Below, in pieces: positions 1-64,000 of a stretch of DNA of 64,000 nucleotides (position 1 is its first letter; each line of letters starts with the position of its first letter). The position numbers and the translations under genes were made by a program. Origin of the DNA: Lunularia cruciata (taxonomy: Eukaryota; Streptophyta; Marchantiopsida; Lunulariales; Lunulariaceae); NCBI GenBank assembly GCA_948567375.1, contig OX419762.1, forward strand, positions 8,686,001 to 8,750,000. Reading direction: 5' to 3'. The notes beneath the pieces were generated by a model that was given only the letters and a program-made list of their open reading frames with translations, was not told the origin of the DNA and searched no databases.

Positions 1-1012
1 AACTCGACATAAGTAATGTCAGTATTCCTTTTATTCTTGTATAATTGCTAATTAACATGACTCGATTAATTCACTATGAAAGCACCGGTAATGTATTTTC
101 ACTGCACTTATAAATGGTAATCTACGCGGTCGCCCTTTTCTCTATAAATGGTAATCTAAAAGGCAAAGAAAGACCCTTCACGAGGTTCGTCCGAAAAACC
201 TGACAAGATGGTGGGGCAGTACAGTACCTCGATCAGTTCGATAGACGGCAAAAGCAAATTCACACGTTGTTGCGGGTTTAGCTCTTGACTCGCGGGGTAT
301 TATCGCAACACTGAGAGCGGAAGAAAATCTGGCCTCATGTCGGAAGCGAGGAGGAGCATTTTCGCAAGTATTGTAGTGTATGCAACTGCTCGTCCGAGGC
401 AATCGGACCAAGTGAGAGATCTTAAATGGTGTTCTCGTCCCACGAATTGCTCTGCCTGGGTATCTTGAGCTATTATTTCGGGTTTATTTAGTTCGGATTT
501 CGAAATTTTGATTTCTGGAGAGGACGTTCAGGAGTCCTCAAGCTAGCTTTTGGATAGTCACTCCGTTCGATTAGGGATATGGTGGACATTTGTGGACGTC
601 ATCCGGTTGTATCAGTTGGAAAACGTGAGAATACCAAGTTTCTCCAAGGTTTTCGGTGTGAGCTTACTGCGTGATTGTCCACAGAACTGAGCCTGATATC
701 CGGAAACATGACGACCAGAGGAGCTGCTGAGCCGGTAATTCGCTCTTCTGCATTTTTCTGTTACAGAAATTAATCAGGATAAGCTGCTGCAATCAAGTTA
801 CGGTTTGATTCTACACCTTTTACAGTGTCCATATCACGATTTTATTGGGATCTGTTGACTCTAGTGGAATGATCTTTCATCCGATAAGCCCATCTGGTTA
901 TGGGTTAGCTCTAGGTCATCAGATGAACATGCTACCGTCGACTTTGCTATCATCGAAATAGATTAATTTGATCGGATTTTGGGATCATCTAACCGTTTTT
1001 TACGATTTTCAG
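1..1012 (+). other. 5' flank and leader of gene A
   Basis: This stretch aligns with the region before gene B (47302-48365), before fragment C (59799-60871) and, in decayed form, before relic D (33168-33819). It has a GC- and CpG-rich core at about 180-430. A short open frame starts at ATG 208 and stops after 28 codons in A, but runs about 100 codons in B and C, so it is more likely a uORF or noncoding leader than a conserved coding exon. A TATA-like TATAAAT lies at 143-149. The region ends at a splice acceptor (TTTTCAG, 1006-1012) directly before the hydrolase exon, which indicates at least one upstream non-coding exon. The transcription start cannot be fixed from sequence alone. Confidence 0.6.
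124..142 (+). mobile_element. 19-bp LINE 3'-end scrap with 15-bp target duplication
   Basis: The 19 bases match the extreme 3' end of the LINE family found elsewhere in the window (core ACGCGGTCGCC followed by a pyrimidine run). They are flanked by a perfect 15-bp direct repeat, TATAAATGGTAATCT, at 109-123 and 143-157. Fragment C and relic D have the empty site. Gene B has a mutated version at 47423-47441. The insertion therefore predates the A/B split and postdates separation from C and D. It also duplicated a TATA-like motif. Confidence 0.75.
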
Positions 1013-2225
1013 GTGAGCGGCATGATATACGAACTATGCAGGCCTGATAAGGAGAAAATAAAATTGGAAATTTTATTTGTCCATGGGCTTCAATTTGACA
1101 GTCTACAGCCTGAGATCCACCTATCTACGTGGAAGTCGGGAGATTTGGCATCACAGGAGATTTGGCCGAAGACCTGGCTTCGTGAGCGATTTCCATCGGC
1201 TAGAATTTTAATTATAAGATATGATTCTTCTATCATAACCACAGATGATAGGGGTAGATTTGATCTTCATAATTCTGCGGAAAATCTGGCCCGTGATCTT
1301 CTAGATCACGCAGGGGTGGGAAAGTCGACTGCTTGCCCAGTGATATTTGTTGGTCACGGGGTCGGTGGACTTCTGATCAAGCAGTTGTGTTTGCATGTCA
1401 ATGAGAGCAGCAGTTTGTCAACGGTGCCACAAGAAAAATTGAAGATGGAGTGTTTTTTAAGGAGCGTCAAAGGTTTATTCTTCTATGGAACTCCACATAG
1501 AGGAATGGCAGAGCCTGATGGAAAAACCATGCAAAATCCTAGTCCTTTAATGGAGTTCGTAAAATTAATGGGCACCCACGCTTCAAGACTACACCAAAAG
1601 CTGGACATCTTGCGAGAGGTATACAAATGGACTGTAGGTGGAGTTGGAGAGTCCAAGGAAACACACTTGGCATGGGGAAAACAAAGATCGTCGTGGTTAG
1701 AGTTCATCCTCACAGGAGGTTCTTCAGGGAGCTGTTCCCAGGTAATAAGCCTTGATAACTCCGTAAGTACCTTCTTGTCCTCATCAGAATCCTCGGATGG
1801 CTCATAACCCCATTTTCATGCCAAAAACTCAAACCTAACTTACATTATTTGCAAGCTGTGAATGGGTTGTGCCAACTGAGAGCTCCATCTGTAGTTGGAA
1901 CGAGGTGTATCAACAACAGATCTTGATAAACTTTCTCTGAGGTTCTCTTAACGTGGCTGAGCTCCACGCATCCAAATATTATTGACTGATCAAGAGCAGG
2001 TCAGTACTTCTATTGAAAGCGAGATGTTAAAAGTCATACGCACTGACATTTGTCGACGTGTATGCACAGGATGGTTTTTATGGTATGGTTGTGCCCGAAG
2101 GATCCGCAAGATATGCTACTCACATTCATGGATTCACAGTGGTGGATGCGGATCACTTCACATTGTGCCAACCTGAAACCCGGACATCCAACAGTTACTT
2201 ACGTTTGGTTGCCTTTGTGGAACAG
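1013..2225 (+). other. Gene A exons 1-2: alpha/beta-hydrolase domain
   Basis: Exon 1 (1013-1741) encodes the hydrolase core: LEILFVHGL near residue 20 (oxyanion strand), a WLRERFP/RYDSS strand region, the nucleophile elbow VGHGVGG at about 110-116, and FYGTPHRGM. Exon 2 (2070-2225) supplies GMVVPEGSAR and VDADHFTLCQP, whose His (about residue 269) sits where the catalytic His is expected in SERAC1-like hydrolases. The elbow normally reads G-H-S-x-G-G; here residue 113 is Gly (codon GGG at 1358-1360), so the canonical serine is missing. Gene B has the same substitution. Intron 1 (1742-2069) contains an alternative acceptor near 1999 that would put exon 2 in another frame; the acceptor at 2067-2069 keeps the conserved frame. 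Confidence 0.8.
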
Positions 2226-5200
2226 GTACGGTTAAAGTTCGTTGCTGCACATGTTCTAACCTATATGTTGTCTGTCAGATCATGCTTCTCTTCAAGTTGG
2301 CTTGATATACTAGAATATCTCTAAGTTGTCCTCTCACATATTACTTTCATCACGTCTCACAACTAGTTACTCAACCTACGTCTATCGTGCAATGTTTCAG
2401 GTTACTGGAATAGTGGAAGAACCCCGAAAGAGGCCTCGTTCTAACACAAGCCTCAGCACGTATGTCCCACTTCCAGACATAGAGGCAAGCATTCGGAAAG
2501 CGTTGGAAGACGAAGATGTAGTTTTGTTGTATGGCAATCCTGGAAGTGGAAAATCCACTCTATCCAGATACATAAGAAATCACTACTCACGTAGTCCTAA
2601 TGGACTGGAGGGCATGAACAAAGTTGCAACTGGATCCAGCCGGGATCATACGGTTTCTGAGCCCAGAAAGTCCATCGTTATTTTCCTGGAATGTGGGCGC
2701 AGGGCGGAGGTTGGATCCAAGCTGTTGGAACTTTTCCAAACCCTCAGTTCAAAAGCAAGTTCCAGGCCAACCTTCAGGTTAGATCAAGGTGTTCTAATCA
2801 AACAAGGAATACGATCTATACTCGAAATGCAAGAGACTTTGATAATCTTGGATGACGTCTGGGAACAGGGTTTCATCAAAACTTTCGTTGATGACCTTGC
2901 GTTTGATTTACCCGGTCAAGTGAAATTTCTAATCACCTCAAGAAAGGCCACTATATGGAAGTCTTCAATTTCCATAGAAATTCCACCAGTCAGTTTGAAG
3001 AATGCAGAACGTATCCTGGCAGCGCATGCAGGACTTGCAGACCAAGAACTACCGTCTTACTTGAAGGTTTGACCAACCATCTCTATACAACTCTCGTGAT
3101 CAATCGCAAAATATCAATGACGAAATGGTTTTCCAATTTCTCATTCTAAATCCTGTATACTGTTGGATACTGAAGCCCTGTCATACAAAGTCATTATTGT
3201 GCATCGTCTATTCTTTTCAGCTAGGCTAGTTCAAAGCTGAACTTTATTGACTGTTCCACATTTTTTATGTTCTCGATGAAGTTTTGTCACTTAACAGAAC
3301 TTAACTTCACAGAAACGCGTGCCCAACCATGTTATAAGGAATACTTACTTGCGTTTAGTGAAGGAATATCCAGGTTGTCATATTGCATGACACAGGAGGA
3401 AAATCTAATTTCGTCCTACAAAAACTGCAGGGTATTGCTGGCCGTTTGATAAAACAAACAGCGTGCAATCCCTTGGCTCTGGCAATGGCGGGGTCGAGAA
3501 TAACCAAGAGCAAGAACACTATCGACAAGGAGTGGGACGAGGTGACAAAAGGCTACTCGACCACCATAAGAGGGGAAGTGAAAGGCACAGGCACAAGTTC
3601 CCATTTCACACCGGTTTTGGGTTCTCCGTACGGAAAAATCATTAGGGAATCATTGCTGATGACATACCAAGAGCTATCAAAGTATTCTCGACGTTTGCTT
3701 ATCTTGATCGCAAACTGTGAAGGGAAAACCATCCCCGTTCAAGTTGTGCGCAGGTTGTACAGTACAGTACAGAAAGGAGAATATCCAACGACATTCCGCG
3801 ATGACCTCAAGCAACTGAGAGACGATGGAACGATGCTGCAAGTGAACGACAATTCAATTGCAGTCTTTGATCCGGAACTTGCTATCAGTTCGTCGAACCC
3901 TTACAAGTGCAGTTTGTTGAAGTTCGAAACTGTGGGGTTTCACGATTTACAACGGAAGTTCATCAACAACCATGATGAAACGAGATATAGAGTCGGGGAG
4001 TTGATGGATTTCTTACTGGATACCTGTCGCGATGGAGCATCCTCTGTACAAAACACAACAGATGAACAGCGCAGCGCCAGCGAAGAAGTCCTTGCACTTT
4101 GCATCCTTTATTTAAGGAAGCAGTATGCACAGAGAGCCGCCAAATACCTGGGAATACGTGATCCCGACTTGAAGCTTTTCAAGGAACTACGGGTTGCGCT
4201 AGAACCTCTTGTTACCCTGTTGTGTGAGCAACTCTCAGAGGACGAAGGTCGCCAGTACGAAAGCTCAGACAGTGAGGAGGAGCGCAACCAACCGTCAAGG
4301 AGAGAGAATAAGGGCGAAGTGGACTTGGACAAAATAATGTGTTGTGCGAAGCAGGTACGGGATGGATACTTCCTCAAGGATATAGCTGTGTGTTTTCCAC
4401 CTAGTAAATGCATGACACCCAATATTCAAACCTTAGTTATAGATATTAAGGTACGTACCCTAAACTCCGGGAACTATTCCGGGCATGAAAATGTTAGCTA
4501 TTTTTTATGTGGCTAAGTTAATCAAGATTATTGTCATTCAAGTTAAATGGCTTTTTGTCCAAGTCCATTGGGAGATACTAAGCCTATATAGCTCTTGCTT
4601 TCTCTTGGGGAAATTCCTCATGAATTCCTTGCAATGAACAACGTTGCTATTAACCGAAGCTACGTAATTTTGCGTAATCTCTGACGGGTGAATATCTGAC
4701 TTCATGAGGTTTAATTGTTTTTCATCAGAGATCTTGTTTTAGTTAATAGAGTGGACATCTAGCATGTGCATAGGGTTTGAAGATTGAGGCTTTTACGAGG
4801 GAATTTCGTAAATCTCGATTTGTGTTTTTGACTTTGACAAGACTTGAGTTACTATAATCACCATAAATGAATCCTGTCTAGTTTTGCTTCTAATGACGAG
4901 AATTGTACGCATTCCCCCCTTGCCCAGGTAATGATCAACATCGTTTGCAACGGTGAACTCCACGACCATAGTCTTGTAACTTTGCTGTCCTCTTTGAAGT
5001 TTGGGCCAGCCATTGCCTCCGTATTGATGAACCTATCCTACACGAGATTGCTCTCAACACTGAAGGGTCCCATACCCCGGACGATCCAGAGGTTGATCGA
5101 TTCTTGGCACGGAGATATAAGCCAACCACCGCATATCAGGGCAGTTCACTTGTGTTGTCTTTTTTTCCTATTGGAGTTCCCCGGTCCTGCACAAGGCATT

Positions 5201-8200
5201 CAAGCATTACCTGGGGCCATTGAGGCACTGGTGAATTCCTACTGGCTTGATCATGGGGATTCTTTAGTGCTCTCGCTGCACAAAATACATACTTTTTGTG
5301 CTTTGGCCTCCCACGATGTACTTCATAAGAACATAGGAGAAGTCCGTGGGGCCATCCCGAAGCTGCTGTCATTGATCCAGAAGAATAGCGGGGAAATTGC
5401 TTTACAAGAGGCATTGATGACAGCGTTGTGCAGTTTGACATGCACTGAGTCGAATCGAAAGCAGATTCTGGAACACCATTCCGGTGTTGAAGGACTGGTG
5501 AAGCTCTTGGACGGTGAGACGAGCTCCGACTTCCTTGTTAGTTTGGCACGGATACTAGGGAATGTGGCAATCGACATAGAAGGACAGAAGAAAATCGGAG
5601 AAGTCCGTGGGGCCATCCCGAAGCTGCTGTCATTGATCCAGAAGAATAGCGGGGAAATTGCTTTACAAGAGGCATTGATGAGAGCGTTGTGGAATTTGAC
5701 AAACAGGAATGAGTCGAATCGAAAGCAGATTCTGGAACACCATTCCGGTGTTGAAGGACTGGTGAAGCTCTTGGACGGTGAGACGAGCTCCGACTTCCTT
5801 GTTAGTTTGGCACGGATACTAGGGAATGTGGCAATCGACATAGAAGGACAGAAGAAAATCGGAGAAGTCCGTGGGGCCATCCCGAAGCTGCTGTCATTGA
5901 TCCAGAAGAATAGCGGGGAAATTGCTTTACAAGAGGCATTGATGACAGCGTTGCACAATTTGACAAACAGGAATGAGTCGAATCGAAAGCAGATTCTGGA
6001 ACACCATTCCGGTGTTGAAGGACTGGTGAAGCTCTTGGACGGTGAGACGAGCTCCGACTTCCTTGTTAGTTTGGCATTTACACTAGCGAGTGTGGCAATC
6101 GACATAGAAGGACAGAAGAAAATCGGAGAAGTCCGTGGGGCCATCCCGAAGCTGCTGTCATTGATCCAGAAGAATAGCGGGGAAATTGCTTTACAAGAGG
6201 CATTGATGAGAGCGTTGTGGAATTTGACATGCACTGAGTCGAATCGAAAGCAGATTCTGGAACACCATTCCGGTGTTGAAGGACTGGTGAAGCTCTTGGA
6301 CGGTGAGACGAGCTCCGACTTCCTTGTTAGTTTGGCATTTACACTAGCGAGTGTGGCAATCGACATAGAAGGACAGAAGAAAATCGGAGAAGTCCGTGGG
6401 GCCATCCCGAAGCTGCTGTCATTGATCCAGAAGAATAGCGGGGAAATTGCTTTACAAGAGGCATTGATGAGAGCGTTGTGGAATTTGACAAGCACTGAGT
6501 CGAATCGAAAGCAGATTCTGGAACACCATTCCGGTGTTGAAGGACTGGTGAAGCTCTTGGACGGTGAGACGAGCTCCGACTTCCTTGTTAGTTTGGCACG
6601 GATACTAGGGAATGTGGCAATCGACATAGAAGGACAGAAGAAAATCGGAGAAGTCCGTGGGGCCATCCCGAAGCTGCTGTCATTGATCCAGAAGAATAGC
6701 GGGGAAATTGCTTTACAAGAGGCATTGATGAGAGCGTTGCACAATTTGACATGCACTGAGTCGAATCGAAAGCAGATTCTGGAACACCATTCCGGTGTTG
6801 AAGGACTGGTGAAGCTCTTGGACGGTGAGACGAGCTCCGACTTCCTTGTTAGTTTGGCATTTACACTAGCGAGTGTGGCAATCGACATAGAAGGACAGAA
6901 GAAAATCGGAGAAGTCCGTGGGGCCATCCCGAAGCTGCTGTCATTGATCCAGAAGAATAGCGGGGAAATTGCTTTACAAGAGGCATTGATGGGAGCGTTG
7001 TGGAATTTGACATGCACTGAGTCTAATCGAAAGCAGATTCTGGAACACCATTCCGGTGTTGAAGGACTGGTGAAGCTCTTGGACGGTGAGACGAGCTCCG
7101 ACTTCCTTGTTTGTTTGGCATTGACACTAGCGAGTGTGGCAATCGACATAGAAGGACAGAAGAAAATCGGAGAAGTCCGTGGGGCCATCCCGAAGCTGCT
7201 GTCATTGATCCAGAAGAATAGCGGGGAAATTGCTTTACAAGAGGCATTGATGAGAGCGTTGTGGAATTTGACAAACAGGAATGAGTCGAATCGAAAGCAG
7301 ATTCTGGAACACCATTCCGGTGTTGAAGGACTGGTGAAGCTCTTGGACGGTGAGACGAGCTCCGACTTCCTTGTTAGTTTGGCATTTACACTAGCGAGTG
7401 TGGCAATCGACATAGAAGGACAGAAGAAAATCGGAGAAGTCCGTGGGGCCATCCCGAAGCTGCTGTCATTGATCCAGAAGAATAGCGGGGAAATTGCTTT
7501 ACAAGAGGCATTGATGACAGCGTTGCACAATTTGACAAACAGGAATGAGTCGAATCGAAAGCAGATTCTGGAACACCATTCCGGTGTTGAAGGACTGGTG
7601 AAGCTCTTGGACGGTGAGACGAGCTCCGACTTCCTTGTTAGTTTGGCATTTACACTAGCGAGTGTGGCAATCGACATAGAAGGACAGAAGAAAATCGGAG
7701 AAGTCCGTGGGGCCATCCCGAAGCTGCTGTCATTGATCCAGAAGAATAGCGGGGAAATTGCTTTACAAGAGGCATTGATGACAGCGTTGCACAATTTGAC
7801 ACACAGGAATGAGTCGAATCGAAAGCAGATTCTGGAACACCATTCCGGTGTTGAAGGACTGGTGAAGCTCTTGGACGGTGAGAAGAGTTTAAAGTTTTTT
7901 CGTAGTTTGGCATTGACAGTAGGGAATGTGGCAATCGACATAGAAGGACAGAAGAAAATCGGAGAAGTCCGTGGGGCCATCCCGAAGCTGCTGTCATTGA
8001 TCCAGAAGAATAGCGGGGAAATTGCTTTACAAGAGGCATTGATGGCAGCGTTGTGCAGTTTGACATGCACTGAGTCGAATCGAAAGCAGATTCTGGAACA
8101 CCATTCCGGTGTTGAAGGACTGGTGAAGCTCTTGGACGGTGAGAAGAGTTTAAAGTTTTTTCGTAGTTTGGCATTGACAGTAGGGAATGTGGCAATCGAC

Positions 8201-10438
8201 ATAGAAGGACAGAAGAAAATCGGAGAAGTCCGTGGGGCCATCCCGAAGCTGCTGTCATTGATCCAGAAGAATAGCGGGGAAATTGCTTTACAAGAGGCAT
8301 TGATGGCAGCGTTGTGCAGTTTGACATGCACTGAGTCGAATCGAAAGCAGATTCTGGAACACCATTCCGGTGTTGAAGGACTGGTGAAGCTCTTGGACGG
8401 TGAGACGAGCTCCGACTTCCTTGTTAGTTTGGCACGGATACTAGGGAATGTGGCAATCGACATAGAAGGACAGAAGAAAATCGGAGAAGTCCGTGGGGCC
8501 ATCCCGAAGCTGCTGTCATTGATCCAGAAGAATAGCGGGGAAATTGCTTTACAAGAGGCATTGATGACAGCGTTGCACAATTTGACACACAGGAATGAGT
8601 CGAATCGAAAGCAGATTCTGGAACACCATTCCGGTGTTGAAGGACTGGTGAAGCTCTTGGACGGTGAGACGAGCTCCACCTTCCTTGGTAGTTTGGCACG
8701 GATACTAGGGAATGTGGCAATGGACATAGAAGGAAAGAAGAAAATCGGAGAAGTCCGTGGGGCCATCCCGAAGCTGCTGTCATTGATCCAGAAGAATAGC
8801 GGGGAAATTGCTTTACAAGAGGCATTGATGAGAGCGTTTCACAATGTGACATGCACTGAGTCGAATCGAAAGCAGATTCTGGAACACCATTCCGGTGTTG
8901 AAGGACTGGTGAAGCTCTTGGACGGTGAGAAGAGTTTAAAGTTTTTTCGTAGTTTGGCATTGACAGTAGGGAATGTGGCAATCGACATAGAAGGACAGAA
9001 GAAAATCGGAGAAGTCCGTGGGGCCATCCCGAAGCTGCTGTCATTGATCCAGAAGAATAGCGGGGAAATTGCTTTACAAGAGGCATTGATGAGAGCGTTG
9101 TGGAATTTGACATGCACTGAGTCGAATCGAAAGCAGATTCTGGAACACCATTCCGGTGTTGAAGGACTGGTGAAGCTCTTGGACGGTGAGACGAGCTCCG
9201 ACTTCCTTGTTAGTTTGGCACGGATACTAGGGAATGTGGCAATCGACATAGAAGGACAGAAGAAAATCGGAGAAGTCCGTGGGGCCATCCCGAAGCTGCT
9301 GTCATTGATCCAGAAGAATAGCGGGGAAATTGCTTTACAAGAGGCATTGATGGGAGCGTTGCACAATTTGACAAACAGGAATAAGTCGAATCGAAAGCAG
9401 ATTCTGGAACACCATTCCGGTGTTGAAGGACTGGTGAAGCTCTTGGACGACGAGAAGAGTTTAAAGTTTTTTCGTAGTTTGGCATTGACAGTAGGGAATG
9501 TGGCAATCGACATAGAAGGACAGAAGAAAATCGGAGAAGTCCGTGGGGCCATCCCGAAGCTGCTGTCATTGATCCAGAAGAATAGCGGGGAAATTGCTTT
9601 ACAAGAGGCATTGATGGGAGCGTTGCACAATTTGACAAACAGGAATAAGTCGAATCGAAAGCAGATTCTGGAACACCATTCCGGTGTTGAAGGACTGGTG
9701 ATGCTCTTGGACGGTGAGAAGAGTTTAAAGTTTTTTCGTAGTTTGGCATTGACAGTAGGGAATGTGGCAATCGACATAGAAGGAAAGAAGAAAATCGGAG
9801 AAGTCCGTGGGGCCATCCCCAAGCTGCTGTCGTTGATTCTCAAAGAAGACGGCAGTACAGAATTACAAGAGGCACTGATGGGAACTTTAAAACAATTAGC
9901 CATGTTGGAAGCTAATCGGATCCAGATCATGGAGGATCCGGGCACTCTCGAGGGATTAGTGAAACTTGTTGATGCCGGTAAGGGTTTTGGGTACCTTTAC
10001 GAGCTTTGTCAGACAATATATTTCCTGTCCATTGAAAGTGAAGGTGCGATGAAACTAGGGAATGTTTCTGGCGCTATTTCCAAAGTGCTAACATTCATTC
10101 TGCAAGATGATGGGAATACCCCATATGACGTTCAAGAGATATTAGTGTTAGTCTTGCAACGTTTAGTGGTGGTGAAAGGCAATCGAAGGCAGATTCTAGA
10201 AACTCGTGGAGGACTAGAGGGATTGTTGCAACTGGTGGATGGTTGGAAGAGTTGTCGGTACCTTGAAGGGGTGGCATCCATATTGGCTAGCGTGGCAATT
10301 GACGCAGAAGGTACAAAGTACGCAGGAGTAGTTTCTAGAAGTATATCCAAGCTCGTAATCTCTGTCTTACAAAATAACTATTGTGGTGCATTTGAAGCGA
10401 AGTTGATAGAATCGTTACTTAGTCGTTGCTTAATCTAG
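1022..10438 (+). CDS. Gene A: alpha/beta-hydrolase - NB-ARC - ARM repeat receptor (HNL-like NLR)
   Basis: Predicted coding exons are 1022-1741, 2070-2225, 2401-3066, 3431-4450 and 4928-10438 (stop TAG), about 2690 residues. Every intron has GT-AG ends and every junction is phase 0, and the same sites are conserved in gene B. The ATG at 1022 is the first in the exon that begins at 1013; an upstream in-frame coding exon cannot be excluded. Domain order: SERAC1-type hydrolase (about 1-292), NB-ARC with P-loop GNPGSGKST (about 337-345) and kinase-2 LIILDDVW (about 439-446), CNPLAL (GLPLAL-like), a FHDLQR motif at the MHD position, an acidic linker, then ARM repeats to the C terminus. In NLR biology the NB-ARC is a nucleotide switch and the repeat array senses ligand or self; hydrolase-NBS proteins are the liverwort HNL class. 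The role here is inferred: intracellular immune receptor. No disabling mutation was found along the proposed exons. Confidence 0.85.
2401..4450 (+). other. Gene A exons 3-4: NB-ARC ATPase and linker
   Basis: Exon 3 (2401-3066) carries a short basic/proline-rich lead, then P-loop GNPGSGKST, kinase-2 LIILDDVW, an RNBS-B-like KFLITSRKA and the AERILAAHAGL helix. Exon 4 starts at 3431, chosen because it continues phase 0 and joins directly to GIAGRLIKQTACNPLALAMAG; the acceptor at 3396 would hit a stop. Exon 4 continues through the ARC/winged-helix region with LKQLRDDGTMLQV and VGFHDLQRKF (His-Asp of the MHD motif with Phe replacing Met), then a helical region and an acidic Ser/Glu linker (SDSEEE). 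In A the exon ends TTAAG followed by gtacgt. Introns are 3067-3430 and 4451-4927. Confidence 0.85.
5336..9796 (+). repeat. Array of 17 tandem double-ARM units (261/264 bp)
   Basis: Units start at 5336, 5597, 5861, 6125, 6386, 6647, 6908, 7169, 7433, 7697, 7961, 8222, 8483, 8747, 9008, 9269 and 9533. Length is 261 bp when the loop reads CTES or STES and 264 bp when it reads NRNES, HRNES or NRNKS. Residues 1-28 of the unit are identical in all 17 copies, and 40-60 and 77-87 are nearly so. Variation is confined to residues 29-39 (for example TALCSLT, RALWNLT, TALHNLT, GALHNLT) and 61-76 (TSSDFLVSLARILGN, TSSDFLVSLAFTLAS, KSLKFFRSLALTVGN and others). Silent differences are rare, pointing to recent amplification or gene conversion. 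Confidence 0.95.
9797..10322 (+). repeat. Two divergent terminal ARM units of gene A
   Basis: Unit 18 (9797-10057) begins with the same GEVRGAIPKLLSLI but diverges after it (LKEDGSTELQEALMGTL...). Unit 19 begins at 10058 with GNVSGAISKVLTFI. Gene B has clear orthologues at 54243 and 54504. These caps differ from the homogenised units yet are well conserved between A and B, so they escape the homogenisation acting on the array. Confidence 0.85.
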
Positions 10439-11608
10439 CTTGGACCCACTTGAAGGGGTTTTCACTAAACGTGGAGCTCATCGCGAAATTTAAAAGACTA
10501 AGGTTGGGCCGAAGAGAAACAAGAGGTTCTTTGTGGGGTACATGTTTGGCCATGAGTTTGATGATTTTCAAACCGTTTATGTGACATGATCGTAAGTAAG
10601 GGAAAAAAAGAAAAAGCACAGCCTAGTGAATTGAAAAGACTTGGTCCTGTTAGGTCAGCCCTGAATATTGGCGCTTTATTATGTGAATGGCCATAAGTAG
10701 GAAAAAAAGTGTTTGCCAAGGCAATTTCACGGGCATGGATGATCTGTTCTTCCTTCACAAGACCATTTGCCTTCAAATTACACATTTTCATTTACAATAC
10801 CGAGCAATCAATATTCTCCAAAACAAAATGTCGTTTAAATGACAGTAGCCTCAAAAGTGCTCAGCCTGCATGGTTTGCACACTTATGAATTCAAACAGAG
10901 CATTGGTTCAACAGTGTGTTCAACAGAAGATAAACAAAACACTTAGACATGTTGTCATTTCTAACGTAAACACGAAATAATGTAACCGTCATCAATGAGG
11001 TGGGATACATTTTGATATTTTTTGGAGCATGGGAATTTGATAAGATACGGTAAAAGAAAAGCATAAATAAACATTGAGATAATCCTGGTAATAATTTGGT
11101 CGTGAGAGTTTAATACTTCGGAAGAGATCACCTCAACTCGCACGTTCGTGAGAATTTGATTCTTCCAAAGAAATGACCTCATCAGACATTGACTTGGAGT
11201 TCGTCCTCCAATAAAGTATTACAGTTCTTAGACGACGTCTGCAAGATATTTTCATTAAAATTATTTTTAGAATTTACACTAATTATACAAGCTAAAATTA
11301 ATCAAAATAAAAAATAACACACATTTATAAAGAGTTAAATCGGTACAAATAAAACAAAAAATTAATTAATATAGATTCCTAAAACTTCTTTTAAAAATTG
11401 AAGAAATTCCTCTACTTAACATTTTGAAAAATTCTTCTACTTTTAAAAATCATTGCAATGCTAGACAAGTCTTATGTGAGAAGATTTAATAGATCAATTA
11501 CTTATTCTTGAACGTCAGCCTTTCTTCCTTTGCTTAGCCTTCGACATGGAAATGAAAAATGAAATAAAGAAAAGCTATTGAAATCAATTCCTTGGCCACG
11601 GCTTCCTA
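10439..11608. other. 3' flank of gene A, shared with gene B
   Basis: No gene is seen. The block aligns nearly base for base with 54885-56050 downstream of gene B, including the AT-rich stretch at about 11230-11480. It is the right part of the A/B segmental duplication. Similarity breaks abruptly at about 11608, just after GGCCACGGCTTCC. Confidence 0.7.
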
Positions 11609-12768
11609 CTAATAAAGCAGGGAATCCTGTGTATAGTTCAACTTATCCTGAATTAAGTTTGTTTTTCTTTTAATTTCAACACGGGAAATTCCCCCAAACA
11701 AATTCGGAGTAGTCTTGTGCATGAAAGTTTACAGCCTTTGTCCGCAACTTCTACGAACAGTATCTGTTTCTCCGCAAACGAAACGACTGACAATCGAGCA
11801 ACTACTCGAAGAAACGTGGGTGCGATACAGGCCTCAATCACAGTAGCGAACATACCACAACCAGCGAAGAGGAGATCAGAGTTTTCAGCTACTATACCTC
11901 CGTTGCTCTTTTTAACCCTTGAAGTAAGTCTCCGGATCGAAAGACAGAAATCATCGAAACTCATCGTATATCATTTACTGTCTCCTTTGACTGCATTGGA
12001 GTCTTTCAGTCGAATTACGCTACTTCTCTGTGGGTGTCATGAGATCCGTTCGCCAGCTGTACGATAGGGAGTTTCAGTAATTGTTTTACGGAGCTTTTGT
12101 ATATTTTCTTATAACTTATTACGAACCATGGACTCAATTGATACGGGGTGCGGGTTGGAGGAAGAAAATGTTTTGTTACGAAGTTCTTTATTATTAGCAA
12201 ACTTAGGAATAGATAGTTTGTAGAAAATAAACTATAGGGGAGTTTTCCTTTGGCACTCCGTAATGCATTAATTACACATTAAGGTTAATAAAGTGTGTAG
12301 TTTAGGTTAAGACGAAGGGGGTGGTTGCTGAAAGGGCCACAAAGATAGATGATGTATGAGAGGACGAGAAGACAAAAATTGAAGCAGAATAGCAGAAGAT
12401 TAGTGCTTGTTGTGGGAAGGGGGGGAGTGAATCTAGTTTGAAGTGTGAAGATTAGTGCGGGTTGTGTGAAGAAGCGAAGAATCTCAATTTCATTACTTAA
12501 AAATGCCTTATTCAACTAGTTCTGAATGTAATTCTTATCTTGCGAGCTTGTTCATTATGCATGTAACATCTTTGAAGTGAGAAGAGTAGAGCATGCACGA
12601 TCAAGTGTTATTTTTGGTGAATAAAGAATCAAGGAGGGTAGAGTTATTTCTGGTGATCAAACAATAGAGGAGGAGGACAGAGTCTAGTATAACATGTTGA
12701 GAGCGAGCACTTGTGGAGAATTAACTCGCAACATAAGGAAATGTATATAATGGTGTATACAATTAGAT
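11609..12768. other. No recognised gene; left part of the A-only 8.4-kb block
   Basis: This stretch is absent from the corresponding place beside gene B. Short open frames exist but show no recognisable motif, and codon composition does not support a gene. Confidence 0.4.
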
Positions 12769-13996
12769 TTGGAGATCTCGATGGAAGGGCTAGAAGATGA
12801 AGATGAAGATGGAGATGGAGAAGGAGATTTAGATATGCTAGAATTTTTTATTAGTGGGTGGAAGTTTGCACATACGTATAGATACCTGGAACCTCAAGTT
12901 ACTTATCCTTGTAGTCAAGAATTTGTGATAAAGTATTTTAGAAATCTAGAGCCAAAGTCCTTTTGCCAACTTACTACAATGGATGTTAATTCTTTTTCAA
13001 CCTTGGTAGATTTGATAAGAATACACCGTATTTTTTAAAACACCTATTGGCGGGAGAAAACACTAATGTGGCACCAAGCAGCTTCTGAGGGGGCTCAACA
13101 TTTGGGGCATAAGTGTAGGTTCAAAAATTGCCTTTACTCATCGATTTATGACTGCCATATTAGAATTGATGAGTCAAGTTGCATGGCTTGAGCACAAGGA
13201 GATACCTGTTTTCTTTGCATAGAAAGGTTTCAGTAGTTGTGTTGGTTTGGTAGATGGAACATTGTTTTCTCTTGCTGCTCGACCCACTGTGGATGGTGAA
13301 ATATATTTCAGCCCAAATGGCTCATATTCCATAAACTGTCAAGTGATTTGCAATGATAAAAGGAGAATTGTACATTTTACATGAGGTAAATGTTCTATTT
13401 TTTTCCCTTTCTTCTGTTTATTAGCATTGGTGCTCCTCTTTGTACATTCAAATGATGTTATCATTGCATGACTGAATTAAAGGTTTGTGGTTGTTTTGTT
13501 ATCAATCAGGATCATATCACGACATGACTTGTTTGAAAAATCATCGCTTCGGAATTATTTGAACCAAAGAAGGAGTGTCAAAGTTTTGGGTCCAAAGACT
13601 ACCTTTTAGGTGATTCTGGTTATGTACCCATGCATCCCCTTCTCCCAGCCTTCAAGCAGGCCCAAACACATGACAAGCAAGAGTTCACAAATATTTGGCA
13701 AAGGCAAGGGTGATAAATGAGCATTGTATAGGAGTAAATATTTGGCAAAGGCAAGGGTGATAAATGAGCATTGTATAGGAGTATTGAAAGCTAGATGGCA
13801 TTCTCTTTGTGAGCTTACAGCACAACTTAAAGATAATAGTAGAAATATACATTTGTTAAAGTGGGTTTCAGTTTGTGTTATTTTACATAACTACTTAATC
13901 AATAGGTGTGACATTTGGTCAGAGGATGATGGCAGATTTATTGAGGAAATTCAAATAGATTTAAAAATAAATTTTAATGGAAATAGAGCTTGGTAG
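12769..13996 (+). pseudogene. Degenerate PIF/Harbinger-type transposase
   Basis: An acidic N-terminal fragment (12769-13038) is followed, after frameshifts and stops, by GLVDGTLFSLAARP at about 13240-13290, which resembles the first catalytic Asp region of the DDE_4 nuclease. The last fragment (about 13724-13996) reads NEHCIGVLKARWHSL ... VILHNYLI, typical of the C-terminal part of Harbinger transposases. Only pieces remain and frames change several times. Terminal inverted repeats were not identified. Confidence 0.6.
13689..13782 (+). repeat. 47-bp perfect tandem duplication
   Basis: The 47-bp unit starting AAATATTTGGCAAAGGCAAG occurs twice head to tail (13689-13735 and 13736-13782). It lies inside the Harbinger relic and shifts its frame. 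With no mismatch between copies it appears recent. Confidence 0.9.
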
Positions 13997-15800
13997 AGAA
14001 GAAAGTAGGTCAAGGATGATGCAACAATGCCAAGGGTGATGTTGGTTGAATCTCACTTGTAGATGCTAGGGGAGCTGGGAGCCACTGTATTTAGACAAGT
14101 ATTGCCCATCAGCACTGGAAGTTGCATGCCCGTCACCGCGTGATGGTGTTGGAGGACACTTGGGAGCGCTCCTCTTATGTAACGGTTGGGTGCACCGGTT
14201 GGTGAGTTGGCGGATGTGCCAGTTGGCGAGGTGGCGTGCTGCATGTTTCCACTCATGATTTGTATATTTTCTCATTGAACTAGTGTTCTTTCTTGTGAAA
14301 TACTCATTTAGTGAGTGCAATTTATATGAATAATTTGTTAGGTAGAGACTATATAAACCCTCTTCCTTGTAAGTAGAGTTCACATTTGAAGTTTCAAGAG
14401 CAATTCAACATAGTTTTGGGAGCAATTCAGCTTAGTGGTTTTTGAAGGAGGAGAGTGAATTTCAAAAAGTTCAACAATTTGCAATTTTGAAAGGGTGTAC
14501 TGTTTGGGGAGTCTCGAGTGTTCTTTGAGTTCCTATGTAGAACAACAAGGTTTGAGAGTGGTGAAGTAGGGTTTGATAGAGAGATTTGTATTTCAAGACA
14601 AGATTTCATTATTGTGCTTTTAGGACCAAGATTTGGGTCTGAGTAAAAGGGTTTAGGAGAGGGTTCAAGAGCTATTTTTGGGAGTAGAAGTAGTATTTTT
14701 TGAAAGGTGAGAGTACTGAAATTGCAATGAGCAAGGAGCCCATGAATTTTGACACTCAAATTCCTTCATTCCTCCATTTTTGTCCCTGCATTTCCTATAT
14801 TTTCCATGGCAAAAATATGAGGCTATGAGAAGATTGTTGATGGTAAGGACATAAGGAATACTCAAGAAGGAGATTAGCTTATCAGATTCTACATGATTCG
14901 ACACCTTGTAAACTTCATCAAATAGTGTTGGATGGACAAACATCAAATTTGAACAGCTATTGCAGGAATCATGGAGGTTGATCTTGATGTAATTGGCCTC
15001 AAAATCACCCTTGGACTGCATACCCACATCTTGAGGTATTTCTCTTTCTTCCTTGCTTATTTTCTACATGTTTCCTCTAGTTTTCAAAAGTTTTCAAAAG
15101 TTCTTTGTGATTTTTTCATTCAATGTTTAGTGCCTATAGGTGCCACCCAACACCAACTAGGTATGTCCCATAGTGCCTTCCAATGTCTCCTAGTGCCTCC
15201 TTGCACCTCCTCATGTGTCACTACACCGCCCTTGTGTCACCAAACAATGAGTCGCAAAACCCTAAACCCCTTCCCTATCTCGCAGCACCAACCAACGTCA
15301 CTTGACACCGCCTCCTTTGTATTTTTGCATTTTGCCTGTCCCATAGTGCCTCCCTATGCCTCCTTGCATCTCCTTGTGGCACTGCCTTGTGTCACTCTAT
15401 GGTGAGTTGTGAAACCCCTTCACTTTCCTGTAGTGCCTCCCCGTGCTGCCCTATGCCTCCCCGTAGCATCACCTTGTGTCACCCCGTGGTGAGCTGCAAA
15501 ACATAACCCCTAAACCCTATCTCGCAGCACCAACCAATGTCACCCGGTGCTGCCTTGCGTCCCACGGGTTCCCCACCCTATGCTGGATTCCGCACAACCT
15601 TGTCTGCTCATACCGCCTAGTGGTAACTCTCTTGTTTTCCTTGCCCCGGAGTGGCTTATGGCGGCTTTTTTCTTGTGTCAGGGCATTGTCGGGCACCGAC
15701 TAACATCTTTGGTGAAGTTAAAGTTTTTTTTTGGTTGTTTTTGTAGGTTCTTCCATGAACTGAGTTTATTAGCTCTAGGGACAAGAATTCTTGCATTAGC
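13997..15800. other. Unrecognised region with C-rich imperfect repeats
   Basis: No gene is recognised. About 15120-15560 is pyrimidine-rich with repeated phrases such as TGCCTCC and TGTGTCAC. A longer phrase (CCCTATCTCGCAGCACCAAC) recurs about 245 bp apart (near 15270 and 15515). It could be the edge of an unidentified repeat element. Open frames on either strand here are not supported. Confidence 0.35.
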
Positions 15801-16414
15801 TTGGTCAAGGAGAGACAATTTAAATTGATAGTTGATATAGTGAGAGATGCACTGGCAATGCCAAGAGGAGGACACCAAGGAGGAGGATTGTTCCTTACAC
15901 AACCATGTAAGATTGGTTTCCACAATAAGATAGAGTTGCAAAGAGGTATTTGGCAAGGCAATGTGTGTATCTTGCTTTTAGGGCTTTTTTCCAATTGATG
16001 GATGCACTTGCAGCACCAACTCTATGGCCCAAGATTGTACATGTGCATTTGGTTCTCAACACCAAGATAAATTTGAGGAGATTTGGTGTGGAGGATTATG
16101 ATTGGAGGGAGTTAGCATTTCAAGATATCATTGCAGATGTAGGGAGTTTGCAAAGCCAATTGCAAAGACCTAAGGGGCTTAGGTTTAGAGTCACCTTCCT
16201 TGGGCAGATACTCACTGACCTCTTTGTGGAGAGATGTTTCATTCTTGAGAAGGAGGTGATGTACTTGAGTGATGGAGAGGAGGAGATTATACACAATGAA
16301 GAGGATGATCATCATCATCATCATCATCATGAGGATGCACAAAGTGAGAGTAAGGACAAGGATACAAGTGTTGATAATGTGCAGGATGAGAGAGAGGATG
16401 AGGACAAAGAGTGA
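15801..16414 (+). pseudogene. Hypothetical ORF, probably frameshifted, with poly-His/acidic tail
   Basis: Two overlapping frames (about 15801-15998 and 15950-16414) read as one protein if a frameshift near 15950 is allowed: the first ends in a GIWQGN region and the second continues with VYLAFRAFFQLMDAL. The second part (about 150 residues) ends with an acidic tail containing seven His from a (CAT)7 run at 16310-16330. The family is not recognised. It could be a decayed mobile-element protein. Confidence 0.35.
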
Positions 16415-16868
16415 TTGATTAGATCTGAGTTTTGGCATAGATTTTTGTATCTTTTCATTGTTTGAAATCATACAAAGTTATATTATATATACCATTACCA
16501 GATTTAATAAATATATTAATTTAACATGCCTTAATTAATGAAACTTGTGTATTTACTGGATACAAGAGTGAGTTTTACTTGATGGATGACTAAATGCACC
16601 ACTTGTGAACAAGTGTTCAACACATTTGTGTTGAGACACATGCCTTGCCAATAGTGAGGTTATTGAGTGATAGTTTTAGGGAGTTCCTTCTCCATCTTCA
16701 TCCTTTGAGAAAGCTCCATCTCCCTCTTTTCACCTTCTCCTCTCTCTCCAGATGTCGAGAGTGCACCTCACCCCACTTCCATCATAGTACCTTCACATTC
16801 TTCTTGTTTTATTCATATCACTCATATTTTAGATGATTGTGTTCGAGTGGTTGAGGAAGAAGAGAGAC

Positions 16869-17075
16869 TTTTGGTTGAGCGTGAGAGTAGATTAGAGAGT
16901 GAAGAGGAGCAAGAGATTACTACTTGAGCGTGAAAGGCAATTGGAAAGTGTAGAGGAGCATGGGAGATTAGTGCTTGAGCGTGAGAGATGGTTGGAGACC
17001 GTAGAGGAGCGATAGAGATTAGTGATTTAGTGCAAGAGTAGATTGGAGAGCTTTGAGGAGCATGGTAGATTGTTA
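16869..17075 (+). repeat. About four 49-51-bp repeats encoding coiled-coil-like units
   Basis: Repeats start at about 16875, 16924, 16975 and 17026 and encode variants of a 17-residue charged unit (LLVERESRLESEEE and relatives) that would form a coiled coil. In-frame stops and a 2-nt length change break the frame, so this is a relic. It may belong to the hypothetical ORF just upstream. Confidence 0.55.
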
Positions 17076-18072
17076 GTAGAGAGAGAGAGGGACTCCTTTG
17101 TGAGCAAGAAGATACTCTTGTTGCACATGAGGAGAGGCATGAGATGGAGAGAGTAGAGATTAGTTGACTTGGACTTGGATATCCTAGGTGTTGCTGCCAT
17201 GGCTGAGTGTTATAGGTTCCAATTACAAAGGTGGAAAAAAAGGAGAGGTGTGAGAGTGCACATGTTTAGGTAGAAGAGAGTGAGAGTAATCTAGCTCAAT
17301 TGAGGGCTCATGTGGCTTATCTTGGACCAAGATTACATATTATTGCTTGCCAGACCCATACCCGCCATGAGATGCAGACCCAGATTAATGGTAGATGCCA
17401 CCCATGTGTTACCACATAGTGTTGTGACTTGAGACACTGACTTCTGCATCATCATGCAATGTGGAGACTCAGGAGACTCAGACTGAGTTTAGAGAGAGGC
17501 TTCATCTATCAAGAGAGTATGTTCCATGTATTCTCTTCCCACGCTTCATGTGGAAATAGATTATTGTTGTGGATGCTACTTGTTTGGCATCATATTGGGT
17601 TTGTGGTAGCATCAATTTCCATGCATGGGAGATATGGACTACTAGGCATGGTTGGTGCCCACACACACAATCAAGGCTTGTAGGGTGGGTCACACATCCT
17701 TGGGTTTGCCATTTCATTCAGTTTTGTTTGCTATGCTTTGAGATTATCTTGTGGATAGATCTTACTCCAGATGGAATGGAGTGGTTGCTTTGGAGCATGT
17801 GGCAATGATCAAAACTCTCGGAGGGAGTTCACACCGGGTCTTGCTTCATGGCATGCTTGTGTTCTGTTGATATCCAACAGATGATGAGTTTAGAGGACTA
17901 AGAGTTAGATCATATGAGCATCTCACTTCATTAGTTTACCACTTTTCAAAAAACTCATTTAAAATTTCAAAAAACTTTTCAGAAACCATTTTGAAAACCA
18001 TTACATTTATGGTTTAACATTTTCAGAAAACTCATCTTTCTTACACACTTACTCAGGTTACATTGTGACATG
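17076..18072. other. No recognised gene
   Basis: Only short open frames without motifs are present. Low-complexity phrases occur near 17940-18010. Confidence 0.3.
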
Positions 18073-19458
18073 CTATTCACTATCACTAGAGTAGAATGAA
18101 TTTGGAGTAGTGTTTTTCTCTTCCAAGGTAAAAAGATGATCTTCATGCGGAAATTGAGTTTGCACTTTGAAATACATGCTTATTTCCTCAAGAGATCTTT
18201 TCGCTTGGAGGAGACTCATTTTGATTTCATGAATGCACTTTGACTCTAAACTCTTCTCCTTGAACTTATGTTTTTTTGCACTAGCTTCCCGTTTATCTGC
18301 ACTCAATTTCTTCTCAATTTCAACTTTCAGCTTCTCTATCTCTAATCTAACTTGTTTAGCTTCCATTTTCATAAGCATTTTCTCTCTTTTCCTCATGTTG
18401 ATGGCTTCTAGTTCAGCTAGTCTAAACCTCTCCTTTGATTCTATAGTATATGCTTTAAACATGGTGATTTTTGCTAAATCATGAGACAATGATCTACTGG
18501 GAGACATCTTGGATACCTTATTTGCCAAAATTCCACTTTTTCTCCTTCTTTGTCCAAGAAAGTGCCCTTGGACCCATCCCTTATAGTAGAAGTTAGTGGA
18601 GGTGGTGTAACAAAAGGTATGTCCTCCACTGGTGCCACAAATAATGACTCCTCCTTGGGTGATTGGATTCCATTATCTGTGTAAACACTAGGTATATTTA
18701 CCACCCCTTGGGTGTTTGGGACAAATTTGGGCCATGACTCCAAGAGCACCACCTTTAGGGGAGATGGGAATTAAGAGCCCTCCTGTGCACCTTTTTGGAA
18801 CTCCTTCAAGACAACCTTGCTCAAATTGAGATTTAAATCTTGGAAACTTACCATAGTAGGTGGACTAGTGTTTTCTCTATTCCAGAACATGACTTCCTTT
18901 CTAGCAAAATGAGAGCACATTCATTCAATTTATCTTCTATAGTTCTCCACCCTTTGCCATATTCCTTCTCGGTGAGACCTTCTCCCATAGCCTTGTTCTT
19001 CAGCTCTCGAGTGTCATTGTATTGTTTTATGTACCCTCAACCATTTTTTGTAAAGCCTGTCTCTTGTCATAGAATTAGGAAATCCTTGCACTTCTTGTAT
19101 GAAAAATGTAGCCATGAAACTAAAAGAGATGGATTTTTTTAATAGGCTATTTGCAATTCCCACCATGAATCTATGCAAAATGCTTGGGGTCCTCCAAATA
19201 ATCTAGTATTTGGCCATGATGGTGTGTCGCCATGCAAAACCTTTCATCCTCTTTTGCTATTCAAGGCACAAAAGAAGCCATCCTCAACAATTCTCCAAAT
19301 TTCCCTAATGATTGTTCAGGTTGCAAATCCAAACTTGAGTCTTTAAATCTTGGATATGCATCCAAACGTGAGCCTACTCCACTACAACAAGGTAATTGAT
19401 CTCCCATTGCTAAATTATCATTGCCCCTTTGGAGAAAAATCTCTGGATCCCCAATCAA
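18073..19458 (-). pseudogene. Decayed unknown protein with C-terminal coiled coil
   Basis: Read on the minus strand, fragments at about 19458-19261, 18752-18474 and 18528-18073 give a proline/serine-rich middle and a strongly helical, Lys/Glu-rich C terminus (KMEAKQVRLEIEKLKVEIEK). Stops and frameshifts separate them. The protein is not recognised. A transposon-encoded accessory protein is one possibility given the nearby Harbinger relic, but no DNA-binding motif was confirmed. Confidence 0.35.
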
Positions 19459-20035
19459 TTTTTTGGTTGCCCAGGGATGCGCAGATCATTTTCCATAACT
19501 CATGCTATCCTTTGTGGCACTAATCTATGGAAATGAACCACCACACCAATGTGAACTACAAAACAGACGTTTAGTTGACTGACTGAAGGAGCATTTGCAC
19601 CCAGGATGCCAAATTTGAGTTGAGATTTTGAATAGTCGAGAGAATAACATTTTGGATCCACAAAAAAATTTCAAATATCACACTCCAAAACACACCCACA
19701 AAACCACATGGCTACCCAATAAACCACGTCACCTTTGCTGACAATCATTTATTTCATTACTGCATTCCTAAACATCTGTATAGTTACTCTTGAATTTTAT
19801 AAATGAATGCAAATTTGATGACATACCCCCTTACCACAAGTTACTGTGTGTTCATTTATTAATATCTAGTCTTGTATAGAGTTCACTAAAAATAGTTACA
19901 AAGTTTGTAACTATTTTTAGTGAACATCCATCAAACATATTTCTAGTAAACATCCATCAAAACTATTACTGAAACCCCCTTATGTTTGTTTTACCTCTGT
20001 AGACCGTTTCAAGTATATAGTTCCTTATTTCGATG
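19459..20035. other. No recognised gene; right part of the A-only block
   Basis: AT-rich sequence. A short inverted repeat is present at about 19885-19925 (TCACTAAAAATAGTTACAAA and its complement). No coding signal. Confidence 0.3.
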
Positions 20036-20400
20036 CTATTGGGACTTAGTTCTATATAATCTTTTATATTTTATCCTTGTGTGGCTTGATGGGTCTTCCC
20101 ACCTTCTTGTTATCCTATGTCAATGTGTGTCGGTTTCTTAAGTTATATGTTTTGCCCATGCATTAGACAACTTCCGGACGATTCACTCCTTAGGGCTGTC
20201 ATTATTGCGAATGATCTTTAGGGACCAAGAGTCTTGCTGTTGTACGAAGAAGAATTCCTTTTGAATTTATCGTAGTACTGAAGGTTCAAGTCACAAGTAT
20301 GCACTTGAATGAGACCTGGTTCATGACTAGACCAAGGATTTCAGAAACAATGGTTCGTTTCTTACTTGAGACATTCAATCTGAAAACTACTGACGGCCCA
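20036..20400 (+). other. Resumption of A/B segmental homology, with a probable old LINE 3' remnant
   Basis: From about 20048 the sequence again matches gene B's downstream flank (56060-56400). The first ~75 bp (ATTGGGACTTAG ... GGCTTGATGGG ... TTCCCACC) resembles the LINE 3' tail seen elsewhere. No gene. Confidence 0.5.
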
Positions 20401-21270
20401 GAGCGACGGGTTGGTTCAGTTGTAGACTTCTGAACGAGCCATACACTAGTACCGTGAGAGTTGCCCGGGGTAGGGATTCCGAGGACATGCCATAACCCGA
20501 AGATGGATAGCTTGGCGGATTATCATGACCTCCCGTCACTGAATATGCTGAATTAGAAATTGAAATCGTTTCGATGGTTTAAACTTTTGATCGTTCAAAG
20601 AATGGCCGCACTGGAAAATGAAATAGATATGAATGTTATCGGTACTGTTCACATCCATCCACTTCGTACCAATTGTCTTCAAATGTGCTACTACTTGTTT
20701 CCCTTATAAGTGGCTAGATTGCTAGTCCACTCGATGCGAACCTGCAGGGGAACTTGCAATGTTTGTCTCAAGCACTCCGTGAATCCCCGAGATCAGTCAA
20801 GAGTGTTGGCCACATCCCACCCCGATATCGCCAGTTTGACACGCCAGTTTGACACCCCTAATGCATCGATGCTTTAGAACAATAAACATCGTTCATCTCG
20901 TACGATAGCCTCAATTGATCTCTCCAATTCGAGAGTTGCTAGCGAGTCCGTATTCCATAATATCTTCATGGTCTCTTCTGCTTGGAAGACTTCCAACATC
21001 TCTATTTAGACTTCGCATGGACGACTACCAAAGACTATTATGGACTCCTCCACATAGACGTCTTTCTGGTTGTGTGTTGTATGGAATATCTACAAATATA
21101 ACGTCTCGCTTTCTTTATTATTATGATGTAATAGACAATATAGCCAAAAGTTCTAGCGGCAATCCTTTTTTCTATATATTTCACTTGATTGTGTATACAC
21201 AACCCACCCTTAGACACAGCGAAAACCAAGGTTATAGGGATACTTCTCACGCCTTTGGAATGATGTAATC
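20401..21270. other. No recognised gene
   Basis: Unique-looking sequence with slightly higher GC near 20400-20560. An open frame at 20915-21268 (117 codons) has no recognisable motif and is not supported as a gene. Confidence 0.3.
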
Positions 21271-24200
21271 TAGATATGGGATTTAAAAGAAGCCCGACCT
21301 AAGTAGAAGAACAAGATATATCTCAATAGCAATGAGGATGAAACCTAAACAAAATTTGAGCCAATGGTGTAATGATAAGATGCAGAGTATAGCCCACAAA
21401 GTGAAGTGAGGTGCAGGTATATCGAACAACTCTCCACACTTGATATTTAGAGTCTAAAATCACATAAAAGTTATACATTTGATACTAAATTTTAACTTGA
21501 TAAAGTACAAGCATAATATTGCTGTCTAACTTAAAAAGAACAAGCAGTCTACTCCTAGTGAAGGTTTTTTCAAAATCATAAAAGTTCATGTATATGTTAT
21601 ATTTTAACTCAACAAAGTACAAGCAATCCCCTCCCAGTGGAGACTATTTCAAAACCATAAGAGTTCATGGGAGAGTAATTCAAGACTTCCATTATTAACT
21701 TCTTCAGAAATTGACTTCTAGATTTTTTCTTTCTAGTAGATACTACAGACTGTTTTAGATTTTGGAATATCGAGTGTTAGATAGATCCAATCATTTTCAT
21801 TTGAAGGATCACATCTAAGCCAATTTAGACTGCGTAGTATAGGATACATTAATCTTCTTCAAATTATAGTACATAAGCACTCTATTCTCTCTACAACTAG
21901 ATATATTAACAATAAAATCCAGGTTTCTTAATTTCCTAAGTTCCTCAAACAAGAGGCCACCTAGTGATCTGGCTCTTAAAACTGCTTAATTTTTCAAACG
22001 ATTCTACTCAGGGGTTTGGTCAAGAGTTAGCAAGTTGGTCCTTGGTTAGAATATATACAATCTGCCAAATTTTTCAATATGTATTTCCAAAATAAAGTGA
22101 TGTTGGAAACTCTATGTGTTTTTTCAAAGCGTGAAAGATATGATTGAGTGCAATCTTCATGTCACATCAATTATCACATCACAATTCATGGTGCTTTATG
22201 ATCAAGAGTGCCAAGGTACTTAAATCATTTTCTAAGCCAACATGCTTGCATAGTCTTATCCATAACCGTACATAATACCTAGCTTGAGAATGAATGCCAT
22301 CTGCTAATACTTTATACTTTCGTTTCCACCAAGATATTGGTGAATTTACAATTTTTCATACATGGATGCTTATCAATCCTTTGCTCTTGAAGTTTTAGTT
22401 AAGTCAAAATCTGGAAAGCAAACTTTGACACATTTCCTTAAATTCTTATTGTAACACTAAAGTACATAATATCTTTAAGATATGTACAATTATCTTGGCT
22501 ATATATAAGTGAGGTTGAAGTGGATTCATAATGAGTTGGCTTACCGTTCCAATAGCAAAGGAAATATTAAACCTTTTTTGTTTGTAAGAACCCAGATTCT
22601 ATCAAAAATTTATGTGTAGGTGAAGATGTCTACCGGATCCACCTCTATAGTGTGGATCCACCACTATAGTGCATGAGTTGCACTGCTTCAAGCAAGTATG
22701 ATCAAGGAAAGATACCATGATGTACTTGTAAAACTAGATACCTATCACCAACTTTTTTTGGAAAAACTATATGAGATATTGTATATCTTCCAGGGGATAT
22801 CCTCAATCTAATATATGTTAGAAGCACAAGTTAAACTAATACATCTCACTATTAGGACCATATACTAGGACTTACAAATAGATTGATAAGATTCATCTGG
22901 TTTATATTTATTAGAATTCAATGAAATATTTCTGAACGCTAAATTAGTAATACTCTATCTCACAAAAAAGTGTTTTATCATCTTGATTTATTAAATAATA
23001 TCAAGCATTCACTATCCTCAGTTGAGAATAAACTTGATTTTTTAAGTTAGTGTGTAAAGAACATAGAAGAAAATTTTAAAAGCACATATTTGAAAATTGC
23101 TATCATGTTTAATATTCTAAATTAAAAAATATGCTTACCTTGGCAGATTAAAATATTCATTGATCCATGAAGAAACACAAAATAATAAGTGAATGTTCTA
23201 TAAATATCTCTATTGAACTTTTTTATTGGTTTAGGTAAGCTCTATACAAATATCAAGGACTTGATCTTATATTATTTAACATCATGCTCATCCAAGTTTG
23301 TAGACTAAAAACATAAATGAGAATAATATTATAATACTAACTTGTTCATCAACTATTTTTTTATTCTCATAAATATTCAATTTCATATGCACTAAATATG
23401 AATACCCCAAATGCATAAGTAATTCTTTAAGGTAAATCTATCTCCAAATCCATTCTATATTCTTTGTGTTGAGGTATATTGGACTTTGTAGTTGCACGGC
23501 CTCTATTAAATGAGTAGATTTAATGGTTGGGGTGATGACACTTTCTACCTCATGAAGTCTACTTTTAGGTTCCATTTATATGGTTGTAACCTTGTTTATC
23601 CTCCTAAGTCCACTACGACTATATCTAGTGGTTGCTTGAACCATCACCTTTGACCTATGACTTGATTAGAATAGACTCAACTGTTTGATCTTGCTCCTAT
23701 CATTTACCTTTCCTTTGTAGATATGCACATATTCCTACTAAGATTTGTATATGACTCTTTGAACCATGATCTTTGACGCTTTGACTTGGTTAGAATAGAT
23801 TAAATTATTTCAGTTTTGCTCTTACTATTTACATCTCCTCCTTATATAAGCATTTTTACTTACTTAATGAACCATTCAAAGAGCTAATCCTTTTGTTCAT
23901 CATGTGATTATGTGGAAAAATTCTCCAATTTCTTCTACATCAATTATGAGGAAAATTTATTAAAAGATACTATACCACAAATTGCCTTAGTCTAAAAGAT
24001 TGCATCCTTCTTCTAGTACTTGTGCACATCCTTTTTGTAACTACCTTGGAAGGTATACAATATGAAGATTGTGACAATGAGCACCATATAGTCAGGAAAA
24101 AATTAACATCCAATACTTTTATTTTTTGTTACAGACTTCTATGAACATGTAATTTACAATCTTTTGTTGGTGTCAAATAGAAGATGCAAATTTAAGATTT

Positions 24201-25516
24201 TTCATTGTCTATGATAATTAATCTTTTGAATATCCATTCAAATTGTCAAGATGATCTAACAACATAGGGGTATAAATATTTAGCCAATCTCTATTTCTTT
24301 ATTTGATGAGTTTGAATTCAAGTTATGATATTTCAACAATCATGGCTTAGTTCTTGGCTATCATATAAGCTAATCTTGAGGCCTAGTCTCCAACTTCATA
24401 TATTTTCTTGTAAGTTGATGGTGAAGAATGGAAGAAATCTACTATGTTTGTGACTTCTCAAAGGGATCAAGCGGCACTTTAAGGTTAGTTAGGTGATCTT
24501 GCCACATATTCAAGTCTATTAGCATTATGTCTAATAGTTTTGGACTAAGAAAAGTAACACCATTTAGGTAATAGGTATTGGTTCCTTAGAATCATGTTTA
24601 CTTATGATGAATATGTATCATTTATTATCTTTATATATGCTTCACCTAATCAAAAATTAGGAACAAAAGAGGAATGCTTATAATTGTTTTCATTTGTAAG
24701 TTAACTCTTCAATTTCTTGTTGGTGGATATTGATTACTAAATTTATATAATTTAATACTCTATGCTCTAATCTGCCTAGTTGAGAAGTTTTCACCAAGCA
24801 TCTCAAAAGTTATTTCCTTCTCGTGTTTGACTTTGATATTGAAGGCTTGTCTAAAAGACCACTATTATAATGTCATATAGTTGGACTTACATCTTGAAGT
24901 ACCTAGATTATTTACCAAGAATATAGTAATTTGTGATAGTATGGTCAAAGAGTTATCTTTGGTTGGGTCATTCTTTAAACTATGGCTCTCCTTGCTATGA
25001 AAAACTATGTTCTATTTATCCTCCTTCTTCAGTCCTTATCATACTACTAACATAAGGTCAATAAATATTGATGGTTCAACTTTTTTTATTATCTTTAGTA
25101 TGGAATTCTTAACTTCAATTACCTTGATTGACTTGGCCTCTTATATGAATAATAATAATATCAATCTCAACTTTGATAATTGGAGAGATCCATACTAGGA
25201 GTGAATTAATTTGATCTCAATGATATAATAGATATGATTAGAACCATAAGATGGAGTGGATTTTTACTCTTTGAAAAGATGTAGTTATTGATTGCATTAA
25301 GTCTAGTTTTGCCTTGCATAAAGTCTAGTCTAACTCCTTGATCCTGACTTCTAATCATTTGACTTGCTATATAGTTAGAATTGAAGGATGGAGCAAATTT
25401 GATACCTTTAAGAACATGAAGCCATTGATTGCATGCCCTTAAGTTTTGTCTTGCATAATCTCTTCCAACTCCTTGATCTTGAGTTTTCATTAGTTGACGT
25501 CCTCTATGGTTATAGT
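21271..25516. other. AT-rich region, nothing identifiable
   Basis: About 4.2 kb of very AT-rich sequence with stops in all frames. The only notable local structure is a direct duplication of the phrase TGTGGATCCACC near 22640-22670. It may be heavily decayed retrotransposon sequence, but no motif supports naming a family. Confidence 0.3.
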
Positions 25517-25955
25517 TGTAAAAGACTAAGGAGAGAAATAGGAGAATGGAAAGTGAATATCACATTGGGACTCTTGAATGAGAAGAACTCCAAATGCCTA
25601 GCATGAGCTTGGGCATTGGTATTTATAGGGAGTATAAAAGGTTCTTTAGAAGCTTCAAGAAGTTTCTTTAAGCCATTTTCTTGGAGTGCAAAGCCAAATT
25701 AATTGGGAAGCTTCTCAAGAAGCTTCCTTCTAGAAGTCGCCTACTTGGCATGCAAGCTAAGCTAGTTGGTAGCTTTCTAGAAGCTAACTACTTGGGGTGC
25801 AAGCTAAGCTTCCTCTTAGAAGTTGCCACTTGGCATGCACATTACCCAATACTAAGAAGGTACCAAATAGCTTCCTAGGTACTTCTAGAATATTCTAGAC
25901 TAATTTGGCCTATTTGCTTCTTTATTAGTCTTGAATAACTTGTTGGTAAACTACA
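25517..25955 (-). repeat. 3' LTR of the truncated gypsy copy
   Basis: Similar to the 422-bp LTRs at 34735 and 39955, including the AAGCTTCT-rich internal stretch. The expected ATTGTTACA end is lost and the PPT-like CCCCC run follows directly. Confidence 0.7.
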
Positions 25956-26951
25956 TATTCCCCCACCACTAGTTAGTGACGTCCTCATCACCATTGTAGC
26001 TTCAAACTCTTGGATGGCTATTTGTACATTTTGGAGATGAGAAAGAGGCTCCCAAGTGGCATCATGAAGGGAATACCCTTTCTAGAGGACTTTGTATTCT
26101 ATATGTTGTCGATGACTTGTTGAATGTGGCAACGTGCAAGGATACAATTAACTTAAAACTCCTCATGATCATTGATAGGGATGGGAAGAGAAGGAGGTTG
26201 GACACAAAAGGAAAAAGAAGTTGGATAGGAACAACGGGTGTCAACGTGGAAGCATGAAAGATAGGGTGGATGCGCATGTGAGAAGGCAAGGCAAGTCGAT
26301 AAGCAACAAGAGAAATTATTTTGGTGACATCAAAGGTTCCTATCCAATTAGGAGCAAGTTCACAAACTTGGGTAACAAGTGGAAGGGGTAGGTTACTAGA
26401 GGAGAGCATGAGCTTATCACCAAGTTGAGAGGTGAGATCACAATGATGGTGGTACGCATATTTTTTTGGATGATTTTGAGCAACAAAGAGATGAGATTTG
26501 ACTTGTTGGAGGGATTGGGATATGGTAGTCAAGAAGGTGGAAGTATGAGGGACATGAGATAGAGGAGGAACAAGAAGGGAATTTGGAACAAGTGGGTCTT
26601 GGCCAAAATTAAGGAAGAAAGGAGAGAATCCGATGCTTGTCTATTTGGAATTATTGTATGCAAACTCATTAGTTGCCAGACATTCATCCCAATTGGTATG
26701 GTGAATATTAGCAAAGGCATGAAGCATATCTTCTAGGTGTGATTTGCATGTTTGGTTTGTCCATCAGTTTGAGGATGACAAGCCATGGACAAAGTAAGCT
26801 TAGTGCCAAGTATCTAAAAGAGTGCTTGCCAAATTTTTCTAAGGGATCAAGGATCACGGTCAGAGATGAGTACACGAAGCATCCCATGATGCTTGAAGAC
26901 ATTGTCAAAGTAGATCTACACCAATGTTGGAGCATCCACAATATCAAAGGT

Positions 26952-27129
26952 GGAAAAAAGGCGACCGCATAGAGAACACAAAGGATGGGAAGACCCCATC
27001 AAGCCATACAATGGAGAGACAAAAAAGGTAAAATGGGGCTAGGCCCCAATAGAATCTATATGAGAAATCTGCCCTATTGCACCTAAGATATCCAAGCTAT
27101 ACAAGTCATATAATCTACAAACAAAATGG
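26952..27129 (-). mobile_element. 5'-truncated LINE fragment (178 bp)
   Basis: On the minus strand it ends in the family's 3' tail (GGCTTGATGG, then CGGTCGCCTTTTTTCC). It is flanked by a perfect 10-bp direct repeat TATCAAAGGT (26942-26951 and 27130-27139) and interrupts integrase sequence that is contiguous in the full-length gypsy copy. Confidence 0.75.
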
Positions 27130-27717
27130 TATCAAAGGTTAGTGCCAAATAGATTTGCTTACTAAGTTTATCTACAAACACTATGATTGTTATGTCACCT
27201 TGCTTTGTCTTGGGCAAGGATATGATGAGACCCAAGCTAATGTGTTCCCATCAAGTAGATGGAATGGGGAGTGGTTGAAGGAGTCCACTTGGTTTTTGAT
27301 TGCTCACCTTGTTATAGTTCTCACAAGATCATATAAACTCCCAAACACCTCATGCCATGTTGGGCCACCATCATTGGCATTGGAAGGTACATGAGGTCTT
27401 GTCCACACCCATGTGACCAATGATTGGTAGGTCATGGTTTCTTGAAGGTGAACAAGTTGGAGATCACCCTTGGTTGGAATATAGATCAGGTTCTCATAGA
27501 ATAGAAGGTCTTCCTTGAAGGAGAAGGTGATGTATTCCTTGTCGCATGTTGCAAGACAACCTTATACCATTTGAAAGAAAGGATCTTGTTGTAAAGCTAT
27601 CTTAAACTCTATTTGGACTTTAGAGTCAATTGATACCATTGTAATTGCTACCATGATGAGAGGAAGAGACTTCAAATCAAGTCATCATGATAGGACATCA
27701 GGGATGACTTGGAACTG

Positions 27718-28440
27718 GAACACCTATTTGTGCATGTGTGCGGTATTGTGATATTTAGTTTGGCATTACAAGTACTTGAGAGATATTATTTATATAGAGA
27801 TAAAGGATGGTTCTACATTAGTCATAATTAGCTCAAGTTAGTCATAGCTAAGATAGTGAGCACCTTACTTTAGAGGAAGTGGAAAAGATGAGCACGTCTA
27901 TTTTGTATTCTAGTGTGTTGACTTGGTATTATTCTTAGGTGTTTGGCTTTGAGGAAAGAGTTGAGAAATCTTGGGCCCGCAAACCTTTTTGTTTTGGATT
28001 CTTCTTTAGTCCAAGGATAGCCTATGTGAAGGAATGCTTGACTTAGTGGTTGGGTCAAGATAAGATCAAATGCTTAGTGGAATATGCCCATGTGGATAGA
28101 TATTCCTTTATACTTTTTGACTTTATTTTACTTTTAGCCTAGTAACTTGAGTTACTCTAGTAATTAGTAATTTTGGTGTGTAACTATTTCATAAGTACAT
28201 AAACAAGGGGTGAGGAGGTACTCATCATCCTTTCATTTTCAACTCTCTCTCTCTCTCTCTCTCTCATTGAGTTCTCTAGTGAGCAATGTCTTGAGTCTTG
28301 GAGTGTTAGCCTTGGAGGAGTATGATGGAGTTGAGATTCTTTGCCTTCTTAGTCCATGGTGCGCTACCATACTAGCCATCAGAGGTTCATCCTGAGTGGG
28401 AGACAAAACCACACAAGTTTGTACTCACAAGTCCGACTCA
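27718..28440. mobile_element. Unidentified insertion (about 720 bp) in gypsy RNase H region
   Basis: Gypsy sequence stops after GACTTGGAAC (27717) and resumes at CAACCAAGTTTG (about 28446), as judged against 34260-34310 and 36730-36770. The insert has no coding signal and contains (CT)n at 28243-28265. Its size would suit a solo LTR, but terminal TG/CA and a target duplication could not be fixed. Confidence 0.45.
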
Positions 28441-28580
28441 CAAAACCAACCAAGTTTGTACTCAAGTTTGATGTCAAAAAATTATAGGTGTTCCTCCCAT
28501 TGATGATATTGACTCTTCATATGTTCCAAATGTAATTTCTGCAACAAGGCTTTTGATCAGTTTGCATGAATACAAAAAGG

Positions 28581-28730
28581 AATTACTCTACTTGAGATTA
28601 AGAACAATTAGCAATGGTATATGCCACTAAGGTATGGAGGCATTATCACTTGTTTCCCCAAGAGATAATGCCACCATACCTTAGTGGCATATACCATTGC
28701 TAATTGTTCTTAATCTCAAGTAGAGTAATT
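28581..28730. repeat. Near-perfect inverted repeat: 67-nt arms, 16-nt loop
   Basis: Arm 28581-28647 is the reverse complement of 28664-28730 with one mismatch. The right arm is the ancestral gypsy RNase H sequence (compare 36876-36946). The left arm is an extra inverted copy inserted between GTTTGCATGAA and TCACTTGTTTCC. This looks like a templated inverted duplication rather than paired transposon ends. Confidence 0.9.
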
Positions 28731-29459
28731 ACTTTCTGTTGTATTTAGTCGATGAAACACAAAGGCAATGAGATGTAACCCATTTGGGAATTCTTGCAAC
28801 AACATGGATCCAATCACAAAGTTAGAAGCATCAAAATTAACCACTCAAGGTAGTTGAGGATCATATGGTTGAAGAATAGGTCTTGAAGACACCATATGTT
28901 TCAGCGTTTGTAATGCTTCTTCATGCTTGGTAGTCAATTGAAAGCTTGAGTTCTTCCCCAAGAGTTGGTCAATAGTGTGGCCACATAAGCATAGTAGTAG
29001 ATGAATTATCAATAAGAACTTACCAATCCATTAATGCTCATACTTCCATAACATCTTTTGGAGTAGACCAATCAGTAATGGCCTTGATTTTCTCCTCTTC
29101 CATCTTGATCCCCTCCTATGAGATCTTGTGACCCAAGAAGGTAACTTCCTTCTGCCAAAAGGCACATTTTGACTTCTTGCATTAAAACTTCCACTAGTGT
29201 AGTCATCTTAGGACTTCTTCCACATGATTTCCATGTCTTGCTATAGAGTATTTTCCAAGAACACCACCATGTACTTATCCAATAGCCCACCAACACCCGA
29301 TGCATCTAATCCATGAAAGCTACTAGAGATTAGTGACCCAAAAAAGCAAAACTCTCCACTAAGAATGCCCATACCTTGTGCGAAAGGCAGTCTTTTGTAC
29401 ATCTTTTCTACCAATGGGAATCTCTCAATAGCACACTCACATGTGGCAGATGAAATCAT

Positions 29460-32136
29460 TCATTCATGTATATATAGAATTATAATACATTATTAACACT
29501 TTAATATGGAATTTTTATTTGGAGAGTTAATATAAAAGGAAGCTCAAGTAACAACTAATATAGAAAGAAAAGACATTTGTGAAGTATTATGATAATAGTT
29601 AACTATTAGAGAGTTTAGTTAAATCACCTTAAGTTAATGAATGATTATAATGGATTTAATTATAATATATAATAATTATAGTGGATTTTATAGGAATAAT
29701 CATATAGACACTATTGGGACTTAGCCCCATTTTTTTACTTTTTTTGTCTCTCCCTTGTACAGCTTGATGGATTATCCCATCCTTTGTGTTTTCTACACTA
29801 TTGCCCCTTTCTCATTATAATGGAGTCAATTTCATTATTAATCTCTTGCAAACAACATGGCATGATGTAGGTGAAGAGTTTAGGAATGATTTTGGTTGAG
29901 TATATACTTAATTACAAGCTCCCACCTATATACAACATCAATCATGAATAACATGTCCAGAATCCAGATTCTAGAAAGATGCTTTAACCTCATTTTGTTC
30001 TACAGTATCTTTATCCCGATCAAGAAAGTTTAACTCCCTCTCGATTTTTTTTTATTGATGTGCTAGGATTTAGAATAAATTTTTTAGATTTATTGATTTC
30101 AAATCTCTGATATAATATTGGAAGTTTTCCTTGGGTATACTTCTCATTTTTTAAGACAGCGTGTGAAAATGTTTATATTAATTTCTGATATTAATTGTTA
30201 TTAATCTAAAATCAATCAATCATCAATCCAAATTTACCTTCCAACGGAATTGTAGATTAAAAGAAAATAGTATCAAAACAGATTATTTGGAGGTGAATAT
30301 CATGGACCAATTATCCTTTCTTAACTTTGAATTTTATCTTAATTCTAGTCATAATCAATATATTCAACTTAAGCGTAGATGCATCTACTATTGAATAATA
30401 AATATAAGTGAGTATAAAGTCAGATTGATGACAATTAACATCAAGAAGTATAATATGTACCCTAGTCTTTTTTATAGTGTCTTGTTAGTACATTTAAGTC
30501 ATTTTTATGGCTGTTATAGTTTTGTTAGCAATCTTGAGTAAGTTGTTTAAACTATTATGGTTCCCTTAGGTACCACAAGAACTACAGTTATGATTATGAT
30601 AATGGTGTATGTTGTTTAAGGTTGAAATTCTTAATTCACTTAAGAAGAGGTTATATCTTGAGTTAAAGGGATGAGTAACCTTGAATTAAGTTTCAGAAAA
30701 CACTCTTCTTCTATGTTAAGTCTTCTGAATTTGAAAAGAAAATTATTGAGGAAAAAACTATTAAATGTATTTTGGTACATTTGGATTTTTTGGAGACAGA
30801 GTGAGTTAAGTATGATTGATAATAATTACAATTGCATATTGATAATATATATATATATATATATATTGGTCTTTAAATTATTATAATTATAAATTAATTT
30901 CAATTTAAATTATATAATTATTTATTTTTATATTTTCATACAATGAGACTTCATTCAATCTTCTTTTTGAGAAAATTTGTAAATCTCTTGTACATCACAA
31001 CCCCTCCATGCTTTTAATTTGGAGTAAATAAAAGAACAAGTGCAAGATTATGTCTCTATGGTTCATTTGGCCCGACATAAACTAACAGTTTTACATAAAA
31101 GTGCTTTTGAGTACATCAAGCTCTAATACCTCTACTCCCATGTTCAAGTTATTTCCTTATCAAGAGATCTTTGGTTATTATTTTCCACAAGATGTCAAAT
31201 TGTAAACATGTTCCAAGATTTTGTTTCTAGAGCTTTCACTTTCTTACTTGGTCCATAAAGATGAAAGTCAAACTCAAAGTACACTATTGCCTTTATTTAT
31301 GTTTGTTGAATATCTAGATCTTAAATTCATTTGGAATCAAAGTGATTGTACATTCCCAACTACTGAAGACTATAGACTATGAGGAAATTATTCTAGAATG
31401 AAGTTTTCATCAAAATTATTCAACAAGTTTGGGATGGGTTTCTTTTTTTTAATGTTTTGATACTAATTAAGTAATAGGTTACATGACACAAAAATGAGTT
31501 ATGAATCCTTGTTCCATATACATATATTCCTTGTCTTTCATGGGCAACATGTCAAATTCCTCTCCAATTACTCCTTTTTTAGTCTTACTTATAATTCCTT
31601 GATTTATTTTACAATGTTTAAGTTTTGTGAATTTATTTCTTCTACCCTCCAATCAACCTTTGTGTAAATGAAGATCATTGAATTGTAGAAGATGTTGAAT
31701 ATGTTACAAAGGATGACAACTATCAATAGTTTCCAAGTTTAGATAAGAGAGATATATGTAGAATCCAATACCTTGGCCAAACAAGAGTTTTTGATTCATT
31801 TATTGGATATAGAGAAAAGTGAAAAGATAGAAAAAAATTCAATATAGACCTAGGCTTTAGGAATGCAAGGTCACAATCATCCATAAGAATACCATGATTA
31901 CAATAGAGTATTACTTGTCTATAAGTTGTATTAGATAAGATAATCTAGATGGTGGATAGATGATGGATGGAGCTTCTAAAGTGGTCAAGTATATTATTTA
32001 TTCATTGTACTTTGAAAATGCATTGTGTATCAATTTACATAAATTAATATGGGAAAGGCTGATCCCTAAATCCTACTTTACACTTTTGAATATAACATAT
32101 TATGGCTGAATTCAAGTTCTTGTTTTGTGGTCAATT
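29460..32136. other. AT-rich segmental-duplication block S1
   Basis: Matches 56740-59490 (S2), much of 61159-63240 (S3) and parts of 42112-43200 (S4). In each case it lies beside gypsy RT remains and/or a receptor gene copy, so it travels with the receptor locus. No gene is supported. A (TA)n run occurs at about 30846-30866. Confidence 0.65.
29700..29816 (+). mobile_element. LINE 3' fragment within block S1
   Basis: Contains CATATAGACACTATTGGG ... CTCCCTTGTAC-GCTTGATGG ... TCTACACTATTGCCCC, the family's last codons plus its 3' tail. The same insertion is present at the matching place in S2 (56943), so it predates that duplication. Confidence 0.65.
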
Positions 32137-33954
32137 ATAGGCTTTGAAGAATTTCCCACTCACTTGATTACCCGTCAAAAGAAAATGAGTGATAAGCATT
32201 CAACTATAAATGAACACAAATTAAGTATATGCTTACAATAACAAACATGCTCTTGGATCCTAGCTAGACCATGCATCAGGGCATTCCAACTTGCACCAAC
32301 TACTTTCTCTACAGTGATGAGGTTTCGCTTAGGTTTGGTCCACCCATCTGCATCTTCATTACTCATTTGTGAGTGTGGTTCCACACTAGATACAACAGCA
32401 GTCCATATGAGGACAGAGGATAGCTATCCATGATGCTATTAGGGACATAATGTTTGCTTTAGCACGAGAGAGTTGATACTTGGCTTGGTCAGTGCATTTG
32501 TATGCTTTGTAAACGACACGTGTTAGGGCAGATTTATACTTGGTCCAAGATGATCAGGTGATAGTAGCGGATGTCATGGTTACGTACCCTACACATGATA
32601 CAATTTCAGAGAGAGTGATAACCCATCCCCATGGATGGGTGGCAAGTGCAGCTGTAAGTTGTAAGGTCTCCAAGTATATGGACATGCAGCGAGGTCATCT
32701 CTTTGTTCCTCTAGCCTTGGAGTTATATGGAGGGTTGGACACTACATTCAATCACAGTTTTCAAGGAGTGCGCAAGAGCTTATCATGTTAGGTGCTAGGG
32801 AGTCCCACTCTCACTCTCATACTTTGTAGCACATTTTAGACAGTGTGAGCGTGTGTCCATTGCTCTACATAGGGTAGTGGCTGGTGCAATCAATAAGAGA
32901 GCAATCACACTAGGTGATGCTTCTTCAGATGGTTTAGTTGTTTGTAGACCATATGACATGCATAGCTCAAATATCTTAGGTACAATAGGGCAAATTTCTC
33001 ATATAGACTCTATTGTGGCCTAGTCCCATTTTAGCTCTTTTGTCTCTCCCTTGTAAGGCTTGATGGGGTCTTCCCATCCTTCATGTTCTCTATGCGGTCA
33101 CCTTTTCCAATAACAAAAAACAAACAACATTTCAATAGAATGAAACCATACACAATGTTGTACCTTTAACTCAACACAAGTAATGTCACTATTGCTTTTA
33201 TTCTAATAGAACAAGGCCAATTGACATGACTCGATTACTATGAAAGCATCGGTAATGTATTTTCACTGCACATATAAATGGTAATCTAAAAAGGCAAAGA
33301 AAGACCTTTCACAAGGTTTTCCCAACAAACCTGACAAGATGATGGGGCACTACAATACCTCAATCAGTTCAATAGACTAGTAAAGCAAATTCACACATTG
33401 TTGCGGGTGTAGCCATAGATTTGTGGGGTATTATCACAACAATAGTGATTCTCCATAGAATTGAGCATGATATGCAGGAATATGACAACCAAAGGAGCTG
33501 CCAAGTGGGTAATTCACTATTTTGCATTTATTTGTTATAGAAACCAAGGATCTTGGTTGCAGTTAATCAAGATAAGCTGTTGCAATCAAGTTATGATTTG
33601 ATTCTACACCTTTTACATGTCCATGTTACAATTTGATCAGGATCAATTGATTGTAATGGAATGATCTTTTATTTGATAAGCCCATTTGGTTATGGTTTAG
33701 CTTTAGGTCATCAAAAACATGTTATTGTTGATGTTGCTTTTATTGAAATAGATTAATTAATCAAAGAGATTAATTTTATTGGATTCTAGAATCATCTAAC
33801 CATTTTGTATAATGTTCAAGTGACCAACATGGTATACAAACTATGCGGTCCTCATAAGGAGAAAATAAAATTGAAAATTTTAATGTTCCATGGGCTTCAA
33901 TTTGACAATCTAGGACTTGAGATCCACCTATCTACTTGGAAGTTGTACATTGTA
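32137..33954 (+). pseudogene. Relic D: decayed 5' part of a hydrolase-NB-ARC-ARM gene
   Basis: 32137-32245 and 33108-33819 match the leader of genes A, B and C; a LINE insertion (32246-33107) splits them and about 400 bp of leader is deleted near 33437. 33820-33954 matches the start of exon 1 (ATGGTATACAAACTATGCGG) and then stops abruptly at gypsy sequence. CpG sites of the other copies are mostly TpG or CpA here, and the exon 1 acceptor CAG|G has become CAAG. The copy is dead. Confidence 0.8.
32246..33107 (+). mobile_element. LINE fragment with C-terminal ORF remains (about 860 bp)
   Basis: The longest copy of the family here. It retains a frame at 32540-32791 (KYMDMQRGHLFVPLALELYG) and, after a frameshift, ERVSIALHRVVAGAI ... 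RAITLGDASSDG ... GQISHIDSIVA and a stop at about 33020, followed by the ~90-bp 3' tail. The F-x-P-x-x-x-E-x-Y-G phrase is reminiscent of the C terminus of some LINE polyproteins (recollection, not a search). The flanking repeat CAATAACAAA (32236-32245 and 33108-33117) is compatible with target-site duplication. Confidence 0.65.
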
Positions 33955-34734
33955 CCCAAGGTGTTGTCCACACCCATGTGACCAGCGATTAGTAAGTCAT
34001 GGGGTCCTTGAAGGTATACAAGTCAGAGATCATCCTTGGCTAGAACATAGATTTGGTTCTCACAAAATAAAATTCCTACCTTGAAGGAGAAAGTGTTATA
34101 CTCCTTGTTGCATGTTGCAAGATGACCTTGTATCATCTGATAGAAGGGATCTTATTGTAAAGCTATTCTAAACTTGATTTGGACTTTGGAGTCGACTGAC
34201 ATTGTCATAATTGCCATCATGATGAGAGGAAGAGACTTCAAATTAGGTTATTGTGATAGGGCATCAAGGATGACATGGAACCAACCAGATTTGTACTAAA
34301 GTTTGATGTGAAACAACTATAGTTGTTCCTTCCATCAATGTGTCAACTCTTCATGTGTTCCAAATATAATATCTACAATAAAGGTTTGTGATCAATTTGC
34401 ATGAGCAGTTGTGTCCCCAAGAGATAATGCCTCTATACCTTGGTGGCATATACTATTGCTAATTGTTCATAATATCAAGCAAAGTAATTCCTTTTTGCGG
34501 TATTAAGTTGGTGAGACATAAAGGCAATGGGATGTAACCCATTTGGAAATTCTTACTGCAACATTGCTCCAATTGCAACGTTAGAAGCATCAAAATCAAC
34601 CACACAAGGTAGTTGAGTGTCATATGGTTGAAGAATGGGTCTTGAAGACACCCTATGTTTGAGCTTGGAATGCTTCTTTGTGTTTGGTGGTCCACTAAAA
34701 GCTTTACTTTTTCTCCAAGAGGTTGATCAATAGT
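33955..34734 (-). mobile_element. Left part of an older gypsy copy split by the full-length element
   Basis: RNase H/pol remains on the minus strand, similar to 27400-28900 and 36400-37190. The sequence breaks at the 5-bp target site ATAGT (34730-34734) and continues at 40382. Confidence 0.75.
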
Positions 34735-35156
34735 TGTAAAAGACCAAAACCGAGGAGAGAAATAGGAGAATGGAACTCACATTGGGACACTTGAATGAGG
34801 GAAAACTCTGAATGCCTAGCATGAGCTTTGGCTTTGGTATTTATAGATAGCATACAAGACCCTTGAAGCTTCTCAAGAAGCTTTCTTGAGCCGCTTTCTT
34901 GGAGTGCAAGCCAAGCTTCTCAAGAAGCTTCTCAAGAAGCTTCCTTCTAGAAGCTGCCTACTTGGCGTGCAAGCTAAGCTAATTAGAAGCTTTGAGAAGC
35001 TTCCTTCTAGAAGCTACCTGCTTAGGGCACAAGTTAACTAGTTGGGAAGCTTCACAAGAAGCTTCTTAGATACTTCTAGAATATTCTAGGCTATTTTGTC
35101 TTATTCTCTACTTTGTAAGCCCGACTAACTTTGTTGCTAAACTCCATATTGTTACA
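34735..35156 (-). repeat. 3' LTR of the full-length gypsy element
   Basis: 422 bp, TG...CA ends, rich in AAGCTTCT/AGAAGCTT palindromic motifs. It has only a few differences from the partner LTR, several of them transitions. Confidence 0.9.
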
Positions 35157-36480
35157 TATTCCCCCGCCGCTAGTTGGTGACGTCCTCGTCGCCAATGAAG
35201 CTTTGAATTCCTTGATGGTCATCTGTGCATTTTGGAGGTGGGAAAGAGGTTTCCATGTGGCATCATGAAGGGGATACCCTTTCCAAAGGATCTTGTGCTC
35301 CATATGTTGGGGACGGCCTCGTTGAATATGACAACATGTAAGGATATGATCAACTTCATACTCCTCATGATCATTGATAGGGACAGGCAGAGGAGGAGGT
35401 TGGACTCGAGAGGAAAAGGAAGAGGGGTTAGGAACAAAGGGTTTCAACTTGGAAACATGAAAGACAGGATGGATATGCATGTGACAAGGCAAGGCAAGTC
35501 GATAAGCAACAGGAAAGACAATGTGGGTGATATCAAAGGGTCCTATCCAATTAGGAGCAAGTTTACGAACTTGGGTATCAAGTGGGAGAGGGAGGTTACT
35601 AGAAGATAACATGACTTTATTGCCAACTTCAAAGGTGAGATCACAATGATGGTGATCCGCATATTGTTTTTGGCAATTCTGAGCAACAAGGAGGTGAGAC
35701 TTGGCTTGTTGGAGAGATTGGGATATAGTGGTCAAGAATGTGGAAGTATGAGGAACCTGAGAGGGAGGGGGAGCAAGAAGAGAATTTGGAACAAGCGGAT
35801 TTTTGCCAAAATTGAGAAAGAAGGGAGAAAATCCGGTGTTGCTTGTTTGGAATTGTTGTAGGCAAATTCTACAGCTGCAAGACATTCATCCCAGTTGGTA
35901 TGGTGGACATTGACAAAGGCCCGCAACATATCCTCCAATGTATGATTGGCGCGTTCAGTTTGTCCATCAGTTTGAGGATGATAGGTTATGGACAAAGCAA
36001 GCTTGGTGCCGAGTATCTGGAAGAGTGCTTGCCAAAACTTTCCTATAAATTGAGGATCACGGTCGGAGATGAGTACACTTGGCATCCCATGATGCTTGAA
36101 GACATTGTCAAAGTATATTTGCGCTAAAGTTGGAGCATCCACGGTATCACAGGTTGGTGCCAAGTGGATTTGCTTACTAAGCTTATCCACAAACACCATG
36201 ATTACGGTGTGTCCTTGTTTTGTCTTTGGCAAGGATGCGATGAGATCCAAGCTCACATGCTCCCAACGAGCGGATGGAATGGCCAGTGGTTGAAGGAGTC
36301 CACTCGGCTTTTGGTTGCTAGCCTTGTTCCGTTGGCAACTCTCACATGATCAAACAAAGTCTCGAACATCTCGTGACATGTTGGGCCACCACCATTGGCG
36401 TTGGAGGGTGCCCAAGGTCTTGTCCACTCCCATGTGACCAGCTATTGGTAAATCATGGGCTTCTTGAAGGCGCACAAGTC
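35091..36480 (-). pseudogene. Gypsy integrase with chromodomain
   Basis: A zinc-binding HHCC region (about 36480-36310) contains one in-frame TGA before SCESCQRNK. The catalytic core (36256-35732) shows MSLDLIASLPK, ISDRDPQF and QTDGQTERAN with the D, D and E of the DDE triad. A frameshift leads to 35885-35091, with VMLSSSNLPLP and then a chromodomain (DHILTCCHIQ ... ILWKGYPLHDATWKPLSHL). The last codons run through the PPT into the LTR. Confidence 0.85.
35157..35170 (-). other. Polypurine tract
   Basis: On the minus strand the 3' LTR is preceded by GCGGCGGGGGAATA, the expected plus-strand primer of an LTR retrotransposon. Confidence 0.75.
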
Positions 36481-37903
36481 AAAGATCACCTTTGGCTGGA
36501 ACATAGATCTGGTCTGCATGGAATAAAAGGCCTTCCTTGAAGGAGAAGGTGTTGTACTCCTTGTTGCATGTTGTCTGACGACCGTGTACCATTTGGAAGA
36601 AGGGATCTTGTTGTAGAGCTAATTGAAATTCATTATGGACCTTAGGGTCAATGGACACCGTTGTAATTGCCGCCGTGATGAGAGGAAGATCCTTCAAATC
36701 AGGTCGTTGTGATAGAGCATCGGGGATGACATGGAACCGACCTGGTTTGTACTCAAGTTTGATGTCAAACAATTGGAGTTGCTCTTCCCATCGATGATGC
36801 CGACTCTTCATGTGCTCCAAGTGTAAGGTCTGCAACAATGGCTTGTGATCAGTTTGCATGATCACTTGTTTCCCCAAGAGATAATGCCTCTATACCTTGG
36901 TGGCATATACCATTGCAAGTTGTTCCCGATCTCAAGCAAAGTAATTTCTTTCAGTTGTATTTAGTCGGTGAGACACAAAGGAAATAGGATGTAGTCCATC
37001 TGGAAATTCTTGTTGCAACATAGCTCCAATTGCAAAGTTAGAAGCATCAAAATCAACCACACAAGGTAGTTGAGGATCATATGGTTGAAGAATAGGTCTT
37101 GAAGACACCATATGCTTTAACTTTTGGAATGCTTCTTCATGCTTGGTGGTCCACTGGAAGCTCAAGTTCTTTCCCAAGAGGTCAGTCAATGGTGCAGCCA
37201 CGTGAGCATAATAGTGGATGAACCGTCGATAAAAACTGGCCAATCCATTAAATGCTTGTACTTCTGTAGCATCCTTTGGGGTAGGCCAATCAGTAATGGC
37301 CTTGATCTTCTCTTCTTCCATCTTGATCCCCTCTGATGAGATCTTATGACCCAAGAAGGTAACCTCCTTCTGCCAAAAAGCACACTTTGACTTCTTGCAG
37401 TAAAATTTCCACTGTCGTAGTCATCTTAGGACTTCTCGCACATGATTCACGTGTTCTGCCTCTGTCCTACTATAGATTAGGATATCATCTAAGAACGCCA
37501 CCACGGAATGATCCAATAGGCCCTCCAACACCCGATGCATCTGATCCATGAAGACTGTTGGAGCATTAGTTAGTCCGAAAGGTAAAACTCTCCACTCAAA
37601 ATGTCCATACCTTGTGTGAAAAGTAGTCTTTTGCACGTCCTCTCCTTCAATAGGAATTTGCCAATAGCCGCTACAAAGATCCAGCTTGGAAAAGTAGCGT
37701 GCTCCACTTAGTTGATCAAGCAGGTCATCGATCCAAGGCAAGGGATATGCATTCTTCACGGTTTTCTTATTGAGTCCACGATAATCAATACAGAAATGAA
37801 GTCCTCCATCCTTCTTTGGAACAAATAGTACCGATGCTCCCCAAGGAGAGGTACTATGTTGTATGAAATCCTTCTCCAACAACTCTGTAAGTGTTGTTCG
37901 CAA
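36479..37903 (-). pseudogene. Gypsy reverse transcriptase and RNase H
   Basis: RT (37903-37421) contains [47 protein letters not shown] and the active site [10 protein letters not shown]. After an in-frame TGA it continues LGHKISSEGIKM, then RNase H with DFDASNFAIGAML (37354-36932) and, after two more stops, QTDHKPLLQTLHLEH (36877-36479). All parts share one frame; the stops are of the CGA-to-TGA or TGG-to-TAG kind. Confidence 0.9.
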
Positions 37904-38141
37904 CTCCTCTTACTCCTTTGGTGAGAGCCAATAGATTTGGTCTACTCACTAGAATACTCCCTGGCAATAACTCGATCTTGAAGGGCATACCCCGATTGGA
38001 GGGTAATCCCTTTGGCAGATCATCCGGAAACACATGCAAACTCCTGAGCTATCCGATCAACCATTGCTTGATGAGGCTCTTGGTCCTCCTCAGATTGTTC
38101 TTGTGCAATCGGCTTGATCCACACCGCGAATACAGACTTAT

Positions 38142-38325
38142 CTTCTTCCAAAGCTTGCTCCATGGCCACTTCATTAACAAACTTCCCTTCCAAGGACCCA
38201 TCTCTCTTCCAAGCTTGCTCCATGGTTGCCTTCTTGGCAAACTTCCTATCTTGGGACTCATCTCCCTTCCAGATTCGCTCTATGGCTACCTTCTGGACAA
38301 ACTTCCCATCTTGGGACTAACTATT
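38142..38325 (-). repeat. Three 60-bp repeats between gypsy protease and RT
   Basis: AGCTTGCTCCATGG-type motifs recur at exactly 60-bp spacing (38152, 38212, 38272), encoding 20-residue units of the form GKFV.KVA.EQA. The older copy at 41218-41466 has two units of the same repeat, so the number varies between family members. Confidence 0.8.
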
Positions 38326-38486
38326 CTTAGGCATCTTACTCAGAGGTGCCAGACAACCTAATCGGAAATTTCTACCTTGGTGTTGTACTTGAATTTGTCA
38401 TCGTGCTCCATCAAATTGAACCTTATGACGTTCAAGCCAAGGTAGACCCAGAATGATATCATAGTGTAGAGGTGCCACTACAAACC

Positions 38487-38753
38487 TCATACACTCCCAA
38501 TACTCCTTCCCAATCTGAAGGTAACAAGATGTGAGGTGCAGAATGCAGAACCCTTTCTACCATCCGCCATCATCAATCTACTTCCAAACACTGGCTTGAT
38601 AGGAATACCCAATTCCTTTGCTACTTGCATAGACATGCAATTCTCTGAACTTCCAGAATCAACCAAAATCCTACAACCCCGATTAGATATCATACCTTGC
38701 AAGTGAAGCAAACTTGCATAGGTCAAGCCTTCAATCCCATTGGAACTAATCAA
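38487..38753 (-). pseudogene. Gypsy aspartic protease
   Basis: Contains GCRILVDSGSSENCMS with the D-S-G active-site triad and ELGIPIKPV. It is in a different frame from gag and RT, so the reading frame has been disrupted on both sides. Confidence 0.75.
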
Positions 38754-38863
38754 GCTCCCAATAGGCGGCTCAAAATCTCCTACTGGGATTCTTTGTTTCC
38801 CTGATCATTCTGTTCCACAAACTCCATCTGGGCAACTTGTTGAGGTCTCCCATTCCTAAGTGG

Positions 38864-38905
38864 ACATTCAGCAATGTGATGTCCAACTTGGCGACAATAA
38901 AAGCA
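38864..38905 (-). pseudogene. Gag CCHC zinc knuckle
   Basis: Minus-strand translation CFYCRQVGHHIAEC fits C-x2-C-x4-H-x4-C. It shares the frame of the upstream gag fragment. Confidence 0.8.
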
Positions 38906-38999
38906 ACCTCCATTTTATCGTAATCTTTCTCTATCTGCTATGCCAAGTGGTCTTAGTTGGATAACATCAATCTTCATTGGTACCGGTTCTTCCACTCGT

Positions 39000-39561
39000 G
39001 GTATTGATAGGCTTTGTGTAGGTCGAGGTCAAGACCAAGTTGTCACAACCAAGGAATCAAAACGCTCAGCCAATTGCATGGCTTCTTCTACGTTTTGTGG
39101 CTCCCGCATGGTCATCTCCAATTTGGTTTGTGACTTCAATCCTCGCAAAAATCGATCCAGAACTTCACCTTCTTGGATATCTGGAATTTGCATGATGATA
39201 TTCTGAAATTATGTGATGTAGCTTCTCACTGAGCCAATCTGCCTCCACTCCGCCAATTTATCTCGTGCGGCTCGGGTGGCATCTATAGTCTGAAATTGAC
39301 CAAGTATTGCATCCTTGAATTCTGCCCATGTCAAAATTGGTGTAACAATTTGTCGTTCAGCTCTTTCTACTCGAAATTGCCACCAAAGTTTTGCCACGCC
39401 ATCCAATTGGCTAGGAGCCAAGAGAATTTGTTTCCGCTCGTCTTGAAGATTGGTGGCTTCAAAGTAACATTCGGAGTCAAACACAAAATTCTCCATTGTG
39501 CCTGGAAGATTCTTGCCTTCAAACACCTTGGGTTTTGGAAATTGAATGCGATCTTCTCCAT
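39000..39561 (-). pseudogene. Gypsy gag (capsid) fragment
   Basis: The open part at 39526-39209 reads FEGKNLP, LDGVAKLWWQF, TWAEFKDAILGQF and ends at a TAA followed in frame by FQNIIMQIPDIQ and FLRGLK. This is the retrotransposon gag family pattern. The stop is explained by CAA to TAA. Confidence 0.8.
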
Positions 39562-39941
39562 CTCAAATTGGCGCTCTATTTATCTATTCTCGTCGTTGCT
39601 GGTCTCATTCATCCAACAATCAAGTAAGATGCTTGATTTGTTGTTGCATTGCAAGGATAACATCCGGTATTGCCGCCGTTGCTACTACTCTATTCCACTA
39701 CCCTCAATTTATCTAGTTGATTAACACATAGATACAACACATCCACCGTTCTCCATAAGTTACAACTGGAAGTATCAAGGGTTCCTCTGACACGGTGATC
39801 ATATGTAGAAAATCTTGCCAAAGGCGCGAGGTGATGAATTGTGTAAAATGATGCTTTGGTAAATATGCTTTGGACATGAAAGTTCCAATGGTTTGGCAGA
39901 AGTGGATTTGGTGGTCCATAAATTCCATCCATCCCATTCCT

Positions 39942-39953
39942 ACTCTGATACCA
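39942..39953 (-). other. Primer-binding site, tRNA-iMet type
   Basis: Just inside the 5' LTR the minus strand reads TGGTATCAGAGT, one base different from the usual plant iMet PBS TGGTATCAGAGC. Confidence 0.85.
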
Positions 39954-39954
39954 A

Positions 39955-40376
39955 TGTAAAAGACCAAAACCGAGGAGAGAAATAGGAGAATGGAACTCAC
40001 ATTGGGACACTTGAATGAGGGAAAACTCCGAATGCCTAGCATGAGCTTTGGCTTTGGTATTTATAGATAGCATACAAGACCCTTGAAGCTTCTCAAGAAG
40101 CTTCCTTGAGCCGCTTTCTTGGAGTGCAAGCCAAGTTAACTAGGAAGCTTCTCAAGAAGCTTCCTTCTAGAAGCCATCTACTTGGCGTGCAAGCTAAGCT
40201 AATTAGAAGCTTCTAGAAGCTTCCTTCTAGAAGCTACCTGCTTAGGGCACAAGTTAACTAGTTGGGAAGCTTCCCAAGAAGCTTCTTAGATGCTTCTAGA
40301 ATATTCTAGGCTATTTTGTCTTATTCTCTACTTCGTAAGCCCGACTAACGTCGTCGCTAAACTCCATATTGTTACA
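39955..40376 (-). repeat. 5' LTR of the full-length gypsy element
   Basis: 422 bp, the partner of 34735-35156. A TATTTATAG stretch (about 40058-40066) is a possible promoter element when read on the minus strand. Confidence 0.9.
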
Positions 40377-40381
40377 ATAGT

Positions 40382-42111
40382 ACAATCACATGAGCATAGT
40401 AGTCAATGAACTATCAATAAAACTTGCCAGTCCATTAAATGCTTGTACTTCCATAGCATCCTTTGGAGTAGGCTAATCAATAATAGCCTTGATTTTCTCC
40501 TCTTCCATCTTGATCCACTCTGATGAGATCTTGTGACTTTCCTTCTACCAAAGTGTACACTTTGACTTTTTGCAATAAAACTTCCACTAATGTAATTGTC
40601 TTAGGACTTCTCACACATGATTTGCGTGTTCTACCTCTATCTTGCTATAGATTTAAAATATCATCCAAATCCACCATGTACCAATCCAATTGCCCATCCA
40701 ACACTCGATGCATCTGAACCATGAAGACTGTTGGAGTATTAGTGAGCCCAAAAGGAAAAATTCTCCACTCAAAATGTCCATACCTTGTGCAAAAGGCAGT
40801 CTTTTGCAAATCTTCTCTATCAATGGGAATTTTCTAGTAGCCGCTTCAGAGATCCAACTTGGAAAAGTATCGTGCTCCACTTAATTGATTGAATAAGTCA
40901 TCAATTTGAGGCAAGGGATATGTATGCTTCACTATTTGCTTATTAAGGCCATGATAATCAATACCAAAGCAAAATCCTCCATCATTCTTTGGAACAAATA
41001 GTACCGGTGCTCCCCAAGGAGATGTATTATGTTGTATGAAATTCTTCTTCAAAAAGTCCATCAATGTTGTTCAAAGCTCATCCAACTCCTTTGGTAAGAG
41101 TCATTGGATTGATCTACTCATTGAAGTACTTCTTGGCAATAACTCAAACTTGAAGTGCATACCATGATCAAAGGGTAATCCCTTAGGAAAATTATCCAAA
41201 AACACATCTGAAAACTCCTAGGCTATTTGATCAACCATTGCTTGGTGAGGCTTTTGGTCCTCCTTAGATTCTCCATGCGCAATTGGCTTGATCCACATTG
41301 CAAAAATAAATTTATCTTCCTCCAAAGCTTGCTCTATGACTACTTTACTAACAAACTTCCCATCTTGGGACTTATCTTCCTTCAAAGCTTGCTCTATGGC
41401 TACCTTCCTAACAAACTTCCCATCTTGGGATTGACTATTCTTAGGTGTCTTACTCAAAGGTGCCAAACAACCTAATCCAAAATTTCTATCTTGGTGTTGT
41501 ACTTGAATTTGTTATCTGTTCCAATCAAATTGAACTTTATAACATTCAAGCCAAGGTAAACCTAGAATGATATCATAGTGTAAAGGTGCCACTACAAACC
41601 TCATACACTCCAAATACTCTTTCCCAATCCTAAATGTAACAGGATGTGAGGTACGAGATGAAGAACACTTTCTACCATCCGCCATCATCAATCTACTTCC
41701 AATTATTGGCTTGATCAAAATATTTAATTTTTTTTACTAATTGCATAGATATGCAATTCTTTAAATTTCCAAAATCAACCAAGATCCTACAACCCCAATC
41801 AGATATTATACCTTGCAAGTGAAGTAAACTTGCATAGTCTAGCCTTCAATCCCATTGGAACTAATCAAGTTCCCAATAGGTGACTTGAACTCATCAACTG
41901 GGATTTCTTGTTTCCTTGATTATTCCACTCTACAAACTCCATTTGGGTGATTTGTCAAAGCTACTCATTCTTAAGTGGACATTCAACAATGTGATGTCCA
42001 ATTTGGTATCAATAAAAGTAACCACTATTTTATCATAATCTTTCTAGATCTGCTATGCCAAATGATCTCCATGACATCAATCTCCATTAGTGTCAGCTCC
42101 TCCACTCGTGT
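40382..42111 (-). mobile_element. Right part of the older gypsy copy
   Basis: Minus-strand remains of RT (41064-40653: [24 protein letters not shown]), the 20-residue repeat spacer (41466-41218) and protease (41718-41512: SRLMMADGRK). Similarity to the full-length copy ends near 42111. Its LTRs are missing. It carries more transitions and indels than the nested element, consistent with greater age. Confidence 0.8.
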
Positions 42112-42561
42112 GTAATATGTTACAAAACATAATAAAAAAGAGTAATTTATGGAATTTAAATTAAATCATAAAATAAAAATTTTCAAGATATAGGGTAAAA
42201 TTTGAAAGCATTTGATGATACATAAAATTATAACACACTATTAACAATTTAATATGAATTTTTTTATTGAAAAATATTTTATTATGAAATTTCATTAAAA
42301 ACATTTAACAAGTTTGGAATTCTTTCTTTTAATATCTTTAATATTAATGAAGTAATAAACAACATGACAGAAAAATAAGTTATGAATCTTCTTTCCATAT
42401 CCATACATTCCTTGTCTTTCATGGGTGACATGTCAAATTCCTCTCTACTTACTCACTTTTTAATCATACGTATAATCCCTTGATTTATTTTACAATATTT
42501 AAGTTTTTTTAATTTATTTCTTCTACCCTTTAACTCACCTTTGTGTAAACCAAGATCATTG

Positions 42562-42622
<61 letters not shown>

Positions 42623-43200
42623 ATCCAATACCTTGGCCAAACAAGAGTTTTTGATTCTGCTATTAAATATAGAGAAAATGAAAAGATAGATATAGACCTG
42701 GGCTTTAGGAATGCAAAATCATGATCATCCATAAGAATACATGATTACAATAGATTATTATTTGGTGTGTATTATATAAGATAATCTAGATGGTGAATAG
42801 ATGATGGATGTAGCTTCTAAAGTGGTTTAAGTATATTATTTATATATTGTACTTTGGAAATGCGTTGTGTGTCCAGTGGCTTCTCTTTAGCAGAGATATA
42901 CATAAAGTAATACGGGAAAGTTTGATCCTGAATCCTGCTTTACATTTGTGAATATAAACATATTATGACTGAATTCAAGATCTTGTTTTGTTGTCGCGAC
43001 CATGGTGGAATTCAGTGGTCTTGGTTTCAAATATGTGAATATTGTCTTGTGGCAAATAACTTCCTTTTCATAGACATGGAATATGGTAGAAAGTATAATA
43101 TATTGTGCTTTTGTTTAATTTGTACTCTTTATACATTTTACTCTTGCTGGTTTACTCCAAGCAACTTCTAGTCAAATTCTTTGTTTCACTTGAAAATCTA
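42112..43200. other. AT-rich block S4 with (TA)n
   Basis: Partial, rearranged relative of S1-S3 (for example 42640-42990 against 58850-59170 and 62890-63220). Includes a (TA)n run at 42565-42615. No gene. Confidence 0.55.
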
Positions 43201-45507
43201 ATCCTGCTGTATTGAATTCCAGTCCGGCCCGCAGCTTTGAATCGAATTCTTTATTTCGCTTGGAGTTTCTTCAGGTTTAATTCGAGTCTGACTGCAACTT
43301 TGGGTTGAATTCTTCGTTCAAGTTGAAGATCTAACTAAAACTGAACTCTGTTCAGACATTAGGAGGTTTCACTTTAGCAGTATCAAAGTCATTAAACTTT
43401 GTTTATGGGATAATCTATGGGATGTCCCATAGATTAGGGCATTTTAATTCATTCCCCATCAATATTCTGTAATTTTTTTTAATATTCATGGATTATTTTA
43501 CAAGTAGTGGGTGATGGAGTACTCGAGAAGAAGATTATTGATTTGAATTCCTCATAATAGATGTTTCATTATACGATTATACGATTATTCATTTGGAGAA
43601 AGATCCATTTGAAAAAAGTTTGGCTCGGGTTATCTTTAATGAATTTTTGCTTTGAAAAAGAATATTGGGATAGATCTTTTGTTTTATTTGCAAGTGTGGG
43701 CATTTTGTGGCGCTAGTGCTTTAATTTCTAAATTTTGCATGTTAGTGGGCATGGTGTGTCGCTCAATTTTTCTATCATAGAGTAAATCTAATATTTCAAG
43801 ATTTAAAGTCATGTTAGTGGGTATGGTGGTTTGCTCAGGTATCACCTTGACCGTCTAAATCTAAGTTTTGAAGATTTAAAGTCATGTTAGTGGGTACAGT
43901 GTGTCACGTAGGTTTTGTTGTGACATGTGATAAGCTAAGTCTAATATTTTAAGATTTGTAGGCAAGCTAAGTTGAAATGTTAGTGGGTATTGTGTGTTGT
44001 TCAGATTTTGCTCTGATAGGCTAAGTCAAATATTTAAAATCAAGCTAAATTGAAATGTGACGTGAGAATTGAAATTATTAATATTAACTCTACATGTAGT
44101 CATATTAGCATTCATCAAAGTTACATTATATCACCTACAAGTATTTCAAACGAAAATGTAACACATCAATGTAAAGTTTTATTATCTAAAATTATTTGAA
44201 ATGAGAATGTAACAGAAGTTAGATGTTATCACCTAAAGATATTAGGATGGAAACCTGGAAGTTATTTCTAAGAATATTTGAAACGAGAATGGGATTTGAA
44301 ATGGAAGTATTAATCTTGTTCATGAAAATAACCATATTGCGGGAAACTATTCACCTTGTCCTTGTAGTCACCTTTTAAAGATAGGTTCAGGTATGAAAGT
44401 GTATATCTGAGATGTCGTTCTAAAGAGAGGTGTGAGCACTATATTGAAAGGTCGTTCTTGTGGGGAGTAAGGGGCGTCAGCGCTATATCAAAGGTTGTTG
44501 GTCGTGCGAAGAGTGAAAGTCATCGTTCGAATCGGCTCTTCTCTTTCCTTCTGCCATCTGTAAGATCTTCAAAATTTTCCGAAAGTTTAAGATTTTGAGA
44601 GAGAGAAGACTTCGTAGGAGTCTAACATTCGGGAAAATACTTCAGAGAGTTCACATTCGAGGGAAAAGATTTATTAAGGTCTAACGGTACCCGTAAGGAA
44701 CCTCAACAAAACCCCCATGTAACATGAGTGAAATCGAACATTAAATTTTGATGAATTAACTTGTCAACTTACCAATAGAAGAACTGACTCATAAGAAAAG
44801 TCATATACTTTTATACACAAATAAAAAGTGTTAGCACTACATACGGGAAAAGTTGTGGTCCAGAGCTTTTCTAATCACTAAACTATGCATCACTGTTACT
44901 GCTATGCTACTACGATTAAAATAAGTAAGAGAAGTGCAATTGCAATATTTTTTTATTACAGAAAAATTTCAAGATATTATTATTGATATTGAGAGCTATA
45001 CGAGTAAAAGGTACAGTAATTACAATACCTCTCATTCTAATCTCTCTCTATACCTCTCACTTTTCAATAGCCTTGTTTACTTACTCATAGGGAAAAAACA
45101 ATTGTAGACGTGGGGCAAAAAATGGATTACGTTTACAAGATTCACGTAAATCAAGATTGAAGATTGGATGTTATGGGTAAATATTGAGCTTCTTTTGACG
45201 GGGAAATATATCTTGTATCTAGTGTTTGTGACGTAGTGGAGGAAGTCAAATCAATTGACAAACTTACCAAACTTTGCAGAGAGGGTAGATTCACAACAGG
45301 AGACAATATGTTCTCTTGCTAATCGTTGGATGGAATTGATACATCTTGATATCTTGATAAATTCTATATGGTGCATGAGCGAAAATTACCGTTACATGGA
45401 AAAAAGTCCAGATGCTCCCAATAACGACCCCATGTTAGATAGATCTTTGAATTTTTTCGGATGTAAATCGATAAGAGAAACAAAGGTGGTAGAATCTACA
45501 ATAGGTA
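43201..45507. other. No recognised gene; minisatellite-like repeats
   Basis: Imperfect tandem repeats occupy about 43690-44045: ATGTTAGTGGG recurs at 43739, 43811, 43884 and 43977 with linking phrases such as CTAAGTCTAATATTT and AAGATTTAAAGTC. A second weak repeat (TATTTGAAACGAGAATG and relatives) lies at about 44140-44300. Nothing else is identifiable. Confidence 0.45.
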
Positions 45508-45900
45508 AAAGTGCTACCACATAGAAAACTCGAAGGATGGATGACCTCATCAATCCATACAAAGGTGAAAAGAAATAGTTAAAATGGGATGACCTATCAA
45601 GCCATACAAGGTGAAACAAAATAGTTAGAAGGGGGCTAAGCCCTAATAAAGTAGATATGAAAAATTTACCTTAATGCACCTAAGGTATCCGAGTCATGCA
45701 AGTAGTTCGGTCTACCAATTGTTGGAGCATCCAAAGAAACATCACCTAGTGTGATTGTTCTCTTATGGATTGCACCAACCATTGTCCTCTGGCGAGCAAT
45801 GCATACACTATGTCTATAATATGCAACAAAGTAGGAGAGTGAGAGTGGTGCCCCTAGCGCCTAACACTAGGAGGTGTAAAGCAACAAGAGAAACAAGGGT
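45508..45900 (-). mobile_element. LINE fragment, minus orientation
   Basis: The reverse complement reads LSLSYFVAYYRHSVCIA, IHKRTITLGDVSLDAP and then the family stop and 3' tail. It faces the next LINE fragment (46146-46496), the two forming a large inverted pair with a spacer of about 245 bp. The terminal bases do not give a shared target duplication, so two separate insertions are the simplest reading. Confidence 0.65.
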
Positions 45901-46145
45901 AAAATCTCCACTAGGAGGATAGTGACAATCCGGGCTCATTGAAAGAACTCTCACTTCAAGAGAAGGTGTCCCGTCCATCGCATTGGCATTCAATGAAACT
46001 CAAATCAAAACCTTGAAATCTGAAGGGCATGTTCCTAAATACTCCTGATTTGTTTATGAGACCTGTCATAAAATTTATGGATCAGTCTATCCCTTATAAA
46101 TTCCAAAACTGAAAACCCCTATAACTCATGACACGACCTTAGACA

Positions 46146-46496
46146 CATTTGTCATGGAGTGCGCGACAACTTATCATGTTAGGCACTAGTGGTACTACTC
46201 TCACTCTCATACTTTGTAGCATATTTTAGGCAGCAAGTGTCCATTGCTCTACTGAGTGTAGTGGCTGGTGCAATCCATATGAAAATAATTACACTAGGTG
46301 ATGCTTCTTTGAATACTCCATTTGTTTGTAGACTGTACGACTTGACTTGCATAGCTTCAGATATCTTAGGTGCAATATGGCAGATTTCTCATATAGACTC
46401 TATTGGGGCTTAGTACATTTAACCTTTTTTGTCTTCCCCTGTATGGCTTGATGGGGTTTTCCCATCCGTAATGTTTTTTATGTGCTCGCACTTTTC
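46146..46496 (+). mobile_element. LINE fragment, plus orientation
   Basis: The frame ending at 46413 gives VSIALLSVVAGAIH, ITLGDASLNTP and IWQISHIDSIGA followed by TAG, then the 3' tail with ATGGCTTGATGGGG. The 5' end is truncated. Confidence 0.65.
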
Positions 46497-47130
46497 TATA
46501 ACTCACGTGGATTTAGCTTTTTTAAGCCTAGAACATATCATGAGAAATGTGAGAAGAGGCGGGTTGCTTCGTTATGTGCATGCTAATGGTGCATATGTGT
46601 TTCTTTTATTGTGGTTAATTTTCACTACTTTTTTTTAGGCTGACCATGACCGTCTTGGACTCTCTCGGACTTGAATGAACATATAAAGATTGAAAAACTA
46701 ATACACGTCTGTCACGCCAAAAATATCTTCTTTTCTTAGCATTATCTTTTAATGTCGAGCAATCAAATTTGAAACATTAATATAGTATTATTGGTGGATC
46801 CTCCATAAAATAGCTTTTCAGAAACTTGCATTTGGCACACGAGAATGGGGTGGATGAATTTTATATGAATATGTAGTTCGATCATGAACTATAAAAGAAT
46901 ATCAAATGGAATATCATGTATAAGGTGCGGGAAGATTTATACTGATATACAAATTTTCGCTTATATTACTGTCATAAATAAATGTTTTCAAGTATGATTA
47001 TTTTCATATTCTCAAAATAAATCTATATAATGATAAAAATTATTATTATTATCCATCAAAATGTTCTACATAAATGAGTATCATTTTTGGTCGTTGTCAT
47101 TCTATTCACGCGATTGTGCAAAATCGGTTT
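46497..47130. other. No recognised gene
   Basis: AT-rich sequence between LINE remains and the start of gene B homology. No motif seen. Confidence 0.35.
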
Positions 47131-48365
47131 CAATTATAGGCTTTGAAGAATTTCCCACTCGCCGGACTACCCACCAAAAGAAAATGAGTGATAAGCATTC
47201 AACTGCAAGACTAACTGAACATGTGTGAATTATACATTTACAATAACAAACAACGATTCATTTCAAGAGAATGAAGGAAGCCATACACAATGTTGTACCG
47301 GTAACTCAACATAAGCAGTGTCAGTATTGCTTTTATTCTAGTATAACAAGGCTAATTGACATGACTCTATTGATTCACTATGAAAGCACCGGTATTGTAT
47401 TTTCACTGCACGCGTAAACGGTACGCGGTCGCCGTTTTCCGTATAAATGGTAATCTAAAAGGCACAGAAAGACCCTTCACGAGGTTCGTCCGGAAAACCT
47501 GACAAGATGGTGAGGCACTACAGTACCTGGATCAGTTCGATAGACGGCAAAAGCAAATTCACACGTTGTTGCGGGTGTAGCTGTAGACTCGCGGGGTATT
47601 ATCGCAGCACTGAGAGCGGAAGAAACTCTGGCCTCATGTGGGAAGCGAGGAGGAGCAGACTCGTCTCGATCGCAAGTAGCGTAGTGTATGCAGCTGCTCG
47701 TCCGAGGCAATCGGAGCAAGTAAGAGATCTTAATGGTGTTCTCGTCCCACGAGTTGCTCTGCCTGGGTATCTTGAGCTATCATTTCTGGTTTATTTAGTT
47801 CGGATTTCGAAACTTTGATTTCTGGAGAGGACGTTCAGGAGTCCTCAAGCTAGCTTTTGGATAGTCACTCCGTCCGATTAGGGGTATGGTGGACATTTGT
47901 GGACGTCATCCGGTTGTTTGAGTTGGAAAACGTGCGAATACCAAGTGTCTCCAGGTTTTCTCCAAGGTTTTCGGTGTGAGCTTACTGCGTGATTGTCCAC
48001 AGAACTGAGCCTCATATGCGGAAACATGACGAGCAGAGGAGCTGCTAAGCGGGTAATTCGCTCTGCTGCATTTGTCTGTTACAGAAGTTAAGGCTCTTGG
48101 TCGCAATTAGTCAGGATAAGCTGCTGCAATCAAGTTACGATTTGATTGTACACTTTTTACAGTGTCCATGTTACGATTTTATCTGGATCAGTTGACTGTA
48201 GTGGAATGATCTTTCATTCGATAAGTCCATCTGGTTATGGTTCAGCTCTAGGTCATCAGATGAACATGTTATCGTCGACGTTGCTTGTATTGAAATAGAT
48301 TAATTAATCGGATAGATTAATTTGATCGGATTTGGGATCATCTAACCGTTTTGTACGATGTTCAG
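47131..48365 (+). other. 5' flank and leader of gene B
   Basis: Homology to the other copies starts at about 47131 (ATTATAGGCTTTGAAGAATT) and runs to the acceptor TTCAG at 48361-48365. The decayed LINE scrap shared with gene A is at 47423-47441, followed by TATAAAT at 47442-47448. An open frame starts at ATG 47507 and runs 103 codons; it has no recognised motif and is broken in gene A, so it is treated as leader or uORF. Confidence 0.6.
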
Positions 48366-49578
48366 GTGACCGACATGGTATACGAACTATACAGTCCTGA
48401 TCAGGAGAAAATAAAATTGGAAATTTTATTTTTCCATGGACTTCAATTTGACAGTCTAGAACCTGAGATCCACCTTTCTACTTGGAAATCGGGAGGTTTG
48501 GCATCACAGGATATTTGGCCGAAGACCTGGCTTCGTGAGCACTTTTCATCGGCTAGAATTTTAACTATAAGATATGATTCTTCTATGATAACCACAGATG
48601 ATAGTGGTAGATTTGATCTTCACAATGCAGCGGAAAATCTGGCCCGTGATCTTCTAGATCACGCAGGGGTGGGAAAGTCGACTGCTTGCCCAGTGATATT
48701 TGTTGGTCACGGGGTCGGTGGACTTTTGATCAAGCAGTTGTGTTTGCATGTCAATCAGAGCATCTGTTTGTCAAGGCTGCCACAAGAAAAAATGAAGATG
48801 GAGTGTTTCTTAAGCAGCGTCAAAGGTTTATTCTTCTATGGAACTCCACATAGAGGAATGGCACAACCTGATGGAATAACCTTGCAAAATCCTAGTCCTT
48901 TAATGGAGTTCTTTAAATTACTGAACCCGCACGCTGTAAGACTAGACCAAAACCTGGAGAACTTGCGACTGCGCTACGAATGGCTTGTTGGTGGAGTAGG
49001 AGAGACCAAGGCAACACGCTTGGCATGGGGGAAACAAAGACCGTCGTGGTTAGAGTTCATCCTGACAGGAGTTTCTTCAGGGAGCTGTTCCCAGGTAATA
49101 AGCCTTGATAACTCTGTAAGTACCTTCTTGTCCTCATCAGAATTCTCAGATGGCTCATAACCCCATTTGCATGCCAAAAACTCAAATCTAACTTACACTA
49201 TTTGCAAGCTGTGAATGGGTTGTGTCAACCGAGAGCTCCATCTGTAGTTGGAACGAAGTGTATCAACAACAGATCTTGATAAACTTTCTCCGATTTCCTC
49301 TTAACTTGGCTGAGCTCCACGCATCCAAATATTATTGAATGATCAAGAGCAGGTCAGTATTTCTATTGAAAGCGACATGTTAAAAGTCATAGGCCCTGAC
49401 ATTTGTCGACGTGTATGTACAGGACGGTTTTTATGGTATGGTTGTGCCGGAAGTTTCCGCAAGATATGGTACTCACAGTGGTGGATTCACAATGGTGGAT
49501 GCGGATCACATCACATTGTGCCAACCTGAAACCCAGACATCCAACAGTTACTTACGTTTGGTTGCTTTTGTGAAGCAG
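48366..49578 (+). other. Gene B exons 1-2: alpha/beta-hydrolase domain
   Basis: Same architecture as in A: LEILFFHGL, VGHGVGG with Gly at the nucleophile position (codon 48711-48713), FYGTPHRGM, then GMVVPEVSAR and VDADHITLCQP with the catalytic-position His. Differences from A are scattered missense changes. Confidence 0.8.
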
Positions 49579-52500
49579 GTACGGTTAAAGTTCGTTGCTG
49601 CACATGTTGTAGCCTATATCTTGTCTGCCAGATTATGTTTCTCTTCAAGTTGGCTTGATATACTAGAATATCTCTAAGTTGTCCTCTCACATATTACTTT
49701 CATCACGTATCACAACTAGTTACTCAACCTACGTCTATCGTGCAATGTTTCAGGTTACTGGAATAGTGGAAGAACCGCCAAAGAGGCCTCGTTCTAACAC
49801 AAGCCTCAGCACGTATGTCCCCCTTCCAGACATAGAGGCAAGCATTCGGAAAGCGTTGGAAGACGAAGATGTAGTTTTGTTGTATGGCAATCCTGGAAGT
49901 GGAAAATCCACTCTATCCAGATACATAAGAGATCACTACTCACGTAGTCCTCATGGACTGGAGGGCATGAACAAAGTTGCGACTGGATCCAGCGGGGATG
50001 ATACGGTTTCTGAGCCCAGAAAGTCCATCGTTGTTTACCTGGAATGTGGGCGCGGGGCGTTGGTGGCATCTAAGCTGTTGCAACTTTTCCAAACCCTCAG
50101 TTCAAAACCAAGTTCCAGGCAAACCTTCAGGTCAGATCAAAGTGTTCTGATCAAACAAGGAATACGATCTGTACTCGCAAAGCAAGAGACTTTGATAATC
50201 TTGGATGACGTCTGGGAACAGGGTTTCATCAAAACTTTCGTTGATGACCTTGCGTTTGATTTACCCGGTCAAGTGAAATTTCTAATCACCTCAAGAAAGG
50301 CCACCATATGGAAGTCTTCAATTTCCATAGAAATTCCACCAGTCAGTTTGAAGAATGCAGAACGTATCCTGGCAGCGCATGCAGGACTTGCAGACCAAGA
50401 ACTACCGTCTTACTTGAAGGTTTGACCAACCATCTCTATACAACTCTCGCGATCAATCGCAAAATATGAAAGAAGAAATGGTTTTCCGATTTCTCATTCT
50501 TAATCCTGTATACTGTTGGATACTGAAGCCATGTCATACAAAGTCATTATTATACATCGTCTATTCTTTTCAGCTAGGCTAGTTCAAAGCTGAACTTTAT
50601 TGACTGCTCCACATTTTTTATGATCTCGATGAAGTTCTCTGTAACTTAACAGAAACGCGTGCCCCATCATGTTATAAGGAAGAATATCTTGCATTGAGTG
50701 AAGGAATATCCAGGTTGTGATATTGCTTGACACAGGAGGAAAAGCTAATTTCGTCCTACAAAAACTGCAGGGTATTGCTGGCCGTTTGATAAAACAAACA
50801 GAGTGCAATCCCTTGGCTCTGGCAATGGCGGGGTCGAGAATAACCAAGAGCAAGAACACTATCGACAAGGAGTGGGACGAGGTGGCTAAAGGCTACTCGA
50901 CCACCATAAGAGGGGAAGTGAAAGGCACAGGCACAAGTTCCCGTTTCACACCGGTTTTTGGTTGTCCGTACGAAAAGATCATTTGGGAATCATTGCTGAT
51001 GACATACCAAGAGCTATCAAAGAATTCTCGACGTTTGGTTATCTTGATCGCAAACTGTGAAGGGAAGACCATCCCCGTTCAAGTTGTGCGCAGGTTGTAC
51101 ACTACAGCACTGGAAGGAGAATATTCAACGACATTCCGCGATGACCTCAAGCAACTGAGAGACGATGGAACGATGCTGCAAGTGAACGACAATTCGATTG
51201 CAGTCTTTGATCCGGAACTTGCTATGAGTTCGTCGAACCCATACAAGCGCAGTTTGTTGAACTTTGAAACTGTGGGGTTTCACGATTTACAACGGAAGTT
51301 CATCAACAACCATGATGAAACGAGATATAGAGTCGGGGAGTTGATGGATTCCTTACTGGATACCTGTCGCGATAGAACATCCTCTGTACAAAACACAACA
51401 GATGAACAGCGCAGCGCCAGCGAAGAAGTCCTTGCACTTTGCATCCTTTATTTAAGGAAGCAGTATGCACAGAGAGCCGCCAAATACCTGGGAATACGTG
51501 ATCCCGACTTGAAGCTTTTCAAGGAACTACGGGTTGCGCTAGAACCTCTTGTTACCCTGTTGTGTGAGCAACTCTCAGAGGACGAAGGTCGCCAGTACGA
51601 AAGCTCAGACAGTGAGGAGGAGCGCAACCAACCGTCAAGGAGAGAGAATAAGGGCGAAGTGGACTTGGACAAAATAATGTGTTGTGCGAAGCAGGTACGG
51701 GATGGATACTTCCTCAAGGATATAGCTGTGTGTTTTCCACCTAGTAAATGCATGACACCCAATATTCAAACCTTAGTTATAGGTACGTACCCTAAACTCC
51801 GGGAACTATTCCGGGCATGAAAATGTTAACTATTTCTTATGTGGCTAAGTTAATCAAGATTATTGTCATTCAAGTTAAATGGCTTTTTGTCCAAGTCCAT
51901 TGGGAGATACTAAGCCTATATAGCTCTTACTTTCTCTTGGGGAAATTCCTCATGAATTCCTTGCAATGAACAACGTTGCTATTAACCGAAGCTACGTAAT
52001 TTTGCGTAATCTCTGACGGGTGAATATCTGACTTCATGAGGTTTAATTGTTTTTCATCAGAGATCTTGTTTTAGTTAATAGAGTGGACATCTAGCATGTG
52101 CATAGGGTTTGAAGATTGAGGCTTTTACGAGGGAATTTCGTAAATCTCGATTTGTGTTTTTGACTTTGACAAGACTTGAGTTACTATAATCACCATAAAT
52201 GAATCCTGTCTAGTTTTGCTTCTAATGAGGAGAAGTGAACACATTCCTCCCTTGCCCAGGTAATGATCACCATCGTTTGCAACGGTGAACTCTGCGACCA
52301 TAGTCTTGTAACTTTGCTGTCCTCTTTGAAGTTTGGGCCAGCCATTGCCTCCGTATTGGTGAACCTATGCGACACGAGGTTGCGCTCAACACTGAAGGGT
52401 CACATACCCCGGACGATCCTGAGGTTGATCGATTCTTGGCACGGAGATACAAGCCAACCACCGCATATCAGGGCAGTTCACTTGTGTTGTCTTTCTTGGC

Positions 52501-54884
52501 TATCGGAGTTCCCCGGTCTTGCACAAGGCATTCAAGCATTACCTGGGGCCATTGAGGCACTGGTGAATTCCTACTGGCTTGATCATGGGGATTGTTTTGT
52601 GCTCTCGCTGCACAAAATACATACTTTGGGTAGTTTGGCTTCCCACGATGTACTTCAGAAGAACATAGGAGAACTCCGTGGGGCCATCCCCAAGCTGCTG
52701 TCATTGATCCAGAAGAATAGCGGGGAAATTGCTTTACAAGAGGCATTGATGGGAGCGTTGGGGAATTTGACATGCACTGAGTCTAATCGAAAGCAGATTC
52801 TGGAACACCATTCCGGTGTTGAAGGACTGGTGAAGCTCTTGGACGGTGAGACGAGCTCCCAGTATCTTCGTTTCTTGGCATATACACTAAGGAATGTGGC
52901 AGTCGACATAGAAGGACAGAAGAAAATCGGAGAAGTCCGTGGGGCCATCCCGAAGCTGCTGTCATTGATCCAGAAGAATAGCGGGGAAATTGCTTTACAA
53001 GAGGCATTGATGACAGCGTTGCACAATTTGACAAAGAGGAATGAGTCGAATCGAAAGCAGATTCTGGAACACCATTCCGGTGTTGAAGGACTGGTGAAGC
53101 TCTTGGACGGTGAGACGAGCTCCCAGTATCTTCGTTTCTTGGCACATACACTAAGGAATGTGGCAATCGACATAGAAGGACAGAAGAAAATCGGAGAAGT
53201 CCGTGGGGCCATCCCGAAGCTGCTGTCATTGATCCAGAAGAATAGCGCGGAAATTGCTTTACAAGAGGCATTGATGAGAGCGTTGTGGAATTTGACATGC
53301 ACTGAGTCTAATCGAAGGCAGATTCTGGAACACCATTCCGGTGTTGAAGGACTGGTGAAGCTCTTGGACGGTGAGAAGAGTTTAAAGTTTTTTCGTAGTT
53401 TGGCATTTACACTAAGGAATGTGGCAATCGACATAGAAGGACAGAAGAAAATCGGAGAAGTCCGTGGGGCCATCCCGGAGCTGCTTTCATTGATCCAGAA
53501 GAATAGCGGGGAAATTGCTTTACAAGAGGCATTGATGGGAGCGTTGTGGAATTTGACAAACAGGAGTGAGTCGAATCGAAAGCAGATTCTGGAACACCAT
53601 TCCGGTGTTGAAGGACTGGTGATGCTCTTGGACGGTGAGACGAGCTCCCAGTATCTTCGTTTATTGGCATATACACTAAGGAATGTGGCAATCGACATAG
53701 AAGGACAGAAGAAAATCGGAGAAGTCCGTGGGGCCATCCCCAAGCTGCTGTCATTGATCCAGAAGAATAGCGGGGAAATTGCTTTACAAGAGGCATTGAT
53801 GGAAGCGTTGTGGAATTTGACATGCACTGAGTCTAATCGAAAGCAGATTCTGGAACACCATTCCGGTGTTGAAGGACTGGTGAAGCTCTTGGACGGTGAG
53901 ACGAGCTCCCAGTATCTTCGTTTCTTGGCATATACAGTAAGGAATGTGGCAATCGACATAGAAGGACAGAAGAAAATCGGAGAAGTCCGTGGGGCCATCC
54001 CGAAGCTGCTGTCATTGATCCAGAAGAATAGCGGGGAAATTGCTTTACAAGAGGCATTGATGAGAGCGTTGCACAATTTGACAAACAGGAATGAGTCGAA
54101 TCGAAAGCAGATTCTGGAACACCATTCCGGTGTTGAAGGACTGGTGATGCTCTTGGACGGTGAGACGAGCTCCGACTTCCTTGTTAGTTTGGCACGGGTA
54201 CTATGGAATGTGGCAATCGACATAGAAGGAAAGAAGAAAATCGGAGAAGTCCGTGGGGCCATCCCCAAGCTGCTGTTATTGATTCTCAAAGAAGACGGCA
54301 GAACAGAATTACAAGAGGCACTGATGGGAACTTTACAACAATTAGCCATGTTGGAAGATAACCGGATCCAGATCCTAGGGGATCCGGGCACTCTCGAGGG
54401 GTTAGTGAAACTTGTTGATGTTGGTAAGGGTTTTGTGTACCTCTACCGGCTTTGCCAGACAATATATTCCCTGTCCATTGAAAGCGGAGGTGCGATGGAA
54501 CTAGGGAATGTTTCTGGCGCCATTTCCAAAGTGCTAACATTCATTCTGCAAGATGATGGGAGTATCCCATATGACGTTCAAGAGATATTAGTGTTAGTCT
54601 TGCAACGTTTAGTGGTGGTGAAAGGCAATCGAAGGCAGATTCTAGAAACTCGTGGAGGACTAGAGGGATTGTTGCAACTGGTGGATGGTTGGAAGAGTTG
54701 TCGGTACCTTGAAGGGGTGGCATCCATATTGGCTAGCGTGGCAATTGACGCAGAAGGTACAAAGTACGCAGGAGTAGTTTCTAGAAGTATATCCAAGCTC
54801 GTAATCTCTGTCTTACAAAATAACTATTGTGGTGCATTTGAAGCGAAGTTGATAGAATCGTTACTTAGTCGTTGCTTAATCTAG
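48375..54884 (+). CDS. Gene B: hydrolase - NB-ARC - ARM paralogue, ARM exon out of frame
   Basis: Exons match gene A: 48375-49094 (after acceptor 48363-48365), 49423-49578, 49754-50419, 50771-51782 and 52260-54884 (stop TAG). Exons 1-3 have exactly the same lengths as in A. Exon 4 is 8 nt shorter because ATATTAAG before the donor (4443-4450 in A) is absent, so it ends in phase 1 while exon 5 needs phase 0. Normal splicing gives a stop at 52286-52288 and an 860-residue hydrolase-NB-ARC protein without ARM repeats. Either B is a recent pseudogene, it encodes a truncated regulator, or another splice pattern restores the frame. The ARM exon itself stays open over 2.6 kb and starts with an in-frame ATG (52263). 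Confidence 0.8.
49754..51782 (+). other. Gene B exons 3-4: NB-ARC and linker
   Basis: P-loop GNPGSGKST, LIILDDVW, KFLITSRKA, CNPLALAMAG and VGFHDLQRKF are all intact. The acidic linker is identical to that of A from about 51370 onward. The exon ends TTATAG followed by gtacgt. Confidence 0.85.
52260..54884 (+). other. Gene B exon 5: ARM-repeat exon
   Basis: 874 codons plus stop. The lead region matches A, followed by six near-identical double-ARM units, two divergent units (54243 and 54504) and the partial end. Open throughout despite the upstream frame problem, which suggests the exon 4 lesion is recent or is bypassed. Confidence 0.85.
52668..54242 (+). repeat. Array of 6 tandem double-ARM units in gene B
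   Basis: Units start at 52668, 52929, 53193, 53454, 53718 and 53979. The constant parts equal those of gene A almost base for base, but the second variable patch is mostly TSSQYLRFLAYTLRN, a form absent from A. One unit has the KSLKFFRSLAFTLRN form and the last has TSSDFLVSLARVLWN. Confidence 0.95.
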
Positions 54885-56400
54885 CTTGGACCCACTTGAA
54901 GGGTTTTTCACTAAACATGGAGCTCATCGCGAAATTTAAAAGACTAAGGTAGGGCCGAAGAGAAACAAGAGGTTCTTTGTGGGGTACATCTTTGTGGGGC
55001 AATGAGTTTGATGATATTCAAACCGTTTATGTGACATGATCATAAGTAAGGGAAAAATAAGAAAAAGCACAGTCTAGTGAATTGAAAAAACTTGGTCCTG
55101 TTAGGTCAGCCCTGAATATTGGCGCTTTATTATGTGAATGGCCATAAGTAGGAAAAAAATAAATTTGCCAAGGCAATTTCACGGGCATGGATGATCTGTT
55201 CTTCCTTACCAAGACCATTTGCCTTCAAGTTACACATTTTCATGTACAATATCGAGCAATCATCGTTCTCCAAAACAAAATGTCGTTTAAATGACAGTAG
55301 CCTCAAAAGTGCTCAGCCTGCATGGTTTGCACACTTATGAATTCAAACAGAGCATTGATTCAACAGTGTTCAACAGAAGATAAACAAAACACTTAAGACA
55401 TGTTGTCATTTCTAACGTTAACAAGAAATAATGTAACCGTTATCAATGAGGTGGGATACATTTTGGTATTTGTGGGAGCATGGGGATTTGATAAGATACG
55501 ATAGAAGAAAAGCATAAATAAACATTGAGATAATCCTGGTAATAATTTGGTCGTGAGAGTTTAATCCTTCTGAAGAGATCACCTCAACTCGCTCGCTCGT
55601 GAGAATTTGATTCTTCCAAAGAAATGACCACATCAGACATTGACTTGGAGTTCGTCCTCCAATAAAATATTACAGTTCTTAGACGACGTCTGCAAAATAT
55701 TTCCATTAAAATTATTTTTAGAATTTACACTAATTATACAAGCTAAAAAAATTAATCAAAATAAAAAATAACACACATTATAAAGAGTTAAATCGATACA
55801 AATGATTTAACACAAAAAAGTAATTAATATAGATTCCTAAAACTTCTTTTTAAAATTGAAGAAATTCCTCTTCTTAACATTTTGAAAAATTCTTCTACTT
55901 TTGAAAATCATTGCAATGCTAGACAAGTCTTATGTGAGAAAATTTAACTTATTCTTGAACGTCAGCCTTTCTTCCTTTGCTTAGCCTTCGACATGGAGAT
56001 GAAAAATGAAATCAAGAAAAGCTATTGAAATCAATTCCTTGGCCACGGCTTCCCCTTTAGTTCTAATTTTTAATATTTTATCCTTGTTTGGCTTGATGGG
56101 TTTTCCCACCTTCTTGTTATCCTATGTCTATGCGTTTCGGTTTGTTAAGTTATATGTTTTTGCCCATGCATTAGACAACTTCCGGACGATTCACTCCTTA
56201 GGGCTGTCATAATTGCGAATGATCTCTAGGGACCAAGAGTCTTGCTGTTGTACGGAGAAGAATTCCTTTTGAGTTTATCGTAGTCCTGAAGGTTCAAGTT
56301 ACAAGTATGCACTTGAACGAGACCTGGTTCATGACTAGACCTAAGATTTAAGAAACAATGGTTAGTTTCTTACTTGAGACATTCAATCTGAAACTACTGA
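54885..56400. other. 3' flank of gene B, shared with gene A
   Basis: 54885-56050 matches 10439-11608, and 56060-56400 matches 20048-20400, so gene B shows the arrangement without the 8.4-kb block. No gene. Confidence 0.7.
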
Positions 56401-56414
56401 AACTTCCCTGAAAC

Positions 56415-56739
56415 TTCCAAAAGGCACACTTTGACAACTTGCATTAAACTTATATTAATATAGTTGTCATAGTATTTTTCATACATGATTTGCATATTTT
56501 GTTTTTATTTTACTTTATAATAAAATATCATCCAAAAATACCATCACGTACTGATCTAATAGCACATCCAACACCTGATGTATTTTCATGAAGATTGTTA
56601 GAGCATTAATGAACCCAAAATGCAAAACTCTCCAATTAAAATGCCCATACCTTATACAAAAGAGAATCTTTTGTAGATTTTCTATATCAATGGGAATCTG
56701 CCAATAGCCTATTGATAGGTGGTTGATGAAATCATTCAT
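56415..56739 (-). mobile_element. Gypsy RT fragment
   Basis: Minus-strand translation contains GYWQIPI, RYGHFNWRVLHFGF and VMVFLDDILL (RT active site). It borders block S2 as the RT remnant at 29241-29459 borders block S1. Confidence 0.75.
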
Positions 56740-59171
56740 TCATGTCTACTAGAATTATAACACACTATTAACACTTTAAGATAAAATCTTATTTGGAGAC
56801 TTAATATAAATGTAAGCTCAAGTAACAACTAATATAAAAAGAAAAGACATTTGAGAGAGTTTAGTTAAATTACCTTAAATTAATGAATAATTATAATGGA
56901 GTTAATTATAATATATATTAATCATAATGGAATCTATGAATAATCATATAGACTCTATTGGGGTTTAGCCCTATTTTACATTTTTCTTCTTTCCTTTGTA
57001 CGGTTTGATGGGGTCTTCACATCCTTCGTGTCTTCTCATTATAATGAAGTTAATTTCATTATTACTCTCTTGCAAACAACATGGCATGATGTAAGTGAAG
57101 ATTTTAGGAACAATATTGGTTGAGTATATACTTGATTACAAGCTCTACAAGCTCCCAAGTATATACAACATCAACCATGTATACCATGTCCAGAATCCAT
57201 ATTCCGGAAAGATGCTTTTACCTCATTTAGTTCTAGAGTATCTTTATCCCGATCAAGAAAGTTTAACTCCCTCTCGATGTATTTGTATTGATGTGCTAGG
57301 ATTTAGAATAAAATGTTTAGATTTATTGATGTTAGATCTCTGATATAATATTGGAATTTTTCCTTGGGTATACTTCTCATTTTTTAAGACAGCGTTTGAA
57401 TATGTTTATATTACTTTCTGAAATTAATTGTTCTTAATCCAAAATCAATCAATCAATCATCGATCCAAATTCATCTTCCATGGAAATTGTAAATTAAAAG
57501 AAAGTAGTATCAAACTTTATCAAAGAATAGCCTGGACAGATTATCCTACTATATCTACGGTTGAATAATAAATATAACTGAGTATAAATTCGGATTGATT
57601 ACAATTAACTTCAAGAAGTATAAAATGTATCCTGTTTTCTTTATATTGTCTTTGTTAGTACATTCGAGTCATTATTATGGTTGTTATGGTTTTGTTAGCA
57701 ATCTTTAGTAAGTTGTTTGATAAGAGTCGTTTAAACTATTAAGGTTCCCTTAAGGTACCACGAGAACTACCGTTATGATTATGATAATGGTGTATGTTGG
57801 TTAAGGTTGAGTTTCTTAGTCAACTTAAGAAAGGGATATATCTTGAGTTAAGGAATGGGTATACCTTGAGTTAAGCTTGAGAAAACACTCTGCTTCTATG
57901 TTAAGTCTTCTGAATTTGAAAAAAAATTTATTGAGGAAAAAACTGTCAAATGTATTCTGGTACATTTGGATTTTTGGAGACAGAGTGACTTTAGTATGAT
58001 CGAGAATAATTCAAATTGCCTATTGATAATATATATTTGGTTTCTAAATTATTATAATTATAAATAATTATAAATAACTATTTATATATTTTCACACAAT
58101 AAGACTTCATTTCAATCATCTTTTTAAGAATATCTGTAAATCTCTTGTACAACACAACCACTCCATGATTTTAATTTGGGAGTAAATAATAGAACAAGTG
58201 CAAGAATATGTCTCTATTGTTCATTTGGCTCTATGTAAACTAACGCTTTTAGACAAAAGTGCTTTTTGATTCCGTCAAAGTCTAATACCTCTACTCCCAT
58301 GTTCAAGTTATTTCCTTTGGTAATTATTTTCCACAAGATGTCAAGTTTTAAACATGTTCCAAAATTTTCTTTCTAGAGCTTTCACTTTCCTACTTGGTCC
58401 ATAAAGATGAAAGTTGAACTCAAAGTACACTAATATCTTTATTTATGTTTTTTGAATACCTAGATATGGAGTCAAAGTGATTGTACATTCCCAACTACAA
58501 GGCTATAGACGATGAGGAAATTATTCTAGAATGAAATTTTTCATTAAAAATATTCAACAAGTTTAGGATGGGTTTCTTTCTTTTAATGACTTTAATACTA
58601 ATTAAGTAATAGATTACATGACACAAAAATGAGTTAGACATGTCAAATTCCTCTCTATTACTAATTTTTTTAATTTTACCTATAACCCCTTGATTTAGTT
58701 TACAATGTTTAAGTTTTGTGAATTTATTTCTTCTACCTTCCAATCAACTTTTGTGTAAACAAAGATCATTGAATTGTAGAAGATGTTGCAAAGGATGACA
58801 ACTGCAAAAATCGTCCAAGCTTGGATAAGAGAGATATATGTAGAATCCAATACCTTAGCCAAACAAGAGTTTTTTATTCATATATTGGATATAGAGAAAA
58901 GCGACAAGATAGAAAAAATTCAATATAGACCTGGGCTTTAGGAATGCAAGGTCATGATCATCCATAAGAATACCATGATTACAATAGAGTAGTAATTGTC
59001 TACAAGTTGTAATAGATAAGATAATCTAGATGGTGGGTAGATGATGGATGGAGCTTCTAAAGTGGTTAAGTATATTATTTATTCATTGTACTTCGAAAAT
59101 GCATTGTGTGTCTTTAGCAGAAATATACATAAAGTAATACTGGAAAGGCTGATCCCTGAATCCTGCTTTAG
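56740..59171. other. AT-rich segmental-duplication block S2
   Basis: Close relative of 29460-32100, including the internal LINE scrap. No gene is supported. It ends where the atp1-like insert begins. Confidence 0.65.
56943..57033 (+). mobile_element. LINE 3' fragment in block S2
   Basis: CATATAGACTCTATTGGGG ... TGTACGGTTTGATGGGGTC. It occupies the same place as 29700-29816 in S1. Confidence 0.65.
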
Positions 59172-59301
59172 GTCGTGAGGCGTTCCCAGGAGATGTGTTC
59201 TACTTACATTCTCGTTTATTAGAAAGAGCCGCTAAAATGTCAGACCAGACTGGTGCGGGTAGCTTGACTGCGCTACCTGTGATTGAGTGGGCCACAACGG
59301 G
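59172..59301 (+). pseudogene. Mitochondrial-type atp1 (F1-ATPase alpha) fragment
   Basis: About 115 bp read [20 protein letters not shown], then [19 protein letters not shown] without a stop, the conserved region after the nucleotide-binding core of the F1 alpha subunit. The sequence interrupts the AT-rich block (the other copies run CTTTACACTTTTGAATATAA directly) and its base composition is much higher in GC. A short non-matching tail (GGGCCACAACGGG) joins it to the host. Best read as nuclear mitochondrial DNA (NUMT); a bacterial or plastid source is less likely because the residues fit plant mitochondrial atp1. Confidence 0.85.
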
Positions 59302-59525
59302 CACTTTTGAATATAACATATTATGGCTGAATTGAAGATTTTGTTTTGTGTTCGATTATAGACTTTGAATCTTGCTTTACACTTTTGAATATAACATATT
59401 ATGGCTGAATTCAAGATCTTGTTTTGTGGTCGATTATAGACTTTGAATCCTGTTTTACACTTTTGAATATAACATATTATGGCTGAATTCAAGATCTTGT
59501 TTTGTGGTCGAATTATAGGCTTTGA
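59302..59525. repeat. 78-bp tandem repeat, about 2.8 copies
   Basis: CACTTTTGAATATAACATAT recurs at 59302, 59380 and 59458, exactly 78 bp apart, directly beside the atp1 fragment. Blocks S1 and S3 have a single copy at this place. The repeat probably arose with, or after, the insertion event. Confidence 0.9.
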
Positions 59526-59594
59526 AGAATTTCCAACTCGCCTATCTACCCATCAAAGGAAAATGAGTGATAAGTATTCAACTGTAACAATAAC

Positions 59595-59703
59595 AATGTA
59601 AAAGGGCAACCGCGTATAAACGCGAAGGATGGAGCAAGGGAGCGACGAAAAATGTGAAGTGGGGCTAGGCAATAGAGTCTATATGAGAAATCTGCCCTAC
59701 TGC
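59595..59703 (-). mobile_element. LINE 3' scrap (109 bp) in the C leader
   Basis: Minus-orientation 3' tail flanked by the 8-bp repeat ACAATAAC (59587-59594 and 59704-59711). Absent from A, B and D at this place. Confidence 0.75.
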
Positions 59704-59829
59704 ACAATAACTGAACATGAAATGAAATATATGCTTACAATAACAACCAACAAATTCATTTCAACAGAATGAAACCATACGATATGTTGTACCTTTAACT
59801 CAATATAAGTAATGTCAGTATTGCTTTTA

Positions 59830-59886
59830 CTTTTTTTTTCTCTCCCTTGTACGGGCTTGATGTTCTCTACGCGGTCGCATTTTTCT
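59830..59886 (+). mobile_element. LINE 3' scrap (57 bp) in the C leader
   Basis: Contains CTCTCCCTTGTACGGGCTTG and TCTCTACGCGGTCGC, flanked by CTTTTA (59824-59829 and 59887-59892). The other copies have an uninterrupted GCTTTTATTCTAGTATAAC here. Confidence 0.65.
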
Positions 59887-60769
59887 CTTTTAGTCTAGTA
59901 TAACTAATTGACATGACTCGATTAATTCACTATGAAAGCACCGATAGTGTATTTTCACTGCACATAAATGGTAATCTAAAAGGCAAAGAAAGACCCTTCA
60001 CGAGGTTCGCCCGGGAACCTCGTGAAGATGGTGGGGCACTACAGTTCCTCGATCAGGTCGATAGACGGCAAAAGCAAATTCACACGTTGTTGCGGGCGTA
60101 GCTGTAGACTCGCGGGGCATTATCGCAACACAGAGAGCGGAAGAAAATCTGGCCTCATGAGGGAAGCGAGGAGGAGCAGATTCGTCTCGGTCACAAGTAG
60201 CGTACTGTATGCAACTGCTTGTCCGAGGCAATCGGACCAAGTGAGAGATGTTAATGGTGTTCTCGTCCCACGAGTTGCTCTGCCTGGGTATCTTGAGCTA
60301 TCATTTCGGGTTTATTTAGTTCGGATTTCAAAATTTTGATTTCTGGAGAGGACGTTCAGGAATCCTCAAGCTAGCTTTTGGATAGTCACTCCGTCCGATT
60401 AGGGATATGATGGACATTTGTGGACGTCATCCGGTGGTATGAGTTGGAAAACGTGAGAATACCAAGTTTCTCCAAGGTTTTCGGTGTGAGCTTACTGCGT
60501 GATTGTCCACAGAACTGAGCCTGATATCCGGAAACATGACGACCAAAGGAGCTGCTGAGCCGGTAATTCGCTCTTCTGCATTTGTCTGTTACAGAAATTA
60601 ATCAGGATAAGCTGCTGCAATCAAGTTACAATTTGATTCCACACGTTTTACAGTGTCCATGTCACGATTTTATTGGGATCAGTTGACTGTAGTGGAATGA
60701 TCTTTCATCCGATAAGCCCACCTGGTTATGGTTTAGCTGTCGGTCATCAGATGAACATGTTACCGTCGA

Positions 60770-60817
60770 AATTGATATCGAAATATCAATTTCGAAATAT
60801 CAATATCAATATCGAAA
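60770..60817. repeat. Short ATATCGAAAT/ATCAAT repeat cluster
   Basis: Several direct and inverted copies of ATATCAAT and ATCGAAAT lie directly upstream of exon 1 in C, where the other copies have only one GAAATAGATTAATT phrase. A local slippage expansion. Confidence 0.7.
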
Positions 60818-61158
60818 TAGATTAATTTGATCGGATTTTGGGATCATCTAACCGTTTTGTACGATGTTCAGGTGAGCGGCATGATATACGAACTATACAG
60901 GACTGACAAGGAGAAAATAAAATTGGAAATTTTATTTGTCCATGGGCTTCAATTTGACAGTCTACAGCTGAGATCGACCTATCTACTTGAAAGTCGGGAG
61001 ATTTGGCATCACATGAAATTTGGCGGAAGACCTGGCTTTTTGAGCAATTTCCATCGGCTAGAATTCTAATTATAAGATATGATTCTTATATCATAACCAC
61101 AGATGATAGTGGTAGATTTGATCTTCATAATTCTGCGGATAATCTGGCCCGTGATCTG

Positions 61159-63389
61159 GATGTTTTATCATTGATGTGCTAGGATATAGATTAACATGTT
61201 TAGATTTATTGATTTCAAATCTCTAATATAATATTGGAATTTTTTCTTTGGGTATACTTTTCATTTTTCAAGAAATGGTGTGCATATGTTTATATTACTT
61301 TTTGATATTGATTGTTATTAATCCAAAATCAATCAATCATCAATCCAAATTCATCTTCCATGGAACTGTAAATTAAAAGAAAATGGTATCAAAACATACT
61401 ATTTGGAGGTGAATATCCTGGACCGATTATCCTTTCTTAACTTTGAATTTTATCTTAATTCTATTCATAATCAACGTATTCAACTTCAGCGTAGATGCAT
61501 CTACTCTATTACAGTTGAACAATAAATATGATTGAGTGTAAATTTGGATTGATAACAATTGACTGCAGGAGTAAAATATGTATCCTGTCTTTTTTAATAG
61601 TGTCTTTGTTAGTACATTTGAGTGATTATTATGGCTGTTATAGTTTTGTTAGCAATCTTTAGTAAGTTGTTTCATAAGAATTGTTTAAAGTATTAAGGTT
61701 CCCTTAGTTACCAGGAGAACTACTGTTATGATTATAATAATGGTGTATGCTGTTTAAGGCTGAGTTTCTTAGTCTACTTAGGAAGAGGTTATATCTTGAG
61801 TTAAGGAATGGGTATACCTTGAGTTAACCTTCAGAAAACACTCTTCCTCTATGTTTAGTCTTCTGAACTTGAATTTTTTTTCTGAGGCAAAAACTGTCAA
61901 ATGTATTTTGGTACATTTGGATCTTTTGGAGATGAAGCGAGTTTAGTATGATTGAAAATAATTAAAATTTCCTATTGATAAAAATATATTTGGTTTTTAT
62001 GTATTTAAATTATTATTTCATTGTATTATTTTTATTTTATTATTATTTTTATTTTTATATTTTCATAGAATGAGACTTCATTTCAATCTTCTTTTTAAGA
62101 AAATGTGTAAACCTCTTGTATAACACAACCACTCCATGCATCTAATTTGGAGTAAATAAAAGAACAAATGCAAGTTTATGTCTCTATGGTTCATTTATCT
62201 CCATGTAAACTAACACTTTTACACAAAAGTGCTTCTCATTACATCAAGCTCTAATACCTCTACTCCCATGTTCAAGTTATTTCCTTTTCAAGAGATCTTT
62301 GGTAATTATTTTCCACAAAATGTCAAATTGTAAACAAGTTCCGAGATTTTCTTGCTAGAACTTTCACTTTCCAACTTGGTCCATAAAGATGAAAGTTGAA
62401 TTCAAAGTACACTATTGTATTTATTTATGTGTTGAATATCTAGATCTTAAATTCATTTGGGATCAAAGTGAGTGTACATTCCCAACTACTCAAGACTATA
62501 GACCACGAGGAAATTATTCTAGTATGAAATTTTTCATTAAAAATATTCAACAAGTTTGGGATGGGTTTCTTTCTTTTAATCTCTTTAATACTAATTAAGT
62601 AATAGATTACATGACACAAACTGAGTTATGAATCCTCGTTCCATATACATACATTCCTTGTCTTTCATGGGTGATATTTCAAATTCTTTCTAATTACTCC
62701 TTTTTTAATTTTACTTATAATCCCTTGATTTATTCTAAAATGTTTAAGTTTTGTGAATTTATTTCTTCTACCCTCCAATCAACCTTTGTGTAAACCAAGA
62801 TCATTGAATTGTAGAAGATGTTGCAAAGGATGACAACTACAAAAATTGTCCAAGTTTGAATAAGAGAGATATATATAGAATCCAATACCTTTGTCAAACA
62901 AGGGTTTTTATACATTTATTGGATATAGATAAAAGCGATAAGATAGACAAAAATTCAATATAGACCTGGGCTTTAGGAATGCAAGGTCATGATCATCCAT
63001 AAAAATACCATGATTACAATATAGTATTACTTGTCTACAAGTTGTATTACATAAGATAATCTTAGAAGCTTAGAAGCTACATCTAAGGGGTTAAGTATAT
63101 TATTCATTCACTGTACTTTGATAATGCATTGTTTGTGTTTAGCAGAAATATACATAAAGTAAGGGCTGATCCCCGAATCCTACGTGACGCTTTTGAATAT
63201 AATGTATTATGACTGAATTCAAGATCTTGTTCTGTGGTCACGACCATGGAGGAATTCAGTGGTCTTGGTTTCAAATATGTGGACATTGTCTTGTGACGAA
63301 TGACTTCCTTTTCATAGACATCGAATATAGTAGAAAGTTTAAGATATTGTGCTTTTGTTTAATTTGTACTCTTTCTACATTTTACTAGG
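61159..63389. other. AT-rich segmental-duplication block S3
   Basis: Third relative of S1/S2, starting at the equivalent of about 30057 and joined to truncated exon 1 of C. Near 63220-63330 it matches 42975-43080. No gene is supported. Confidence 0.6.
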
Positions 63390-64000
63390 GGTCTTCCCAT
63401 CCTTCATTTTTACTACGCGGTCACCTTCCTCTTTGATCTCCTCCCTTTGCCCCTTGCTTCACTTAGCAGCACGATCCCACGTTCGCCGTTTCCCTTTCCT
63501 AAACACGCCTGCTTGTAAAACACATGAAGATGCGCCGTACATGGCATTAGCATGTACGTGCTACTGGGGCACATGGCATTAACTCCCCACTGCAGATGCG
63601 GCGTGCATTAACGATGTACAATCTTAGTGGGGCACATGGCATTCCATACTTGATTCCACCTTCTCCCTGTTCTTTCTTAAACACTCCTTCTGTAAAAATT
63701 ATAAAATTAGTTCATGAAACCTATCGATGGCTTCGGGGATGAGTTTCCCCACTGCAGCTGCGGCGTACATGGCATTAACCATGTACATGTTAGTGGGGCA
63801 CATGGCATTGACCCTGATCTTACTCCCGCATGATGTATGTGGGGCAGATTAATCCTGACTTTATTCCAGCATCAAATCACGGAGGTCCATTTCTCGCAAA
63901 ATAATTTTTTATTTTATAATGTGTATAAGGTGCGGTCAATTTTATATTGATTTTAAAAATCTTCGGTTATATTATTGTCACTAAATAAGTGTTTACAAGT
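63390..64000. other. LINE scrap followed by GC-richer repeats at the window edge
   Basis: 63390-63434 has GGGGTCTTCCCATCCTTCAT and ACTACGCGGTCACC, the LINE 3' tail in plus orientation. After it, motifs such as GTGGGGCACATGGCATT recur at about 63565, 63620 and 63793, and CCCCACTGCAG at about 63576 and 63748. This is an imperfect repeat of unknown kind. No gene is supported up to the window end. Confidence 0.45.

Follow-up and report, generated by a model that had tools for sequence, protein, structure and literature searches.

Does the array of near-identical armadillo (ARM) repeats encoded at this Lunularia cruciata locus form a sensor whose ligand-facing residues have been diversified by selection, or does its pattern of variation merely record the turnover of a tandem array? 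The window analyzed here comprises 64,000 nucleotides (nt) of contig OX419762.1. A first-pass annotation had described in it an NB-ARC protein with a modular ARM array whose variation is confined to predicted groove-lining positions, and had likened its logic to that of TALE repeats and lamprey VLRs. The genome searched for relatives totals 566 Mb in 74 contigs, and the features recovered are collected in Table 1.

Table 1. Features of gene A and its paralogues (positions refer to the window unless another location is named)
Feature	Location	Strand	Basis or remark
Gene A, predicted six-exon gene	708-10438	+	Splice sites by eye; joined frame open throughout
Gene A exons	708-734, 1013-1741, 2070-2225, 2401-3066, 3374-4450, 4928-10438	+	
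Alpha/beta-hydrolase-like domain, N-terminal, two exons	1013..2225	+	Homology to liverwort hydrolase domains
NB-ARC exon (P-loop GNPGSGKST, Walker B LIILDDVW)	2401..3066	+	Pfam PF00931
Remaining NB-ARC region and linker exon	3374..4450	+	Counterparts in genes B and C
N-terminal ARM-domain cap	4928..5335	+	74 genome-wide matches; mostly pLDDT under 50
Array A, tandem repeat of a double-ARM unit (17 units, 261/264 bp each)	5336..9796	+	
Array A cassettes	Codons 29-39 (cassette 1) and 63-77 (cassette 2) of every unit		
Degenerate terminal unit and C-terminal ARM cap	9797..10438	+	Stop codon 10436-10438
Gene B, paralogue	48366..54884	+	Hydrolase exons 48366-49094, 49423-49578; NB-ARC frame 49679-50425
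Gene B, further parts	Linker match 50708-51781; ARM exon 52260-54884	+	
Array B, 6 units	52668..54242	+	Same positions variable, residues partly different (Q66, F70, Y73, R76)
Gene C	Directly downstream of window (L019; hydrolase L019:1355-2567)		9 units, exons open
Genes F and G	Contig C7		Open arrays of 10 and 12 units, each plus degenerate unit
Gene I			At least five diverged units
Gene H			Two units, then stops
Gene D			About six units, many frameshifts
C11 array, remote paralogue	G000:C11:49005281-49008280 (L035)		31% identity in ARM cap

The array occupies most of the last exon (~5.5 kb, mostly armadillo) of gene A, a model obtained by splice prediction from the genomic DNA alone and checked by joining the exons in frame. 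The introns, whose splice sites were read by eye, are all GT-AG and all in phase 0, and the predicted product of 2,721 amino acids combines an alpha/beta-hydrolase-like domain, an NB-ARC domain, and ARM repeats. The NB-ARC identity is confirmed by a PF00931 score of 42.2 bits (cut-off, 23.5; E = 7.5e-11). A Pfam search returned no family for the exon that follows, in which we take CNPLALAMAGS to be GLPL-like and FHD to be MHD-like. The hydrolase domain is 32 to 45% identical to those of seven liverwort proteins, five of which are NB-ARC proteins, and matches Pfam DUF676 only below threshold (E = 0.032). In a set of 5.8 billion sequences, the top-scoring proteins for gene A come from liverworts (Riccia, Calypogeia, and Marchantia); the N-terminal region yielded 18 matches among 8,000 candidates scored, and the whole ARM exon yielded one (Riccia fluitans P0001) among 7,999. 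Over array A, Pfam reports many ARM-like families plus chance ones, and the Pfam results and an AlphaFold2 model rule out a leucine-rich repeat (LRR) identity for the sensor. Long antisense open reading frames over the array (window 5323-8766 and others, minus strand, up to 1,147 amino acids) arise simply because a stop-free unit of 261/264 bp is repeated.

Reading the DNA unit by unit reproduced the annotated extent of the array and its 17 units, nine of 87 and eight of 88 amino acids, with a degenerate unit beginning at position 9797. The units average 94.7% identity in DNA and 89.6% in protein, and 16 of the 17 are distinct. In a numbering of 88 columns, in which the variable segment annotated as 61-76 becomes columns 62-77, codons 1 to 28 contain no nucleotide difference, synonymous ones included, in any of the 17 units. 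Codons 40 to 62 vary only at 40 (synonymously), 57, and 61, in one unit each, and codons 78 to 88 vary only at 80 (one unit) and 85 (two units). The other variable columns are 29, 31-34, 36-39, and 63-77 except 71 and 72. Constancy and diversification adjoin within a single 261-bp unit.

An AlphaFold2 model of modest confidence (mean pLDDT, 70.5) predicts helix 3 at residues 21-34 and 64-78 of the first unit, and alignment to Vac8 pairs LGNVAID with LSNIAVD, in agreement with the annotated register of the groove Asn. Model and alignment together support an ARM fold with the variable residues in helix 3. From the helix register and known ARM complexes, these residues are expected to lie on the exposed concave face, and columns 67, 68, 74, and 75 probably lie in the buried stripe of the helix. 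Importin-alpha and designed ARM proteins grip their peptides in extended form, by means of an array of Trp and Asn residues lining the concave face. We defined a groove set as N-11, N-8, N-7, N-4, N-1, and N in both repeats, that is, the nine positions named in the first-pass annotation and their first-repeat counterparts 22, 25, and 26; the set also draws on importin contacts (the Trp array, Gln181, and Asn) and in part on general knowledge of designed ARM libraries. The open-access PubMed Central literature yielded no source for the positions randomized in such libraries.

Variation in array A is concentrated in the groove set (permutation P = 1e-5 over the 88 columns; P = 0.001 within the helix-3 spans alone, rising to 0.01 when their limits are moved slightly), although this test is partly circular because nine of the positions were read off array A itself. 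The arrays of paralogues B and C are out of sample: array B alone gives P = 1.5e-4, and array C alone and B and C together reach the permutation floor of 1e-5 over the 88 columns and 0.0016 to 0.0017 within helix 3. When the 32 units are pooled (17 from A, 6 from B, and 9 from C), mean entropy is 1.16 in the groove set versus 0.16 at other positions, and the six most variable of the 88 positions (73, 29, 76, 32, 66, and 70) all belong to the groove set and to the nine originally named. Every shift of the pooled set by -7 to +7 scores below the true register, with the face-preserving shifts (+7, +3, -3, and +4) next. The groove Asn itself varies in array A, N33 being replaced by Ser in 3 of 17 units and N76 in 6 of 17. 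The claim that variation is confined to the groove nevertheless goes too far, since the 12 groove positions hold 51% of the amino acid entropy of array A (64% with columns 36-38 added). Roughly half of its variability lies at non-groove columns, mostly inside the same two blocks, and non-groove block sites 63, 65, 68, 74, and 75 are variable too, largely as linked haplotypes. These statistics leave out the degenerate unit that closes each array (A, B, C, F, and G) as well as all units of D, H, and I.

Gene A is one of a family. A tblastn search of the 100-kb flanks of the window detected a single further array, that of gene C, whose hydrolase exon is 90% identical to that of gene A. Relative to A and C, gene B lacks 8 bp at its linker-exon donor (junction 51773-51792), so that the predicted splice would join the ARM exon in the wrong frame; the array is still open and varies at the same positions. 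Among the 150 scored matches listed in a search with the hydrolase, 24 (A, B, and C included) are at least 61% identical over at least 210 of 243 residues. We examined six regions downstream of hydrolase matches, D to I, and found arrays or array remnants in all except E, which has no array within 10 kb. Genes A, C, F, and G each have a single open ARM frame of 1,140 to 1,855 codons with 9 to 17 units, and unit numbers across paralogues are 6, 9, 10, 12, and 17. The ARM cap has 74 matches genome-wide, some with stops; 44 lie in stop-free open frames of at least 400 amino acids, and the range of these frames (406 to 2,192 amino acids) suggests that paralogues differ widely in unit number. At C2:2.68-3.49 Mb there is a cluster of 12 cap matches, nine with stop-free frames of 449 to 1,500 amino acids (four of them 1,072 amino acids) and three with stops.

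Arrays more distant from A resemble it in part. In F and G (core set of 19 of 22 units, with F01, G01, and G02 left out; 21 of 22 with first units), entropy is 1.17 in the groove set versus 0.48 elsewhere (P = 4e-5), and site entropies correlate with those of A, B, and C (r = 0.54); positions 4 and 36-38 are also strongly variable, and position 85 varies. The C11 array, the one match read among the 33 cap matches below 50% identity, contains nine whole 87-amino-acid units in the 3 kb read, inside the 2,192-amino-acid open frame. Its units are alike (91% matches by a tandem-repeat finder) and unlike those of array A, so high-identity ARM arrays are present in separate branches of the family. 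The bias in C11 is weaker than in A, B, and C and is shifted: the most variable positions are N+3 of both repeats, followed by N-1, and the groove set gives P = 0.044 overall and 0.009 within helix 3.

The units show signs of exchange as well as conservation. Array A pairs 11 versions of cassette 1 with 5 of cassette 2, in 15 combinations. By the four-gamete test, 247 of 465 informative site pairs conflict, which, barring recurrent mutation, calls for five or more exchange intervals and supports the annotated picture of a constant scaffold carrying recombined cassettes. Units A03 and A09 are identical in DNA, as are B06 of gene B and C09 of gene C; one version of cassette 2 is common to genes B and C, and three versions of cassette 1 are common to at least two genes. 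Unit DNA identity is 0.92 to 0.95 within and among A, B, and C, 0.87 to 0.88 within and between F and G, and 0.81 to 0.83 between the two groups. Identities, four-gamete conflicts, and the sharing of B06 and C09 point to concerted evolution within and between loci.

The excess of nonsynonymous change anticipated at the variable sites is present in the A-B-C clade, contrary to the dN/dS outcome that the first-pass annotation had named as refuting. Counted as minimum codon changes across the 32 units, the blocks, which were chosen after array A had been seen, hold 51.5 nonsynonymous and 4.5 synonymous changes, and the remaining columns hold 12 and 7 (a Fisher test of 52:4 versus 12:7 gives P = 0.004); for A and B only, the contrast is 44:4 versus 9:4 (P = 0.055). 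The 12-site set has 33 nonsynonymous and 2 synonymous changes (binomial P = 0.011). Codon models, in which duplicate units were collapsed and codon 37 (an indel), and codon 1 too in F and G, were excluded, estimate omega on a fixed tree at 3.2 for the whole unit, 28 for the 12 groove sites (P = 1e-5), and 1.6 for the remaining sites (not different from 1); on three random topologies the values are 13 to 39 at the 12 sites and 0.92 to 1.0 at the rest. Genes B and C alone give 9.7 at groove sites (P = 0.003) and 1.2 elsewhere. Exchange between units runs counter to the assumption of a tree and may inflate omega, so we trust the direction of these estimates and not their size. The excess is limited to A, B, and C: groove omega is 1.0 to 1.5 in F and G (0.74 elsewhere, neither clearly different from 1) and 0.85 in C11.

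Outside the array, the N-terminal ARM cap also differs between A (4928-5335) and B (52260-52667) mainly by nonsynonymous changes (22 versus 2 synonymous; pN, 0.071; pS, 0.021), an excess absent from the other exons compared.

A recently amplified array could acquire such blocks by neutral dynamics, as surviving older or converted haplotypes or as a local mutation hotspot, in which case no selection on binding would be involved. Pairwise synonymous divergence is indeed raised in the blocks as well (0.089 versus 0.003 in array A), long linked haplotypes (KSLKFFR...) bring synonymous changes along, and omega is near 1 in F, G, and C11. Because that divergence is carried by few linked haplotypes, a minimum-change count for A and B yields only an approximately 2-fold synonymous rise (4 per 22.5 sites in blocks versus 4 per 49 outside), as opposed to an 11-fold nonsynonymous one (44 per 58.5 versus 9 per 134). 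Groove omega exceeds 1 in A and also in B and C, which are out of sample, and separately homogenized arrays vary at the same positions. The helix-phase signal is unclean in single arrays, in that a -3 shift scores slightly above the set itself in array B (0.774 versus 0.765), +3 ties in array F, and +3 and +4 score higher in C11; this slightly weakens the case for a diversified sensor and strengthens that for neutral dynamics, which on balance we still regard as unlikely to explain the pattern.

We therefore favor, as the likely interpretation, that gene A encodes an NLR-like STAND receptor of hydrolase-NB-ARC-ARM architecture, with the solenoid as a diversifying, modular recognition sensor. 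The scaffold of 87/88-amino-acid double repeats would be kept uniform by recombination among units and neighboring genes, and the exposed helix-3 face of both ARM repeats would be diversified by selection and then reshuffled. The groove would bind a ligand, for which an extended peptide or a partner protein is the likeliest candidate, originating from a pathogen or from a guarded host protein, and binding would throw the NB-ARC switch and engage the hydrolase-like output. The roles of switch and output are assigned by analogy with NLR architecture, and ligand binding, an immune function, and signaling are all inferred.

The output itself may not be enzymatic. The nucleophile elbow reads GHGVGG, with Gly in place of Ser, in genes A (1013-2225), B (48366-49578), and C (L019:1355-2567), whereas gene A retains the DADH region. 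Among nine aligned hydrolase rows, the nucleophile is Ser in four, Gly in three, Asp in one, and Cys in one, and loss of the catalytic Ser looks like a repeated event in the hydrolase-NB-ARC receptor class. Enzymatic signaling by the A, B, and C domains is doubtful given the missing Ser, and with Ser in only four of the nine rows, the output may work without catalysis or via a partner.

The parallels originally drawn with TALEs and VLRs are overstated. TALEs consist of 34-amino-acid repeats with a two-residue DNA code, and lamprey VLRs are put together somatically from LRR cassettes that flanking donors supply; the array is built of 87/88-amino-acid ARM units and is not LRR, neither a residue code nor somatic assembly was observed, and we assign it to neither family. 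The closest precedent is found in fungal NLRs with highly conserved WD, ANK, or TPR repeats, from which a regime of conserved, face-diversified sensor repeats is already known. Like gene A, the Podospora NWD family (HET-D/HET-E, with WD40 repeats) and its like are STAND receptors whose tandem sensor repeats are at least about 85% identical and evolve in concert, both at one locus and across loci, with diversifying selection acting on the binding face (the concave one in ANK and TPR proteins); their sesB-like N-terminal domain is presumably also an alpha/beta-hydrolase. Three papers describe the regime on WD, ANK, and TPR repeats (PMC4986451, PMC1805685, PMC12222747), and the first of them places the variable positions of Podospora Pa_2_10340 (sesB-like/NB-ARC/TPR) on the concave face. 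The same paper (Dyrka et al., PMC4986451) reports high internal repeat conservation in only 0.4% of green-plant ANK, TPR, and WD repeats and strong enrichment in fungal NLRs; the word armadillo is absent from its main text.

The fungal type is defined by repeats of more than 85% identity that span 100 amino acids or more of an NLR-like protein; array A lies above this threshold (mean of 89.6% in 17 units), and positive selection at binding-surface positions is found in A, B, and C but is not significant in F and G or in C11. The fungal proteins have fungal hosts and WD, ANK, or TPR scaffolds, whereas gene A has liverwort relatives and ARM repeats; repeat number has been shown to vary between fungal strains, whereas here paralogues of one genome have 6 to 17 units. 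Because its best-scoring relatives are liverwort proteins and its repeats are ARM, array A would work like the fungal high-conservation NLRs but is not a member of that group.

Since the nearest described precedents are allorecognition genes, such arrays might alternatively serve self/non-self, mating, or symbiont recognition, with a polymorphic self protein as the ligand, as HET-C is for HET-D/HET-E. We know of no obvious counterpart of heterokaryon incompatibility in land plants, and we judge this alternative to be quite improbable. It is more improbable still that the array is a relic or an assembly artifact, with a unit number made by the assembler or genes in decay: a deletion breaks the frame of gene B, frameshifts are numerous in gene D, gene H stops after two units, and some of the 74 cap matches carry stops, but the open frames of A, C, F, and G would not be expected under unconstrained decay, and array A, with 16 of 17 units distinct, is not a simple stutter.

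Among plant proteins, the candidate receptor has several partial counterparts. The liverwort HNL class, or Hyd-NLRs (Chia et al. 2024), shares the hydrolase N terminus and the NB-ARC domain and, according to passages in Xue et al. (2012), introns in phase 0 both within the hydrolase and at its border with the NBS. Hyd-NLRs are described with LRRs (PMC3352924, PMC11218826), in place of which gene A has a C-terminal ARM array. The class also has one intron behind the NBS; gene A instead has an intron within its NB-ARC region, another preceding the ARM exon, and a third preceding the hydrolase, and so two further introns. Given the ARM array, gene A is related in architecture to the HNL class but is not a typical member. 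Calypogeia fissa P0006, which aligns with 75% of the query region at 29% identity, is likewise hydrolase-NB-ARC-ARM, and R. fluitans P0001 is NB-ARC-ARM-TPR; in both, unlike in gene A, the ARM repeats are mutually diverged by eye, form no near-identical array, and are accompanied by C-terminal TPRs. The CC-NB-ARM type (rice RLS1), conserved in plants, also places ARM repeats after NB-ARC (PMC12512272) but has a coiled-coil N terminus rather than a hydrolase-like one, and passages of that paper mention no high-identity array. Importin-alpha and designed ARM proteins resemble array A in fold and groove use, but the groove Trp and Asn residues are conserved in importin-alpha and the groove positions are variable in array A. 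In the open-access PubMed Central literature (CC0, CC BY, and CC BY-SA), judged mostly from titles and the openings of abstracts, we found no plant NLR reported to carry near-identical ARM units with a variable groove. Relative to the fungal precedent, what is new is the ARM scaffold, the plant host, and the hydrolase-NB-ARC-ARM architecture, which P0006 already has with diverged repeats.

Diversity of plant NLRs is mostly framed in terms of LRRs, and here a fungal-type regime would operate in a plant, on another scaffold, across a multigene family of one genome. A bolder reading, which we offer tentatively and think somewhat doubtful, is that the family constitutes a programmable, array-based immune repertoire in a land plant: dozens of NLR genes with interchangeable ARM units whose half-cassettes recombine separately, with germ line conversion and selection generating the diversity, each double repeat reading a short stretch of peptide and the order of the array setting specificity. 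Such a repertoire, if real, would be a natural counterpart of designed armadillo repeat proteins, which, according to PMC6838082, bind one dipeptide per repeat. Since the geometry of peptides in the ARM groove is well understood, array order could yield testable ligand predictions.

The surroundings of genes A and B contain fragments of further copies and of mobile elements. Truncated gene 5' ends, spanning the 5' flank to the hydrolase start, lie at window positions 33168-33943 and 59887-61157 and are 75 to 88% identical to gene A; the second ends abruptly within the hydrolase. Between the two genes, retrotransposon pieces at 35091-37903 and 26062-26532, both on the minus strand and presumably Ty3/gypsy-like, include chromo, Tf2-1-like SH3, and reverse transcriptase matches and a sub-threshold integrase match.
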